DNA from: Actinomycetota bacterium
GTDB taxonomy: Bacteria; Actinomycetota; Actinomycetes; Streptosporangiales; Streptosporangiaceae
Length of the DNA: 44,137 nucleotides
NCBI GenBank assembly: GCA_027314515.1
Contig: DAHVAR010000046.1
Coordinates: 1-44,137, forward strand
Direction: 5' to 3'
Shown: positions 1 to 44,137 of the stretch, piece after piece
Numbering within the stretch: the stretch's first letter is position 1
Layout of the letters: every line of letters starts with the position of its first letter
The notes under the pieces: generated by a model
The model's input: the letters and a program-made list of their open reading frames with translations, nothing else
Database searches by the model: none
What the model was told of the DNA's origin: nothing
Position numbers and translations under genes: made by a program

Positions 1-31
1 CGGCCCCTAAGAAAGCCGGCTCCCGGCGTCA

Positions 32-144
32 GACTGGTCCGCGGCCTCCACCGCACCAAGGAAACAACGACGTCACGGGCGGCACCACCAGCCATTTTCA
101 CGCCGGTACGGCGTCACGCGCGGCGATACCACGACTGGTCCGCG
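32..144. repeat. 12-bp direct repeats around the break in the pth2 fragment
   Basis: GACTGGTCCGCG occurs at 32-43 and again at 133-144, 101 bp apart. The second copy lies where the PTH2-like protein loses similarity. Between the copies is a short inverted repeat, ACGCCG-GTA-CGGCGT (100-114). This could mark a small insertion or an imperfect duplication; no transposase is present. Confidence 0.4.
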
Positions 145-347
145 ATGGCCAGCAGGTCGTCCTGTCCGGCAACCCGCAGGACAACCTTAGGCTGGCCGTC
201 CTGCAGCCAGGCGCGGAAAGCCGCGGTCCCGATCGCCGCTAGTGCCGCGGCGACTGCGGCATGGGCCGCTTGCGCTGCCACCTTGCCGCGACCCATGCCG
301 AGGTCGGCACGCACAACCAGGACGAGCTTCGTTTGCACGCCTGCCAC
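114..347 (-). pseudogene. Truncated peptidyl-tRNA hydrolase, PTH2 family
   Basis: The 77-residue product matches the N-terminal two thirds of bacterial/archaeal-type PTH2 enzymes, which release tRNA from peptidyl-tRNA in the cytosol. Visible features are the N-terminal strand KLVLVVRADLGMGRGK, the helix GKVAAQAAHAAVAAA containing the conserved lysine, and the PKVVLRV strand. PTH2 proteins are normally about 115 residues; here the frame diverges after LLAIADQS and stops, so the C-terminal RDAG/T-type segment with the catalytic Asp is missing. The 12-bp sequence GACTGGTCCGCG at the break (133-144) recurs at 32-43, suggesting a small rearrangement. A sequencing frameshift cannot be excluded. Probably inactive; family assignment is fairly firm, pseudogene status less so. 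Confidence 0.6.
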
Positions 348-401
348 CGTATCCGGGCGGCCGGGCGTTTTCAGCCCGCGCGAGTCGTCCGCGCATCGCG
401 A

Positions 402-470
402 TCAGGATGCTAACGGCTTGCGCAACCAGGCGATGATGCAAAGCACGATAAAGACGATCACCAAGTCCAT
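402..470 (-). CDS. Putative 22-aa single-pass membrane microprotein
   Basis: A 22-codon frame starts with ATG and is preceded by a GGGGGAG ribosome-binding-like sequence on the minus strand. It encodes a short hydrophobic peptide (MDLVIVFIVLCIIAW followed by RKPLAS) that looks like one membrane helix with a positively charged tail. It sits in the otherwise empty 348-653 stretch between the transporter gene and the pth2 fragment, on the same strand. No family is recognised. The RBS and the uninterrupted hydrophobic run are the only support, so expression is uncertain. Confidence 0.35.
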   Translation of the reverse strand: MDLVIVFIVLCIIAWLRKPLAS

Positions 471-653
471 CTGATGGCACTCCCCCGCCGATTCCCGTGC
501 TGTCTGACCAGGCCCGTCCCCGCGAAGCCAAGCTTCTCGCCACCGGGTTTACCCGGCTCGCGGCCGAAACCACCTGGCCGCCAGGTCTTGTCTGCGCGGC
601 CGGGCAGGGCCGCGCCGATCCGGCAACGCCTGGCACTGCTGGTTGAGCAGGCG

Positions 654-1508
654 TTACAGGCCGATCAGGACAATGCCGGTGGCGATCACTACCGCAGCGG
701 CGATCCGGCGCTTGCCGAACTCCTCACCGAGCGCCGCGAGGCCGATCAGCGCGGCGAACACCACGCTCGTCTCCCGGATCGCGGCAACCTCGGCTAGCGG
801 AGCCTTCGTCTGCGCCCACAGCACGATGCCGTAGGCCACGACGCACAAGAGGCCGGCCGCGACCCCGCGCTCGGCGACGGCCCGATCTCGCCAGACAGCC
901 ATCGGCCGGCGAATCGCGGCCACGATGGCCAGCGGCGGACCTTGCAGCGCGAACAGCAGTGCCGCGTACGCCACCGGGTCGGCGGCCCGCCGCACCCCGA
1001 GGCCGTCCACCAGCGTGTAACTGGCGATCGTCAGGCCCGTCAGGATTGCCGCGCCGACGGCCGGGGCGCTCTGGCGGGTGCGGCGACCGGCCGACAATGC
1101 CAGGCTCATCAGGCCCGCGGCCAGCGTGGTGATGCCGATCAGGGCGACGGTGCCCAGATGCTCGCCGGCGAGGAAGTACGCGCCGACGGCAACAACGAGC
1201 GGCGCGGTCCCCCGTGCTATCGGATAGGCCTGGTTGAACGCGCCGAGCCGGTAAGAGTTCATCAAGGCCAGGTCGTAAGCCACGTGGATGACGGCGGACG
1301 AGACGGCGAAGGCGACGGCCCGGCGGGCGGGCAAGCCGGTGATCAGGAGCACCAGGCCACCGGCCAGCGCCGCCGCGATGCCGATCCAGGCAAATGCCAT
1401 GAGCCGGTCCTGGACCTGCTTGGCGATGGCATTCCAGCAAGCGTGCAGCGCGCCAGCACCGATGACGACCGCGACAGTCGCGGCGGTGAGGTGCGGCTCC
1501 GGATTCAC
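654..1508 (-). CDS. EamA/DMT-superfamily transporter
   Basis: Integral membrane protein of about 284 residues with roughly ten hydrophobic helices arranged as two EamA-like halves. Typical stretches include ALHACWNAIAKQ near the N-terminus, LGAFNQAYPIARGTAPLVVA closing the first half, and AAIRETSVVFAALIGLAALGEEFGKRR near the end. DMT proteins export or exchange metabolites, amino acids or drugs; the substrate cannot be read from sequence. I chose GTG at 1508 because an AGGAAGG element lies upstream and the open frame beyond it (to 1655) lacks membrane character. It is followed downstream on the same strand by the microprotein and the pth2 fragment. Family certain, substrate unknown. Confidence 0.88.
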   Translation of the reverse strand: MNPEPHLTAATVAVVIGAGALHACWNAIAKQVQDRLMAFAWIGIAAALAGGLVLLITGLPARRAVAFAVSSAVIHVAYDLALMNSYRLGAFNQAYPIARGTAPLVVAVGAYFLAGEHLGTVALIGITTLAAGLMSLALSAGRRTRQSAPAVGAAILTGLTIASYTLVDGLGVRRAADPVAYAALLFALQGPPLAIVAAIRRPMAVWRDRAVAERGVAAGLLCVVAYGIVLWAQTKAPLAEVAAIRETSVVFAALIGLAALGEEFGKRRIAAAVVIATGIVLIGL

Positions 1509-1719
1509 TGTGGCGCGGCCTTCCTGCGTCAGCCCGCATTCAGCGTAGACCCGGGTGGAAAACTGCCGGTTTTTCAGGTAAATAGCGGGCCGACAGCGGT
1601 CCTGCCTGCCAACCCGGCGGGCTTGCGTCGCGCTTAATGCGCGCGAACCGGCCACACGAAGGGCCGGGAACCGCGATTATCTGTATTTGCACTAGAACGT
1701 TAAACGTGGGGCGGGACTA

Positions 1720-3306
1720 GTGAGCGATCAGGCGCGCGCCATGCAGAGCGCAGATGACGCAGAGCTTCTGAATATGGTGCGCGCCGGCGACAGCGCCGCG
1801 TTCCAGGTTCTCCGGCAGCGGCACGAGCACGCCGCCCGGCGGCTGGCTCGCGACCTCGTGGTGACCGTCAGCGACGTCGAGGATGTCGTGGCCGAGACAT
1901 TCACTCGGCTGCTTGAGGCGACGCAGCTTGGCGGCGGCCCGTCCGACGCATTCCGGCCGTACCTGCTGACTGCCCTGCGGCAGGTCTGCGACGAGAGCGC
2001 TGGGGCGGCTCGCCAAGTGCCGGCCACGGGCAGCGAGAGCCTGGCCGAAGCCGGCGAGTCGGCTAGTGACTCGCTGATCGCGCGCGCGTTCCTGCCCTTG
2101 CCCGAGCGCTGGATCGCGGTGCTCTGGCACGCCGAGATAGAGGGGTCGGGTCCGGCCGAGATCGCGCCGCTGCTTGGGCTCAGCCCTGGCGCGGTCGCAG
2201 CTCTCAGGCGCCGGGCAAAGGACGGCCTCAGCCGGGCCTACTTGCAGATCTACACTTCTGAGCTCGCCCGGCCGGAGTGCGGGGCGGCGGCAATCCGCCT
2301 CGGCGCCTTCATCCGGGACGCCGTCTCCGGCCCGGACAGCGCGATGGTGACTGAGCATCTGAGCCAGTGCGACGATTGCCGCACCGTCTTCGCCGAGCTG
2401 TCGGACGTCAGCATGCCGCTGCGGGCCATGGTCGCCCCGGTATTCCTGGGAGATTCGGCTGGCTATTACCTCTCAGAGAGCACGCGGGGCGCCCGTACCC
2501 ACGTCGTGCCCGCTCCGCTGGCGGCGACAGCCGGGGTCGCCGCGGCTGCGAGCGTGCGCACGGCCGGGCGGAGCGGAACTGTCCGGCACAGCGGGCGGCA
2601 GCTCCGCTGGATCGCCGCAGGCGGCGCCACGGCGATCGCAGCCGGAGCCGTCGTCTTCGCCTTCTCTCTCACCGGAAATAGCACGCCCCTTACGCCGGGC
2701 AGCGGGTCACAGGCTGAAACATCGCCGCCGACGGCGGCGGCATTCGCGAAGCCGTCTGCGACCGGAGCCCGGTCAGCCTCGGGCCGGGTAGTAGGTCCGG
2801 ATTCTGCGAGCCGTGCACACAGCACGCCCGCTATCCCGCCGAGCAGTCCGCAAAGGTCACCGGACAGGCCGAGCCGACGGCCGGGAGGGTCACCGTCGCC
2901 GACGCCCAGCCCGACCCCGTCTGCAGCCCTAGTCCAGCTCGCGGCCAGTGTCAATGTCTACAGTGGCCACCAGTGGCAGGGCGCCATGGCGGTGTTCCAG
3001 GTGAGCGACACCGGATCGGCGAAGACCGGGACACTCACCGTTTCGGTGGTGCTGCCGCCCGGCAGCTGGCTCATCAGCTGGGGGCATGGCCACGGGCACG
3101 ACGGCAATCAAGGCGGCTGGTCGTGCCAGGCAACGTCATCCGGAGCGTCTTGCACCCACAACCCCGTCCAGGCTGGCAGTCAGTCACAGGGGACGATCTT
3201 CATCGGAATCGGCGGCTCCTCGGCGTGCGGCCAGCCAGTCTCGGTCACCGCAACCTCCGGATCGGCAACGGCCAGCGCTCAGTCCACCCAAGTCCTCGCG
3301 TGCTAG
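1720..3306 (+). CDS. Membrane-tethered ECF sigma factor with zinc-finger and extracellular domains
   Basis: A 528-residue fusion. Residues about 14-80 form sigma region 2 (including DVEDVVAETFTRLLEA); about 125-175 form region 4 (FLPLPERWIAVLWHAEIEG, then a helix-turn-helix around GLSPGAVAALRRRAK). Next comes an anti-sigma-type zinc-finger segment with HLSQCDDC (about 209-225), one hydrophobic segment (about 290-312, AIAAGAVVFAFSL), a Ser/Pro-rich linker and a C-terminal beta-rich domain with a His/Gly patch (HGHGHDG) and three Cys. The layout matches actinobacterial ECF groups whose anti-sigma function is fused to the sigma factor. The sigma part should be cytoplasmic and held at the membrane, with an extracytoplasmic sensor. 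Whether activation needs proteolysis is unknown. No separate anti-sigma gene is adjacent. Confidence 0.85.
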   Translation: MSDQARAMQSADDAELLNMVRAGDSAAFQVLRQRHEHAARRLARDLVVTVSDVEDVVAETFTRLLEATQLGGGPSDAFRPYLLTALRQVCDESAGAARQVPATGSESLAEAGESASDSLIARAFLPLPERWIAVLWHAEIEGSGPAEIAPLLGLSPGAVAALRRRAKDGLSRAYLQIYTSELARPECGAAAIRLGAFIRDAVSGPDSAMVTEHLSQCDDCRTVFAELSDVSMPLRAMVAPVFLGDSAGYYLSESTRGARTHVVPAPLAATAGVAAAASVRTAGRSGTVRHSGRQLRWIAAGGATAIAAGAVVFAFSLTGNSTPLTPGSGSQAETSPPTAAAFAKPSATGARSASGRVVGPDSASRAHSTPAIPPSSPQRSPDRPSRRPGGSPSPTPSPTPSAALVQLAASVNVYSGHQWQGAMAVFQVSDTGSAKTGTLTVSVVLPPGSWLISWGHGHGHDGNQGGWSCQATSSGASCTHNPVQAGSQSQGTIFIGIGGSSACGQPVSVTATSGSATASAQSTQVLAC

Positions 3307-3571
3307 TCACCCGCTGCTAGCCGGGCGATACCGCGGCGCCGCAGTCTGGTCGCCGGGTTTCCGTTCCCCTGCCGCACGCCGTCGGCAACCGCCGGAGAGT
3401 AGACTGCGCGGCACTACATCGCGTCCTGGCGACCTGCGATATGCCTGATATCGGATACCTTGCTGCGAGATAATTCACATCAGCTCGCCGGCTCTCGCCA
3501 GCAGCGGCACTAGTTGTATGGCAAGTGTGCATATTTCAACTAAAACGCCTATGATCCTAGGAGGAAATCAG

Positions 3572-3817
3572 GTGAGTCACTCGACTTCGGCGGCTGCGCC
3601 AGCCCGGTCGCCTAACCGAGCGCTGGCAATAGTGCTCGGGATTCTCGGAGTGCTGGCCATCATCCTGGGCGCGCTCTACGTTGCCGGGGCGCTGAACTCA
3701 GTGCACTTCCTGGTCGGGTCGGTGCACCACGGCTCACATATCGTTCGGGCCGGTGTCTCTTTCGTGGCCGGCGTCGTGCTGCTCATCCTGGCCTGGGCAG
3801 CGAGCCGCTCCCGCTGA
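3572..3817 (+). CDS. Small two-helix membrane protein
   Basis: An 81-residue protein with two predicted membrane helices, ALAIVLGILGVLAIILGALYV and VSFVAGVVLLILAWA, and a conserved-looking polar loop rich in His (HHGSHIVRAG). GTG at 3572 is preferred because a strong TAGGAGG sequence precedes it at 3558-3564; the open frame extends upstream to 3518 without an RBS. It follows the ECF sigma gene on the same strand after a 265-bp gap, so it may have its own promoter. No function is recognised. Confidence 0.72.
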   Translation: MSHSTSAAAPARSPNRALAIVLGILGVLAIILGALYVAGALNSVHFLVGSVHHGSHIVRAGVSFVAGVVLLILAWAASRSR

Positions 3818-3844
3818 CTTACCGCGAGTCTGGACCGGCGCAAC

Positions 3845-4771
3845 TCACCCCGAACTGCCTCGGCGACCGGGGAGCAGGCGCAGCGCACGGCCGGCTCCGG
3901 GCCGCATGCAAATGTGCCATGCCTGACCCTCGTCGATGACGTTGAGTTCGCCGGCGTGCTGCCTCTCCAGCAGCACTCGCTGCAGCGCCTCGTCAGCGCC
4001 GAACTGCCGGAGCCAGGTCATCTCGATGTCTGCCGCGTAGCCGACGCAGTGCGCGCTCGGCAGCAGCGCTGCGTAACCGAGGTCACGCAAGTGACGCTGA
4101 TGCGCGACGCTGCGAGCGAGGCTGGTCACCCATAGCGGCGGCGAGCCCGGCGGCGCGAGGGACGTGAAATCGGCGGCGATCTGGTTCAGCAGCACGATCA
4201 GCTCCGGCCGGGCGCAGGGGAAGAGCAGGCCCGCCGTCTCCGGTACCCGGCCGGGTGCGGCTGTCCGCTCTGCCAGCCGTGCCGCCCTGGCCAGCAGCGT
4301 CGACGCCTGGCGCCGGTACCGGAACAACAGCAGGCCGTCACGCCGCAGCCCGTCGAGGTCGAGCAGGTCAGCCGAGTCGCGCACGTCGGCGTCGGACTCA
4401 TACGGAGCCAGGTGGCCCCACCAGAGCGTCTCTATCTGGGCGAGCAGCGTGATCCGTATCATCACGGCGAGATTCGCGGCCGAACTGTGCGCGATGTCCT
4501 GGCACGACCTCACCTCGCGCAGCACCCGCCGCACCACGGCGTCCTCGCCTTCGGGGGTCGCCGACAGCACCATCGCGAACTCCGGCCCGGACAGGCGCCG
4601 GGTCAGGATCCGCTCAGCAACCGCCGCTTTGGGGCACTCCCCGTCAGGACCCGCTAATTCCGCAAGCACATCTGCGACAGCCTCACGATAAGCAGCCAGA
4701 TCCGCAAGCCGCCGTATCTCGCCCGCGGTCAGATCGTCTGCCCTGATGTCGCTGAGCAACCAGCCTGCCAC
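3845..4771 (-). CDS. M15-like / DUF5715-type putative peptidase
   Basis: A 308-residue protein, largely alpha-helical, ending in a region that resembles VanY/M15 D-Ala-D-Ala carboxypeptidases: the SAHCVGYAADIEM segment gives the SxHxxGxAxD zinc motif (His and Asp ligands), and EGQAWHIC supplies the Glu and second His. The spacing (about 40 residues between the motifs) and order fit. It resembles the actinobacterial DUF5715 type. No signal peptide or membrane segment is visible at the GTG start, which is odd for an enzyme acting on cell-wall peptide; the protein may act inside the cell or on another substrate. Family call moderate, function inferred. Confidence 0.6.
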   Translation of the reverse strand: MAGWLLSDIRADDLTAGEIRRLADLAAYREAVADVLAELAGPDGECPKAAVAERILTRRLSGPEFAMVLSATPEGEDAVVRRVLREVRSCQDIAHSSAANLAVMIRITLLAQIETLWWGHLAPYESDADVRDSADLLDLDGLRRDGLLLFRYRRQASTLLARAARLAERTAAPGRVPETAGLLFPCARPELIVLLNQIAADFTSLAPPGSPPLWVTSLARSVAHQRHLRDLGYAALLPSAHCVGYAADIEMTWLRQFGADEALQRVLLERQHAGELNVIDEGQAWHICMRPGAGRALRLLPGRRGSSG

Positions 4772-5005
4772 AAGACACCCCCAACGTTCCGGCGCAGCCC
4801 CATGCGCTGAAAGCAGAGAGTAACAGATTCACAACGTAGCGTGATGCGATGTGGCAAATCGCGCCGGTGGCGTCACGCCGCGACGCCGGCCGTGAGTATG
4901 TCGCCGCGAATCCCGAGATGGCGCGCGGCGCGTGGGAATTAACAGAACAACAGGAGGCCGCTCGGGCACACCGAGCAGGACAACTAGGAAATACGGGGCA
5001 AGTCA

Positions 5006-5470
5006 ATGCACGACGACATGAGGGTCTCGGACGCCGACCGAGAGCAGGTCGCAGAGCGGCTGCGTGAGCACTTCGCAGTGGGCCGGCTCACATCCGAGGA
5101 ACTGGACCAGCGAGTGGCAGCGGCGCTGAGCGCCAAGACCGTGCGGGACCTGCGCGTGATCATGGCCGATCTGCCTGAGCCCGCTCCGGCTGGGCGGCAG
5201 TCGCGGCAGGAGTCGGCATACTTGGCAGAACGCCCGGCCTACGGCTACCGGCGCGGACCGGGCGTTCTGCCGCTGGTGCTGATCGTGCTGCTGGCAGTGA
5301 TCGTGCTGCCAAGCGCCGGGGTCTTCTTCGTGGCGTTCCTCAAGCTCATCTTGCTGTTCTGGCTGGTGGCCTGCGTCGCGGGAGTATTCACGGCGGTTCG
5401 CTTCCGGCGGCGCGCACGGCGCTACTGGCAATCCCGCAGGCGCAACTGGTACTACGGCGACCATCGCTAA
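5006..5470 (+). CDS. DUF1707 domain membrane protein
   Basis: A 154-residue protein with an N-terminal DUF1707 domain (residues 5-55: RVSDADREQVAERLREHF, GRLTSEELDQRVAAALSAKT, LRVIMADLP), a tyrosine/arginine linker and two closely spaced hydrophobic helices (about 90-132). A basic aromatic tail ends the protein. DUF1707 proteins are common small actinobacterial membrane-associated proteins of unknown function. ATG at 5006 is used; an in-frame ATG at 5018 is an alternative that leaves the domain intact. It converges with the Rv1733c-like gene, with 14 bp between the stops. Confidence 0.85.
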   Translation: MHDDMRVSDADREQVAERLREHFAVGRLTSEELDQRVAAALSAKTVRDLRVIMADLPEPAPAGRQSRQESAYLAERPAYGYRRGPGVLPLVLIVLLAVIVLPSAGVFFVAFLKLILLFWLVACVAGVFTAVRFRRRARRYWQSRRRNWYYGDHR

Positions 5471-5484
5471 CCCGGCCGGGCTAG

Positions 5485-6129
5485 CTAGCTGCGGCTATTC
5501 CAGCGCGGACCGACTGCCAGCCACGCGCGCTCCCAGCGTGCCAGTCTTCGCCGGTCCAGCGCGCGACGGATCAGCCACGTCAGGCCGGCCAGCAGCGCGG
5601 CCAGTGCCGCGAGGCCGACGGCGATGGCGGTATCGGCAAACCCGGCGACCTGGCTGGCTGACAGCGGCGGTACCTGGACGGCTCCGGCGTGGTTGAGCCA
5701 CACCGTGTGCGTGCTGCCAGCTGGCGAGTCAGCCGGAACCGGCACCGCGCCGGTCTCCTGACGACCGCCGACGCTCCAGCGAGCCGCAGTCCAGACCAGC
5801 CAGATGTTCGCGCCTGCGTCGGGCTCCGCAGGTCCCGGAGCCGCCCGTACGAGCACCGCCCTGACCGGATGCCACAACTGCTCGGCGCGCAGAGCGGCCA
5901 CATCGCCGGCCCGGACCCATGTACTCGTCGCGATAGCGATGACCGGGCACAAGGCCAGGAACACGACGATCGCCGCTGGCGCGAGCCACGCCTCGATCTT
6001 GTCGGCAGGCCGACGCAGCGGGTTTCCGTCCACGGCGAGCCGACGGGAAAGCTTCGCCCACTTCGTCGTGGTTGCCGTCATGGCCGCTCCATCGGCACCC
6101 GGCTGCGCCGTCGCAGCCTCGGGTTCCAC
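5485..6129 (-). CDS. Rv1733c-like membrane protein
   Basis: A 214-residue protein with one hydrophobic helix near residues 48-70 (PAAIVVFLALCPVIAIATS), an extracytoplasmic central region with a WLVWTAARWSVGGRQETGAVPV stretch, and a second helix near 165-190. The preceding NPLRRPADKIEAWLAP segment and overall plan match the mycobacterial Rv1733c family of conserved transmembrane proteins, whose biochemical role is unknown. GTG at 6129 has GGGGGG at about 9 nt spacing; ATG at 6081, with GGAG upstream, is an equally possible start. It lies 38 bp downstream of the nSTAND-WD40 gene on the same strand and may be cotranscribed with it. Confidence 0.75.
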   Translation of the reverse strand: MEPEAATAQPGADGAAMTATTTKWAKLSRRLAVDGNPLRRPADKIEAWLAPAAIVVFLALCPVIAIATSTWVRAGDVAALRAEQLWHPVRAVLVRAAPGPAEPDAGANIWLVWTAARWSVGGRQETGAVPVPADSPAGSTHTVWLNHAGAVQVPPLSASQVAGFADTAIAVGLAALAALLAGLTWLIRRALDRRRLARWERAWLAVGPRWNSRS

Positions 6130-6167
6130 TCAGATTGTCCCCCCGCGGCCCGGCTGCCCGCCACCCG

Positions 6168-9100
6168 TCAACGTGAGCACGGCACGCGGTAAGGCACGCC
6201 AGGCACGTAGGTCGCCCACTCTTGCCTGGTGAGCGGCTGGCCAGCGTCGGCGCAGACAGCTGACATGGCGGCCGCCGGACTGGTGTCCCACAACCGGACC
6301 GTGCCGTCGGCGCTCGCGGCGGCCAGCAGGTTACCTTCGGGCGCGAACGCGACCGAGTACACATGCCCCTGTGGCCCGTTAAGGGTGGCGAACAGCGCAG
6401 GATCGGCCGGTCGCGCGAGATCCCACAGCCAGACTGTGCCGTCGGTGACCGCCGCAGCGAGCATCTTCCCGTCCGGGCTGAATGCCACACCGTAGACATA
6501 GCCAGTCGGCCCGGTCAGCGGCGGGCCCACTCGCACCGGACGGCTGGCATCGGTGACATTCCACAGCCGCACTGTCTTGTCGGCGCTGCCGACCGCGAGC
6601 AGCCTGCCGTCAGGGCTGAACGCCACTGAGATGGCGTAGCTTGACGGGCCGGCCAGCGGCCGCCCGAGCAGCACCGGGTGCGCGGGGTCAGCGACGTTCC
6701 ACAACCGGGTGAGGCCGTCAGCGCTCGCCGCCGCCACCGTCTTGCCGTCCGGCGCGAACGCGACGCCGAACAGGTAGCTGCCGGCATCGTGCTCGGTCGC
6801 GAGCAATTGCGGATGCGCGGGATCGCGTACCGACCAGAGCCGCAGCGTCCCGTCGTCGCCGCCGGTGGCGGCAACCTGGCCGTCAGGGCTGAGCGCCACT
6901 GTCTCGGTCATGCCCGACGCGGAGGCCCGCACCGGCGACCCGAGCGGCGCGAGAGTGCCCGTCGCGCGCCATAGCTGGAACATGCCGTCCGCGTAGGCGG
7001 TTGCCAGGATGCCTCCGTGCGGGGCGAACGCGACCGCGTTCACGAAGGTGCCAGGAACAGCCCGTTCCGCAAGCTGCTGACGACTGGCGGCGCTCCACAA
7101 CTGCAGGCTGTCCTGACTGCTGACCGCCAGCATCTCGCCGTCCGGGCTGAACGCCGCGTCGTACGCAGGGCTGCCGGTGAGCAGCACCGGAGTGGGCAGC
7201 TTCCAGATCGAGACGGTCCCGTCAGCGTCACCTGCCGCCAGCAGGCCGCCGCCGTCCCAGGCAAGCGAGGTGACCGGCTGCGGGTGCGGCAGCTCCGCGA
7301 TCAGCGAGCGGCGGGCCACGTTCCACACCAGCACGCTGGCGTCGCTGGTGCCGGCCGCGAGCTCGGTGCCGTCCGGGCTGAACGCGACGGCGTTCACCCA
7401 GTCGGTGGCGCCCGTCAGGCTGCCGTCGGGCACGGCCGTGAGGCCAGCAGCGCGTCCGTTCCGGCCGGACCTCGCTGGCGTCAGCTTCCACAGCCAGACC
7501 CGGTCATCCTGGCTGGCTGCGGCGAGCAGTCCGCCATCCGGACTGAACGCCACTGCCGTGACGATGTCGTGCGGTCCGGTCAGCGGCTTGCCAAGCGCCA
7601 CCGGGCGGGCCGGGTTGGCGACGTCCCACAGTCGCACTGTCTTGTCCGCGCTCCCGGCAGCGAGGACTGTGCCGCCCGGCGCGAACGCGACTGACTGGAC
7701 GTAACCAGAAAATCCGGTCAACGGCACGCCAAGAGGCTCCGGACGAGCCGGGTCGCTGACGTCCCACAGCCGTACCGTCTCGTCGGCACTGCCGGCCGCG
7801 AGCGTCTTACCGTCCGGGCTGAACGCGACCGAGTAGACGGTGTTGGCCGGCCCGGCCAGCGGCTTGCCTAGCCTGACCGGGCGATCGGGTGAGCTGACGT
7901 TCCAGAGCGAGATGGTGCGCCCGGCGCCCGCTGCCGCGAGGATCGTGCCGTCCGGGCTGAACGCTACCGTGTAGAGCGGCTCGCTGCTGCGCTTCACTAG
8001 CGGGCCCCCGACCGGTAGCGGATGGCCGGGCGCGGCAACATCCCACAGCCGGAGCGAGCCGTCAGCGGCCGCGACGGCTAGCAGCTTGCGGTCCGGGCTC
8101 AGGCTGACTGACTCGACCACGCCCGAGGAGTCCAGGATCCGGGCAGCCGACGGTGAGCCAGCAGCCGCCAGCAGGCTCGCCGTCCCCTGCGGGGTATGGG
8201 CGATGTCATACGAGACAACGCCAAGCTGCGCCGCTAACGGCGCGTCCTGGCTGCGTACCTGGCTGGCCTCGACAGCAACCTCGCGCGAGTCGGCCTGGTC
8301 GCGCGCGGTGCTGGCCTCCTGGCGCTGCTGGAATGCGTATCCCGCCAGCCCGAAGACCACCACGACTAGCACGGCCAGCGCAGCCACCAGCCGTTGCAGC
8401 CTCCGGGTACGGCGGCGCACGCCGAGTTCGCTAGCCTGCTGGGCGGCGACCGATGCACTGACGAACTCACGGGCCAGGGCTCCCAGTGACGCCCGCCTCG
8501 CTTCGCCGGCGACCCACTCCCCGGCGATTGCGAGCTGGGATCCGCGCCACAACGCAGCGGCTTCCCGGCCGGCTTCCTGCCAGTTCCGTGCGGCCTCGAT
8601 GATCCGCCGCCGGGTCCGGAGGTCCGCTTCGCTGGCGTCGATCCACGACCGCAGCCGGGGCCACGCGGTGAGCAGCGCGTCGTGCGTTATCTGCGCCGTG
8701 TGCGCATCCACAGTGATCAGCCGTTCGGCGACGAACCTGTCCATAACCTGCTCGACGTCGGCGCCATCGCTCCAGGCCCGCAACTCGCTCAGCGTCACGA
8801 CGGCCCGGGCCGGCGGGGCATCGCCGGCGACATGCACCAGAGAAAGGAACAGGCGCTGCGCGAGCTCTTGCTGCGCCTCCGGCAGTTCGCCGTAAGCTCG
8901 CTCAGCGGTCCGGACGACAGCTTGCCTGATGCCACCGCCGGCCAGGTAGTCGGCGATGGTCAGCGTGGCGCCGTGGCTGTGTTCCCAGGTGGCGAGCATG
9001 GCGTGGGAGAGCAGCGGCAGCGCGCCCGGCTCATGTGCCACGGCCGCCACGGCCGCCACGGCCGCCTCGGACGCGCTCGATCGCCCGGTCGAAATGCCAG

Positions 9101-10055
9101 CCGGAGCGCCCGGCGGAGCGAGGTCCCGTAGCAGCAGTTCGACCAGCCCGTTCTCTACGTCAAGGCCGGCCAGCCGGGCCGGCCCGGTGATGGCAAGCCG
9201 GACTTGCCCGGCCGTCATCGGTCCGACAACGACCTGCCTGAACTGCAGCGCGCGAGCGAGGCCCGGGTATCGCAGCGCCTGCGAGTAGAAGTCGGCGCGC
9301 AGCGCGAGTACCACCCGGAACGTGCCGGCGAGCTCGCAGACCGAAGCGATGAAGTCGCTTCGGCCGGTCTCGTCCTCCCGCGACGTGAAGATCGCCTCGA
9401 ACTGGTCGAGGATGACCGTCTGCCCGGCGCCAGGACCGGCCGCCGCGAGCTCGGCAAGCTGTGCCCGCAGCGCCGCGAGGGGCGTGGCAGCCGGATCGAG
9501 TAGCACCCAGGGCGTCGCCAGGCGCGCGATCAGGCCAGCCCGCAACAGCGACGACTTACCCGCACCGGATGGCCCGACGATGATCAGCGGCATGGCCGCT
9601 GCAGGCGCCGGGCCGTCAGGGCCCTGGCCAGCGTCCCCGGCGGCCATCTCCGCGAGCCGGTCAGCAAGTTCGTCACGGCCGAAGAACCACCGCGCATCCT
9701 CCGGCTCGAAACTGGCGAGGCCACGGTACGGCGCGTCACGGGAGGCCTTGCGGCCCGGCGCGCGCTTGGCCCGGCGCATGGCGTCCGTCCAGCGCGCGAA
9801 CCGTCCGGGATTGGTCTCGCCGCACGCACGCAGGATCTTGAGCAGCTGTTCCGGCTGGCTGCTGGCAGGCAGATGACGGCCGGCAAAGTAGTCGCCGGTA
9901 GTGCTGATCGGCAGCCCGGCCGCTCGCGCAACCTGCCGGACAGTCAGCCCGGCTGCCATCCTGGTAGCTGTGAGCTCACGGCCGAAGTCCTGCTGGGTCG
10001 CGATCAAGTCCGGATCACCTGGCGCAGTGCGCGCTTGGTCAAGCTCATGCGTCAC
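6168..10055 (-). CDS. HTH - nSTAND-type NTPase - 14 WD40 repeat protein
   Basis: A protein of about 1295 residues. The N-terminal 70 residues hold an Xre-like helix-turn-helix (MAAGLTVRQVARAAGLP). A conserved PYRGLASFEPEDARWFFGRD block opens the NTPase; Walker A is GPSGAGKSS and a Walker B-like DQFEAIF follows. A helical region leads to a hydrophobic segment (LVAALAVLVVVVFGLAGYAF) and a Gln/Ala/Arg coiled stretch, then 14 WD40 repeats with AFSPDG...RLWD signatures, enough for two 7-blade propellers. These STAND proteins are thought to switch by ATP binding after ligand recognition by the repeats; many sit in signalling or conflict loci. GTG at 10055 follows a GGGGGGA sequence; the longer frame to 10175 has no RBS. 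Confidence 0.88.
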   Translation of the reverse strand: MTHELDQARTAPGDPDLIATQQDFGRELTATRMAAGLTVRQVARAAGLPISTTGDYFAGRHLPASSQPEQLLKILRACGETNPGRFARWTDAMRRAKRAPGRKASRDAPYRGLASFEPEDARWFFGRDELADRLAEMAAGDAGQGPDGPAPAAAMPLIIVGPSGAGKSSLLRAGLIARLATPWVLLDPAATPLAALRAQLAELAAAGPGAGQTVILDQFEAIFTSREDETGRSDFIASVCELAGTFRVVLALRADFYSQALRYPGLARALQFRQVVVGPMTAGQVRLAITGPARLAGLDVENGLVELLLRDLAPPGAPAGISTGRSSASEAAVAAVAAVAHEPGALPLLSHAMLATWEHSHGATLTIADYLAGGGIRQAVVRTAERAYGELPEAQQELAQRLFLSLVHVAGDAPPARAVVTLSELRAWSDGADVEQVMDRFVAERLITVDAHTAQITHDALLTAWPRLRSWIDASEADLRTRRRIIEAARNWQEAGREAAALWRGSQLAIAGEWVAGEARRASLGALAREFVSASVAAQQASELGVRRRTRRLQRLVAALAVLVVVVFGLAGYAFQQRQEASTARDQADSREVAVEASQVRSQDAPLAAQLGVVSYDIAHTPQGTASLLAAAGSPSAARILDSSGVVESVSLSPDRKLLAVAAADGSLRLWDVAAPGHPLPVGGPLVKRSSEPLYTVAFSPDGTILAAAGAGRTISLWNVSSPDRPVRLGKPLAGPANTVYSVAFSPDGKTLAAGSADETVRLWDVSDPARPEPLGVPLTGFSGYVQSVAFAPGGTVLAAGSADKTVRLWDVANPARPVALGKPLTGPHDIVTAVAFSPDGGLLAAASQDDRVWLWKLTPARSGRNGRAAGLTAVPDGSLTGATDWVNAVAFSPDGTELAAGTSDASVLVWNVARRSLIAELPHPQPVTSLAWDGGGLLAAGDADGTVSIWKLPTPVLLTGSPAYDAAFSPDGEMLAVSSQDSLQLWSAASRQQLAERAVPGTFVNAVAFAPHGGILATAYADGMFQLWRATGTLAPLGSPVRASASGMTETVALSPDGQVAATGGDDGTLRLWSVRDPAHPQLLATEHDAGSYLFGVAFAPDGKTVAAASADGLTRLWNVADPAHPVLLGRPLAGPSSYAISVAFSPDGRLLAVGSADKTVRLWNVTDASRPVRVGPPLTGPTGYVYGVAFSPDGKMLAAAVTDGTVWLWDLARPADPALFATLNGPQGHVYSVAFAPEGNLLAAASADGTVRLWDTSPAAAMSAVCADAGQPLTRQEWATYVPGVPYRVPCSR
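9037..9063. repeat. 9-bp tandem repeat inside the NTPase gene
   Basis: Three perfect tandem copies of GCCACGGCC. In the NTPase reading frame they encode an Ala-Ala-Val repeat (AAVAAVAAVA) between the ATPase core and the next helix. Such an in-frame repeat can vary in copy number without breaking the frame. Confidence 0.7.
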
Positions 10056-10188
10056 GCCGGTCCCCCCAACGTCAGCAACAGCACCGGACAGGCGAGCTAC
10101 CGCCACCTCAGCGCTGTCCGAAGTTGTCCGGACATTAGCGCAGCCGACGACCCAGCAGCAGCTAAATGTCAGCATCGTTAACAGGGGA

Positions 10189-10228
10189 CGCCGCGCGGTC
10201 CCGGTGCCATCAGCGGGACCGCGCGGCG
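10189..10228 (-). terminator. Strong hairpin downstream of the IlvX-like gene
   Basis: A perfect 14-bp inverted repeat: the core arms CCGCGCGGTCCC (10191-10202) and GGGACCGCGCGG (10215-10226), plus two flanking C-G pairs, around a 12-nt loop. It lies 90 bp past the stop of the thiamine-diphosphate enzyme gene and upstream of the NTPase gene, both on the minus strand, so it is well placed to end the first transcript. No U-tract follows, as is usual in actinomycetes. Confidence 0.65.
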
Positions 10229-10265
10229 AGGGGATCCCGGCAAGCCGGCGAGCCCGAACCAGGCT

Positions 10266-10302
10266 GGCGGCGCAACGGGCCGGCGGCGCAACAGGCCGGC
10301 GG
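10266..10302. repeat. 16-bp tandem repeat in the intergenic region
   Basis: GGCGGCGCAACGGGCC is followed directly by GGCGGCGCAACAGGCC and a partial third copy (GGCGG). It lies just beyond the stop of the IlvX-like gene and before the terminator hairpin. Role unknown. Confidence 0.6.
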
Positions 10303-10319
10303 ATCGCCCGCCTCGTGCG

Positions 10320-11882
10320 TCAGCCGCGCGGTGGCATCGCGGCCTCGATGAGATGCGGGCCGGGCTCGGCGAACGCGTGCCGCAACTGCGCGGCGAAATC
10401 GGCCGCAGTGGTCGCCCTGCTGGCCGGCACTCCCATTCCCGCCGCGAGCGCGGTGAAGTCGATGTCGGGCCTGGAGAGGTCCAGCAGGTCGCGCGCCGCG
10501 CAACCGCTCGCCGGAGCGCCGGTCCGCTCGAGTTCCATGGTGAGGATCGCGTAAGCGCGGTTGCTGAAGATGACCGTGGTGATGTCGAGTTGCTCGCGCG
10601 CATGCGTCCACAGCGCGGACGCGGTGTACATCGCGCTGCCGTCTGCTTCCAGCGCCAGGACCGGGCGGTCCGGGCAGGCCACCGCCGCCCCGGTCGCCAG
10701 CGGCAGGCCCTGGCCGATCGCCCCGCCAGTCAGGCTCAGCCAGTCATGCGGGGGCGCACTCGCCGTGGCGGCCGGCAGCCAGATGCCGGACGTGTTCGCC
10801 TCGTCGCAGACGATCGCGCCCTCGGGCAACAGCGCGCCGATGACGCCGGCGGCCGTCTGCGCGGTCAGCTCGCCATCGGGCAGTCCGGGGCGTTCCGGCC
10901 GCGGTGGCTGCGGCGAGCCTGGCGCCTGGGCCGCGCCGACCAGGTCGGCCAGTGCGGCCAGCGCACCGGGCACGTCGTCGGCGGGCTCTGCGAGCACGTG
11001 CAGCTGGCAGCCGGGCGGAACCGGCGTGCTGGGCTTGTCCGGGTAAGCGAAGAAGGACACCGGCGCGGTCGCTCCGGCGAGGATCAGATGACGCGTGCCG
11101 TCAAGCTGGCTGGCCGCCACTTCGACGAGGTAGGCCAGCCGGTCGGCCGGCGGGATCCCGGCGCCGCGCTCGTGCCTGGCGGCGAACGTCTCGCCGAGCA
11201 GCCGCGCGCCGGTCGCCCTGGCGGCGCGGCTGGCGGCTTCGAGTGCGGGACGGCGCAGGCCGGTGCCGCCGAGCAGGATCACTGCCGGTTCGCCGCTCCG
11301 CAGCGCGGCCGCCGCGTCCCGGATCACCTCGCCGGGAACCGGCGAGGGCAGCCGCGGGGCGACCGGCGCGGCGATCCCGCCGCCCTCGGTCCAGGTAACG
11401 TCGGCGGGCAGGATGAGCGTGGCAACCTGGCCGGGCGCGCGCAGCGCTGCGGCGACTGCCTCGGCTGCGTCACTGCCCGCATCGCAGCTGCGCGCGATCC
11501 GCCGCACCCAGCCGGAAACCGACCCGGCAAGGGCGTCGATGTCGGACTCCAGCGGGGCGTCGAACCGCTTGTGGTAGGTGGCGTGATCGCCGACGATGGC
11601 CAGCAGCGGCGTCCGGGCCCGGCGCGCGTTATGCAGGTTGGCAAGCCCGTTGGCCAGGCCGGGGCCGAGGTGGAGGAGCGCCGCCGCAGGCCGGCCCGTC
11701 ATGCGGCCGTAGCCATCAGCCGCGCCGGTCGCCACTCCCTCGAACAGGCACAGTACGCCGCGCAGTTCGGGAACGGTATCGAGCGCCGCGACGAAATGCA
11801 TCTCCGACGTACCGGGATTTGCGAAGCAGGTGGTAACCCCGCAATCCGCGAGCGTGCGCGCGACAGCCTGAGCACCGTTCAC
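10320..11882 (-). CDS. Thiamine-diphosphate enzyme, IlvX/acetolactate synthase-like
   Basis: A protein of about 520 residues with the usual three-domain plan of thiamine-diphosphate decarboxylases/synthases. The N-terminus (NGAQAVARTLADCGVTTCFANPGTSEMHF) and the catalytic-Glu region (LCLFEGVATGAADGYGRMTG) are closest to mycobacterial IlvX-like proteins; the C-terminal cofactor motif is EADGSAMYT...SNRAYAIL. Acetohydroxy-acid synthases make the first committed step of branched-chain amino-acid synthesis, but IlvX-like members usually lack a neighbouring regulatory subunit gene, as here, and may act on other 2-oxo acids. GTG at 11882 is chosen because AGAGGA lies 6-11 nt upstream. Family strong; substrate not known. 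Confidence 0.82.
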   Translation of the reverse strand: MNGAQAVARTLADCGVTTCFANPGTSEMHFVAALDTVPELRGVLCLFEGVATGAADGYGRMTGRPAAALLHLGPGLANGLANLHNARRARTPLLAIVGDHATYHKRFDAPLESDIDALAGSVSGWVRRIARSCDAGSDAAEAVAAALRAPGQVATLILPADVTWTEGGGIAAPVAPRLPSPVPGEVIRDAAAALRSGEPAVILLGGTGLRRPALEAASRAARATGARLLGETFAARHERGAGIPPADRLAYLVEVAASQLDGTRHLILAGATAPVSFFAYPDKPSTPVPPGCQLHVLAEPADDVPGALAALADLVGAAQAPGSPQPPRPERPGLPDGELTAQTAAGVIGALLPEGAIVCDEANTSGIWLPAATASAPPHDWLSLTGGAIGQGLPLATGAAVACPDRPVLALEADGSAMYTASALWTHAREQLDITTVIFSNRAYAILTMELERTGAPASGCAARDLLDLSRPDIDFTALAAGMGVPASRATTAADFAAQLRHAFAEPGPHLIEAAMPPRG

Positions 11883-12055
11883 GTCGTTCCTCTCATGGCA
11901 GAGTCGCAGTGCCGTCAACCTGAACCTGGGGACCATGCGCGGCCCGGTTACGACCAGGTGCTTTCCAGGCCGAACGCACGCCAAGGCCGGTTCAGGCGGA
12001 CGGCTTCCGGGTACCTGACACCCTACGGTCGCTGCGGGCAGGGGGTGTGTGCGTA

Positions 12056-12253
12056 ATGAGACCGCCGGGACTTAGCCGGTATCTGCGGGGCACCAGGCCC
12101 GGCGAGGAACCGGCGACGATTCACGCCGCCGAGCTGCACGGTCAGGACGAATACCGCGCCTTGTGCGACGGTCGCGCGGTCGTGCCGGTACCGGGCCGTT
12201 TCGATCCGGGCGATCCGGCCGCGTGCCCGCAGTGCCGCTCGCTCGCGGCCTGA
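12056..12253 (+). CDS. Small CxxC protein of unknown function
   Basis: A 65-residue soluble protein with a central IHAAELHGQDEYRALCDG segment and a C-terminal PGRFDPGDPAACPQCRS motif, giving three Cys including one CxxC, which could bind zinc. ATG at 12056 has a CAGGGGGTG sequence upstream; the frame opens nine bases earlier at a GTG. It stands alone on the plus strand between two minus-strand operons. The motif-rich composition and good RBS favour a real gene; no function is recognised. Confidence 0.6.
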   Translation: MRPPGLSRYLRGTRPGEEPATIHAAELHGQDEYRALCDGRAVVPVPGRFDPGDPAACPQCRSLAA

Positions 12254-12308
12254 CCAGCCGCCGTGACGGGGTGCCGGCGAGTTGCGGCCGGCTTGCGCTG
12301 CTCAGCTA

Positions 12309-13130
12309 TCAGCTCGCCCGCTTGTAGGCGCGAACCGCCAGCGGCCCGAAAACTATGAAGATCCCTGCCAGCCAGGCGACGCTCTTCCACAGGTTCGCTT
12401 CGATCGGGCCGCCGATGGCAAGGGCCCGCATGGTGTTGATGACGTATGTCACCGGCTGATTGTTGGCGAAGGCCTGCAGCCAGCCCGGCATCGACGAGAT
12501 CGGCACGAACGCCGAGCTGAGGAACGTCACCGGGAAGAGCCAGATCAGCCCGAAGGCCTGGACAGATTCCTCGTCTCCGATGGCCAGGCCGGTGAACGCG
12601 GCGATCAGGCAGATCGACAGCCCGAAGACCATGGCCAGCACGATCATCAGGACGGCCGGCCCCGCGCCGTTGGTGAACCGGAAGCCGACCGCGTAGCCGA
12701 CGCCGACGACGATCAGGACCGTCACCAGCATCCGCCCGGTGTCGGCCACCAGCCGGCCGGCCAGCACCGCCGATCTCGCCATCGGCATGGACCGGAGCCG
12801 GTCGATCACGCCCTTCTTCAGCTCTTGCGCCAGCGCGATCGCCGTGCCGAAGGTGGCGAACGCCGCGGTCTGGCCGAGGATTCCGGGCATCAGGAAATCG
12901 ACATACGGCCTGTTCCCCGACACGTGGATCGCGCCGCCGAACACGTAGCGGAACATCAGCACGAACATGACCGGCTGGATCACGGTGAACACCAGGTACG
13001 CGGGCACCCGCGTCCAGACCAGCAGGTTGCGGCGAGTGATCGTCAGGGTGTCGGTGATTGCCCAGCGACTGCGGACGACCAGGCCGGGATCATCCGGCGT
13101 GGCATTCCTCAGGGCGATTGCGGCGGTCAT
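12309..13130 (-). CDS. ABC-2 type permease, DrrB-like
   Basis: A 273-residue membrane protein with six hydrophobic segments of the ABC-2 export permease fold. Characteristic features are the N-terminal WAITDTLTITRRNLLVWTRVP segment, the VMFVLMFRYVFGGAI helix, and the FLSSAFVPISSMPGWLQAFANNQPVTYVI block of daunorubicin-resistance-type permeases. It should form the membrane channel for the ATPase encoded just upstream; their genes overlap by 4 nt (ATGA), which implies translational coupling. The exported compound (drug or lipid) is not known. Confidence 0.92.
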   Translation of the reverse strand: MTAAIALRNATPDDPGLVVRSRWAITDTLTITRRNLLVWTRVPAYLVFTVIQPVMFVLMFRYVFGGAIHVSGNRPYVDFLMPGILGQTAAFATFGTAIALAQELKKGVIDRLRSMPMARSAVLAGRLVADTGRMLVTVLIVVGVGYAVGFRFTNGAGPAVLMIVLAMVFGLSICLIAAFTGLAIGDEESVQAFGLIWLFPVTFLSSAFVPISSMPGWLQAFANNQPVTYVINTMRALAIGGPIEANLWKSVAWLAGIFIVFGPLAVRAYKRAS

Positions 13131-14158
13131 GATGCATCCTTCACGGTGTCCTTGCTGGCGCGTTTCCGGCCGCGACGGCCGTTGGCCAGTGCTTTCTCGT
13201 CTTCGGCGGCATGCCCGGTCAGGGCCAGGAACACGTCGTCCAGCGACGGCCGGCGCAGCGCGAGACCCTGCGTCCGCACGCCGACCTCGTCAAGAGCCCG
13301 GACTGCCTCGATCAGCGCGTCGGACCCGCGGCCGCCGACGCCGACGTTCACTACGCCCGTCTCCTTGTCCGCGTGCGGCTCGCCTTCGCCGACACTTGCC
13401 ACGGCCGCGACCGCATCGCTGATCCGGGACCGGTCCGGCACCGTGAACTCGAGCACGTCCCCGCCGACGCGGCTCTTGAGCTCCTCTGCCGTCCCGGCGG
13501 CGATGACCAGGCCATGATCGATCACGACGATCTCGTCGGCCAGTTCATCCGCCTCGTCCAGGTACTGAGTGGTCAGTAGCGTCGTCGTCCCGTCGGCGAC
13601 CAGCGACCGGATGATGTCCCACATACCGAGCCTCGACCGGGGGTCCAGACCAGTGGTCGGCTCATCGAGGAACAGGACCTTGGGCCTGCCCACGAGGCTC
13701 GCGGCGAGGTCAAGCCGGCGCTGCATGCCGCCGGAGAAATTCTTGGCCGCCCGCCCGGCGGCATCGGTCAGGTCGAACTGTGCCAGCAACTCGACCGCGC
13801 GCCGCCGTGCCTCCGCCCGGCTCAGGTGGAACAGCCGCCCGACGATCTCGAGATTCTCCCGGCCGGTGAGCTCCTCCTGGATAGCCGCCGACTGTCCGGA
13901 CAGGCCGATCAGCCGGCGCACCGCCGCAGCCTCCCGGACGACGTCGCGGCCCTCGACTACTGCGCGGCCCTTGTCCGGTCGCAACAGAGTGGTCAGGATC
14001 CGCACAGCGGTTGTCTTGCCGGCGCCATTCGGGCCGAGTACACCGAGCACGGTGCCGCGCGGCACCGCAAGGTCGATACCGCGCAGCGCGTGTACCTCAC
14101 CGAACGCCTTCGTTAGGCCCTCGACGAGAATCGCTGGCCCTGAACTGTCCTGTGACAC
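13127..14158 (-). CDS. ABC transporter ATP-binding protein, DrrA-like
   Basis: An approximately 343-residue ATPase. Visible motifs are Walker A GPNGAGKTT, the Q-loop (SGQSAAIQEEL), the signature FSGGMQRRLDLA, Walker B KVLFLDEPTTGLDPRSR, and the H-loop after TTLLTTQYLDEADELAD. The C-terminal DrrA-type regulatory domain ends with LRRPSLDDVFLALTGHAAE and a basic tail. It energises the DrrB-like permease (4-nt overlap). Of the candidate GTG codons, 14158 has AGGAG at 5 nt spacing (14164-14168), so it is preferred over the longer frame to 14194. A promoter with repeated operator-like sequences lies 70-115 bp upstream. Confidence 0.92.
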   Translation of the reverse strand: MSQDSSGPAILVEGLTKAFGEVHALRGIDLAVPRGTVLGVLGPNGAGKTTAVRILTTLLRPDKGRAVVEGRDVVREAAAVRRLIGLSGQSAAIQEELTGRENLEIVGRLFHLSRAEARRRAVELLAQFDLTDAAGRAAKNFSGGMQRRLDLAASLVGRPKVLFLDEPTTGLDPRSRLGMWDIIRSLVADGTTTLLTTQYLDEADELADEIVVIDHGLVIAAGTAEELKSRVGGDVLEFTVPDRSRISDAVAAVASVGEGEPHADKETGVVNVGVGGRGSDALIEAVRALDEVGVRTQGLALRRPSLDDVFLALTGHAAEDEKALANGRRGRKRASKDTVKDAS

Positions 14159-14232
14159 TGGCACTCCTAGCGGCGCTGCGGCGACAACCGGCACGACCCG
14201 CGAGCACTGCTCGCCCGGTACCTCAGAACCTT

Positions 14233-14275
14233 AAGTACTATCGTGTTCGCCCGTCAAGCTATATCGCGTTCGCGA
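14233..14275 (-). promoter_or_regulatory. Promoter/operator of the drrAB-like operon
   Basis: Read on the minus strand, GCGAACGCGATA (14262-14273) and GCGAACACGATA (14239-14250) form a 12-bp direct repeat with one mismatch, 23 bp centre to centre. TTGACG lies between them and TTAAGG follows 17 nt later as possible -35/-10 elements, so the repeats bracket the -35 box. The distal copy is also a near-palindrome (TCGCG-AA-CGCGA). This is a plausible site for a TetR-like or other repressor, but no regulator gene is adjacent. Confidence 0.5.
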
Positions 14276-14625
14276 CCGAAGTCGTCTGCGTCGGCGCTCG
14301 GCCGATCGCAGATTCCTTGGCGACCTTAAGTCCTGCCCGATCAATGGCCGGAAACCGAACCTACCGGCCGGACAGTGGTCTGAGGCAAGTCAATAAGACC
14401 ACCGGACCATGATCGCACCGTCTTCGGCCAGTCACCCAGCGCTCAGCAACGAAAAGGTGCGCCGTCGGTTCGGTTAGCTCGACAGTCTCTATGACCGGGC
14501 CACCCTCCAGCGCATGCTGTCCAGCCGGCGTCGGCCAACTCGGGCAGACCGGCAGCGGTCAGTCGCACCGTGTACGCCCACGGCGGATGCATGCCAGAGC
14601 GCGGTTCCCAGGGAACAACGGCTCG
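14276..14625. other. Gene-free stretch with a possible methyltransferase remnant
   Basis: No intact gene is seen. On the plus strand around 14451-14520 one frame reads NEKVRRRFG-stop-LDSLYDRATLQRML, which resembles the N-terminus of a class I SAM methyltransferase interrupted by a TAG codon; beyond it the frame loses similarity. This is a weak resemblance over about 24 residues and may be chance. Confidence 0.25.
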
Positions 14626-15657
14626 CTAGCCCTTGCAGAACGCCGCGAGATCGCGGGCGGTGTCCCGGCTGATCTCCGGGCACGCGATCGTGAATATCTC
14701 GGTGCCGTGCATGGTCCCCATCACCTGGCGGCACCGGGCCGGGACACCGGCCGAGAGCAGCAGCCGGTAGAAGTTGATGCCTTCGTCGCGCAACGGGTCG
14801 CATTCGTTCACGCTGATCACGGTCGGCGGGAAGCCCTCGACATCCTGAGCGGTCGCGAACGACGGCCAGGCCAGCGGATTGCGCTCGGTGAAGGCCTCGA
14901 TCCCGTAACCCACGGGACCGCGGTTGTTGTGCAGGTCGAGCAGGATGCCGTTGTTCTCGGCCGACGACGGGCACTCCGGCGTCGGCCACTCACCGCGGAT
15001 GTACGGGCACATCGCGTACAGGCCCTTGATGAGGCCGAGGTCACCGTCCCGCCGGAGCTTGAGCCCGGTGGCGAGCGTCAGGTTCCCCCCGCCGCTCTCA
15101 CCCGCGACGATGACACGGGACGGGTCGATGTTGAGTTGCCCGGCGTTCGCGACGACCCACTTCAAGCCGGACACGCAATCGTTAAGGCCGGCCGGGAACG
15201 TGGCCACCTCGGGTACTGACGAGGGCGCCACTGAGTTGCGGAAGTCGACCATTGCCACGGCCACGCCATTAGCCGCGATGATCTTTCCCCAGCCGCGGTA
15301 CATGCCGTCGTAGCACGACAGCGACGCCATCCCGCCGCCGTGGATGTAGTAGACGCAGGCAACCGTCTCGTCATTGTCAGGGCGGATGACCTGAAGGTTG
15401 ATGGTGTTGCCGTCGGGCGATGAGACAACTTTCTCGGTATGCACGCGCAGCCCGGCCGACGGAGCAGCCTCCTCGGTGTCACACAGATCCATGAAGGAGC
15501 GGAAGAGCTCGGCCTGCTGGCGAGCCTCCTCGGAGTTGGCCTCAGCCAGCAGTGTCTCGCGGCTGTCCACGTCCCCGGCACCCTCGGCCGGGATACCGGC
15601 GAGGATCGCCTTCAGCCTTGGGTCCAGCCGGATGTCAGCCGCGATGTCATAAGCCAT
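14626..15657 (-). CDS. Alpha/beta hydrolase, HSL-type esterase
   Basis: A 343-residue alpha/beta-hydrolase-fold enzyme. The oxyanion-hole motif HGGG (YYIHGGGMA) and the nucleophile elbow GESGGG identify the hormone-sensitive-lipase-like family; the catalytic Asp is probably in ISVNECDPLRDEG and the His in GTMHGTEIF. Such enzymes hydrolyse short-chain or aryl esters in the cytoplasm. ATG at 15657 is chosen because AAGGAGA lies upstream and the extension to 15759 is low-complexity. An N-terminal region of about 85 residues precedes the hydrolase core. It stands alone on the minus strand. Family firm; natural substrate unknown. Confidence 0.9.
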   Translation of the reverse strand: MAYDIAADIRLDPRLKAILAGIPAEGAGDVDSRETLLAEANSEEARQQAELFRSFMDLCDTEEAAPSAGLRVHTEKVVSSPDGNTINLQVIRPDNDETVACVYYIHGGGMASLSCYDGMYRGWGKIIAANGVAVAMVDFRNSVAPSSVPEVATFPAGLNDCVSGLKWVVANAGQLNIDPSRVIVAGESGGGNLTLATGLKLRRDGDLGLIKGLYAMCPYIRGEWPTPECPSSAENNGILLDLHNNRGPVGYGIEAFTERNPLAWPSFATAQDVEGFPPTVISVNECDPLRDEGINFYRLLLSAGVPARCRQVMGTMHGTEIFTIACPEISRDTARDLAAFCKG

Positions 15658-15882
15658 GGTGAGGTTCTCCTTGCTCGTGCTGCTCAAGCCGGCCCGGCGC
15701 GGTTCGGTGCGTCGGGCCGGGTCGCGTGCCCGGTTGCCTGTTACGGACATTAACTGCAAGCAGGTGCCACGTCACCATGACCTGACAGTCTGCCTTCTGC
15801 CATCGAACCGGCACTCCTCCGCGACGATGCCCGCTACCGTGGCCAAGTGGCCAGCGAAGAACACGCCGAACGAGGGACCGGC

Positions 15883-17277
15883 ATGTCAGCGCCGGCGCCG
15901 CGGCGCCGGCGAGTCCCGCGCCGAACGGACCAGGTGACCTACCGCGTACGCGCCGAACTGCTCGGTACGAGCCCCCCCGTGTGGCGCACCCTTGAGCTCG
16001 CTTGTGACCTGAACCTGGCCGAACTGCACGACGTACTGCAGGTCGCGTTCGGCTGGACCGATTCTCATCTGCACGGGTTCGTTGCCGGGCCGGAGTTCTA
16101 CAGCAAGGAAGCCGAGCGCTACCTGTGCCCGTTCGACGAAGAAGGCGAAGACGAGGGCGTCCCCGAAGCGCAGGTGCGCTTGGACGAGGTGCTGGCCGCG
16201 CCGGGCGACACGTTGTCCTATGCCTACGACTACGGCGACAACTGGCAGCACCTGATCACGCTCGAGGCGGCCGCACCTCGGGAGAACGGCGCACCGCGCG
16301 CGGTGTGCACTGGCGGCGAACGCGACGGGCCAGCGGAGGATTGCGGCGGCTCGCACAGCTACGAGCTGATCGCCGCGGCGGTAGATTCGCGGCGGCCTGA
16401 CCACGCAGCCGCGCGGCTGGAATTCGCCGAGATCTACGGCGACGAGGTCGACCCGGCGGATTTCCGCACTACGCCATTCGACATCGGCGAGATCAACACC
16501 GCGTTGCGCGGGCTAGGCCCGAACCCGGCGATCGACATTGCCAGCCTGCCAGTCCGCCTCGCCGAGCTGCTCCGGGCAGTTAGGACGACCGACGGCCTGC
16601 GAAGACTGCGACAGCTGTTGGCCGCCGCGGAGTTGACCCGGCCGGTCCAGGTGGACCTGGCTACGGCGGAGCGGATGGTCCGGCCCTACGCCTGGCTGCT
16701 CGACCGGGTCGGCGCCGGCGGGATCAGGCTCACCAGCGCCGGTTACCTGCCACCGGTCCACGTGTCCGCAGCGTTCACCGAACTCGGCCTGGCCGGGGAG
16801 TGGATCGGCCAGGGGAACCGGGAAGCCGATACCTTGCCCGTCCTGGAGCTACGCGAGTCGGCACAAAGGCTCGGCCTGCTCCGCAAGTACAGAGGCGAAC
16901 TCCGTCAGACTTCTCGCGGCCGGGCTGCCGCCGACGACCCCGTAGCGTTGTGGTGGCACCTGGCCGCGCGCATGCCGGTCCCGTCCGCCGATCCATTCGA
17001 GTCGGAGGCAGGCCTGCTGTTCCTCGTCGCAATTGCCGGCAGGGACGCCGACGACATCGACGCGACCGTGGCGCACATCCTCGGCTCGATTGGCTGGACG
17101 GCACCCGATGGCACGGCCCCGACGCCGGCGCAAGCCGCCTCGGCGGCCCGCGACACATTCGAGCTGTTGCGGCGGATGGGCGCCGTCACCGGCGAGCGCT
17201 TCTCCGCACGCCCGCACCTGCCTACGACGGAGGGCGCGCTCTTCGCCCGGGCGGCCTTGACGAACTGGCCAAAGTAA
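15883..17277 (+). CDS. pRiA4b ORF-3 / IS1096 passenger TnpR-like domain protein
   Basis: A 464-residue protein whose first 180 residues are a clear pRiA4b ORF-3-like domain (VTYRVRAELLGTSPPVWRTLEL, ELHDVLQVAFGWTDSHLHGF, LSYAYDYGDNWQHLITLE, CTGGERDGPAEDCGG). The family is also called the IS1096 passenger TnpR-like domain, but no transposase is nearby and a recombinase activity is not established. The C-terminal 280 residues are a helical region of unknown role. ATG at 15883 has GAGGGA upstream; GTG at 15847 is an alternative. It is convergent with the phosphatase gene, whose frame overlaps its last 429 bp. Confidence 0.82.
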   Translation: MSAPAPRRRRVPRRTDQVTYRVRAELLGTSPPVWRTLELACDLNLAELHDVLQVAFGWTDSHLHGFVAGPEFYSKEAERYLCPFDEEGEDEGVPEAQVRLDEVLAAPGDTLSYAYDYGDNWQHLITLEAAAPRENGAPRAVCTGGERDGPAEDCGGSHSYELIAAAVDSRRPDHAAARLEFAEIYGDEVDPADFRTTPFDIGEINTALRGLGPNPAIDIASLPVRLAELLRAVRTTDGLRRLRQLLAAAELTRPVQVDLATAERMVRPYAWLLDRVGAGGIRLTSAGYLPPVHVSAAFTELGLAGEWIGQGNREADTLPVLELRESAQRLGLLRKYRGELRQTSRGRAAADDPVALWWHLAARMPVPSADPFESEAGLLFLVAIAGRDADDIDATVAHILGSIGWTAPDGTAPTPAQAASAARDTFELLRRMGAVTGERFSARPHLPTTEGALFARAALTNWPK

Positions 17278-19413
17278 CGCGATCCGTGTCGGACAACGAC
17301 GACGGTCGGCTAGTGCAGCTGGCCGTACCGGAGGTGATGCGCGCCGGCCATCGACCGGGTTCTCGCGGCCTGGGCAGCGTCTTAGTTCTGTGCTGATCCG
17401 GGAGAGTTGCGCATGCTGTGGCATGCCTAACTCTCCGTGCTGAACCGAGATGAGACTGAGTTCCCGGCGGCAGGAGATGCCGCGGCCGAAGACGACGGTC
17501 TCGTACGGCTTGTCCGGGAGCGTGGTCGTGCCGTCATGCAGCGGCCCGGTCCCGTTGCTCACCGCCGGGACGGCGAAGAACTGCATGGTGATCGTGGTCT
17601 CGCCGGGCCCTTCGCCGGGATCGACGTCGAATATCGCGTAGCCGTAGGGGTCGCCGGTGCTGGTCCTCGCCGACCAGAGGGCATCCTCAACCGAGTCTGC
17701 CGGGTGGCGGCGGAGTCCGGTTGCCTGCGAGCCCGTTGTGGCGTTCCGCCGGGTGATCACCTTCGCGCGGGGAGCGCCGGTCGCCGGGTCGGCGCCGTAG
17801 CTGTTGGACGGGGCGTTGGTGCCGCCGCAGCCGAGCACCACGAAGACGGTGCCCTGCTGGGTGTCCCAGCCCGGCAGGTCGCCGACGGTCACCGGCTCGG
17901 TTGTCACCACATGCGGGCGCCGGGTGTCGACCTTCTCGCCCCCGGCCTGGTCCGGGTGCGGGGATACCACGGTCCCGTGTGCGCCGCGATCGTAACCGCG
18001 GACCGGGTAGCTGCGCTCGTAGTTGTGCTCGTGCCCGGAGAGAACCAGGTCGACCTCGTAGCGGTCGAACAACGGCAGCCACGCGCGGCGGATGCCCAGG
18101 TCTGAGCCATTCGCGCGGGCGGACGACAGCGCGCACTGATGCATGAACACCACGATCATGTCGATGCCCTTGTCCCGGCGCGCATCCGCGAGCGTGCGCT
18201 CCAGCCACAGCGTCTGCAGGTTCGGCCGGCGACCGAGGTGATCCGGCACGGCCGCGTTGCCGGCCGGACTGAGCCTGAGGTCTCCGGTGTAGCCGTGGTT
18301 ATACGTGCTCGCGCCGTTGGGGATCGCGGCGCCCGATGTGGTGATCATCGGCGGCGCATCGGGCTTGGAGCTGAGATAGCTGGCCGCGCTCTCCTGGTAG
18401 ACCACGTCGTCGGCGTCCAGGCTGATGAACTGCACGGTGCCCACCTTGAAGGCGTAGAAGTTCCCGCGCAGGTGATTGCCGTCGTAATTGATCACGCCGT
18501 TGTCCGGCAGCAGGAACCGGGACAGGTAGTGGCCGTAGCCATACGGCCCGTTCCAGAAGTTGCCGGCCGCTCCCTGAGCAGCGATGCCGCCCGGGGCGTC
18601 GCCCCGCCGTCCTGCCGGGTCGCACGTCCCGAACTCGATCTCGTGGTTGCCGAGGGCGGGCATCCACGGGCGGTTGCGGGCCGAGCGGGACACGTTGACG
18701 GCGAAGTCGCGCCACACGCCAGGCGCGTTGTGGTACTCGAGGTTGGCGTAGCAAAGGTCGCCGTTCATGAGGTGGAACAGCGGCGGCCCGGCGCCATCAC
18801 CGGGCTCCTCGATCGCGTTCACCGCATACCAGGCGTTGTCGCAGGACTGGAACCACTGGTTGCCGGACGCGCTGCGATCGGAGGACGGGGTAGCCAGGTC
18901 ACCGAAGCTGGAGAAGCGGAACGCGGCTCGCCCCGCCGGAGCGGTTTCGAATGATCCGTCCGCAGTCGAGGGATTCGGCGCGGTGCCGTCACTGATGCGG
19001 TAGTGATACCGCGTTCCCGGCTCGAGACCGGTGAGCTGCACGTGGTAGTGGTACGTGGTCTGCCCGCCCAGGCCATCGGTGAAGCTGACCGCCCCGGCCT
19101 GCGGACGCGGCCGGATGACGTCGAGCGGCTGCGGCTCGGGCAGCCAGACGATGCGGCCCGGCCGGGCGGGCGTGATCGGGGCGGTCGAGTAGGCGAGCGT
19201 CGGCCTGGGCTGGGGCGTCGAGCCGGGCGCCGACCAGGACACCGTGACCGCGGTCGCGGGATCAGCACCCCAGCACAGCCGCAGTTGCTCGGGCGCGGTT
19301 CCGGACGGCAGCGGCACTGTCGCAAGCGCCCGCCCCGACGGTGGCGTCGCCGCGCCAGTGGCGTCCGGCGGGGACTGGACCTGGCGCGAGACGACTCCTT
19401 CCGTTGCGGCCAC
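16849..19413 (-). CDS. Purple acid phosphatase-like metallophosphoesterase with read-through tail
   Basis: An N-terminal fibronectin-like purple-acid-phosphatase domain (TVSWSAPGS, GLEPGTRYHYRISDG) precedes a metallophosphoesterase domain with all metal-binding blocks: FSSFGDLATP, LMNGDLCYANLEYH, PALGNHEIE, VVFMHQCALS and LSGHEHNYERSYP. It should hydrolyse phosphate esters at a dinuclear metal site. No signal peptide is seen at the GTG start, which is unusual for the family. Recognisable protein ends near 17450 (PYETVVFGRG); the remaining roughly 200 residues are arginine/alanine-rich antisense-like sequence running through the 17401-17436 hairpin and over the pRiA4b-type gene. The natural stop has probably been lost, or a frameshift is present. 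Confidence 0.8.
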   Translation of the reverse strand: MAATEGVVSRQVQSPPDATGAATPPSGRALATVPLPSGTAPEQLRLCWGADPATAVTVSWSAPGSTPQPRPTLAYSTAPITPARPGRIVWLPEPQPLDVIRPRPQAGAVSFTDGLGGQTTYHYHVQLTGLEPGTRYHYRISDGTAPNPSTADGSFETAPAGRAAFRFSSFGDLATPSSDRSASGNQWFQSCDNAWYAVNAIEEPGDGAGPPLFHLMNGDLCYANLEYHNAPGVWRDFAVNVSRSARNRPWMPALGNHEIEFGTCDPAGRRGDAPGGIAAQGAAGNFWNGPYGYGHYLSRFLLPDNGVINYDGNHLRGNFYAFKVGTVQFISLDADDVVYQESAASYLSSKPDAPPMITTSGAAIPNGASTYNHGYTGDLRLSPAGNAAVPDHLGRRPNLQTLWLERTLADARRDKGIDMIVVFMHQCALSSARANGSDLGIRRAWLPLFDRYEVDLVLSGHEHNYERSYPVRGYDRGAHGTVVSPHPDQAGGEKVDTRRPHVVTTEPVTVGDLPGWDTQQGTVFVVLGCGGTNAPSNSYGADPATGAPRAKVITRRNATTGSQATGLRRHPADSVEDALWSARTSTGDPYGYAIFDVDPGEGPGETTITMQFFAVPAVSNGTGPLHDGTTTLPDKPYETVVFGRGISCRRELSLISVQHGELGMPQHAQLSRISTELRRCPGRENPVDGRRASPPVRPAALADRRRCPTRIALLWPVRQGRPGEERALRRRQVRACGEALAGDGAHPPQQLECVAGRRGGLRRRRGRAIGCRPANRAEDVRHGRVDVVGVPAGNCDEEQQACLRLEWIGGRDRHARGQVPPQRYGVVGGSPAARSLTEFASVLAEQAEPLCRLA
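17401..17436. terminator. Bidirectional hairpin between convergent genes
   Basis: Inverted repeat with arms GGAGAGTT (17401-17408) plus GCATGC (17411-17416), and GCATGC (17421-17426) plus AACTCTCC (17429-17436). The 4-nt loop is TGTG and each arm has a 2-nt bulge. It lies 124 bp past the stop of the pRiA4b-type gene and just beyond the expected end of the phosphatase domain, so it probably ends both transcripts. Confidence 0.7.
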
Positions 19414-19530
19414 GACTGGCTGCGGCCCGGATGGCCTCCTCAGACGATGGTAACTAGCCCAGGTGAACCGGCGGTCGCGCGGGAGTTGCCGCCGGATGAC
19501 CGGGCGGCGGCGAAGCGGCTGGCCCAGGGA

Positions 19531-20253
19531 TCAGACGGGGCGGTAGCCGCCGTAGATCACGTTCTCCAGCTTCTTCCAGAAGATGTCGATGCCTGCAAAG
19601 CCGGCCGAGCGCAGGTATCCGAGTTGCTGCTCGAGCGGGATCATGTAGCGGACGTGGTTCTCCCAGCGCGCTTGCTGATCCGGCGTGCGGTGCTCCCGGC
19701 GCTGCGCGGCTTCCGGGTCCTCGCGGTCGCTGACGCGCTGCCAGACCTGCTCGACGGCAGGATCGTGTGCCCGCACCGGGTCGTAGTTGAAGTACCAGCC
19801 GCCGGGGACCAGGTGATCGAAGATCTCGGCGAACAGCCCCTGCTTGCGCTCGTCGGTCAGGTGATGCACGCACATCGACGTCACGATCGCGTCGAGCTGC
19901 GCCGGGATGCCGGCCGGCCATAGACCAGTCGTCATGTCGAACTCGAGGGTGCGGTAGCGGCCGGCGTACGGCACCATCTGCGGCTCCCCCGCGGCCATCA
20001 TCTGGGCAGAGAAGTCAGCGAGGATCGCGGTAGCGCGCGGATGCCGCTCCAGGATTGCGCGCGAGGCGGCGCCGGTGCCCGCCCCGAGGTCCAGGAAGGT
20101 GAACTCCTCCCCGTCGCCGAACGGCAGCAGGTCGGCCATCAGCCGCCGCTGCTCAGCGCGGTTGCGTTCCTGAGCGGTCGCTTCCTTCACCCAGTTCTGG
20201 ACCATCTGCTCCGAGTGCCAGATCTGCGCGTTAGTGTCCGTCGAATTGTCCAT
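19531..20253 (-). CDS. Class I SAM-dependent methyltransferase
   Basis: A 240-residue cytosolic protein. Motif I is FLDLGAGTGAASRAIL, an acidic residue ends the second strand (AILADFS), and the motif IV-like segment AIVTSMCVHHLTDERKQGLF follows, then VPGGWYFNYDPV. These show a Rossmann-fold methyltransferase that binds S-adenosylmethionine. The C-terminal part is rich in charged and aromatic residues and ends in VIYGGYRPV. The acceptor is unknown. ATG at 20253 starts the conserved region; the frame stays open to 20646 but the extension looks non-coding and covers the remnant nucleotidyltransferase on the other strand. Confidence 0.88.
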   Translation of the reverse strand: MDNSTDTNAQIWHSEQMVQNWVKEATAQERNRAEQRRLMADLLPFGDGEEFTFLDLGAGTGAASRAILERHPRATAILADFSAQMMAAGEPQMVPYAGRYRTLEFDMTTGLWPAGIPAQLDAIVTSMCVHHLTDERKQGLFAEIFDHLVPGGWYFNYDPVRAHDPAVEQVWQRVSDREDPEAAQRREHRTPDQQARWENHVRYMIPLEQQLGYLRSAGFAGIDIFWKKLENVIYGGYRPV

Positions 20254-20352
20254 GGCCACAGGGTACTTAGGCCACAGGTTGCTGAGCCGGTGCCCTAGGA
20301 CGTCTTGCTGTGCCCTGCACCTTGACTCCCTAGGAGAGGGCTGCTGCGCCGC

Positions 20353-20666
20353 ATGACTGTCTGAAACTACGGACAGCCGCCTGGCTCTTTGGTTCGGCCG
20401 CACGCGGGTCTGGTGATCGCGAGTCCGACGTGGACCTTCTTCTCGTCGCCGAGAGGAGCATTGAGACTGCAGCATGGGCCGACTCGACAGCTCGGATGGT
20501 AAGCGAAGTGCATGCCTGGACCGGCAATCAGGCTCAGCTGGTTGAGCACACGACTCGTTCGTTCGCCCGGCTCGTGCAGGACCACAACCCTCTCGTCGAC
20601 GCGATACGCCAGGACGGCATAGCCCTCGCTCGGGGTAGCGACACATTGCTCAGGGAGCTGTCGTGA
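20353..20666 (+). pseudogene. Broken MNT-type nucleotidyltransferase (antitoxin-like)
   Basis: The frame ending at 20666 contains a DNA polymerase beta-like nucleotidyltransferase motif: AAWLFGSAARGSGDRESDVD, i.e. GSxARG followed by the SDxD catalytic aspartates, then about 80 further residues. The conserved part starts near 20376, but no ATG or GTG precedes it in frame. A good RBS (AGGAGAGG, 20333-20340) and ATG at 20353 are in another frame that stops after three codons, so the start has been shifted out of frame. A short internal start at GTG 20430 would lose the GS motif. It overlaps the next fragment by GTGA, the usual coupling of MNT/HEPN pairs. Confidence 0.55.
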
Positions 20667-20812
20667 GCCAGCGGGCCGACGGTCGGGCGTTAGATCGCAA
20701 GAATCAGGCCGCCTACGAGTCGCGCGACATTTCCGTCGCCGATGCCAAGATGTGCGTCCGACAGGCGGATCTATTGGTCGACGCCGCACGCCAGAGAATC
20801 TTGTCGTCATGA
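20663..20812 (+). pseudogene. Truncated HEPN-type toxin partner
   Basis: A 49-residue frame starting at GTG 20663, overlapping the nucleotidyltransferase stop by 4 nt. After about nine residues it continues with LDRKNQAAYESRDISVADAK and a helical tail, which resembles the C-terminal end of HEPN proteins paired with MNT nucleotidyltransferases. HEPN proteins are normally 110-140 residues; the first two helices and the RxxxxH catalytic motif are missing. It appears to be an internal deletion that joined the start to the C-terminal end. Probably inactive as an RNase. Confidence 0.5.
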
Positions 20813-20880
20813 TCGCGCGTTGCAACGCGACTGCGCTCCCGTGACGTACGCAGTCGGTCACAGCCCCATCGTCTCCCGCG

Positions 20881-22776
20881 CTAGTGCGGGCCGATGAGGG
20901 CGCGGAGCATTGCGTTGGTCTCGGCATCAGGCGAATAGATGACGGTGCCGAGCATGCCGCGGGTCAGCAGGACTTTGTAAACGTTGCGGACGAGCCGGCC
21001 GAACTCGTGATCGCTGACCTTGACGCGGCTGCGAAAGTCCGGGTCCCTGCTAGCCTCGCGGACGGCCCGCCAGCTGTCGCCGCGCCAGACCAGGTCCGGG
21101 CCGATGATGACCCCGTTCCAGTCGTACTCGAAGCCCTGCGCCGTATAGACGCAGCCAACCTGGCCGAAACCGGCCGGATCCGTCGCCCACAGCGCTGACG
21201 GCGGCGCACCGCCGATTGCCCGGTCACCACGCAGGTTCCACGGCCGCGACCAGTCGCCGATGACGACGTCGTTGACGAGCGTGCCGTCCGGGCGCGGGTC
21301 GCTCCACGGCCAGCAGTATCCGGCCGCCATTCGCGCGCCATACCCCTTGCCGAGCTGAACCCGCAGCGCCTGCTCGAGCTCGTCCGGGCTGTCAGCGACC
21401 CGCACGGTGAAGGCAGGATCGCCGACCCATGGCAGCGGCCCGCCCGGAGTCAGGCCAAGCAGCCGGCTCACCCACTCCAGGTATGCCTCGCTGCCACCGC
21501 AGCGGAAGTAGGCGTTCAGGTCGATCTTCTCGACCGCCAGGCCCAGCGATCGCGCATGGGCCTCGATCTCGCTTACCGTGCCCAGCTCGCCGGGCCGCAC
21601 GACCTGGTGCTGATCGAGCAGGAAGACCGGCACTCGCGCCGCGCAGATCAGCTCGTCGAGCTGCCGGCGGCCGGTGCGTAGCTGGCGCGGCGTGTACCGG
21701 CTCATCGACGTTTCCCGGATCCGGTGGGCCTCGTCGAGGATGAGGACCTCCAGGCCGTTCCGATCCGCGTCGACGAACTGGTTGAAATACTTGAACAGGC
21801 TCCTGGTCCGCGGTGAGCCCCGCCCCGTCACCTGCCGCAGCGTCTGGGTGAAGGACCGAGAGCCGGTCGCGTGCAAGACCGTTCGCCCGTGGCGCGCAAG
21901 CTCGCCGAGAAGGGACAGCGCGATGACGCTCTTGCCGCTGCCCGGGCCGCCGGAGACGATAACGACTGTCTTGGAGTCGCGAGCACGCGCCGCCTCGGTC
22001 GCGTGCAGCACCAGATTGCAGGCAAGCCGCTGCTGGTCGAGCAGCACGAACTGCTCTCGGTTCCTGATCTCGTCCGCGGCGACCGCGAGTAGCTGCCGGC
22101 TGGGAGCCGTCCGCGCGCTGAGGAACTCATCGGCGTAGGCCGCGCCCGAAACCCCCGGATCCAGGCGGGAACGCAGAAAGTCCAGGAACTCACCACGCCG
22201 CTGCCCGGTGAACATGCGCCCGTCTGCGGACTCCTGCATCCGGCGCAGTTGTGCCACGCCCATCTCGGTCGCGTTGTGCAGGTACGCGACCCCGGCGATG
22301 ACGTCAGGGACCTCCTGGAGCGCGGGAACGAAGTCACGAAGGTACTCGCAGTATCCGCGTACCTGCTCGACCGGGTGCAGCCTCGGATGGCGGCCGTACC
22401 CGTTGACCAGGACGAGCGCGGGATCATCTTCGAAGAGCTCCGCCTCGCTCCACTGCTTCAGTTCGACGATCACGTACGAGGGAGCGCCGGTAGTCGGATG
22501 CCGGCCTGCCAGGATCGCATCGACCCGGCGGCTGCTCAGCGGCAGCCGCTGCTCCAGCATGACCTCGACCTCGCCGAGGCCGGCCTCGACCAGGTCGTTC
22601 GCCAGCACGGGAATGCTCCGGTCCCACGAGCGCCGCTCGCTCGGCGCAGCCCGCCCCGCGTGCTCGTAGAGCATCTGCTCGAAGATCAGCTCAGCTACGC
22701 TGCCGTTGCCCGCAATCGCGGCCAGGCTCGCAGCCGAACGCCGGACCAACGCCAAGGACCCGCTCCCGCGCAGCAC
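20881..22776 (-). CDS. DUF2075 (Schlafen-type) helicase/ATPase with N-terminal nuclease-like region
   Basis: A 631-residue protein. Residues about 80-110 (SSRRVDAILAG...YVIVELKQW) carry D86 and E105-x-K107, the pattern of a PD-(D/E)XK nuclease. Residues 276-283 (GGPGSGKS) are Walker A, followed by a Walker B/DEAH-type box (VLILDEAHRI) and the DUF2075 segments LNAYFRCGGSEAYLEWVSRLLG and YTAQGFEYDWNGVIIGPDL near the end. DUF2075 proteins are P-loop nucleic-acid helicase-like ATPases, often in defence-rich regions. It is transcribed alone on the minus strand, convergent with the HEPN fragment. Confidence 0.85.
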   Translation of the reverse strand: MLRGSGSLALVRRSAASLAAIAGNGSVAELIFEQMLYEHAGRAAPSERRSWDRSIPVLANDLVEAGLGEVEVMLEQRLPLSSRRVDAILAGRHPTTGAPSYVIVELKQWSEAELFEDDPALVLVNGYGRHPRLHPVEQVRGYCEYLRDFVPALQEVPDVIAGVAYLHNATEMGVAQLRRMQESADGRMFTGQRRGEFLDFLRSRLDPGVSGAAYADEFLSARTAPSRQLLAVAADEIRNREQFVLLDQQRLACNLVLHATEAARARDSKTVVIVSGGPGSGKSVIALSLLGELARHGRTVLHATGSRSFTQTLRQVTGRGSPRTRSLFKYFNQFVDADRNGLEVLILDEAHRIRETSMSRYTPRQLRTGRRQLDELICAARVPVFLLDQHQVVRPGELGTVSEIEAHARSLGLAVEKIDLNAYFRCGGSEAYLEWVSRLLGLTPGGPLPWVGDPAFTVRVADSPDELEQALRVQLGKGYGARMAAGYCWPWSDPRPDGTLVNDVVIGDWSRPWNLRGDRAIGGAPPSALWATDPAGFGQVGCVYTAQGFEYDWNGVIIGPDLVWRGDSWRAVREASRDPDFRSRVKVSDHEFGRLVRNVYKVLLTRGMLGTVIYSPDAETNAMLRALIGPH

Positions 22777-23044
22777 GAAAACCGTGCGGGTAGGGGCGTA
22801 TCCGGAATCGTTCTGGCACCAGGAACACAGGGATCCGAAAGCCCGTCGGGCCGCAATTCGGGACTACCTTACCGAATCACTGACCGCTGCGGCCAAGAGC
22901 CACTGTGCGGCCTAGCCGGCGGCGAGCGGACCAAGCGGCCGGCTGATCTCCGCGCGTTCCCTGGATAGATCTCGCGCCTTTGCGATAATGCGGAAAATGA
23001 CCGCACGCTAATGGACGAGTACGACCTAAACGCCGGGCAGCCTG

Positions 23045-23575
23045 ATGCGGGATGCGGAGGCTCAGATGCACGTGTACGCGGCGGAACGCACCGAGGCGGC
23101 GCCGGGTGCGCGCCCGGCTGATTACGGCGCCGGCCACTCGGCAGATTTCGCCAACCGCGGTCGCGACGATCCATTCGTCGTGCTGCCGGCCGAAGAGACT
23201 CCGCCGGACGGCATCCAGGCCGCCGAGGGCCTCTGGGGAATGGTGACCGTCGACGGATCGCCAGTCGCGTTCGTGTCGCCCGAAGTTGTCGGCGAACTGG
23301 ACCCCGGCCGGCGGGTGGGTTGGGTATTCGAGAACCTGGACCGGGCCTACGTCGCGAGGTTCGCTCGCGAGCCGCGAAGGTTCTTCGAAGCCGAACTCGG
23401 CGCGCCGGCCGTCAGCGGGCAGGTAGTCGTCCTCGACGAGGACTTTGCGCAAACGTTCGGCGAGCACGTCACGCTGAGCGAATTTGCCGCTGCCAGATGC
23501 CTGTACGGCCAAATCGTGCCGGCCGGGGCTAAGTGCGGTCGCTGCATGCGCCCGTGCGAGCGGGCCACCGGGTGA
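23045..23575 (+). CDS. Hypothetical protein with C-terminal CxxC motif
   Basis: A 176-residue acidic protein with no recognised domain. Its central region (about 45-145) looks like a globular alpha/beta fold (GLWGMVTVDGSPVAFVSPEVV, GWVFENLDRAYVARFA), and it ends in CGRCMRPC plus a short tail. ATG at 23045 opens the frame; ATG at 23066 (start of MHVYAAE) is another possibility. It precedes the membrane protein gene by 43 bp on the same strand, suggesting an operon. Codon use is like its neighbours. Confidence 0.6.
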   Translation: MRDAEAQMHVYAAERTEAAPGARPADYGAGHSADFANRGRDDPFVVLPAEETPPDGIQAAEGLWGMVTVDGSPVAFVSPEVVGELDPGRRVGWVFENLDRAYVARFAREPRRFFEAELGAPAVSGQVVVLDEDFAQTFGEHVTLSEFAAARCLYGQIVPAGAKCGRCMRPCERATG

Positions 23576-23618
23576 GCCGGGCCGGTCAGCCCAGACTGCG
23601 CCACACGAGTGAAAGAAC

Positions 23619-24356
23619 GTGAAGCCGCTCTGGGCCGAGCCCGACAACCCGAACCCGGCCACCGCGCTTGGCGGTTATATCAGCAGCGGCGCTCCGCTGG
23701 TAGCCGGATTCGAGCTTGCGGCCGTCGTGCTCGTGCTGACCGATCAGCACGTTGCTCATTACGTTCCGCTGGCCGGCCCGGCCATCGCCGCCATGATCGC
23801 CTCGGCGGCGCTCATGGTGTCCAGCATTCGCTACGGTTTTTGGGCAGTGAGCTACTGGACAACCCCAGCCGAGCGGCTGATGTGGGATCCGGCCGCAGTG
23901 GTCAGCCTGGAGTCGCTCATGAGCCAGCGCTTCATGCTCGCCGGCCGGATGTTCCACTTCCAGAAGCTCAGGGCGCGCGCAGAGCACCTGTTCGAGGTGG
24001 GACTCATCCTCTTCCTGCTTGCGGTAGCTCTCATGCTGATCCCAGACCGCTGGCACGCATCGGGAACCGGCTGGCGATGGGCCGCCGTCGCGCTGGCGGG
24101 ATTCGCCTTCCTCGTCCATCTGGCCTGGTCGGTGGGCAAGTGGCTGCACGAGCGGTTCCTCGCGTGGCTCGGCCAACTGGAAAGCAAGGCCAGGAAGGAC
24201 GCCAAGCCGCGCACTATCCGCATGAAGTTCGCCAAGCTCGGCGACAAAGTGCTGGTCAGCTGTCTGGGCCTGATCTGGCCACCAGCCCACGAGACGGAGT
24301 TCGACGACCCCGAACCGCCAGCGGCCGCCGACCTCTTCGGCATCCGCCGCTCGTAG
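23619..24356 (+). CDS. Hypothetical four-helix membrane protein
   Basis: A 245-residue protein with four hydrophobic segments: residues about 26-45, 50-70, 126-143 and 150-170. A cytoplasmic-looking charged stretch lies between the second and third (LMSQRFMLAGRMFHFQKLRARAEHLFE) and a basic C-terminal domain of about 65 residues follows. GTG at 23619 is used. No family is recognised; it may act with the preceding CxxC-containing protein, as they are closely spaced. Confidence 0.68.
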   Translation: MKPLWAEPDNPNPATALGGYISSGAPLVAGFELAAVVLVLTDQHVAHYVPLAGPAIAAMIASAALMVSSIRYGFWAVSYWTTPAERLMWDPAAVVSLESLMSQRFMLAGRMFHFQKLRARAEHLFEVGLILFLLAVALMLIPDRWHASGTGWRWAAVALAGFAFLVHLAWSVGKWLHERFLAWLGQLESKARKDAKPRTIRMKFAKLGDKVLVSCLGLIWPPAHETEFDDPEPPAAADLFGIRRS

Positions 24357-24448
24357 CGGCCAGGAGCCCGCGCACCTCGGTCCACCTGAGAGCGCCACTC
24401 GCGGTCTAACTAACGGACGGTAGGCGTCGTCCGGCCAACTCTTATTAC

Positions 24449-24465
24449 AGGTTAACTGATAACCT
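24449..24465 (+). promoter_or_regulatory. Inverted repeat upstream of the fic gene
   Basis: A perfect inverted repeat, AGGTTA-ACTGA-TAACCT, centred 25 bp before the fic start codon and just before the AAGGAGG ribosome-binding site. Its AT-rich character stands out from the surrounding GC-rich DNA. The Fic protein has a C-terminal winged-helix-like region, so autoregulation through this site is plausible but untested. Confidence 0.45.
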
Positions 24466-24481
24466 TGAATAAGGAGGCATC

Positions 24482-25708
24482 GTGGCGAAGGTTATCCGCC
24501 TACACTGGGTCAGCGATGCGGGCACCGGACTCGCCCGGCGTGACCGGCTGTCCTGCGACTACGGGGCCTACCTCCCGGACACGCTGTCGGACCGGCCAAT
24601 CGCGCTGAGCAGCCAGACAGCTGCAGACGTCGCAGATGCCGAGCGTGCCGTCGCGATTTTCGACACCGGGGCCGCGACACTCGCGGACACGGAGGCGCTC
24701 GCTCGCATCCTCCTTCGAGCGGAGAGTGTCGCGTCATCACGCATCGAAGGCCTGGAAGTCGGCGCGCGGCGCTTGCTGCGGGCTGAGGCCGCGATCGAGC
24801 TAGGCGCTGAGACCTCCGACGTCACCGCAACCGAGGTGCTCGGCAACATCGACGCCATGGCCACCGCCATCAAGTGCGTCAACCTGGGCGAGCCAGTCAC
24901 GCTGGATCTGCTCCTCGCCTTCCACCGGCGGCTGCTGGCAGGAACTCGGCTGGATACCCACGCGGGAGCGATCCGCGAGGAGCAGAACTGGATTGGCGGC
25001 AGCAGCTATAACCCGTGCTCGGCCGCGTTCGTGCCGCCGCCGCCCGAGTTTGTGCCAGGCCTCCTCGACGACCTGTGCCGGTTTTGCAACACCGAGGACA
25101 TCCCGGCGGTTGCTCAGGCGGCGATCGCGCACGCGCAGTTCGCGACCATCCACCCGTTCGTCGACGGTAACGGGCGGACCGGCCGGGCGCTGATCCACCT
25201 CGTTCTTCGGCGGCGCGGGCTAGCCACGCGCGTGTTGCCGCCGGTCTCGCTTGTCCTGGCGACCTGGGCTGACGACTACGTGCTGGGATTGGACGCCACC
25301 CGATACCGTGGCCCGGCGAGCTCAGCGGCGGCGCGTGACGGAACCGACCTGTGGGTAGGCCGATTCGCGGCAGCCTGCAAGCGGGCGGTCGCAGCCGCTG
25401 CCAGCTTCGAGGGCCGGACGCGGCAGCTGCAGCAGTCATGGCGGGCACAGCTCGGCTCGGTTCGGGCCAACTCCGCGACCGATGTCCTGCTGCGCCGGCT
25501 GCCGGGCGCGCCGATCGTGACGGTCTCGTCCGCAGCCGCGCTCATCAGTCGCTCCTTCACTGCGGCCAACGACGCCGTCACGAGACTTACTGAGGCCGGC
25601 ATCCTGCGCCAGATCACCGTTGGCCGCCGCAACCGCGCCTTCGAGGCACCTGAGGTCATCGAGGCGTTCACCGCGCTGGAGCGCCAGCTTGCCAGCCCGC
25701 CGCGATAG
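24482..25708 (+). CDS. Fic family protein (AMPylation-type enzyme)
   Basis: A 408-residue protein. Residues 224-235, HPFVDGNGRTGR, are the Fic catalytic motif for transferring AMP or another nucleotide-type group to a protein hydroxyl. Residues 85-90 (SSRIEG) match the (S/T)xxxE(G/N) inhibitory helix, placed N-terminal to the Fic core as in class II Fic proteins, so the enzyme should be self-inhibited. A flap-like segment (GGSSYNPCSAAFVPPPPEFV) precedes the motif, and the C-terminus (FTAANDAVTRLTEAGILRQI) looks like a winged helix. GTG at 24482 has an ideal AAGGAGG. It is 10 bp upstream of the nitrile-hydratase-like genes. Confidence 0.9.
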   Translation: MAKVIRLHWVSDAGTGLARRDRLSCDYGAYLPDTLSDRPIALSSQTAADVADAERAVAIFDTGAATLADTEALARILLRAESVASSRIEGLEVGARRLLRAEAAIELGAETSDVTATEVLGNIDAMATAIKCVNLGEPVTLDLLLAFHRRLLAGTRLDTHAGAIREEQNWIGGSSYNPCSAAFVPPPPEFVPGLLDDLCRFCNTEDIPAVAQAAIAHAQFATIHPFVDGNGRTGRALIHLVLRRRGLATRVLPPVSLVLATWADDYVLGLDATRYRGPASSAAARDGTDLWVGRFAAACKRAVAAAASFEGRTRQLQQSWRAQLGSVRANSATDVLLRRLPGAPIVTVSSAAALISRSFTAANDAVTRLTEAGILRQITVGRRNRAFEAPEVIEAFTALERQLASPPR

Positions 25709-25718
25709 CGTTGGTCAG

Positions 25719-25994
25719 GTGAGCAGGGTGCACGACATGGGCGGGCAGACCGGGTTTGGGCCCGTCCCCGTCGAGGATGACGGCCAGTTCTTCCACGCCG
25801 ACTGGGAAGCCCGGGTCTATGCGATCGTCCGGGTGCTGCAGCGGCGCGGGGTGATCAACGCCGCGTTCGATGATCTGCGCGACGCTATCGAGCGGATCCC
25901 GCCAGCGGAGTACCTGACCATGTCCTACTACGAGCGATGGCTGCGGGCGGCAGAGATGCTGCTCGCGGAGCGGAAGCTGCTGGCTGATGACTAA
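25719..25994 (+). CDS. Nitrile hydratase/thiocyanate hydrolase-like subunit (beta N-terminal half)
   Basis: A 91-residue protein with the start of nitrile hydratase beta subunits (VHDMGGQTGFGPVPVEDDGQFFHADWE) and the helix ending PAEYLTMSYYERWL. Full-length beta subunits are about 200-230 residues; here the C-terminal SH3-like half is encoded by the next gene. This division is known for thiocyanate hydrolase and for three-subunit nitrile hydratases such as the toyocamycin enzyme. GTG at 25719 is chosen to keep the conserved start. It lies only 10 bp after fic and overlaps the next gene by 8 nt. Confidence 0.8.
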   Translation: MSRVHDMGGQTGFGPVPVEDDGQFFHADWEARVYAIVRVLQRRGVINAAFDDLRDAIERIPPAEYLTMSYYERWLRAAEMLLAERKLLADD

Positions 25995-26253
25995 GTTCGC
26001 CGCTGGCAGCCGGGTGCGAGCCCGGGTGGCAGATCCTGACGGCCACACCAGGCTGCCGCGGTATGCCCGCGGCCATACGGGCGAGGTCGTCGAGGTCCGG
26101 GCGGACTGGCAGCTGCCGGACGAGGCGGTGCGTGGCGTGTTCCGTGCTGAGCCGGTCTACGCTGTCCGTTTCAATGCGGCTGAGCTGTGGGGTTCTGGGT
26201 CGCACTCAGTCATCCTCGACCTGTGGGAGTCCTACCTGGAGGAGGCGCCGTGA
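25987..26253 (+). CDS. Nitrile hydratase/thiocyanate hydrolase-like subunit (beta C-terminal half)
   Basis: An 88-residue protein matching the SH3-like C-terminal domain of nitrile hydratase beta subunits: FAAGSRVRARVADPDGHTRLPRY, the RGHTGEVVEV turn and VYAVRFNAAELWG. It should dock onto the metal-bearing alpha-type subunit. ATG at 25987 overlaps the preceding stop by 8 nt and its own stop overlaps the next gene by GTGA, so the three genes are translationally coupled. Confidence 0.82.
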   Translation: MTKFAAGSRVRARVADPDGHTRLPRYARGHTGEVVEVRADWQLPDEAVRGVFRAEPVYAVRFNAAELWGSGSHSVILDLWESYLEEAP

Positions 26254-26834
26254 GCGGCGAGCATGGTGAGCTTCCCATAGCAGCCAGGGTCCGCAGGCTC
26301 GAAGAGCGGTTGATCGCCGCCGGGCTGGCGACCGACGAGGAGCTCGACGAGATCCTCGAGCGGGTTTTCACCTCGGCCTCGCCGGTGAACGGCGCCCGGA
26401 TGGTCGCCCGTTCCTGGAAAGATCCGGGCTACCGTGATCGCCTGCTGGCCGACGGCAACGCAGCGGCAGCCGAACTCGGCTTCGGCGCCGGCACCCGCGG
26501 GTACCTGCTGAAGGCGGTTGAGAACACCCCGGCCGTGCACAACATGATCGTGTGCACGCTCTGCTCCTGCTATCCGACCGCGCTGCTCGGGCCATCGCCG
26601 AGCTGGTACAAGAGCTTCGCCTACCGGTCGCGGGCGGTACGCGAGCCGCGCGCCGTGCTAGCCGAGTTCGGGCTCGAGCTGCCCGATAGCACCGAGATCC
26701 GGGTCTGGGACGCCAACTCCGAGACCCGCTACCTGGTGCTGCCGCTGCGGGCAGAGGGCGCCGACGAGACGGACGAGAGCGTGCTGGCGTCACTGGTCAC
26801 CAGGAACGGGCTCATCGGCACCGCCATCCGCTAA
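26250..26834 (+). CDS. Nitrile hydratase alpha / thiocyanate hydrolase gamma-like subunit
   Basis: A 194-residue metal-binding subunit. The VCTLCSC motif (residues 101-107) supplies the three Cys ligands and Ser of the non-corrin metal centre; Thr after the first Cys is typical of cobalt-type enzymes. The following CYPTALLGPSPSWYKSF and YRSRAVREPRAVLAEFGLELP are strongly conserved. It would hydrate a nitrile to an amide, or act on a related substrate such as thiocyanate. The order beta-N, beta-C, alpha is that of thiocyanate hydrolase genes rather than classic two-gene nitrile hydratases. No metallochaperone/activator gene is adjacent. Confidence 0.88.
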   Translation: MSGEHGELPIAARVRRLEERLIAAGLATDEELDEILERVFTSASPVNGARMVARSWKDPGYRDRLLADGNAAAAELGFGAGTRGYLLKAVENTPAVHNMIVCTLCSCYPTALLGPSPSWYKSFAYRSRAVREPRAVLAEFGLELPDSTEIRVWDANSETRYLVLPLRAEGADETDESVLASLVTRNGLIGTAIR

Positions 26835-26903
26835 CCAGCCGTAAGCCAGCTCCGTGTCCGGTGCGCCTGGTGCGCCGGGTGCCGCGGCGGCGCTGAGCAG
26901 GGG

Positions 26904-27836
26904 TCAGACAGCCTTGAAGATCTCGCTTAGGTGCCAGTCGAGGAAGTCAGCACTCGGCCGGTCGGCGCGTTGCGCGGGGACCGAGATCGGTTCCCCTGCC
27001 CGGGCATAGAACTGCTCGCCATTGCCGAACTCTTCGCGCAAGCGCGGGCTGACGTGCAGCCGGAATTTCGGATCGACCGCAAGGTAGCCGCGGTCGAACA
27101 AGGTATGGACGTCGGACGTCAGCAGCAAGCCATTGTCCAGCCGATGCTCACCGCCACTCGTCACCGGCCGGATGTGCGCGGCCTGCAGCACCGGCCGGAT
27201 CTTGGAGCCGGTGATCGCGCAGCGGCGCTCGTAAGCGGTCAGGACGCGCGCCTGGAATGCGTTCTGGCCCAGGCGCTGCGGCACCAATCGCGGGTCGCCG
27301 AAGACCGGACCCTGGCGGTGCCAGGGCTCAAAGAAGTCGATCTCGACGGTGACGCCGAGCATCCGCATCAGCTCACCGAAGTAGCCCGAGACCGAAGGGC
27401 TCGCCAAGTCATAGCTCTTGCCCTGGACAATGTTGGCAGCGAATTCCGGTGGCGGCGCTGCGACTTCGTCCGGCGGGAAGAAACGCACGTCCCTGATGAA
27501 GACGCAGCCGATGACCGGATCCTCGCCAGGATCTAGCGGCGTCCGGCGGTAGTGCACGATCCTGGCCAGCATCTGCTCCAGAGTCGCGGTGCCGTTGCCC
27601 TCGCCGAAGTATTCCCAGGCCTCGCTCGCGGTCATCGCCGCGAAATCGCTGTAAAAGCCGCCGCCGACGACCCGGTTATGCGGAAGGTGAGTCTTGAAGA
27701 AGAACGGCTCGCCCACGGTCAGGGCGCGAAACCTGCGGCCTCCCGACGGCTGCCAGAAATTCACCTCGTTCAGGTAGGGACGGGCCGCTAAGAACCTGAA
27801 CCAGTCCTGGTCGGTAACTCCGACATAACTCCGCAC
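26904..27836 (-). CDS. HNH endonuclease-like protein
   Basis: A 310-residue protein. The C-terminal HNH motif reads CAITGSKIRPVLQAAHIRP, then the Asn-containing LDNGLLLTSDVHTLFD, the HNH layout seen in many restriction-type nucleases. The N-terminal 200 residues (YVGVTDQDWFRFLAARP...VNFWQPSGG, then a GEPFFFKTH segment) resemble specificity/recognition regions of such nucleases. GTG at 27836 is chosen because homolog-like starts begin just before YVGVTD and GGTGGA lies upstream; the frame continues to 28127 but would overlap the divergent gene. It is divergent from the zinc-hook ATPase, with a shared promoter region. Confidence 0.78.
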   Translation of the reverse strand: MRSYVGVTDQDWFRFLAARPYLNEVNFWQPSGGRRFRALTVGEPFFFKTHLPHNRVVGGGFYSDFAAMTASEAWEYFGEGNGTATLEQMLARIVHYRRTPLDPGEDPVIGCVFIRDVRFFPPDEVAAPPPEFAANIVQGKSYDLASPSVSGYFGELMRMLGVTVEIDFFEPWHRQGPVFGDPRLVPQRLGQNAFQARVLTAYERRCAITGSKIRPVLQAAHIRPVTSGGEHRLDNGLLLTSDVHTLFDRGYLAVDPKFRLHVSPRLREEFGNGEQFYARAGEPISVPAQRADRPSADFLDWHLSEIFKAV

Positions 27837-27891
27837 AGCAGCATTGTCCACCCAGGCGATCGCTAGACCCGCTATCCCGTATGAATAGGGC

Positions 27892-30396
27892 ATGGCAGCT
27901 GTACCGTTGCGGGGCATGGAAACAGGAGCGGCCGCGAACGCCAGCGTCGAAGACATCATTGCCAGCGGCCTGGATGGCGCCGGCCAGCCCGAGCCTGTCT
28001 CCGACCTGGTCCTGGCTGCCCTGCTGGGCGAGAGCGAGCTGGCCGCGGTCATCAACGGCACCAACGGCACCAACGGCACCGCGGCGGCCGTGCCAGCGCC
28101 GGCTTCAGCTGAGGCGGCCGCCGACAACGCCGCGCCGGAGCTCTACCTGCAAGCGATCGCGGTCGAGGGATTCCGCGGGATCAGCACCAAGGCCGAGCTG
28201 CGGCTCCAGCCAGGACCCGGTCTCACTGTCGTGGCCGGCCGCAACGGCTCCGGCAAGTCAAGCTTCGCCGAGGCTGCCGAGCTGGCCCTGACAGGCGACA
28301 ATAAGCGCTGGTCAGGCGAGCGGAGCGCAGTGTGGCGAGATGGCTGGCGCAACCTGCACACCGCTGGCGAGACGCGAATATGCACCGAGCTGGCCGCGCA
28401 AGCGCAACCTGGCGTGATCAAGGTTGTCCGGGAGTGGCCGGCCGGCGCCAGGCTCGACGACGCGACGTCCTACCTGCAGGCTCATGGCCGGGCCAGGCAG
28501 CCGCTCAGGGCGGCGAGCTGGACGCAACAGCTTGAGCTGTTCCGCCCGTTCCTGTCCTATGCCGAGCTCGGTGCCCTGCTCAACGGCAGGCCGAGCGAGA
28601 TGTACGACGCCATCCAGGCCATCCTCGGACTGGACCAGCTAGTCGACGCCGAGAAGCGGCTGGATGCCCAGCGCAAGAGCCTCGACGAGGCCAGCAAGGT
28701 TGCCGGCCGGACCCTGATTGACCTGCGCACCCGGCTGGCGGGCAGTTCGGACGAGCGCGCGCGCCTGGCCGAGCGCGCGGTGGCCGGCCGGAGCATCGAC
28801 CTTGACACTGTCGAATCCCTGGCCGTCGGCGCCGACGACGGTCCGGAGTCAGCGAGCGGCCTGCTGCCGCAGATCGTGGCGATCGAAGTGCCGTCGGCGG
28901 ATACGGTCGCCACGGCAATCGAGAAGGTCCGGCACGCTGCCCAGCGCGTCGCCAGCCTGGCCGACACCCCGGCCGAGGACGCCCGCCGCCTGGCCGGCCT
29001 GCTCGCCGCCGCGCTCGATCACCAGGCCAGTCACCCGGACGAGGCGTGCCCGGTGTGCGGCGGCCGCGCCCTCGACGCCGCGTGGGCGGACGCGACCCGC
29101 GCCGAGATCGCGCGGCTGCAGCGCCTGGCTCATGATGCGCAGGAAACGCGCACTGACCTGGCGGCGGCACTGGCGGCAGTACGCGGACTGACCGGGCCAG
29201 TGCCACGAGTCCTTCTCGCGGATCCGGGAAGCGAGGTCGATCCCGCGAGCGCGCGGGCGGCCTGGCAGTCGTGGGCTGAGCTCGCCGCCAGCGGGACGGC
29301 CGAGCAGCTAATGGCGACCGGAGCGGACCAGTTTGCCGCCGTAGCAGACGCAGTCGCGGAGCTTCAGTCCGGCGCGGCGGCAGTGCTGGCTCGCCGCAGC
29401 GAGGCGTGGCAACCCGTCGCCGCCGCGCTGGCAGCGTGGGCTGAGAAGGCACGGGCAAGCGAGCGCGCTGCGGCGAAGCTGGCCGAGGTCAGGCAGGCGA
29501 TCGCCTGGCTACGGCGGGCCGGCCAGGAGATCCGTGATGCGCGGATGGCGCCGTTCACGCGGATGTCGGCCGAGGTATGGAGCATGCTCCGGCAGGAGAG
29601 CAACGTCGACCTCGGGCCGATCCGCCTCGTCGGCGCCGCGACTCAGCGAAAACTCAGCCTCGACGTGACCGTGGACGGTGTGGACGGTGCCGCGCTCAGC
29701 GTCATGAGCCAGGGCGAACTGCACGCTCTCGGCCTTGCGCTGTTCCTGCCCCGAGCGACTGCGCAGGAGAGCCCGTTCCGGTTCATTGTGATTGACGACC
29801 CGGTTCAGGCGATGGACCCGGCGAAAGTCGACGGGCTTGCCCGGCTGCTCAGCAGGGTAGCGAGCGAGCGGCAAGTCGTCGTCTTCACACACGACGACCG
29901 GCTGCCGGAGGCGATCCGGCGCCTCCAGCTTCCCGCGACGATCTGGGAAGTAGTCCGCAGGGAGCAGTCCGTCGTCGAGCTGACCAAGAACGAGGATCCG
30001 GTCAGCCGCTATCTCGACGACGCGCGTGCCCTGGCTCTTACCACGGAGCTTTCCGAGGATGCCAAGGGCGTCGTGGTCGCCGGGTTCTGCCGCAGCGCGC
30101 TTGAGGCTGCGTGCCAGGCAGCGATCCGGGCCCGGCTGATCAGCCGCGGAGTCCGCCATTCCGACGTCGAGCAGGCGCTGACGAAGGCGAGCACCCTGCG
30201 CATGCTGATGGCTCTGGCGCTGCTGAAGGATGCCGAGCGCGGCCAGGACGTGGATGCTGAACTGCGCAAGCGCTTCGGCCAGGCAGGGGTCAACGCGCTC
30301 GCGGCGGCCAACGCCGGGACTCACGGTGCGTACCGGGGCACGCTCAAGGCCCTGGTCAACGATGTCGAGCGCCTGGCCGGCGGATTGCGCGCATGA
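27892..30396 (+). CDS. Zinc-hook SMC/Rad50-like AAA ATPase
   Basis: An 834-residue protein (or 826 from ATG 27916). An acidic/Ala-rich extension of about 80 residues precedes the ATPase head: Walker A GRNGSGKSS (116-124). Long helical arms surround a CPVCGG zinc-hook motif. The second head half has the SQGELHALGLALFLPRA signature and the FRFIVIDDPVQAMDP Walker B. A C-terminal domain of about 115 residues (GFCRSALEAACQAAIRARL...NAGTHGAYRGTL) is HEPN-like in character. Such ATPases bind and remodel DNA ends or sense invading DNA. It overlaps the next gene by ATGA and is divergent from the HNH gene, so the three are probably one module. Confidence 0.85.
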   Translation: MAAVPLRGMETGAAANASVEDIIASGLDGAGQPEPVSDLVLAALLGESELAAVINGTNGTNGTAAAVPAPASAEAAADNAAPELYLQAIAVEGFRGISTKAELRLQPGPGLTVVAGRNGSGKSSFAEAAELALTGDNKRWSGERSAVWRDGWRNLHTAGETRICTELAAQAQPGVIKVVREWPAGARLDDATSYLQAHGRARQPLRAASWTQQLELFRPFLSYAELGALLNGRPSEMYDAIQAILGLDQLVDAEKRLDAQRKSLDEASKVAGRTLIDLRTRLAGSSDERARLAERAVAGRSIDLDTVESLAVGADDGPESASGLLPQIVAIEVPSADTVATAIEKVRHAAQRVASLADTPAEDARRLAGLLAAALDHQASHPDEACPVCGGRALDAAWADATRAEIARLQRLAHDAQETRTDLAAALAAVRGLTGPVPRVLLADPGSEVDPASARAAWQSWAELAASGTAEQLMATGADQFAAVADAVAELQSGAAAVLARRSEAWQPVAAALAAWAEKARASERAAAKLAEVRQAIAWLRRAGQEIRDARMAPFTRMSAEVWSMLRQESNVDLGPIRLVGAATQRKLSLDVTVDGVDGAALSVMSQGELHALGLALFLPRATAQESPFRFIVIDDPVQAMDPAKVDGLARLLSRVASERQVVVFTHDDRLPEAIRRLQLPATIWEVVRREQSVVELTKNEDPVSRYLDDARALALTTELSEDAKGVVVAGFCRSALEAACQAAIRARLISRGVRHSDVEQALTKASTLRMLMALALLKDAERGQDVDAELRKRFGQAGVNALAAANAGTHGAYRGTLKALVNDVERLAGGLRA
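28054..28080. repeat. 9-bp tandem repeat in the ATPase N-terminus
   Basis: Three perfect copies of AACGGCACC, encoding NGTNGTNGT in the low-complexity extension before the ATPase head. It could vary in copy number without frame loss. Confidence 0.7.
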
Positions 30397-30791
30397 CCGC
30401 GCAGGATCTCCTCGATGAAGCGGACCGGCTGCTCACCACTGTCGTGCCCGGAACCAGAGGGCGCTGGCCGCGTGCCTGCGCGTGGCTGATCCGGCTCGCC
30501 CTGGAGAAGTCGCTCGACGACTACTGGACCGCCCGCCTGCCCGAAGCCAAGTCATGCAGCATGCGTGCGCAGTTGCTCCTGCTCCCCCGTTATGCCGGAG
30601 CCGAACTGGCCGGCAATGCGCGCGACGCGTGGTTCGGCCTGGCCCGCGCGACCCACCAGCACGCGTACGAGCTGGCACCAACCGCGGCCGAGCTGCGCAC
30701 CTGGCACGACCTAGTCGCCGAGATCACCGAAGCCATCAGCGAGAGCCCGGTTCGCGATAGCGATGCGGCGAGACCAGCGCCGGCCGGGTGA
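30393..30791 (+). CDS. Small HEPN-like protein coupled to the ATPase
   Basis: A 132-residue all-helical protein (LLDEADRLLTTV, RACAWLIRLALEKSLDDYW, AWFGLARATHQHAYELAPTA). RATHQH (residues 85-90) fits the RxxxxH pattern of HEPN ribonucleases, and the helix order is compatible with that fold, so an RNase or RNA-binding role is possible. The start ATG overlaps the ATPase stop (ATGA), so translation is coupled and the products probably interact. It converges with the M20 gene 9 bp away. HEPN assignment is from pattern only; no search was done. Confidence 0.62.
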   Translation: MTAQDLLDEADRLLTTVVPGTRGRWPRACAWLIRLALEKSLDDYWTARLPEAKSCSMRAQLLLLPRYAGAELAGNARDAWFGLARATHQHAYELAPTAAELRTWHDLVAEITEAISESPVRDSDAARPAPAG

Positions 30792-30800
30792 GCGTTACCC

Positions 30801-32048
30801 TCAGCTCGTGGTGAGCTGCTGGAGGGCGCGGATAGCCAGGTTCGCGTGCAGGAGGCAGCCGTCGGTCAGGACGGCGTCGTCGAAGGCCGCATGGGGGCTG
30901 TGGTTGTCCTGCGCAGCGTCGTGGTTGTCGTCCGGGCACGCACCGAGGAACAGGTAGCAGCCAGGCACCTGCTCCAGCACCCTGGAGAAGTCTTCTGCCC
31001 CGGCCTCGGGATCGCGCATCGGGGTGAACCGGCCTTCACCGAAGACGTCGGTGACCACGCCGGTCGCGAACGCGGTCTGCGCGGCGTCGTTCACGGTGAC
31101 CGGGTACTCGGTGTTGTACCGGGCCTCGGCCACCAGGCCGTGGGCGGCGGCGATCGCCTCGCACAGCCGCACCGACGCGACCCGGACCTGCTCCCGGGCG
31201 GCGGGAGAAAACGACCGGACCGTCGCCTCGAACACCGCCTCCGCGGGGATGATGTTCCGCTTGGTCCCGGCGTGGAAACTGCCCACGGTGATGACTACCG
31301 GGTCGAAGACGTCGAACTGCCGGGTCACCATCGCCTGCAGCGCGGTGATCATCTCCGCCGCCACGCTCACTGGGTCTTTCGCCCGGTGCGGCGCCGACCC
31401 GTGCCCTCCGGCCCCCCGCACCGTCACCATCAGCCCATCGCTGGCCGCCATCAGCGTCCCCGGCCGGGTGGTGAACTGAAGCCGGGGCAGCTTGCCCGCC
31501 ACTACGTGCACGCCGTACGCCCGCTGGACGCGGGGCCCGGCGGCGTCCAGCACGCCTTCGGCGAGCATGTGCCCAGCGCCGTCCCAGCCTTCCTCACCCG
31601 GCTGGAACATGAACACCACATCGCCGGCCAGCGCATCCCGGTGCGCGCTCAGCAGCCGGGCCGCGCCGACCAGCATCGCGGTATGCAAGTCATGACCGCA
31701 CGCGTGCATCGCCCCATCGATCGTGCTGCTGAACTCCACCCCGGTGGCCTCTTGCACCGGCAGCGCGTCCATGTCCCCGCGGAGCAGCACCGCCGGCCTC
31801 GGCCCGGCATCCCGGCCGGCTCCCGTGGTCCCGGACGTGCCCGTGCCACGCAGCACCGCCGTCACCGAGGAGCACGACGAACCCGTCGAGATCTCCAGCG
31901 GCAGGCCCGCGAGCGCGTCCAGCACCGCCCGCTGCGTCTCCGGCAACTGCAGCCCGATCTCCGGACGGCGATGCAGCCGGTGCCTGAGCTCCACCACATC
32001 ACGCTCAATCTCGGCCACGTCACTGCGCAGGCGCTCCTCCAGAGCCAT
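30801..32048 (-). CDS. M20-family amidohydrolase
   Basis: A 415-residue cytosolic metallo-amidohydrolase of the M20/hippurate-hydrolase (AbgB/HipO-like) type. Recognised segments are VELRHRLHRRPEIGLQLPET, LLRGDMDALPVQE, the metal-binding HACGHDLHTA, the catalytic-Glu block FMFQPGEEGWDGAGHM, and the dimerisation-domain VRGAGGHGSAPHRAKDPV; the C-terminal MRDPEAGAEDFSRVLE and HSPHAAFDD complete it. It should split N-acyl or amide bonds of amino-acid derivatives. ATG at 32048 has GAGGAGAG directly upstream. Its location inside the defence-like region looks incidental. Confidence 0.92.
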   Translation of the reverse strand: MALEERLRSDVAEIERDVVELRHRLHRRPEIGLQLPETQRAVLDALAGLPLEISTGSSCSSVTAVLRGTGTSGTTGAGRDAGPRPAVLLRGDMDALPVQEATGVEFSSTIDGAMHACGHDLHTAMLVGAARLLSAHRDALAGDVVFMFQPGEEGWDGAGHMLAEGVLDAAGPRVQRAYGVHVVAGKLPRLQFTTRPGTLMAASDGLMVTVRGAGGHGSAPHRAKDPVSVAAEMITALQAMVTRQFDVFDPVVITVGSFHAGTKRNIIPAEAVFEATVRSFSPAAREQVRVASVRLCEAIAAAHGLVAEARYNTEYPVTVNDAAQTAFATGVVTDVFGEGRFTPMRDPEAGAEDFSRVLEQVPGCYLFLGACPDDNHDAAQDNHSPHAAFDDAVLTDGCLLHANLAIRALQQLTTS

Positions 32049-32172
32049 CTCTCTCCTCAGTCTCGGTCCGGTAGCGAGCCGGTGATCACGACCGCCGACC
32101 TCAGCAATGTCACAAGCTACACAGTTATGCGCCGCTCGGGAAGTTCGGAACTTTCTCCTGCGAGCAGGACAC

Positions 32173-32206
32173 CACCAGACTGGTGATACCCGGTTATACT
32201 AGTTGC
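32173..32206 (+). promoter_or_regulatory. Leaderless promoter of the RHH/MazF module
   Basis: TATACT (32195-32200) is followed by exactly 6 nt before the GTG start at 32207, so transcription should begin at or next to the start codon with no ribosome-binding site. A CACCA-GAC-TGGTG inverted repeat (32173-32185) lies where the -35 box should be and may be an antitoxin operator. The same -10-to-start spacing occurs at two other antitoxin genes here (40925 and 43653). Confidence 0.6.
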
Positions 32207-32452
32207 GTGAAGACCGCGATTTCATTGCCTGACGACACCTTCGAGCAGGCGACAAGGCAGGCCGCCGAGCTTGGCATCAGCCGATCGGAGTTCTTCGCCC
32301 GCGCAGCCCGCAGGTACCTGGACGAGCTCGCGGATGAATCGCTCGCCCGGCAGATCGATGAAGCGCTAGCGGCAGCGGGCTCAGACGACTCTGCGGCACT
32401 AGCGGTAGCCGCAGGCCGGGCTCGCCTCGCTAGCGAGGACGACGACTGGTGA
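32207..32452 (+). CDS. Ribbon-helix-helix antitoxin (MazE-type partner)
   Basis: An 81-residue protein with an N-terminal ribbon-helix-helix DNA-binding unit (VKTAISLPDDTFEQATRQAA, GISRSEFFARAARRYLDEL) and an acidic C-terminal tail ending EDDDW that would bind the toxin. It should repress its own promoter and neutralise the MazF-like protein encoded next. GTG at 32207 fits the leaderless promoter; the frame to 32183 is outside the domain. It overlaps the toxin gene by GTGA. Confidence 0.88.
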   Translation: MKTAISLPDDTFEQATRQAAELGISRSEFFARAARRYLDELADESLARQIDEALAAAGSDDSAALAVAAGRARLASEDDDW

Positions 32453-32790
32453 TCCAGCGAGGCAGCGTCTGGTGGGCCGGCCTCGGAGAGCCGCAGGGCA
32501 GCAAGCCCGGCAAGCGGCGGCCGGTGCTGGTAATCCAGGCCAACTCCTTCAACGTCAGCCGCGTGAACACCACACTCGCCGCCGTCATCACTTCGAACAC
32601 GCGCCTGGCCGCGATGCCTGGCAACGTGTTCCTCCCGGCAGCTACCGCAGGCTTGCCTAAAGACTCCGTCGTCAACGTCACGGCCCTGGTCACACTGGAC
32701 AAGTCCGATCTTCAGACGGAGGCGGGCCAGTTGCCGGTTTCCCTGATGCACGAGGTTGATCGGGGCCTGCGCCGCGCCTTGAGCCTTTGA
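32449..32790 (+). CDS. MazF/PemK-family endoribonuclease toxin
   Basis: A 113-residue toxin with the MazF fold pattern: RGSVWWAGLGEPQGSKPGKRRPVLVIQ, then VNTTLAAVITSNTRLAAMPGNV and SVVNVTALVTLDKSDL. The GS-x-x-G-K-RRPV core and the later Val-Thr segment form the RNA-binding/active site. It would cut mRNA at short sequence motifs when free from its antitoxin. GTG start; translationally coupled to the RHH gene (4-nt overlap). Confidence 0.9.
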   Translation: MIQRGSVWWAGLGEPQGSKPGKRRPVLVIQANSFNVSRVNTTLAAVITSNTRLAAMPGNVFLPAATAGLPKDSVVNVTALVTLDKSDLQTEAGQLPVSLMHEVDRGLRRALSL

Positions 32791-32810
32791 TCACCTTGCG
32801 GCGGCTGTAC

Positions 32811-32978
32811 TCATGGACGCTTCAGGAACCTGAGATAGAACGCCACGAATACCAGGACGATTCCGACGTTCGACATCAGCCGGTACCAGAAGTATTGCCT
32901 GAAGAACAAGATGTCCACGCCGACCACGATGGCTACCATCGCGAGAAGGTAAAGCACGGTGGCTACCTGTCGTCCCAC
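32811..32978 (-). CDS. Small two-helix membrane protein (55 aa)
   Basis: A 55-codon gene with AGGAGA well placed before its GTG start (32978). The product has two helices (about residues 7-26 and 38-52; VLYLLAMVAIVVGVD and VGIVLVFVAFYLRF) and the charged FFRQYFWYRL loop between them, ending LKRP. This is a recurrent actinobacterial small-membrane-protein pattern of unknown function. It lies on the minus strand between the MazF-like gene and the TM0106-type gene, divergent from the latter. Confidence 0.75.
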   Translation of the reverse strand: MGRQVATVLYLLAMVAIVVGVDILFFRQYFWYRLMSNVGIVLVFVAFYLRFLKRP

Positions 32979-33073
32979 GGTCTCCTTCTACTGCGTTCGG
33001 CGGAGCGGAGCAAGAGCCGAATGGCACATTCACGGTGCGCCCGCCCCCGGCGAGCTCTGCCAGGCGGGACGTC

Positions 33074-36000
33074 ATGAGGATTGACGGGGAACAGGTTCGC
33101 CTGTCCGCGAGCGACGTCGCCAATTTCCTGGCCTGCCGTCACCTGACGAGGCTCGAGGTGCTGAAGGCGCGCGGGCTCATCCGCCCGCCGCACGAATATG
33201 ACGCGGGGTTTGCCGACCTCGTCAACCGCGGCGAGGTGCACGAGCGGGCGGTGCTCGACGCGTTCCGTGCCGATGGGCTGCAGGTAGTCGAGATCCGCCG
33301 TGATTTCGGGAACGCGGCCGCAGGCGTCAGCGCCACAGCGCAGGCACTGGCGTCCGGGGTCGATGTGATCTACCAGGGTGTGCTGACGCGCCCTCCGGCA
33401 GCGGATGGCGAGCCGGCCCTGCTCGGTTACCCCGACTTCCTGGTCCGCGCGGACCTGATCGACGCGCCGGACGGGGAGCCACGCCCTGGCGGCGCGGGTT
33501 ACGAGGTCATCGACGCCAAGCTGGCCCGTTCGGCGAAGGGGCGGGCGGTGGCGCAGACGGCGTTCTACTCCCAGCTGCTCGCCGACATCCAGGGCGGCAC
33601 CGTCCCGCGGTGGCTGCACCTGGCGCTCGGCACCGGGGAACTGGCGTCGTTCAAGGTCGCCGACTTCGCCGCCTACGAACGGCAGACACGCCGGCTGCTG
33701 ACCGCGTTCATCGAGACCGGCACCGGGGCGAACCCGCCGGACGACACCTACCCCGAGCCAGTCGAGCACTGCGCGATCTGCCGGTGGAGCGACGCGTGCG
33801 CGGCCCGGCGGCGGGCCGACGATGACCTGTCCCTGGTGGCCGGGATCACGAAGGGCCAGCGCCGGCGGCTCAAGGAGGCAGACGTGCCGACTCGCCGGGC
33901 CTTCGCGGCCGTTGACCCGCTCCCGGCACTGCGCGGTACGAGCCGCGATTCGCTGGCACGAGCCCGTTTCCAGGCGATTTTGCAGGTAGCCAGTGAGGAC
34001 GACGGCGTTATCGCCTACCAGCTGCTGGAACCCGATCGTGATCCGGAGGGCGAGCTGGTGCCGGGTCGCGGGCTGCTGGCGCTGCCGGAGCCGGCCGAGG
34101 GCGACCTGTTCTTCGACATCGAGGGCGCGCGGTACTACTCCGACGACGGGCGCGAGTTCGGGCTGCAGTACCTGTTCGGGATCGTGGACACCGCGGAACG
34201 GCCGCCGCGGTACACGCAGTTCTGGGCGTTCGACCGCGCGGGGGAGAAACGGGCGTTCGAGGAGCTGATCGATTTCATCACCGCGCGGCGGCGGGAACGA
34301 CCGGGGCTGCACGTGTACCACTACAACCATTACGAGCCGACGGCGGTTGATCACCTGTCGGAGCTGCACGAAACGCGGCAGGAGGCCGTCGGGCGGCTGA
34401 TGGGCCGGTTCGCCACTCGCGGGGGCGAGGTGGACGAACTGTTCCGGCGCGGCGTGTTCGTGGACCTGTACCGGGTGGTGCGGCAGGGGCTGCAAGCCGG
34501 GGTTGAGTCGTACTCGATCAAGCGGCTAGAGCCATTGTGCGGGTACTCGCGGGCAGTCGGGCTGCGGGACGCGACTGCTGCGCTGATCTCGTTCGAGGCG
34601 GCGCTGGACTCCGGGGCGGGCGCCGGCGAGGTGGCGCTGCAGGGCGTGATCGCTGGTTACAACGAGGACGACTGCCGGGCCACGCTGGCGCTGCGGGACT
34701 GGCTTGAGTCGTTGCGTCCTTCGCTCGCTGCCCGGCTCGGTGTTGGCCTGGCGGACCTGCCGCGGCCGGTGGCCGAGGAGCCGGCGCCCGAGGGCGAGGA
34801 TTCGGAGGTGACGCTGCTGCGCTCGGCGCTGCTGGCGTCTGTTCCTGCGCATCCGGCCTCGCGGACTCCTGAGCAGGCGGCGGTCGCGCTGCTGGCCGAC
34901 CTGCTGGAATGGCACCGGCGGGAGAACAAGCCCGCCTGGTGGCGCTACTTCCACGTCCGGACGCTGTCCTCGGCGGACCTGGTGGCCGAGCCCGACGCGC
35001 TGGGATTGCTGGCTGGCGGTGAGGTCGTCGGGTCGGTGAAGCGGTCGGTGCTGCGGCAGTTCACGTTCCCGCCGCAGGAACACAAGTTCGGGCCGTTGTC
35101 CCAGGCCGAGGATCCGGTCACCGACCGGGGCTTTACCGTGGACTCGGTCGACGACGCGAGCGGCACGATCGTGCTGAAGGTTGGCCGTGACTACGACGGG
35201 GCGCTGCCTGCGGCCCTGGTCCAGGGCGGGCCGCCCAGCACGAAGCTGCAGGCATCGCGGATGCGCGATCTGGGCGCCCGTGTGCTGGCAGATGGCCTGA
35301 GCGGACTCGATGCCGCGACCGCGCTGCTGCTGCGCCGCCCGCCCGCCCGCGTTTCCGCGGAGACGTCGGCAGACGTTTCCGCGACTCTGCTAGCCCAGGG
35401 GGGCACTGCGTCTCCCGGGGCTGCCCCAGACCCCGATGGCCTTGAACCCCCGCGGGAAGTGCTGCCGCTCCGCCTCGCTGGCGAGACGGCCCAGGACGCG
35501 GCCGTCCGGATCGCTCTGTCGCTCGGGAACTCCTGCCTGCCGATCCAGGGGCCGCCGGGGACTGGCAAGACCTACACCGGCGCCGGGCAGATCCTGGCCT
35601 TGATCAAGGAAGGCAGAACTGTCGGCATCACCGGCCCGTCGCACGCGGTGATCTCCAACCTGATCGACGCGGTGTTCCAGCACGCCGCAGCTAGTAACCA
35701 AGCTGCCCCGAGGGTCGGCCAACGCGCGGACCGCGACAACCCGTTCCTGCATCCCGATGCTCAGTCCCTGGACTACCCGAAGCTCGTCAGCGGCCTCGCC
35801 GACGGCGACCTGGACGTGGCGGCGGGCACGACCTGGATGTGGTCACGACCGGAGTTCCGGGGCAGCGTGGACACGCTCTTCGTCGACGAGGCCGGCCAGA
35901 TGTCGCTGGCCGACGTCCTCGCGGTCGCCGGCGCGGCGCGCAACGTCGTCCTGCTCGGCGATCCGCAGCAACTCGCCCATCCAAGTCAGGCAGCGCACCC

Positions 36001-36766
36001 GCCGGGCTCTGGCGTGTCCGCGCTGGAGCACATCCTGGGCGACCGCGCGACGATGCCGCCCGACGCGGGCCTGCTGATCGACAAGACCTGGCGGATGCAC
36101 CCAGCGCTGTGCCAATTCACGTCGCGGGCGTTCTACGACGGCAAGCTGACCGGCGTTGATGGTCTCCAGCTTCAGGAGATCCTCGGCGAAGCTGACGGCG
36201 TCTCCGGCGCTGGCCTGCTCGTGGTCGAGGTACCGCACGAGGGTAACTCGAGCGCCTCTCCCGAAGAAGCCGCCGTCGTGGCCTCACTGGCGCGGGACTT
36301 GCTCGGCCGCCAGTGGCGCAACTGGTCCGGTGAGCTGGAGCCGATCGGCGCCGAGCAGATCATGGTGGTGACGCCGTACAACGCTCAGATCCGCGCTATC
36401 CAGGCTGTGGCTGCCTCGGCCGGTCTCCCCCGCCTCCAGGTCGGCACGGTTGACAAGTTCCAGGGTCGCGAAGCTCCCGTCGTCATCTACTCGATGGCGA
36501 CCTCATCGGTCGACGACGCGCCGCGCGGCATGGAGTTTCTCTACGACCTGCACCGCCTGAACGTGGCCACCTCTCGCGCCCGTGCCCTGGCCATCATCGT
36601 CGCCAGCCCCGACCTGGCCCGCGTTCAGTGCCAGACTCCCCGCCAGATGCACCTAGCCAATGCCCTCTGCCATGCCCGGGAAAACAGCGACGTTTACGAC
36701 TGCCGACGGCTCGTAGCAGGTTGGTCGGCCAACCACAGCTTGCGGTCGGACCTGCGCCCTTTGTAA
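33074..36766 (+). CDS. TM0106-family RecB-like nuclease fused to SF1 helicase
   Basis: A 1230-residue protein. Residues about 1-245 are a RecB/Cas4-like nuclease: ASDVANFLACRHLTRLE supplies one Cys, the active-site block is FLVRADLID...YEVIDAKLA, and CAICRWSDAC gives three more Cys for an iron-sulphur cluster. Next comes a DEDD-type exonuclease-like region (LFFDIEGARYYSDD, YHYNHYEP, YNEDDCRATLALRDW). The C-terminal half is an SF1/UPF1-like helicase: GPPGTGKTYTGA, FVDEAGQMSLADV, LLGDPQQLAHPSQ, VTPYNAQIRAIQ and VGTVDKFQGREAPVVIYSM. It should degrade or unwind nucleic acids. ATG 33074 is preferred over the start at 33035. The fused helicase follows 61 bp downstream. Confidence 0.88.
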   Translation: MRIDGEQVRLSASDVANFLACRHLTRLEVLKARGLIRPPHEYDAGFADLVNRGEVHERAVLDAFRADGLQVVEIRRDFGNAAAGVSATAQALASGVDVIYQGVLTRPPAADGEPALLGYPDFLVRADLIDAPDGEPRPGGAGYEVIDAKLARSAKGRAVAQTAFYSQLLADIQGGTVPRWLHLALGTGELASFKVADFAAYERQTRRLLTAFIETGTGANPPDDTYPEPVEHCAICRWSDACAARRRADDDLSLVAGITKGQRRRLKEADVPTRRAFAAVDPLPALRGTSRDSLARARFQAILQVASEDDGVIAYQLLEPDRDPEGELVPGRGLLALPEPAEGDLFFDIEGARYYSDDGREFGLQYLFGIVDTAERPPRYTQFWAFDRAGEKRAFEELIDFITARRRERPGLHVYHYNHYEPTAVDHLSELHETRQEAVGRLMGRFATRGGEVDELFRRGVFVDLYRVVRQGLQAGVESYSIKRLEPLCGYSRAVGLRDATAALISFEAALDSGAGAGEVALQGVIAGYNEDDCRATLALRDWLESLRPSLAARLGVGLADLPRPVAEEPAPEGEDSEVTLLRSALLASVPAHPASRTPEQAAVALLADLLEWHRRENKPAWWRYFHVRTLSSADLVAEPDALGLLAGGEVVGSVKRSVLRQFTFPPQEHKFGPLSQAEDPVTDRGFTVDSVDDASGTIVLKVGRDYDGALPAALVQGGPPSTKLQASRMRDLGARVLADGLSGLDAATALLLRRPPARVSAETSADVSATLLAQGGTASPGAAPDPDGLEPPREVLPLRLAGETAQDAAVRIALSLGNSCLPIQGPPGTGKTYTGAGQILALIKEGRTVGITGPSHAVISNLIDAVFQHAAASNQAAPRVGQRADRDNPFLHPDAQSLDYPKLVSGLADGDLDVAAGTTWMWSRPEFRGSVDTLFVDEAGQMSLADVLAVAGAARNVVLLGDPQQLAHPSQAAHPPGSGVSALEHILGDRATMPPDAGLLIDKTWRMHPALCQFTSRAFYDGKLTGVDGLQLQEILGEADGVSGAGLLVVEVPHEGNSSASPEEAAVVASLARDLLGRQWRNWSGELEPIGAEQIMVVTPYNAQIRAIQAVAASAGLPRLQVGTVDKFQGREAPVVIYSMATSSVDDAPRGMEFLYDLHRLNVATSRARALAIIVASPDLARVQCQTPRQMHLANALCHARENSDVYDCRRLVAGWSANHSLRSDLRPL

Positions 36767-36780
36767 TCTGGCCTGCCATA

Positions 36781-36798
36781 CCCTGACGGCGGTCAGGG
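36781..36798 (+). promoter_or_regulatory. Inverted repeat between the two helicase genes
   Basis: CCCTGAC-GGCG-GTCAGGG, a perfect 7-bp hairpin in the 61-bp gap between the TM0106-type gene and the HIT-PLD-helicase gene, 30 bp before the latter's ATG. It could be an operator, a partial terminator that lowers downstream expression, or a processing site. Role not shown. Confidence 0.4.
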
Positions 36799-36827
36799 CC
36801 AGGAGTACCGAACGCGTCGGAGCTGGG

Positions 36828-39800
36828 ATGCTCGAGAGGGACTCGCCCTTCCTGGCGGTTCCGGCTTCGGAGTGGCTGGCTTCCAACCGCTACGCGTTCG
36901 CTATCGCCGACCGCTACCGGGTCAGCCCGGGACATGCCCTCGTTGTGCCGCGCCGGCTGATCGCGACCTGGTGGGAAGCCACTGACGACGAGCGTGCCGA
37001 CATGCTGGCCCTCGTCGACGAAGTGAAGCGGCAGCTAGACGCCCAGCTGCAGCCCGACGGGTTCAATGTGGGCTTCAACGCGGGCGCAGCGGCCGGGCAG
37101 ACCGTCGGGCACCTGCACGTGCATGTGATACCGCGCTATAGCGGCGACGTGCCCGACCCTCGCGGCGGCGTGCGGCACGTTATCCCCGGCAAGGCCAACT
37201 ACCTCGAGCCGGGAGCGGGCCTTCGGGGGCTGATCGATGGTCAGGACCGCCTGCTGCGCGACGAGCTGCTCCGGTGCCTCCGTGATCCGCGATTCGACCG
37301 CGTCGACATCCTTGTCAGTTTCGTCATGAAGTCCGGGCTCGAACTCGTCCATGGCGGCCTTGTCGATGCCCTCGATCGCGGCGCGAAGGTCAGAGTGCTG
37401 ACGACGGACTACCTGACCGTCACCGATGCCGACGCGCTGGCTCGACTGCTGGATTTGGCCGAGCTCAGGCCTGAGGCCATCGCTACACGCGTCTTCCACG
37501 ATCCGGCGACCAGCTTTCATCCCAAGGCATACCTGTTCTCGTCTGGCGACCGTTCGGTCGCAGAGACGTTCGTGGGCAGCAACAACCTGAGCGCGGCGGG
37601 AATCGCTGGGGGCATTGAATGGGCGATCGGCACTGACAACGCGGTGCCACTGCTGACCGCGTTCGAACGGCTATGGTCCGACGAACGCAGCCGGCCGCTG
37701 ACCCACGAGTTCCTTGCGGACTACCGGGAGCGGTGGCAGCCAGCTGTTCACACCGTCGGTGTCGTTCCAGAGGCGCCAGCAACGGCGCCGGGCCCACGTC
37801 CTGTGCAGCGGGAAGCACTGACGGCTCTGGAGCAGACGAGGCTTGACGGCTTCCACGCTGGCCTGGTCGTAATGGCGACCGGTCTTGGCAAAACATGGCT
37901 AGCCGCGTTCGATTCAGCCCGGCCACAGTTTCGCCGCGTGTTGTTCGTCGCTCACCGCGAAGAGATACTGCGGCAGTCTCTCGACGTGTTCCGGCGTGTC
38001 CAGCCGGACGCGGACCTCGGCTTGTACTACGGCGGAGAGAAACAACCCGGCGCCCGAGTGCTGTTCGCCAGCCTTCAGACGCTTGCCGGGAATCTGGACC
38101 GGTTCAACCGGGACAGGTTCGACTACATCGTGTTTGACGAGTTCCATCACGCTGCCGCTCGCAGCTACCGCCGGGTTATCGACCACTTCCGGCCAGACTT
38201 CCTGCTGGGGCTGACTGCGACGCCGAACCGCATGGATGGCGCAGACCTGCTCGCGCTGTGTTCCGACAACCTGGTATTCGAGTGCCCGCTGACCGACGGC
38301 ATCGAACTGGGCGACCTCAGCCCATTCCGCTACTTCGGCATAGCCGACGACGTCGACTACACGCCGATTCCCTGGCGGGGCGGCCGGTTTGACACCACTA
38401 CGCTCACGAAGGCCGTCGAGACCCAGCAGCGCGCGCAGCATGTCCTGGAAGAGTGGCGAGCAAAGGGCGGCGGGCGCGCCATCGCCTTCTGCGTCACCGT
38501 CACTCATGCGGACTTCATGGCCGAATTCTTCAGGCGCAGCGGCGTGGCTGCCGTTGCGGTACACAGCGGACCGACCAGTGCGCCGCGTACCGGATCGATC
38601 GAGCAACTGCGCTCTGGCGACCTTGAGGTCATCTGCACGGTCGACGTGTTCAATGAGGGTCTGGACGTACCCGAGGTCGAGACGGTCCTGATGCTGCGGC
38701 CGACCGAATCTCCGGTCGTGTTCCTTCAGCAGCTGGGCCGCGGACTGCGGCGGAGTCCTGGCAAGGACGCCCTGACAGTCATCGACTTCATCGGCAACCA
38801 CCGTAGCTTCCTCATCAAGCCAAGGACGCTGCTCGCGCTCGGCACAGGTCGCCAGGCGGGCACCGCCAAGGTCTTGCAGGCCATGCGCACTGGCGACTTC
38901 GGTCTGCCAGCAGGCTGCTCGGCGACCTACGACGTCAGGCTAGTCAACATTCTGCGGGCGATAACGCGGATCGGGGCGCAGTCAGCCCTCGAGGACTATT
39001 GCCGGTCGTATGCGGACGAGCGCGGCCGCCGGCCCAGTGCGGTCCAGGCCTATCAAGCCGGTTACAACCCGGCATCCGCCCGAAGCGAGCACGGCCACTG
39101 GTTCGCCTTCCTCGACGACCTTGGCCTCCTCGACGAGCGCGAACGTGCGGTGACGCAACGCCACGGCAACGTCCTCGACGGCTTCGAAAAGGAGGCGATC
39201 ACCAAGTCCTACAAGCTCGTGACCCTCCAGGCGCTGCTGCAGATGAACGCGCTGCGGACCGGCGCGAGCATCGCTGAGCTCGCCTTCGCCGCCCACCTGC
39301 TCGTCCGCGCCGACCCGCGGCTGCAAGCCGACACTCGCTCGGCTGAAATGCCCGATCCCGCATCAGCGAGTAATGACTCCTGGCGGGACTACTGGCGCAG
39401 GTGGCCGCTATCCGCCTGGGTCGGCCAGCTGCGAGGTTCCGCCGCCGGCTGGTTCCGCATCGACGGCCATCGGTTCGTCCCTACGTTCAGCGTCGGCACT
39501 GATGTAGGCGAAACCTTCGATGCCATGGTGGACGAACTGGTCGACTTCCGGCTCGCCCGTTACCTCTTCGCCAAGCGCGGACGGCTGGGCACGGCTGCCA
39601 GGCTGAAAGTCATCCAGGCGCAGGGCCGGCCCATCCTCATGCTCGATCGCGAGCACAACCCGCCACTGCCAGAAGGCGAGGCTTCGTTTGTCGCCGACGA
39701 CGTGCTCTACACGGGCAGATTCGTGAAGATCGCGTTGAACGTTGCTCATCAGGGCGGCGACTCGCACAACGCTCTGCCCGACGTGCTCCGGTCGTGGTTC

Positions 39801-39926
39801 GGCTCCGACGCGGGCCAGCCCGGGACTGCCCAGTACGTCGAACTGATGCCCGGCCAGCCGCACTGGCACATGCGGCCAGTGTCACCGGCACCGAGCGGCC
39901 GGGATGCGCAGGAGGATGTCGTCTAG
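36828..39926 (+). CDS. HIT - PLD nuclease - SF2 helicase fusion protein
   Basis: A 1032-residue fusion. Residues 1-120 are a HIT domain with an intact H95-L-H97-V-H99 triad (HLHVHVIPRY), normally a nucleotide hydrolase or transferase. Residues about 135-300 are a phospholipase-D-like nuclease (H231-P-K233 and GSNN 250-253). Residues about 325-700 are an SF2 helicase: Walker A ATGLGKT (350-356), DEFHH (437-441), LTATPNRMDG, then helicase C with QLGRGLRRSPGKD. The C-terminal 300 residues are of a helicase-associated type (DUF3427-like). Joining a nucleotide-acting triad, a nuclease and a helicase suggests nucleic-acid processing, likely defence or repair. Confidence 0.85.
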   Translation: MLERDSPFLAVPASEWLASNRYAFAIADRYRVSPGHALVVPRRLIATWWEATDDERADMLALVDEVKRQLDAQLQPDGFNVGFNAGAAAGQTVGHLHVHVIPRYSGDVPDPRGGVRHVIPGKANYLEPGAGLRGLIDGQDRLLRDELLRCLRDPRFDRVDILVSFVMKSGLELVHGGLVDALDRGAKVRVLTTDYLTVTDADALARLLDLAELRPEAIATRVFHDPATSFHPKAYLFSSGDRSVAETFVGSNNLSAAGIAGGIEWAIGTDNAVPLLTAFERLWSDERSRPLTHEFLADYRERWQPAVHTVGVVPEAPATAPGPRPVQREALTALEQTRLDGFHAGLVVMATGLGKTWLAAFDSARPQFRRVLFVAHREEILRQSLDVFRRVQPDADLGLYYGGEKQPGARVLFASLQTLAGNLDRFNRDRFDYIVFDEFHHAAARSYRRVIDHFRPDFLLGLTATPNRMDGADLLALCSDNLVFECPLTDGIELGDLSPFRYFGIADDVDYTPIPWRGGRFDTTTLTKAVETQQRAQHVLEEWRAKGGGRAIAFCVTVTHADFMAEFFRRSGVAAVAVHSGPTSAPRTGSIEQLRSGDLEVICTVDVFNEGLDVPEVETVLMLRPTESPVVFLQQLGRGLRRSPGKDALTVIDFIGNHRSFLIKPRTLLALGTGRQAGTAKVLQAMRTGDFGLPAGCSATYDVRLVNILRAITRIGAQSALEDYCRSYADERGRRPSAVQAYQAGYNPASARSEHGHWFAFLDDLGLLDERERAVTQRHGNVLDGFEKEAITKSYKLVTLQALLQMNALRTGASIAELAFAAHLLVRADPRLQADTRSAEMPDPASASNDSWRDYWRRWPLSAWVGQLRGSAAGWFRIDGHRFVPTFSVGTDVGETFDAMVDELVDFRLARYLFAKRGRLGTAARLKVIQAQGRPILMLDREHNPPLPEGEASFVADDVLYTGRFVKIALNVAHQGGDSHNALPDVLRSWFGSDAGQPGTAQYVELMPGQPHWHMRPVSPAPSGRDAQEDVV

Positions 39927-39928
39927 CG

Positions 39929-40000
39929 GTGACTGCAGCTAACGGCCACTCTTCGTTGACTGTCTACAACAAGCTCGTCCGTGAGGGATCCCAGAGTTGA
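39929..40000 (+). pseudogene. Tiny remnant resembling a nucleotide pyrophosphohydrolase start
   Basis: A 23-codon frame three bases after the helicase stop, with AGGAGG at 39910-39915. Its SLTVYNKLVREGSQS end resembles the conserved start (YNKLVRDKIPEII) of phosphoribosyl-ATP/NTP pyrophosphohydrolase-like proteins, but it stops after VRE. Only about eight residues agree, so this is either a decayed gene start or coincidence. Confidence 0.3.
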
Positions 40001-40035
40001 ACGAGGCGGACGGTTATCAGGCAACTTTCGGCCGC

Positions 40036-40105
40036 AGCCGCCAGCCCCACAGTGCGGACGCTGGCACGGCTTCTTCGCGCGGCCGGGCGAGACCTGGTTC
40101 TCGTC
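40036..40105 (+). pseudogene. Decayed copy of the XRE antitoxin segment
   Basis: These 70 bases match 41044-41113 in the XRE-MntA gene at about nine positions out of ten. In frame the fragment reads AASPTVRTLARLLRAAGRD, the end of the XRE domain. Upstream and downstream the similarity stops. It is a leftover of a second XRE-type antitoxin, now next to the YefM/YoeB genes. Confidence 0.65.
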
Positions 40106-40139
40106 AGCTGCACCAAGGCAGAGATGGGTCACGGCCAGT

Positions 40140-40394
40140 TCAGTAGTGGTAGCGCGCGGCGAGGATGATGATCTCTGCTTCCGTGACGAGGTAGACGAGA
40201 CGGTGCTCGTCGTCTACCCGGCGTGACCAAGCTCCGGGCAGGTGGTATTTGAGTGGCTCAGGCTTACCAATGCCGGTGAACGGATCTCGCCGTACGTCTT
40301 CGATCAGCTTGTTGACGCGCGCGAGCATCTTACGGTCGGTCTTGAGCCAGGACGTATAGTCTTCCCAGCCCTGGTCTTCGAATGCGAGCCTCAC
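40140..40394 (-). CDS. yoeB: YoeB-family mRNA interferase toxin
   Basis: An 84-residue toxin with the YoeB pattern: MRLAFEDQGWEDYTSWLKTD, KLIEDVRRDPFTGIGKPEPLK, LPGAWSRRVDDEHRLVYLV and the C-terminal ILAARYHY with the catalytic His/Tyr tail. YoeB cuts mRNA at the ribosomal A site. It overlaps the antitoxin gene by ATGA and is second in the operon, the usual order. Confidence 0.95.
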   Translation of the reverse strand: MRLAFEDQGWEDYTSWLKTDRKMLARVNKLIEDVRRDPFTGIGKPEPLKYHLPGAWSRRVDDEHRLVYLVTEAEIIILAARYHY

Positions 40395-40669
40395 CGGGGC
40401 TGCTGGGCGTCCGACGCTTCGGGGTCTATCAGGGCATGCTCGGCGACGCGGACACCGTTGAGGGCGTTTTCGTAAGCCTTGAGCAGCCGGCGGGCGTTGG
40501 CCGGCGAACGCAGCAGGTAAGCACCCTCGCGCAGGGCAGCGTAATCTTCAGCGGAGACTAGGACGGCATTGCCGTGCCGGGAGACGATCTCTATGGCCTC
40601 GTGGTCCTCGTTGACCTTCTTGATCAGCGGGAACAGGCCCTTGCGTGCCTCGCTCGCGGTGATCGACAT
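40391..40669 (-). CDS. yefM: YefM/Phd-family antitoxin
   Basis: A 92-residue antitoxin: MSITASEARKGLFPLIKKVN, HEAIEIVSRHGNAVLVSAEDYAALRE (the Phd/YefM fold) and a C-terminal region that would wrap the toxin. It represses its own promoter, probably through the 34-bp palindrome just upstream (40684-40717). ATG at 40669 has AAGGGG upstream; the frame to 40762 is discarded because it would cross the palindrome. Confidence 0.93.
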   Translation of the reverse strand: MSITASEARKGLFPLIKKVNEDHEAIEIVSRHGNAVLVSAEDYAALREGAYLLRSPANARRLLKAYENALNGVRVAEHALIDPEASDAQQPR

Positions 40670-40683
40670 AACAGCTAGCCCCT

Positions 40684-40717
40684 TCAGCAGTGGTACAAGA
40701 TAAAGTACCACTGCTGA
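40684..40717 (-). promoter_or_regulatory. 34-bp palindromic operator of yefM-yoeB
   Basis: Perfect 13-bp arms TCAGCAGTGGTAC (40684-40696) and GTACCACTGCTGA (40705-40717) around the AT-rich AAGATAAA, which on the minus strand gives a TTTATC -10-like element. It lies 14 bp upstream of the yefM start. YefM repressors are known to bind palindromes in this position. Confidence 0.75.
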
Positions 40718-40808
40718 CGACCTTGGCGCCACCGGGCCGGCTTGGCGGAAGCGGTGCTGCACACAGGTCCGCGGCCGTCCCGCCTAGATGACAGCACCCT
40801 TGCGGTGC

Positions 40809-40838
40809 CGCTGTACTCGCTCTGGAGCGAGTACAGCG
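40809..40838. promoter_or_regulatory. 30-bp near-perfect palindrome between two TA modules
   Basis: Perfect 14-bp arms, CGCTGTACTCGCTC (40809-40822) and GAGCGAGTACAGCG (40825-40838), around TG. It lies between the divergent YefM/YoeB and XRE-MntA/HepT modules, 92 bp from the first palindrome. Each arm holds a TGTAC half-site like the YefM core. It may be a second operator or a transcript hairpin. Confidence 0.6.
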
Positions 40839-40912
40839 CAGCCTTCAGCCTTCCCTGCAGCAGCCCTACGTGTCGATCAGCCTGGAGCAATGAAGTCCTA
40901 TGCCTGAAAAGG

Positions 40913-40924
40913 TATACTGATTAC
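40913..40924 (+). promoter_or_regulatory. Leaderless promoter of the XRE-MntA/HepT module
   Basis: TATACT at 40913-40918 followed by GATTAC and then GTG at 40925: 6 nt between -10 box and start codon, predicting a transcript that starts at the initiation codon. No ribosome-binding site is seen. Same layout as at 32207 and 43653. Confidence 0.6.
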
Positions 40925-41440
40925 GTGAGTGCAGATGCTGCTGCCCTGCTGGCAACCGTCCGCCGCGAGGCTGGCCTGACCCAGGCCGAACTGGCCCGCC
41001 GCGCGAAGACCTCACAGGCAATGGTGGCGCGATACGAGACCGGAGCCGCCAGTCCCACCGTGCGGACGCTAGCACGGCTTCTTCGCGCGGCCGGGCGAGA
41101 ACTGGTCCTCGCTGGCCCGGCGACCACAGAACAGCCGGCCATTAGCAGACCGGTGGCAGTGCTGCTCCGTGAACGCCGGACGGAGATCCTCGCAGCGGCA
41201 GAGGCTGCCGGCGCGTCGGACGTACGGATCTTCGGTTCGGTAGCCCGCGGCGAGGAAACGCCAACATCCGACATAGATTTGCTCGTCGACTTCGACGCCC
41301 AGGAACGTGGGCTATTCCCGCTTCTCAAGCTGGCCGAGGAGGTCGAGGCCATCGTCGGCAGGACGGTCGACGTGGCGGCGGTGCAGGTCATGTCGCCGCC
41401 AGTTCGCGAACGCGCGCTGGCTGAGGCGATTCCGCTGTGA
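40925..41440 (+). CDS. XRE - MntA-type nucleotidyltransferase antitoxin
   Basis: A 171-residue fusion. Residues about 1-62 are an XRE helix-turn-helix (LLATVRREAGLTQAELARRA, QAMVARYETGAASPTVRTLA). Residues about 78-171 are a minimal nucleotidyltransferase with FGSVARGEETPTSDIDLLVD. In type VII MntA/HepT pairs the MntA protein AMPylates the HEPN toxin and blocks its RNase; the added XRE domain probably gives DNA-binding autoregulation. It overlaps the HepT gene by GTGA. GTG 40925 is chosen because it fits the leaderless promoter and begins the XRE domain; the frame to 40742 includes the palindrome. Confidence 0.88.
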   Translation: MSADAAALLATVRREAGLTQAELARRAKTSQAMVARYETGAASPTVRTLARLLRAAGRELVLAGPATTEQPAISRPVAVLLRERRTEILAAAEAAGASDVRIFGSVARGEETPTSDIDLLVDFDAQERGLFPLLKLAEEVEAIVGRTVDVAAVQVMSPPVRERALAEAIPL

Positions 41441-41814
41441 GCCGGACGCCTCGAGAGCGCTTGACCGACATCGCGAACGCAGTTGACGGAGTGCGAAGAG
41501 CAGTCCAGGTGCTGCAGCAGGCCGAGGCCGAGAAGGCGGAGGATGCCGCGGAACTCGCCTTCGATGCGCTGCTGTACCGGTTGGTGGTGATCGGCGAGGC
41601 AGTCAAGGCCCTGCCCGCGGAACTGCTCGCGCTGCAGCCACAGGTTCCGTGGCGGGAGATCGCTAAGCTGCGCGACTTGCTGGCTCATCACTACTACAGG
41701 GTGGACGCGCAGGTCATCCGTCACACAGTCGAGGCGCCCATGGAACAGCTCACGGATGCGGTTGCCAACCTCATTGCCACGCGCACCGGGTCACCGGCAG
41801 ACCCGTCTTCGTGA
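41437..41814 (+). CDS. HepT-like HEPN toxin (DUF86)
   Basis: A 125-residue toxin of the HepT/DUF86 type: ELAFDALLYRLVVIGEAVKALP, VPWREIAKLRDLLAHHYYRVD with the RxxxxHxY motif (RDLLAHHY), whose Tyr is the site modified by MntA in this family. It would act as an RNase when unmodified. Starts with GTG overlapping the antitoxin stop. Confidence 0.92.
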   Translation: MSRTPRERLTDIANAVDGVRRAVQVLQQAEAEKAEDAAELAFDALLYRLVVIGEAVKALPAELLALQPQVPWREIAKLRDLLAHHYYRVDAQVIRHTVEAPMEQLTDAVANLIATRTGSPADPSS

Positions 41815-41968
41815 ACACGCCGGCCTCTTCGTGCAATCTGGTTCCGCATAAACCGAGGTAAACCGGGAGCTTGCCTCATGCGTCGCACTAGACGCAGTAG
41901 CAACATGGCCTCGGAGCCCTCGCAGTCCGCATGATCCGCAGGCCCAGGCACCGAGGAGCGTCCTCTCT
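41815..41968. other. Intergenic stretch with weak hairpin
   Basis: TGCGTC-GCACTA-GACGCA (41879-41896) is the only hairpin found and could end the MntA/HepT transcript. No gene is seen. Confidence 0.3.
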
Positions 41969-42280
41969 ATGAACAACAGCGGCGGCTTCTGGCAGAGCAC
42001 CCTTGGGCACTGGATCATCATCGTCGGCGTTATCAGCGTCATCGGAAGCTTGATCGGCTCTGCGCGCGAGAAGAACAACAAGCGCACACAGGCCAACATC
42101 GCCGAGGGGATCCGGCAGGCCCAGGGCGGCGCCGGACCCAACGTTACGAGGGTCGCGGAGATCCCCGAGTACGCGCGTCCGCACCCCTACAGGATGAGTG
42201 TCCACAATGCGGGAGCCGACTGCGCCGTGTGCGACCTGCCGAGTAGCCACCGAATCCACCGAGAGGGGCAGGGCAAGTGA
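41969..42280 (+). CDS. Small membrane-anchored hypothetical protein
   Basis: A 103-residue protein with one N-terminal membrane helix (LGHWIIIVGVISVIGSLIGSA), a charged coiled segment, and a C-terminal ADCAVCDLPSSHRIH motif with CxxC and two His that might bind metal. ATG 41969 has GAGGAG upstream. No family recognised. It may begin a short operon with two even less certain reading frames. Confidence 0.55.
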   Translation: MNNSGGFWQSTLGHWIIIVGVISVIGSLIGSAREKNNKRTQANIAEGIRQAQGGAGPNVTRVAEIPEYARPHPYRMSVHNAGADCAVCDLPSSHRIHREGQGK

Positions 42281-42468
42281 GACTCAGCTTCGCAGGGCTC
42301 AGCATCCGAGGCCCTCTGGGCACTCGTCTCTACTTCCGGGCTCAGCCGTGTTGCGGCCGCCGAGCCCACCGCAGGCCATGCGCCAAGCCCGGCGCTTGGG
42401 CTACCTACCTCAGAGCTACCGGGCGTGCGGGACTCGCAGACCAGTACACCGAGGAGACCAGATCATGA
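42277..42468 (+). CDS. Uncertain 63-aa reading frame
   Basis: GTG overlaps the preceding stop by GTGA, the coupling seen elsewhere in the window. The product is Arg/Ala-rich with no recognised motif. Kept only for the overlap; it may be a chance frame in GC-rich DNA. Confidence 0.22.
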   Translation: MRLSFAGLSIRGPLGTRLYFRAQPCCGRRAHRRPCAKPGAWATYLRATGRAGLADQYTEETRS

Positions 42469-42617
42469 GCGGCGGAACGTCTATCGACAACCTGAAGGCT
42501 CGCCTCTGGCGCAACGGTTCGGACGCCGAGCCGCAGCTAACCGACCCCCGAGCGAGCAAGACCCCTGAGCAAAGTAGAGGGCTCGGGGGCTTTCGCGTGC
42601 CTGGGCGTGATGCGTAA
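42465..42617 (+). CDS. Uncertain 50-aa reading frame over a hairpin
   Basis: ATG 42465 follows GAGGAG at 8 nt spacing. The first half (MSGGTSIDNLKARLWRNG) looks protein-like, the second half runs across the terminator-like hairpins at 42545-42589. It overlaps the previous frame by 4 nt. Unknown function; might be a leader peptide. Confidence 0.3.
   Translation: MSGGTSIDNLKARLWRNGSDAEPQLTDPRASKTPEQSRGLGGFRVPGRDA
42545..42593 (+). terminator. Alternative hairpins sharing one 3' arm
   Basis: GCTCGGGGG (42581-42589), followed by CTTT, can pair with CCCCCGAGC (42545-42553, perfect) or with CCCCTGAGC (42562-42570, one G-U pair, 10-nt loop). The nearer pairing looks like a terminator; the two are mutually exclusive, as in attenuators. 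It lies at the end of the small-ORF cluster. Confidence 0.5.
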
Positions 42618-43054
42618 AGAACCCTTGCCTAGCTGTCTAGGACGATCATGAAGGCGCCACACATCAGCACCGGCAGCGGCGAGCGGTGCGGCAGCCCGCC
42701 AGCGGCTCGCGGCGCCAGCGTAGGACCTGCCGCGGGGACGTTGTCGTGCGTCGTGAGGTTCATCATGCGACGAGCCTCGAGTCTCCGGTCGCGGGAGAGT
42801 CAATCCGCTCGGAGCAGACCGCATCCATGATGCTCGTGTCGACCCGCCCGGCCACAGCACGCTGACGCCGCTAGCTAACGGCCGCCCGCCATCGGGGCTC
42901 TGCCCGCGCGCACCTGGCTATCTCGTCAAACTGAACGGCGTGGACATCGCGCCGCCCCTACTCGCTGCTGATCGCGCACTCCGCAACGATCGGCCGACCG
43001 TGGAGCGCCGTTGGCGCCAGCGGCCTCAGTATCCGGCCAGCCCTGAGATCGCGG
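42618..43054. other. Gene-free stretch
   Basis: No reading frame with convincing protein character, RBS or motif is seen on either strand, and no tRNA-like structure was noticed. Confidence 0.5.
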
Positions 43055-43402
43055 CTAGAGGTCGAAGAACCCCCGCAGGACGCGTCTGATCGCCGCCAGT
43101 TCTGAGGGCGATATCGCGCCAAGCTGTCGACGAAGCCTCTGGTAGGCCACAGCGCGGGTATCCTCCGGCCGCGCGAACGACGGCAGCTTGGCCAGCCCCG
43201 AGGACTGCGACATTATCGAGGCCTGGTGACGGAGTCCGCGATCCCGGCTCGTAACTGGTGTCACGAAGACCACCGCGTACGGCAGCGCGAGATGCAGCGG
43301 GCCGGACACGATCACCGCAGGCCGCTGCCCGGCCTGTTCTGAACCAATCACGGGGTCGAGGTCGACTAGCCAGACGTCTCCTGACCGCAACGGCGCGCTC
43401 AT
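43055..43402 (-). CDS. MazF/PemK-family endoribonuclease toxin (second)
   Basis: A 115-residue toxin: RSGDVWLVDLDPVIGSEQAG, QRPAVIVSGPLHLALPYAVV, FVTPVTSRDRGLRHQ, the MazF/PemK mRNA-interferase pattern. It differs clearly from the first MazF-type toxin (32449). ATG overlaps the antitoxin stop (43399-43402). Confidence 0.92.
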   Translation of the reverse strand: MSAPLRSGDVWLVDLDPVIGSEQAGQRPAVIVSGPLHLALPYAVVFVTPVTSRDRGLRHQASIMSQSSGLAKLPSFARPEDTRAVAYQRLRRQLGAISPSELAAIRRVLRGFFDL

Positions 43403-43653
43403 TCGAGGTCATCCAGGCCGTCGCTGACGGCTCGGTCCCACTCAGCCAGTTCGTTGACGTAACCCGCCCACTGCTCGGGATCACCCTGCAGCCGGGCGTA
43501 GTCGTCTTTCACGCCCTGCCAGAATCTGGCTTCCTCGGCTTCATCTAGGACCTTGGCGAGCGCGGCTTCCATGGTCGACTGCTCGGCGTCCGCGAGCTTC
43601 TTGAGCCTGTCGCGAGTCTCAGCTGAAACCTTGATCGTGGTCATGACCGTCAT
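43399..43653 (-). CDS. Antitoxin partner of the second MazF
   Basis: An 84-residue protein. Its first 45 residues (TTIKVSAETRDRLKKLADAE, STMEAALAKVLDEA) are a ribbon-helix-helix-type DNA-binding unit; the acidic, Trp-containing C-terminal tail should bind the toxin. ATG at 43653 sits 6 nt after TATACT; a second in-frame ATG at 43644 is possible. Coupled to the toxin by ATGA. Confidence 0.87.
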   Translation of the reverse strand: MTVMTTIKVSAETRDRLKKLADAEQSTMEAALAKVLDEAEEARFWQGVKDDYARLQGDPEQWAGYVNELAEWDRAVSDGLDDLE

Positions 43654-43665
43654 ACTCTGAGTATA
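43654..43665 (-). promoter_or_regulatory. Leaderless promoter of the second RHH/MazF module
   Basis: On the minus strand TATACT (43665-43660) is followed by CAGAGT and ATG at 43653, again 6 nt. ACTC-TGAGT symmetry around the box (ATACTCTGAGTAT, 43652-43664) forms an inverted repeat over the -10 and start, a possible operator. Confidence 0.6.
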
Positions 43666-43805
43666 CCAAGACTCATATCTCGCGCACGCGGCGAACGCCT
43701 CGCACGTTTCCGCGGAAACGCCCGCCTCCGGGCTTCTTCGCACAAGCACCCCTATGCCGTTGCCGGCGAGCTTAAGCGGCAGCACCCGCCGTGCTGATCA
43801 GATGG

Positions 43806-44137
43806 GTGAGGGTGCCTGACTACCTGACGAGGCTCGCTGATCCCGCACTCGACCAGCTGCTGGCCGAGCATCCTGCGGTACTGCTTGTTGGCCCTCGGGC
43901 GTGCGGCAAGACGACGACAGGGCGTCGGCACTGCGTCGGCCAGATCCGCCTCGACCGGCCGGCTGAGGCCCGCGTGGCCCGAGTCGATCCCGACGCCGCG
44001 ATTAACGGCGGACCCTTCCCGCTCCTGATCGATGAGTGGCAGGTGGTGCCGGAGACTCTCGGAGCCCATGTACGCTTCACCGAAGGCGAACTTGCCGGAC
44101 AGCCTCGAGCTGACTTCCTGGACCGCCTCATCACATG
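43806..44137 (+). pseudogene. DUF4143-type ATPase, partial and probably internally deleted
   Basis: The frame runs off the window end. It begins like ATP-binding proteins of the DUF4143/AAA type (YLTRLADPALDQLLAEHPAV, Walker A GPRACGKTTT, then RLDRPAEARVARVDPDAAI and the Walker B-like LLIDEWQVVPETLGA). Directly after this it continues with HVRFTEGELAGQPRADFLDR, whereas intact members continue with the remaining ATPase core for well over 100 residues. A central deletion is likely. GTG 43806 or 43812 could be the start. Confidence 0.55.

Follow-up and report, generated by a model that had tools for sequence, protein, structure and literature searches.

We identified a conserved module of two genes, one encoding a Rad50-like zinc-hook ATPase and the other a small protein, in a 44,137-nucleotide stretch of Streptosporangiaceae DNA, the whole of which is called the window here. 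Both the C-terminal domain of the ATPase (CTD) and the small protein are predicted to be HEPN-like. The reading that we favour, with a probability of about 0.5, is that the two genes form an operon in which the ATPase would serve as a sensor and the HEPN units would act as an RloC-like RNase upon DNA sensing. The pair probably acts as an infection or DNA-damage alarm.

Architecture of the locus

All three open reading frames described in an earlier sequence-only reading of this DNA were found (834, 132 and 329 aa), together with the zinc hook and the HNH nuclease domain that it had named (Table 1). The overlap that it had noted between the ATPase and small genes is a 4-base ATGA shared by the stop of the former and the start of the latter. 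The ATPase and HNH genes, said to diverge over a very short shared region, are indeed divergent, but no intergenic region separates them if the first ATGs are used, as those of the ATPase (27892-27894) and the HNH gene (complement of 27891-27893) overlap in CATG. The real start of either gene may lie elsewhere. The longer ORF-caller version of the HNH gene, a 407-aa frame from a TTG, is unnecessary.

Table 1. Features of the locus, with positions in the window
Feature	Position	Strand	Basis
ATPase, Rad50/SMC-like zinc-hook ABC type, 834 aa	27892-30396	+	ORF call; SMC_N E 8.5e-15, AAA_23 match
Small protein with predicted HEPN fold, 132 aa, R34/E38/H88	30393-30791	+	AlphaFold2, Foldseek, conservation
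HNH endonuclease, 329 aa from ATG at 27893	26904-27893	-	HNH_2 E 9e-12; judged outside the module
Walker A, G116-S124	28237-28263	+	G116, N118, G119, K122, S123 invariant in 67/67
Zinc hook CPVCGG, residues 386-391	29047-29064	+	C386, P387, C389 invariant in 67/67
ABC signature SQGE, residues 606-609	29707-29718	+	S606, G608, E609 invariant in 67/67
Walker B ending IDDP (D635, D636)	29785-29802	+	D635, D636, P637 invariant in 67/67
C-terminal HEPN-like domain (CTD, predicted), residues 700-834	29989-30393	+	R734 67/67, E738 66/67, H811 65/67

Sequences of solved Rad50 structures match the ATPase at E 1.2e-11, and its predicted model (pLDDT 90.5) has SMC and Rad50 heads as structural relatives (E about 1e-13 to 1e-9). 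The residue counts in Table 1 refer to an alignment of 67 of 77 long-form ATPases, a set that left out frames shorter than 700 aa as well as L031, L032, L033, L108, L004, L110, L126, and L127. The Walker B motif of SMC and Rad50 proteins carries a glutamate where this ATPase has an aspartate (D636).

Linkage and distribution of the pair

The coupling of the ATPase with the small protein, proposed from the single locus, extends across the family. Among 115 distinct ATPase-family loci (the duplicate L012/L096 merged; one Nocardia species represented by two strains, and the contig fragment L126 included), the CTD and the small gene are both present in 91 and both absent from 23, one has the small gene only, and none has the CTD only. 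These loci were collected by ATPase similarity, with the small gene in no query and with 12 seed ATPases that were all long-form. A reverse search from the small protein yielded 42 matches in 37 of the 296 genomes of the class, and in all 30 of the loci examined from these, the window among them, the CTD is adjacent and on the same strand. Across 65 loci, small-protein distances track those of the ATPase head (r 0.77) and of the CTD (r 0.79) to a degree reached in 0/2000 permutations, with any shared species history included in these correlations. Two kinds of exception were seen: the small gene lies beside an ATPase without a CTD in L010/L121, and it occurs without any ATPase in L140.

The pair is present in Nocardia, Micromonospora, Streptomyces, and their relatives (among the best 80 of 163 relatives), and the small gene is patchy, matching 17/120 relatives and those 37 genomes of the class. 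In 14 Nocardia loci and L123 the flanking gene families recur with matching order and spacing, and these 15 loci look vertically inherited, unlike a mobile defence gene. A search of 50,697 phage records gave no match, and a search of viral contigs yielded 12 weak loci, most of which by far matched only the ATPase core.

A defence-like setting had also been suggested, and restriction and helicase families are indeed commoner among the sampled neighbours of the pair than among control genes. Among the families listed for the 94 neighbours are Helicase_C (8), ResIII (4), McrBC (3), and UvrD_C (3), with type I restriction and GmrSD families at 2 each, and none of these helicase and restriction families is among the 25 families listed for the 94 control genes; both tallies cover the first 25 families (of 65 and of 101), so that rare families may be missed. 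Neighbours were sampled as 94 of 208 genes, excluding 16 Nocardia-type loci, the window, the sister genome, and two plasmids while keeping L037 (Nocardia wallacei), and the 94 controls were drawn from 140 genes in 17 stretches. The neighbour genes are longer than the controls (49174 vs 41078 aa per 94), which is a bias toward helicases, and ordinary metabolic genes are also in the sample. Genes were called with a simple codon-composition script, which misplaces some starts and genes. The largest recurring non-Nocardia neighbour family, of N6-methylase type, occurs in 20/91 loci. In two Streptomyces plasmids the pair is followed by a UvrD-like helicase (about 1185 aa); considered as a conserved third gene, it was rejected as not general (its family is found close to the pair in 9/91 loci).

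Predicted fold and conserved residues of the HEPN-like units

Structure prediction, which the sequence-only reading had put forward as a check of its HEPN assignment, came out in favour of it. The AlphaFold2 model of the small protein is a helical bundle (pLDDT 90.8). Among the listed Foldseek matches to the PDB (50 of 338), eight chains reach a probability of at least 0.82, of which seven are HEPN proteins and one is a vinculin tail. The HEPN chains have TM scores of 0.43-0.62 and probabilities up to 1.00, with four identified as HEPN by title or paper, two MntA-HepT chains by inference, and 1ufb, which we take to be HEPN; the best E among the listed matches, 0.08, is weak in absolute terms. 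Foldseek against viral models gave no E below 0.001, a search of solved structures by small-protein sequence gave nothing convincing, and Pfam HEPN families had no significant match among 83 small proteins, where the commonest sub-threshold match was DUF4145, a HEPN family (3/83, best E 0.013). PADLOC returned one RmrT match for the same 83 proteins (E 0.001), and Gabija was set aside as the GajB match of the small protein reaches E 0.037 only. The small protein is predicted with high confidence to form a helical bundle, and HEPN proteins are the best matches of this fold.

Conservation points to residues other than those first proposed. R85 and H90, suggested as a catalytic pair, are kept in 32/86 and 70/86 small proteins respectively, compared with 85/86 for R34 and 83/86 for H88. 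The RATHQH sequence is present at residues 85-90, but it has little diagnostic value and is by itself no evidence, because 26% of shuffled versions of the small protein contain at least one Rx4H and 60% contain Rx4-6H; the conserved Rx4-6H of HEPN RNases is, given the R85 count, absent as a family feature. The triad at R34, E38, and H88 reads REH in 73/83 proteins, RDH in 6, and otherwise in 4, and the acid-to-His spacing is 46-52 in 80/83 small proteins having both acid and His. Counts out of 86 refer to 86 of 92 matches (left out: L031, L032, L033, L108, L004, and L110), and the 83-protein alignment additionally left out L126, L052, and L049.

The unusual C-terminal domain ascribed to the ATPase was recovered at about residues 700-834 as an all-helical unit in the predicted model (703-715, 722-751, 756-765, 769-778, 784-809, and 818-833). 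Its topology is that of the small protein, the two predicted models agreeing in the order of their helices and in where R, E, and H are located. The triad is REH in 57/59 of the CTDs aligned (from the 67 aligned ATPases), with a Glu-to-His spacing of 65-77. An hhalign comparison of the CTD with the small protein gave E 1.9e-4 at a probability of 47%. No significant match to Pfam HEPN families was seen among the 59 CTDs, DUF4145 being one of four sub-threshold families tied at 2/59, and a sequence search of the CTD against solved structures gave nothing convincing. The matching topology and the same conserved residues support a HEPN-like assignment of the CTD.

Alternative readings

The sequence-only reading had joined the HNH gene to the pair as a three-part system, whereby the ATPase would set off a DNase (HNH) as well as an RNase (HEPN). 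The three genes are adjacent and divergent in the window, and a broken remnant of the same HNH family, found at the corresponding position in Actinoplanes couchii (L059), keeps a weak, occasional HNH link possible. In a sister genome whose ATPase is 94% identical, however, the HNH gene is absent from an otherwise syntenic site, and no intact homologue of its family was found in the other 98 loci searched. Conversely, the pair is missing from the surrounding 1.5 kb or so in 22/22 other HNH loci, and the HNH and small genes are unassociated in 120 relatives (HNH in 16, small gene in 17, both in 3 vs about 2.3 expected). Homologues of the pair are regularly found without the HNH gene, an outcome that the sequence-only reading had itself set against its proposal. 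We consider the three-part system highly improbable; the HNH gene appears to be a late and unrelated arrival, a restriction-type gene in its own right that was inserted next to the pair. Since the HNH gene is not a third part and R85 and H90 are not conserved, the simultaneous cutting of DNA and RNA finds no support.

A DNA-repair or chromosome-maintenance complex, in which an SbcC/Rad50-like ATPase would act on DNA ends and the HEPN-like units would be non-catalytic scaffolds or RNA or nucleotide binders, seems to us rather unlikely. SMC and Mre11-Rad50 heads are the best structural relatives of the ATPase and Rad50 its best by sequence, the locus is stably kept in the 14 Nocardia loci and L123, and the Arg of the canonical HEPN RNase motif is not conserved, all of which would suit such a role, as would the HEPN domains without the motif described in part of PMC3710099. 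Against it stand the patchiness of the small gene, the enrichment of restriction genes among the neighbours, and the retention of Arg/Glu/His in both units, which suggests a function beyond scaffolding. We see little chance that the pair is a Lamassu/ABC-3C-type system pared down to this pair, in which the small protein would take the part of LmuC and the CTD would be a docking site. The ATPase matches the PADLOC LmuB models (E 5e-20), but MAD3 scores as well as LmuB; and while LmuB often has a CPxCG hook and the components have variable C-terminal domains, the Walker B motif here lacks the Glu-to-Gln change described for LmuB (from parts of PMC10586767). This candidate was rejected on two grounds: no effector gene recurs, as no family lies beside the pair in more than 20/91 loci (LmuA effectors are variable and might escape clustering), and none of 83 small proteins matched LmuC at E 0.01 in a library that may not contain LmuC models. 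A toxin-antitoxin-like pair, with the small HEPN protein as toxin and the ATPase and CTD as its silencer, is likewise unlikely in our judgement. Its tight operon with overlapping ends and the presence of HEPN toxins such as HepT among the nearest folds, by presumed chain assignment, would fit, as would the small genes of L010/L121 and L140; yet these would be free toxins, although the loci may be decayed, and the CTD carries the same conserved residues as the small protein, unlike a mere inhibitor.

Proposed mechanism and significance

We return to the favoured reading of a DNA-sensing operon with RNase output. Because HEPN domains usually work as dimers, we propose that the CTD and the small protein would pair on the ATPase. 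When a phage infects, a plasmid enters, or DNA is damaged, the ATPase would detect DNA ends or other aberrant DNA, and the hydrolysis of ATP would then release or activate a metal-independent RNase activity, by which translation would be halted as in RloC. We also entertain, as a possible though doubtful extension, a composite RNase in which the CTD of the Rad50-like DNA sensor and the stand-alone HEPN subunit would form an obligate pseudo-symmetric heterodimer, with an active cleft arising only when they are paired and with DNA-end sensing turning RNA cutting on. Such a two-chain counterpart of RloC might have arisen through duplication of a HEPN unit in actinobacteria and spread from there to other phyla. 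Arg-x3-Glu is also an ordinary helix salt-bridge pattern, which counts against a catalytic reading.

ABC-HEPN proteins such as RloC couple DNA damage to translation shut-down, and as long as one toxic polypeptide contains both parts, it is difficult to examine how the ATPase controls the RNase. A second HEPN unit encoded as a separate gene, as in all 91 CTD-bearing loci, would allow sensor and effector to be expressed apart and then recombined. More generally, the pair would add a defence candidate in Nocardia, Micromonospora, Streptomyces, and their relatives, given a small-gene match in 37/296 genomes of the class.

Comparison with known systems

MAD3, part of a larger methylation-linked system (also by its NCBIfam name), gives the ATPase its highest PADLOC score (E 9e-21), but the ATPase falls far from the NCBIfam MAD3 cut-off (16.3 of 420 bits). 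Lamassu/ABC-3C systems (LmuB, LmuC, LmuA) also combine an SMC-like, often zinc-hooked ATPase with a partner, as described in part of PMC10586767, and differ from our pair in the Asp-Asp of its Walker B motif as well as in the effector and LmuC comparisons given above. The predicted fold of the small protein is shared with HEPN-T/PaREP1 (PDB 2q00), DUF4145, and MntA-HepT, from which it differs in its Rad50-like partner, present in 30/30 class loci examined; no nucleotidyltransferase partner, as in MntA-HepT, was seen in the window. Parep1/8 HEPN proteins likewise keep the His while the motif Arg is not kept and other basic residues are conserved, according to part of PMC3710099. The same paper describes ABC-HEPN fusions of the APECO1_4465 and ERFG_01251 types, in which a single chain carries an ABC ATPase and, after it, a HEPN domain; its description of them mentions no second HEPN subunit, which sets these types apart. 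Among the papers that literature searches listed, no title or abstract opening pointed to an ABC ATPase with a separate HEPN subunit, and a published classification of ABC ATPases could include the family.

RloC, an anticodon nuclease of the PrrC/RloC group, is like ours a Rad50-like ABC ATPase whose zinc hook is of the CxxC type and whose C-terminal domain, of HEPN type, combines Arg-x3-Glu with a His further on; the DDP ending of our Walker B motif recurs in 8/12 RloC-like loci examined. Its motif is given in part of PMC2610378 as Arg-x3-Glu-x36-52-His, with each residue required for tRNA cleavage; the Glu-to-His spacing of our CTD is longer, whereas the separate small protein falls within the RloC range, and a separate second HEPN gene is found wherever the CTD is present (91/91 loci). 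The ATPase scores 15.9 bits against a cut-off of 36 with the RloC-family profile AAA_13, and the RloC-like PADLOC profile PDC-S06 covers part of its chain at E 8e-16, compared with 3.5e-135 for the RloC-like L170. A profile of 11 RloC-like C-terminal domains matched the CTD at E 0.005 (probability 7%) and the small protein at E 0.75. By the AAA_13 and PDC-S06 profiles the ATPase is not an RloC, and the comparison of the nuclease domains did not establish homology; in its putative action, the module is best read as RloC-like.

A conserved pair of genes

The conserved unit at this site is a two-gene module, formed by a zinc-hook ATPase gene and the gene of a 132-residue protein that starts within its last codons, the two overlapping at ATGA. 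The sequence-only reading had joined both to a divergent HNH nuclease in a candidate three-gene defence module that could cut DNA as well as RNA; its three reading frames were confirmed as described, with the first ATGs of the HNH and ATPase genes overlapping inside CATG, but the module itself reduces to two genes, with the HNH gene separate. The ATPase is truly of the SMC/Rad50 type: it matches the SMC_N and AAA_23 profiles, has Rad50 sequences among its relatives in a search of solved-structure sequences, and finds SMC, Mre11-Rad50 and JetABC structures as structural matches. The key residues of its Walker A, zinc hook, signature motif and Walker B do not vary across the 67 aligned relatives.

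Linkage was assessed in loci from an ATPase-based search of relatives' genomes, three plasmids and public genomes (80 loci, the best 80 of 163), in which the profile seeds were all long-form ATPases, carrying a C-terminal helical domain (CTD, residues 700-834), and the small gene was part of no query. These loci are mostly actinobacterial; a small number come from bins of Acidobacteria, Chloroflexi, Dormibacterota and Proteobacteria. With duplicates taken out, 91 of 115 loci have both the CTD and the small gene and 23 have neither, the ATPase there being a shorter paralog of about 700 residues; the small gene occurs without the CTD once and the CTD without the small gene never. The sole exception is L010/L121, where the ATPase stops short of the CTD and the small gene is retained. 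The single frame at L004 could reflect either a true gene fusion or an error in assembly.

Searching with the small protein gave 42 matches in 37 of 296 genomes of the class, and in all 30 loci kept from these matches (window included) the CTD lies directly upstream on the same strand. Among 120 relatives, two small-gene matches lack an ATPase, namely the orphan L140 and a fragment near a contig end (L141). Sequence distances of the small protein correlate over 65 loci with those of the ATPase head (r 0.77) and CTD (r 0.79), a correlation that co-inheritance alone could produce.

Features of the window and of loci in other genomes
Feature	Location	Strand	Remarks
Fic-domain protein	24482-25708	+	SoFic model, E 2.6e-71
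Nitrile hydratase genes	25620-26834	+	beta chain in two frames, then alpha chain; directly precede HNH gene
HNH gene	26904-27893	-	opposite to ATPase
ATPase	27892-30396	+	SMC/Rad50-type
Small protein	30393-30791	+	132 residues
Ribbon-helix-helix and PemK/MazF toxin-antitoxin pair	32183-32790	+	downstream of module
Helicase-nuclease, 1243 aa	33035-36766	+	RNase_H_2, AAA_11/12, weak PDDEXK, partial MkoA match
1032-aa protein	36828-39926	+	N-terminal HIT-like, helicase and type IV restriction-like matches (mREase_IV E 1.6e-102)
L004, ATPase and small protein in one frame	101-3367	+	1088 aa; part of CTD missing
L059 (Actinoplanes couchii), HNH-family remnant	9504-9660	-	frameshifted, shortened; divergent from ATPase as in window
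L140, small HEPN-fold gene	8607-8987	+	no ATPase within 18 kb fetched
Streptomyces plasmid L031, helicase of about 1185 aa	9791-13345		UvrD-like; 110 bases downstream of pair
Streptomyces plasmid L032, helicase of about 1185 aa	9793-13344		110 bases downstream of pair
ATPases of about 700 aa without CTD and small gene			L012-L028, L094, L096 (= L012), L099, L101, L102, L105, L127

The HNH gene

The HNH family behaves as an independent gene, inserted here or lost from the sister genome G006, since it is absent there, the other loci searched hold no intact copy and the homologs examined elsewhere lack the pair nearby. At the syntenic site of G006, whose ATPase is 94% identical, flanks matching window positions 25627-26838 and 27872-33056 sit 14 bases apart, and the whole genome yielded no HNH match at E 1e-20. 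Among 99 loci searched, an intact gene of this family occurs in the window only; Actinoplanes couchii keeps a remnant, and L036 encodes a distant HNH protein several kb from the pair. Conversely, neither ATPase, CTD nor small gene was found around the 22 non-window loci of 23 HNH loci (flanks up to about 1.5 kb), or in ten wider stretches around HNH homologs, some of which end at contig ends. Toward its C-terminus the window's HNH protein is similar to restriction HNH enzymes of the phosphorothioate type, at a score under that family's cut-off (78.8 of 180 bits).

Two HEPN-like units

The window's small protein could be assigned to no family in Pfam, NCBIfam or PADLOC. Its AlphaFold2 model, built from 83 relatives, has a pLDDT of 90.8, and Foldseek matches to it prominently include the HEPN proteins 2q00 (the top match), 1ufb, which we take to be HEPN, 1wol, MntA-HepT and 1o3u at probabilities of 0.82-1.00, with E-values no better than 0.08 to 0.6 and one vinculin tail likewise at 0.82. 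R85 and H90, the RxxxxH residues pointed out earlier, do not stand out as a conserved pair (32 and 70 of 86 small proteins); conserved instead are R27 and R34 (85/86 each), E38 (80/86, Asp in the other six), W80 (85/86) and H88 (83/86). The HEPN group of 2q00 is described as keeping the motif His and not the motif Arg, with other basic residues conserved (PMC3710099), and the small protein is alike in all three respects.

In the structure models the CTD and small protein share a helix order, and R734 and E738 in the second CTD helix and H811 just past the fifth (67, 66 and 65 of 67 ATPases) match the small protein's Arg, Glu and His in position. Profile comparison aligned an R-x-A-L-E stretch (E 1.9e-4, probability 47%), which is suggestive, though not proof, of a common origin.

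Genomic neighborhood

Among the sampled neighbors, taken almost entirely from loci outside Nocardia, helicase, ResIII, McrBC, UvrD, type I restriction and GmrSD families are common, alongside ordinary metabolic genes; none of the named families appeared among the 25 families listed of 101 for 94 control genes from pair-bearing genomes, which are shorter on average than the neighbor genes. By single-linkage clustering, the fetched stretches of the 91 loci include an HsdR-like family in 10 cases and an N6-methylase family in 20. Flanking families in matching order are common to 15 loci (14 named Nocardia and L123), which argues for stable, vertical upkeep of the pair there and counts against mobility. 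More restriction-like genes lie downstream in the window. In 8 of 91 loci a member of the 1032-aa protein's family is found close to the pair, the helicase-nuclease is also missing at this position in G006, and the Fic-domain protein aligns with G006 in pieces only.

Comparison with RloC

One of the closest known systems, the anticodon nuclease RloC, is described as a Rad50-like zinc-hook ATPase with a HEPN-type tRNase, whose zinc hook regulates its activity and whose Arg-x3-Glu-x36-52-His residues are each essential (PMC2610378); DNA-break inducers are reported to activate it (PMC3874168). The present pair has this sensor design in common with RloC, and each of its two units, the CTD and the small protein, carries a copy of the three residues; RloC spacing is kept in the 80 of 83 small proteins in which acid and His are both present. 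Like the present ATPase, 8 of 12 fetched RloC-like loci close Walker B with Asp-Asp-Pro; the pattern went unmatched in the other four. However, the ATPase falls under the cut-off of the AAA_13 profile, the CTD has a longer Glu-to-His spacing, and comparison with a profile of 11 RloC-like nuclease domains did not establish homology with the small protein and matched the CTD poorly; these sequence comparisons argue against true RloC membership. By analogy, the pair may sense aberrant DNA, whereupon the putative RNase would cut RNA, with the CTD and small protein possibly acting as a heterodimer. The module is best placed with the ABC-HEPN kind, with a predicted role as an RNase.
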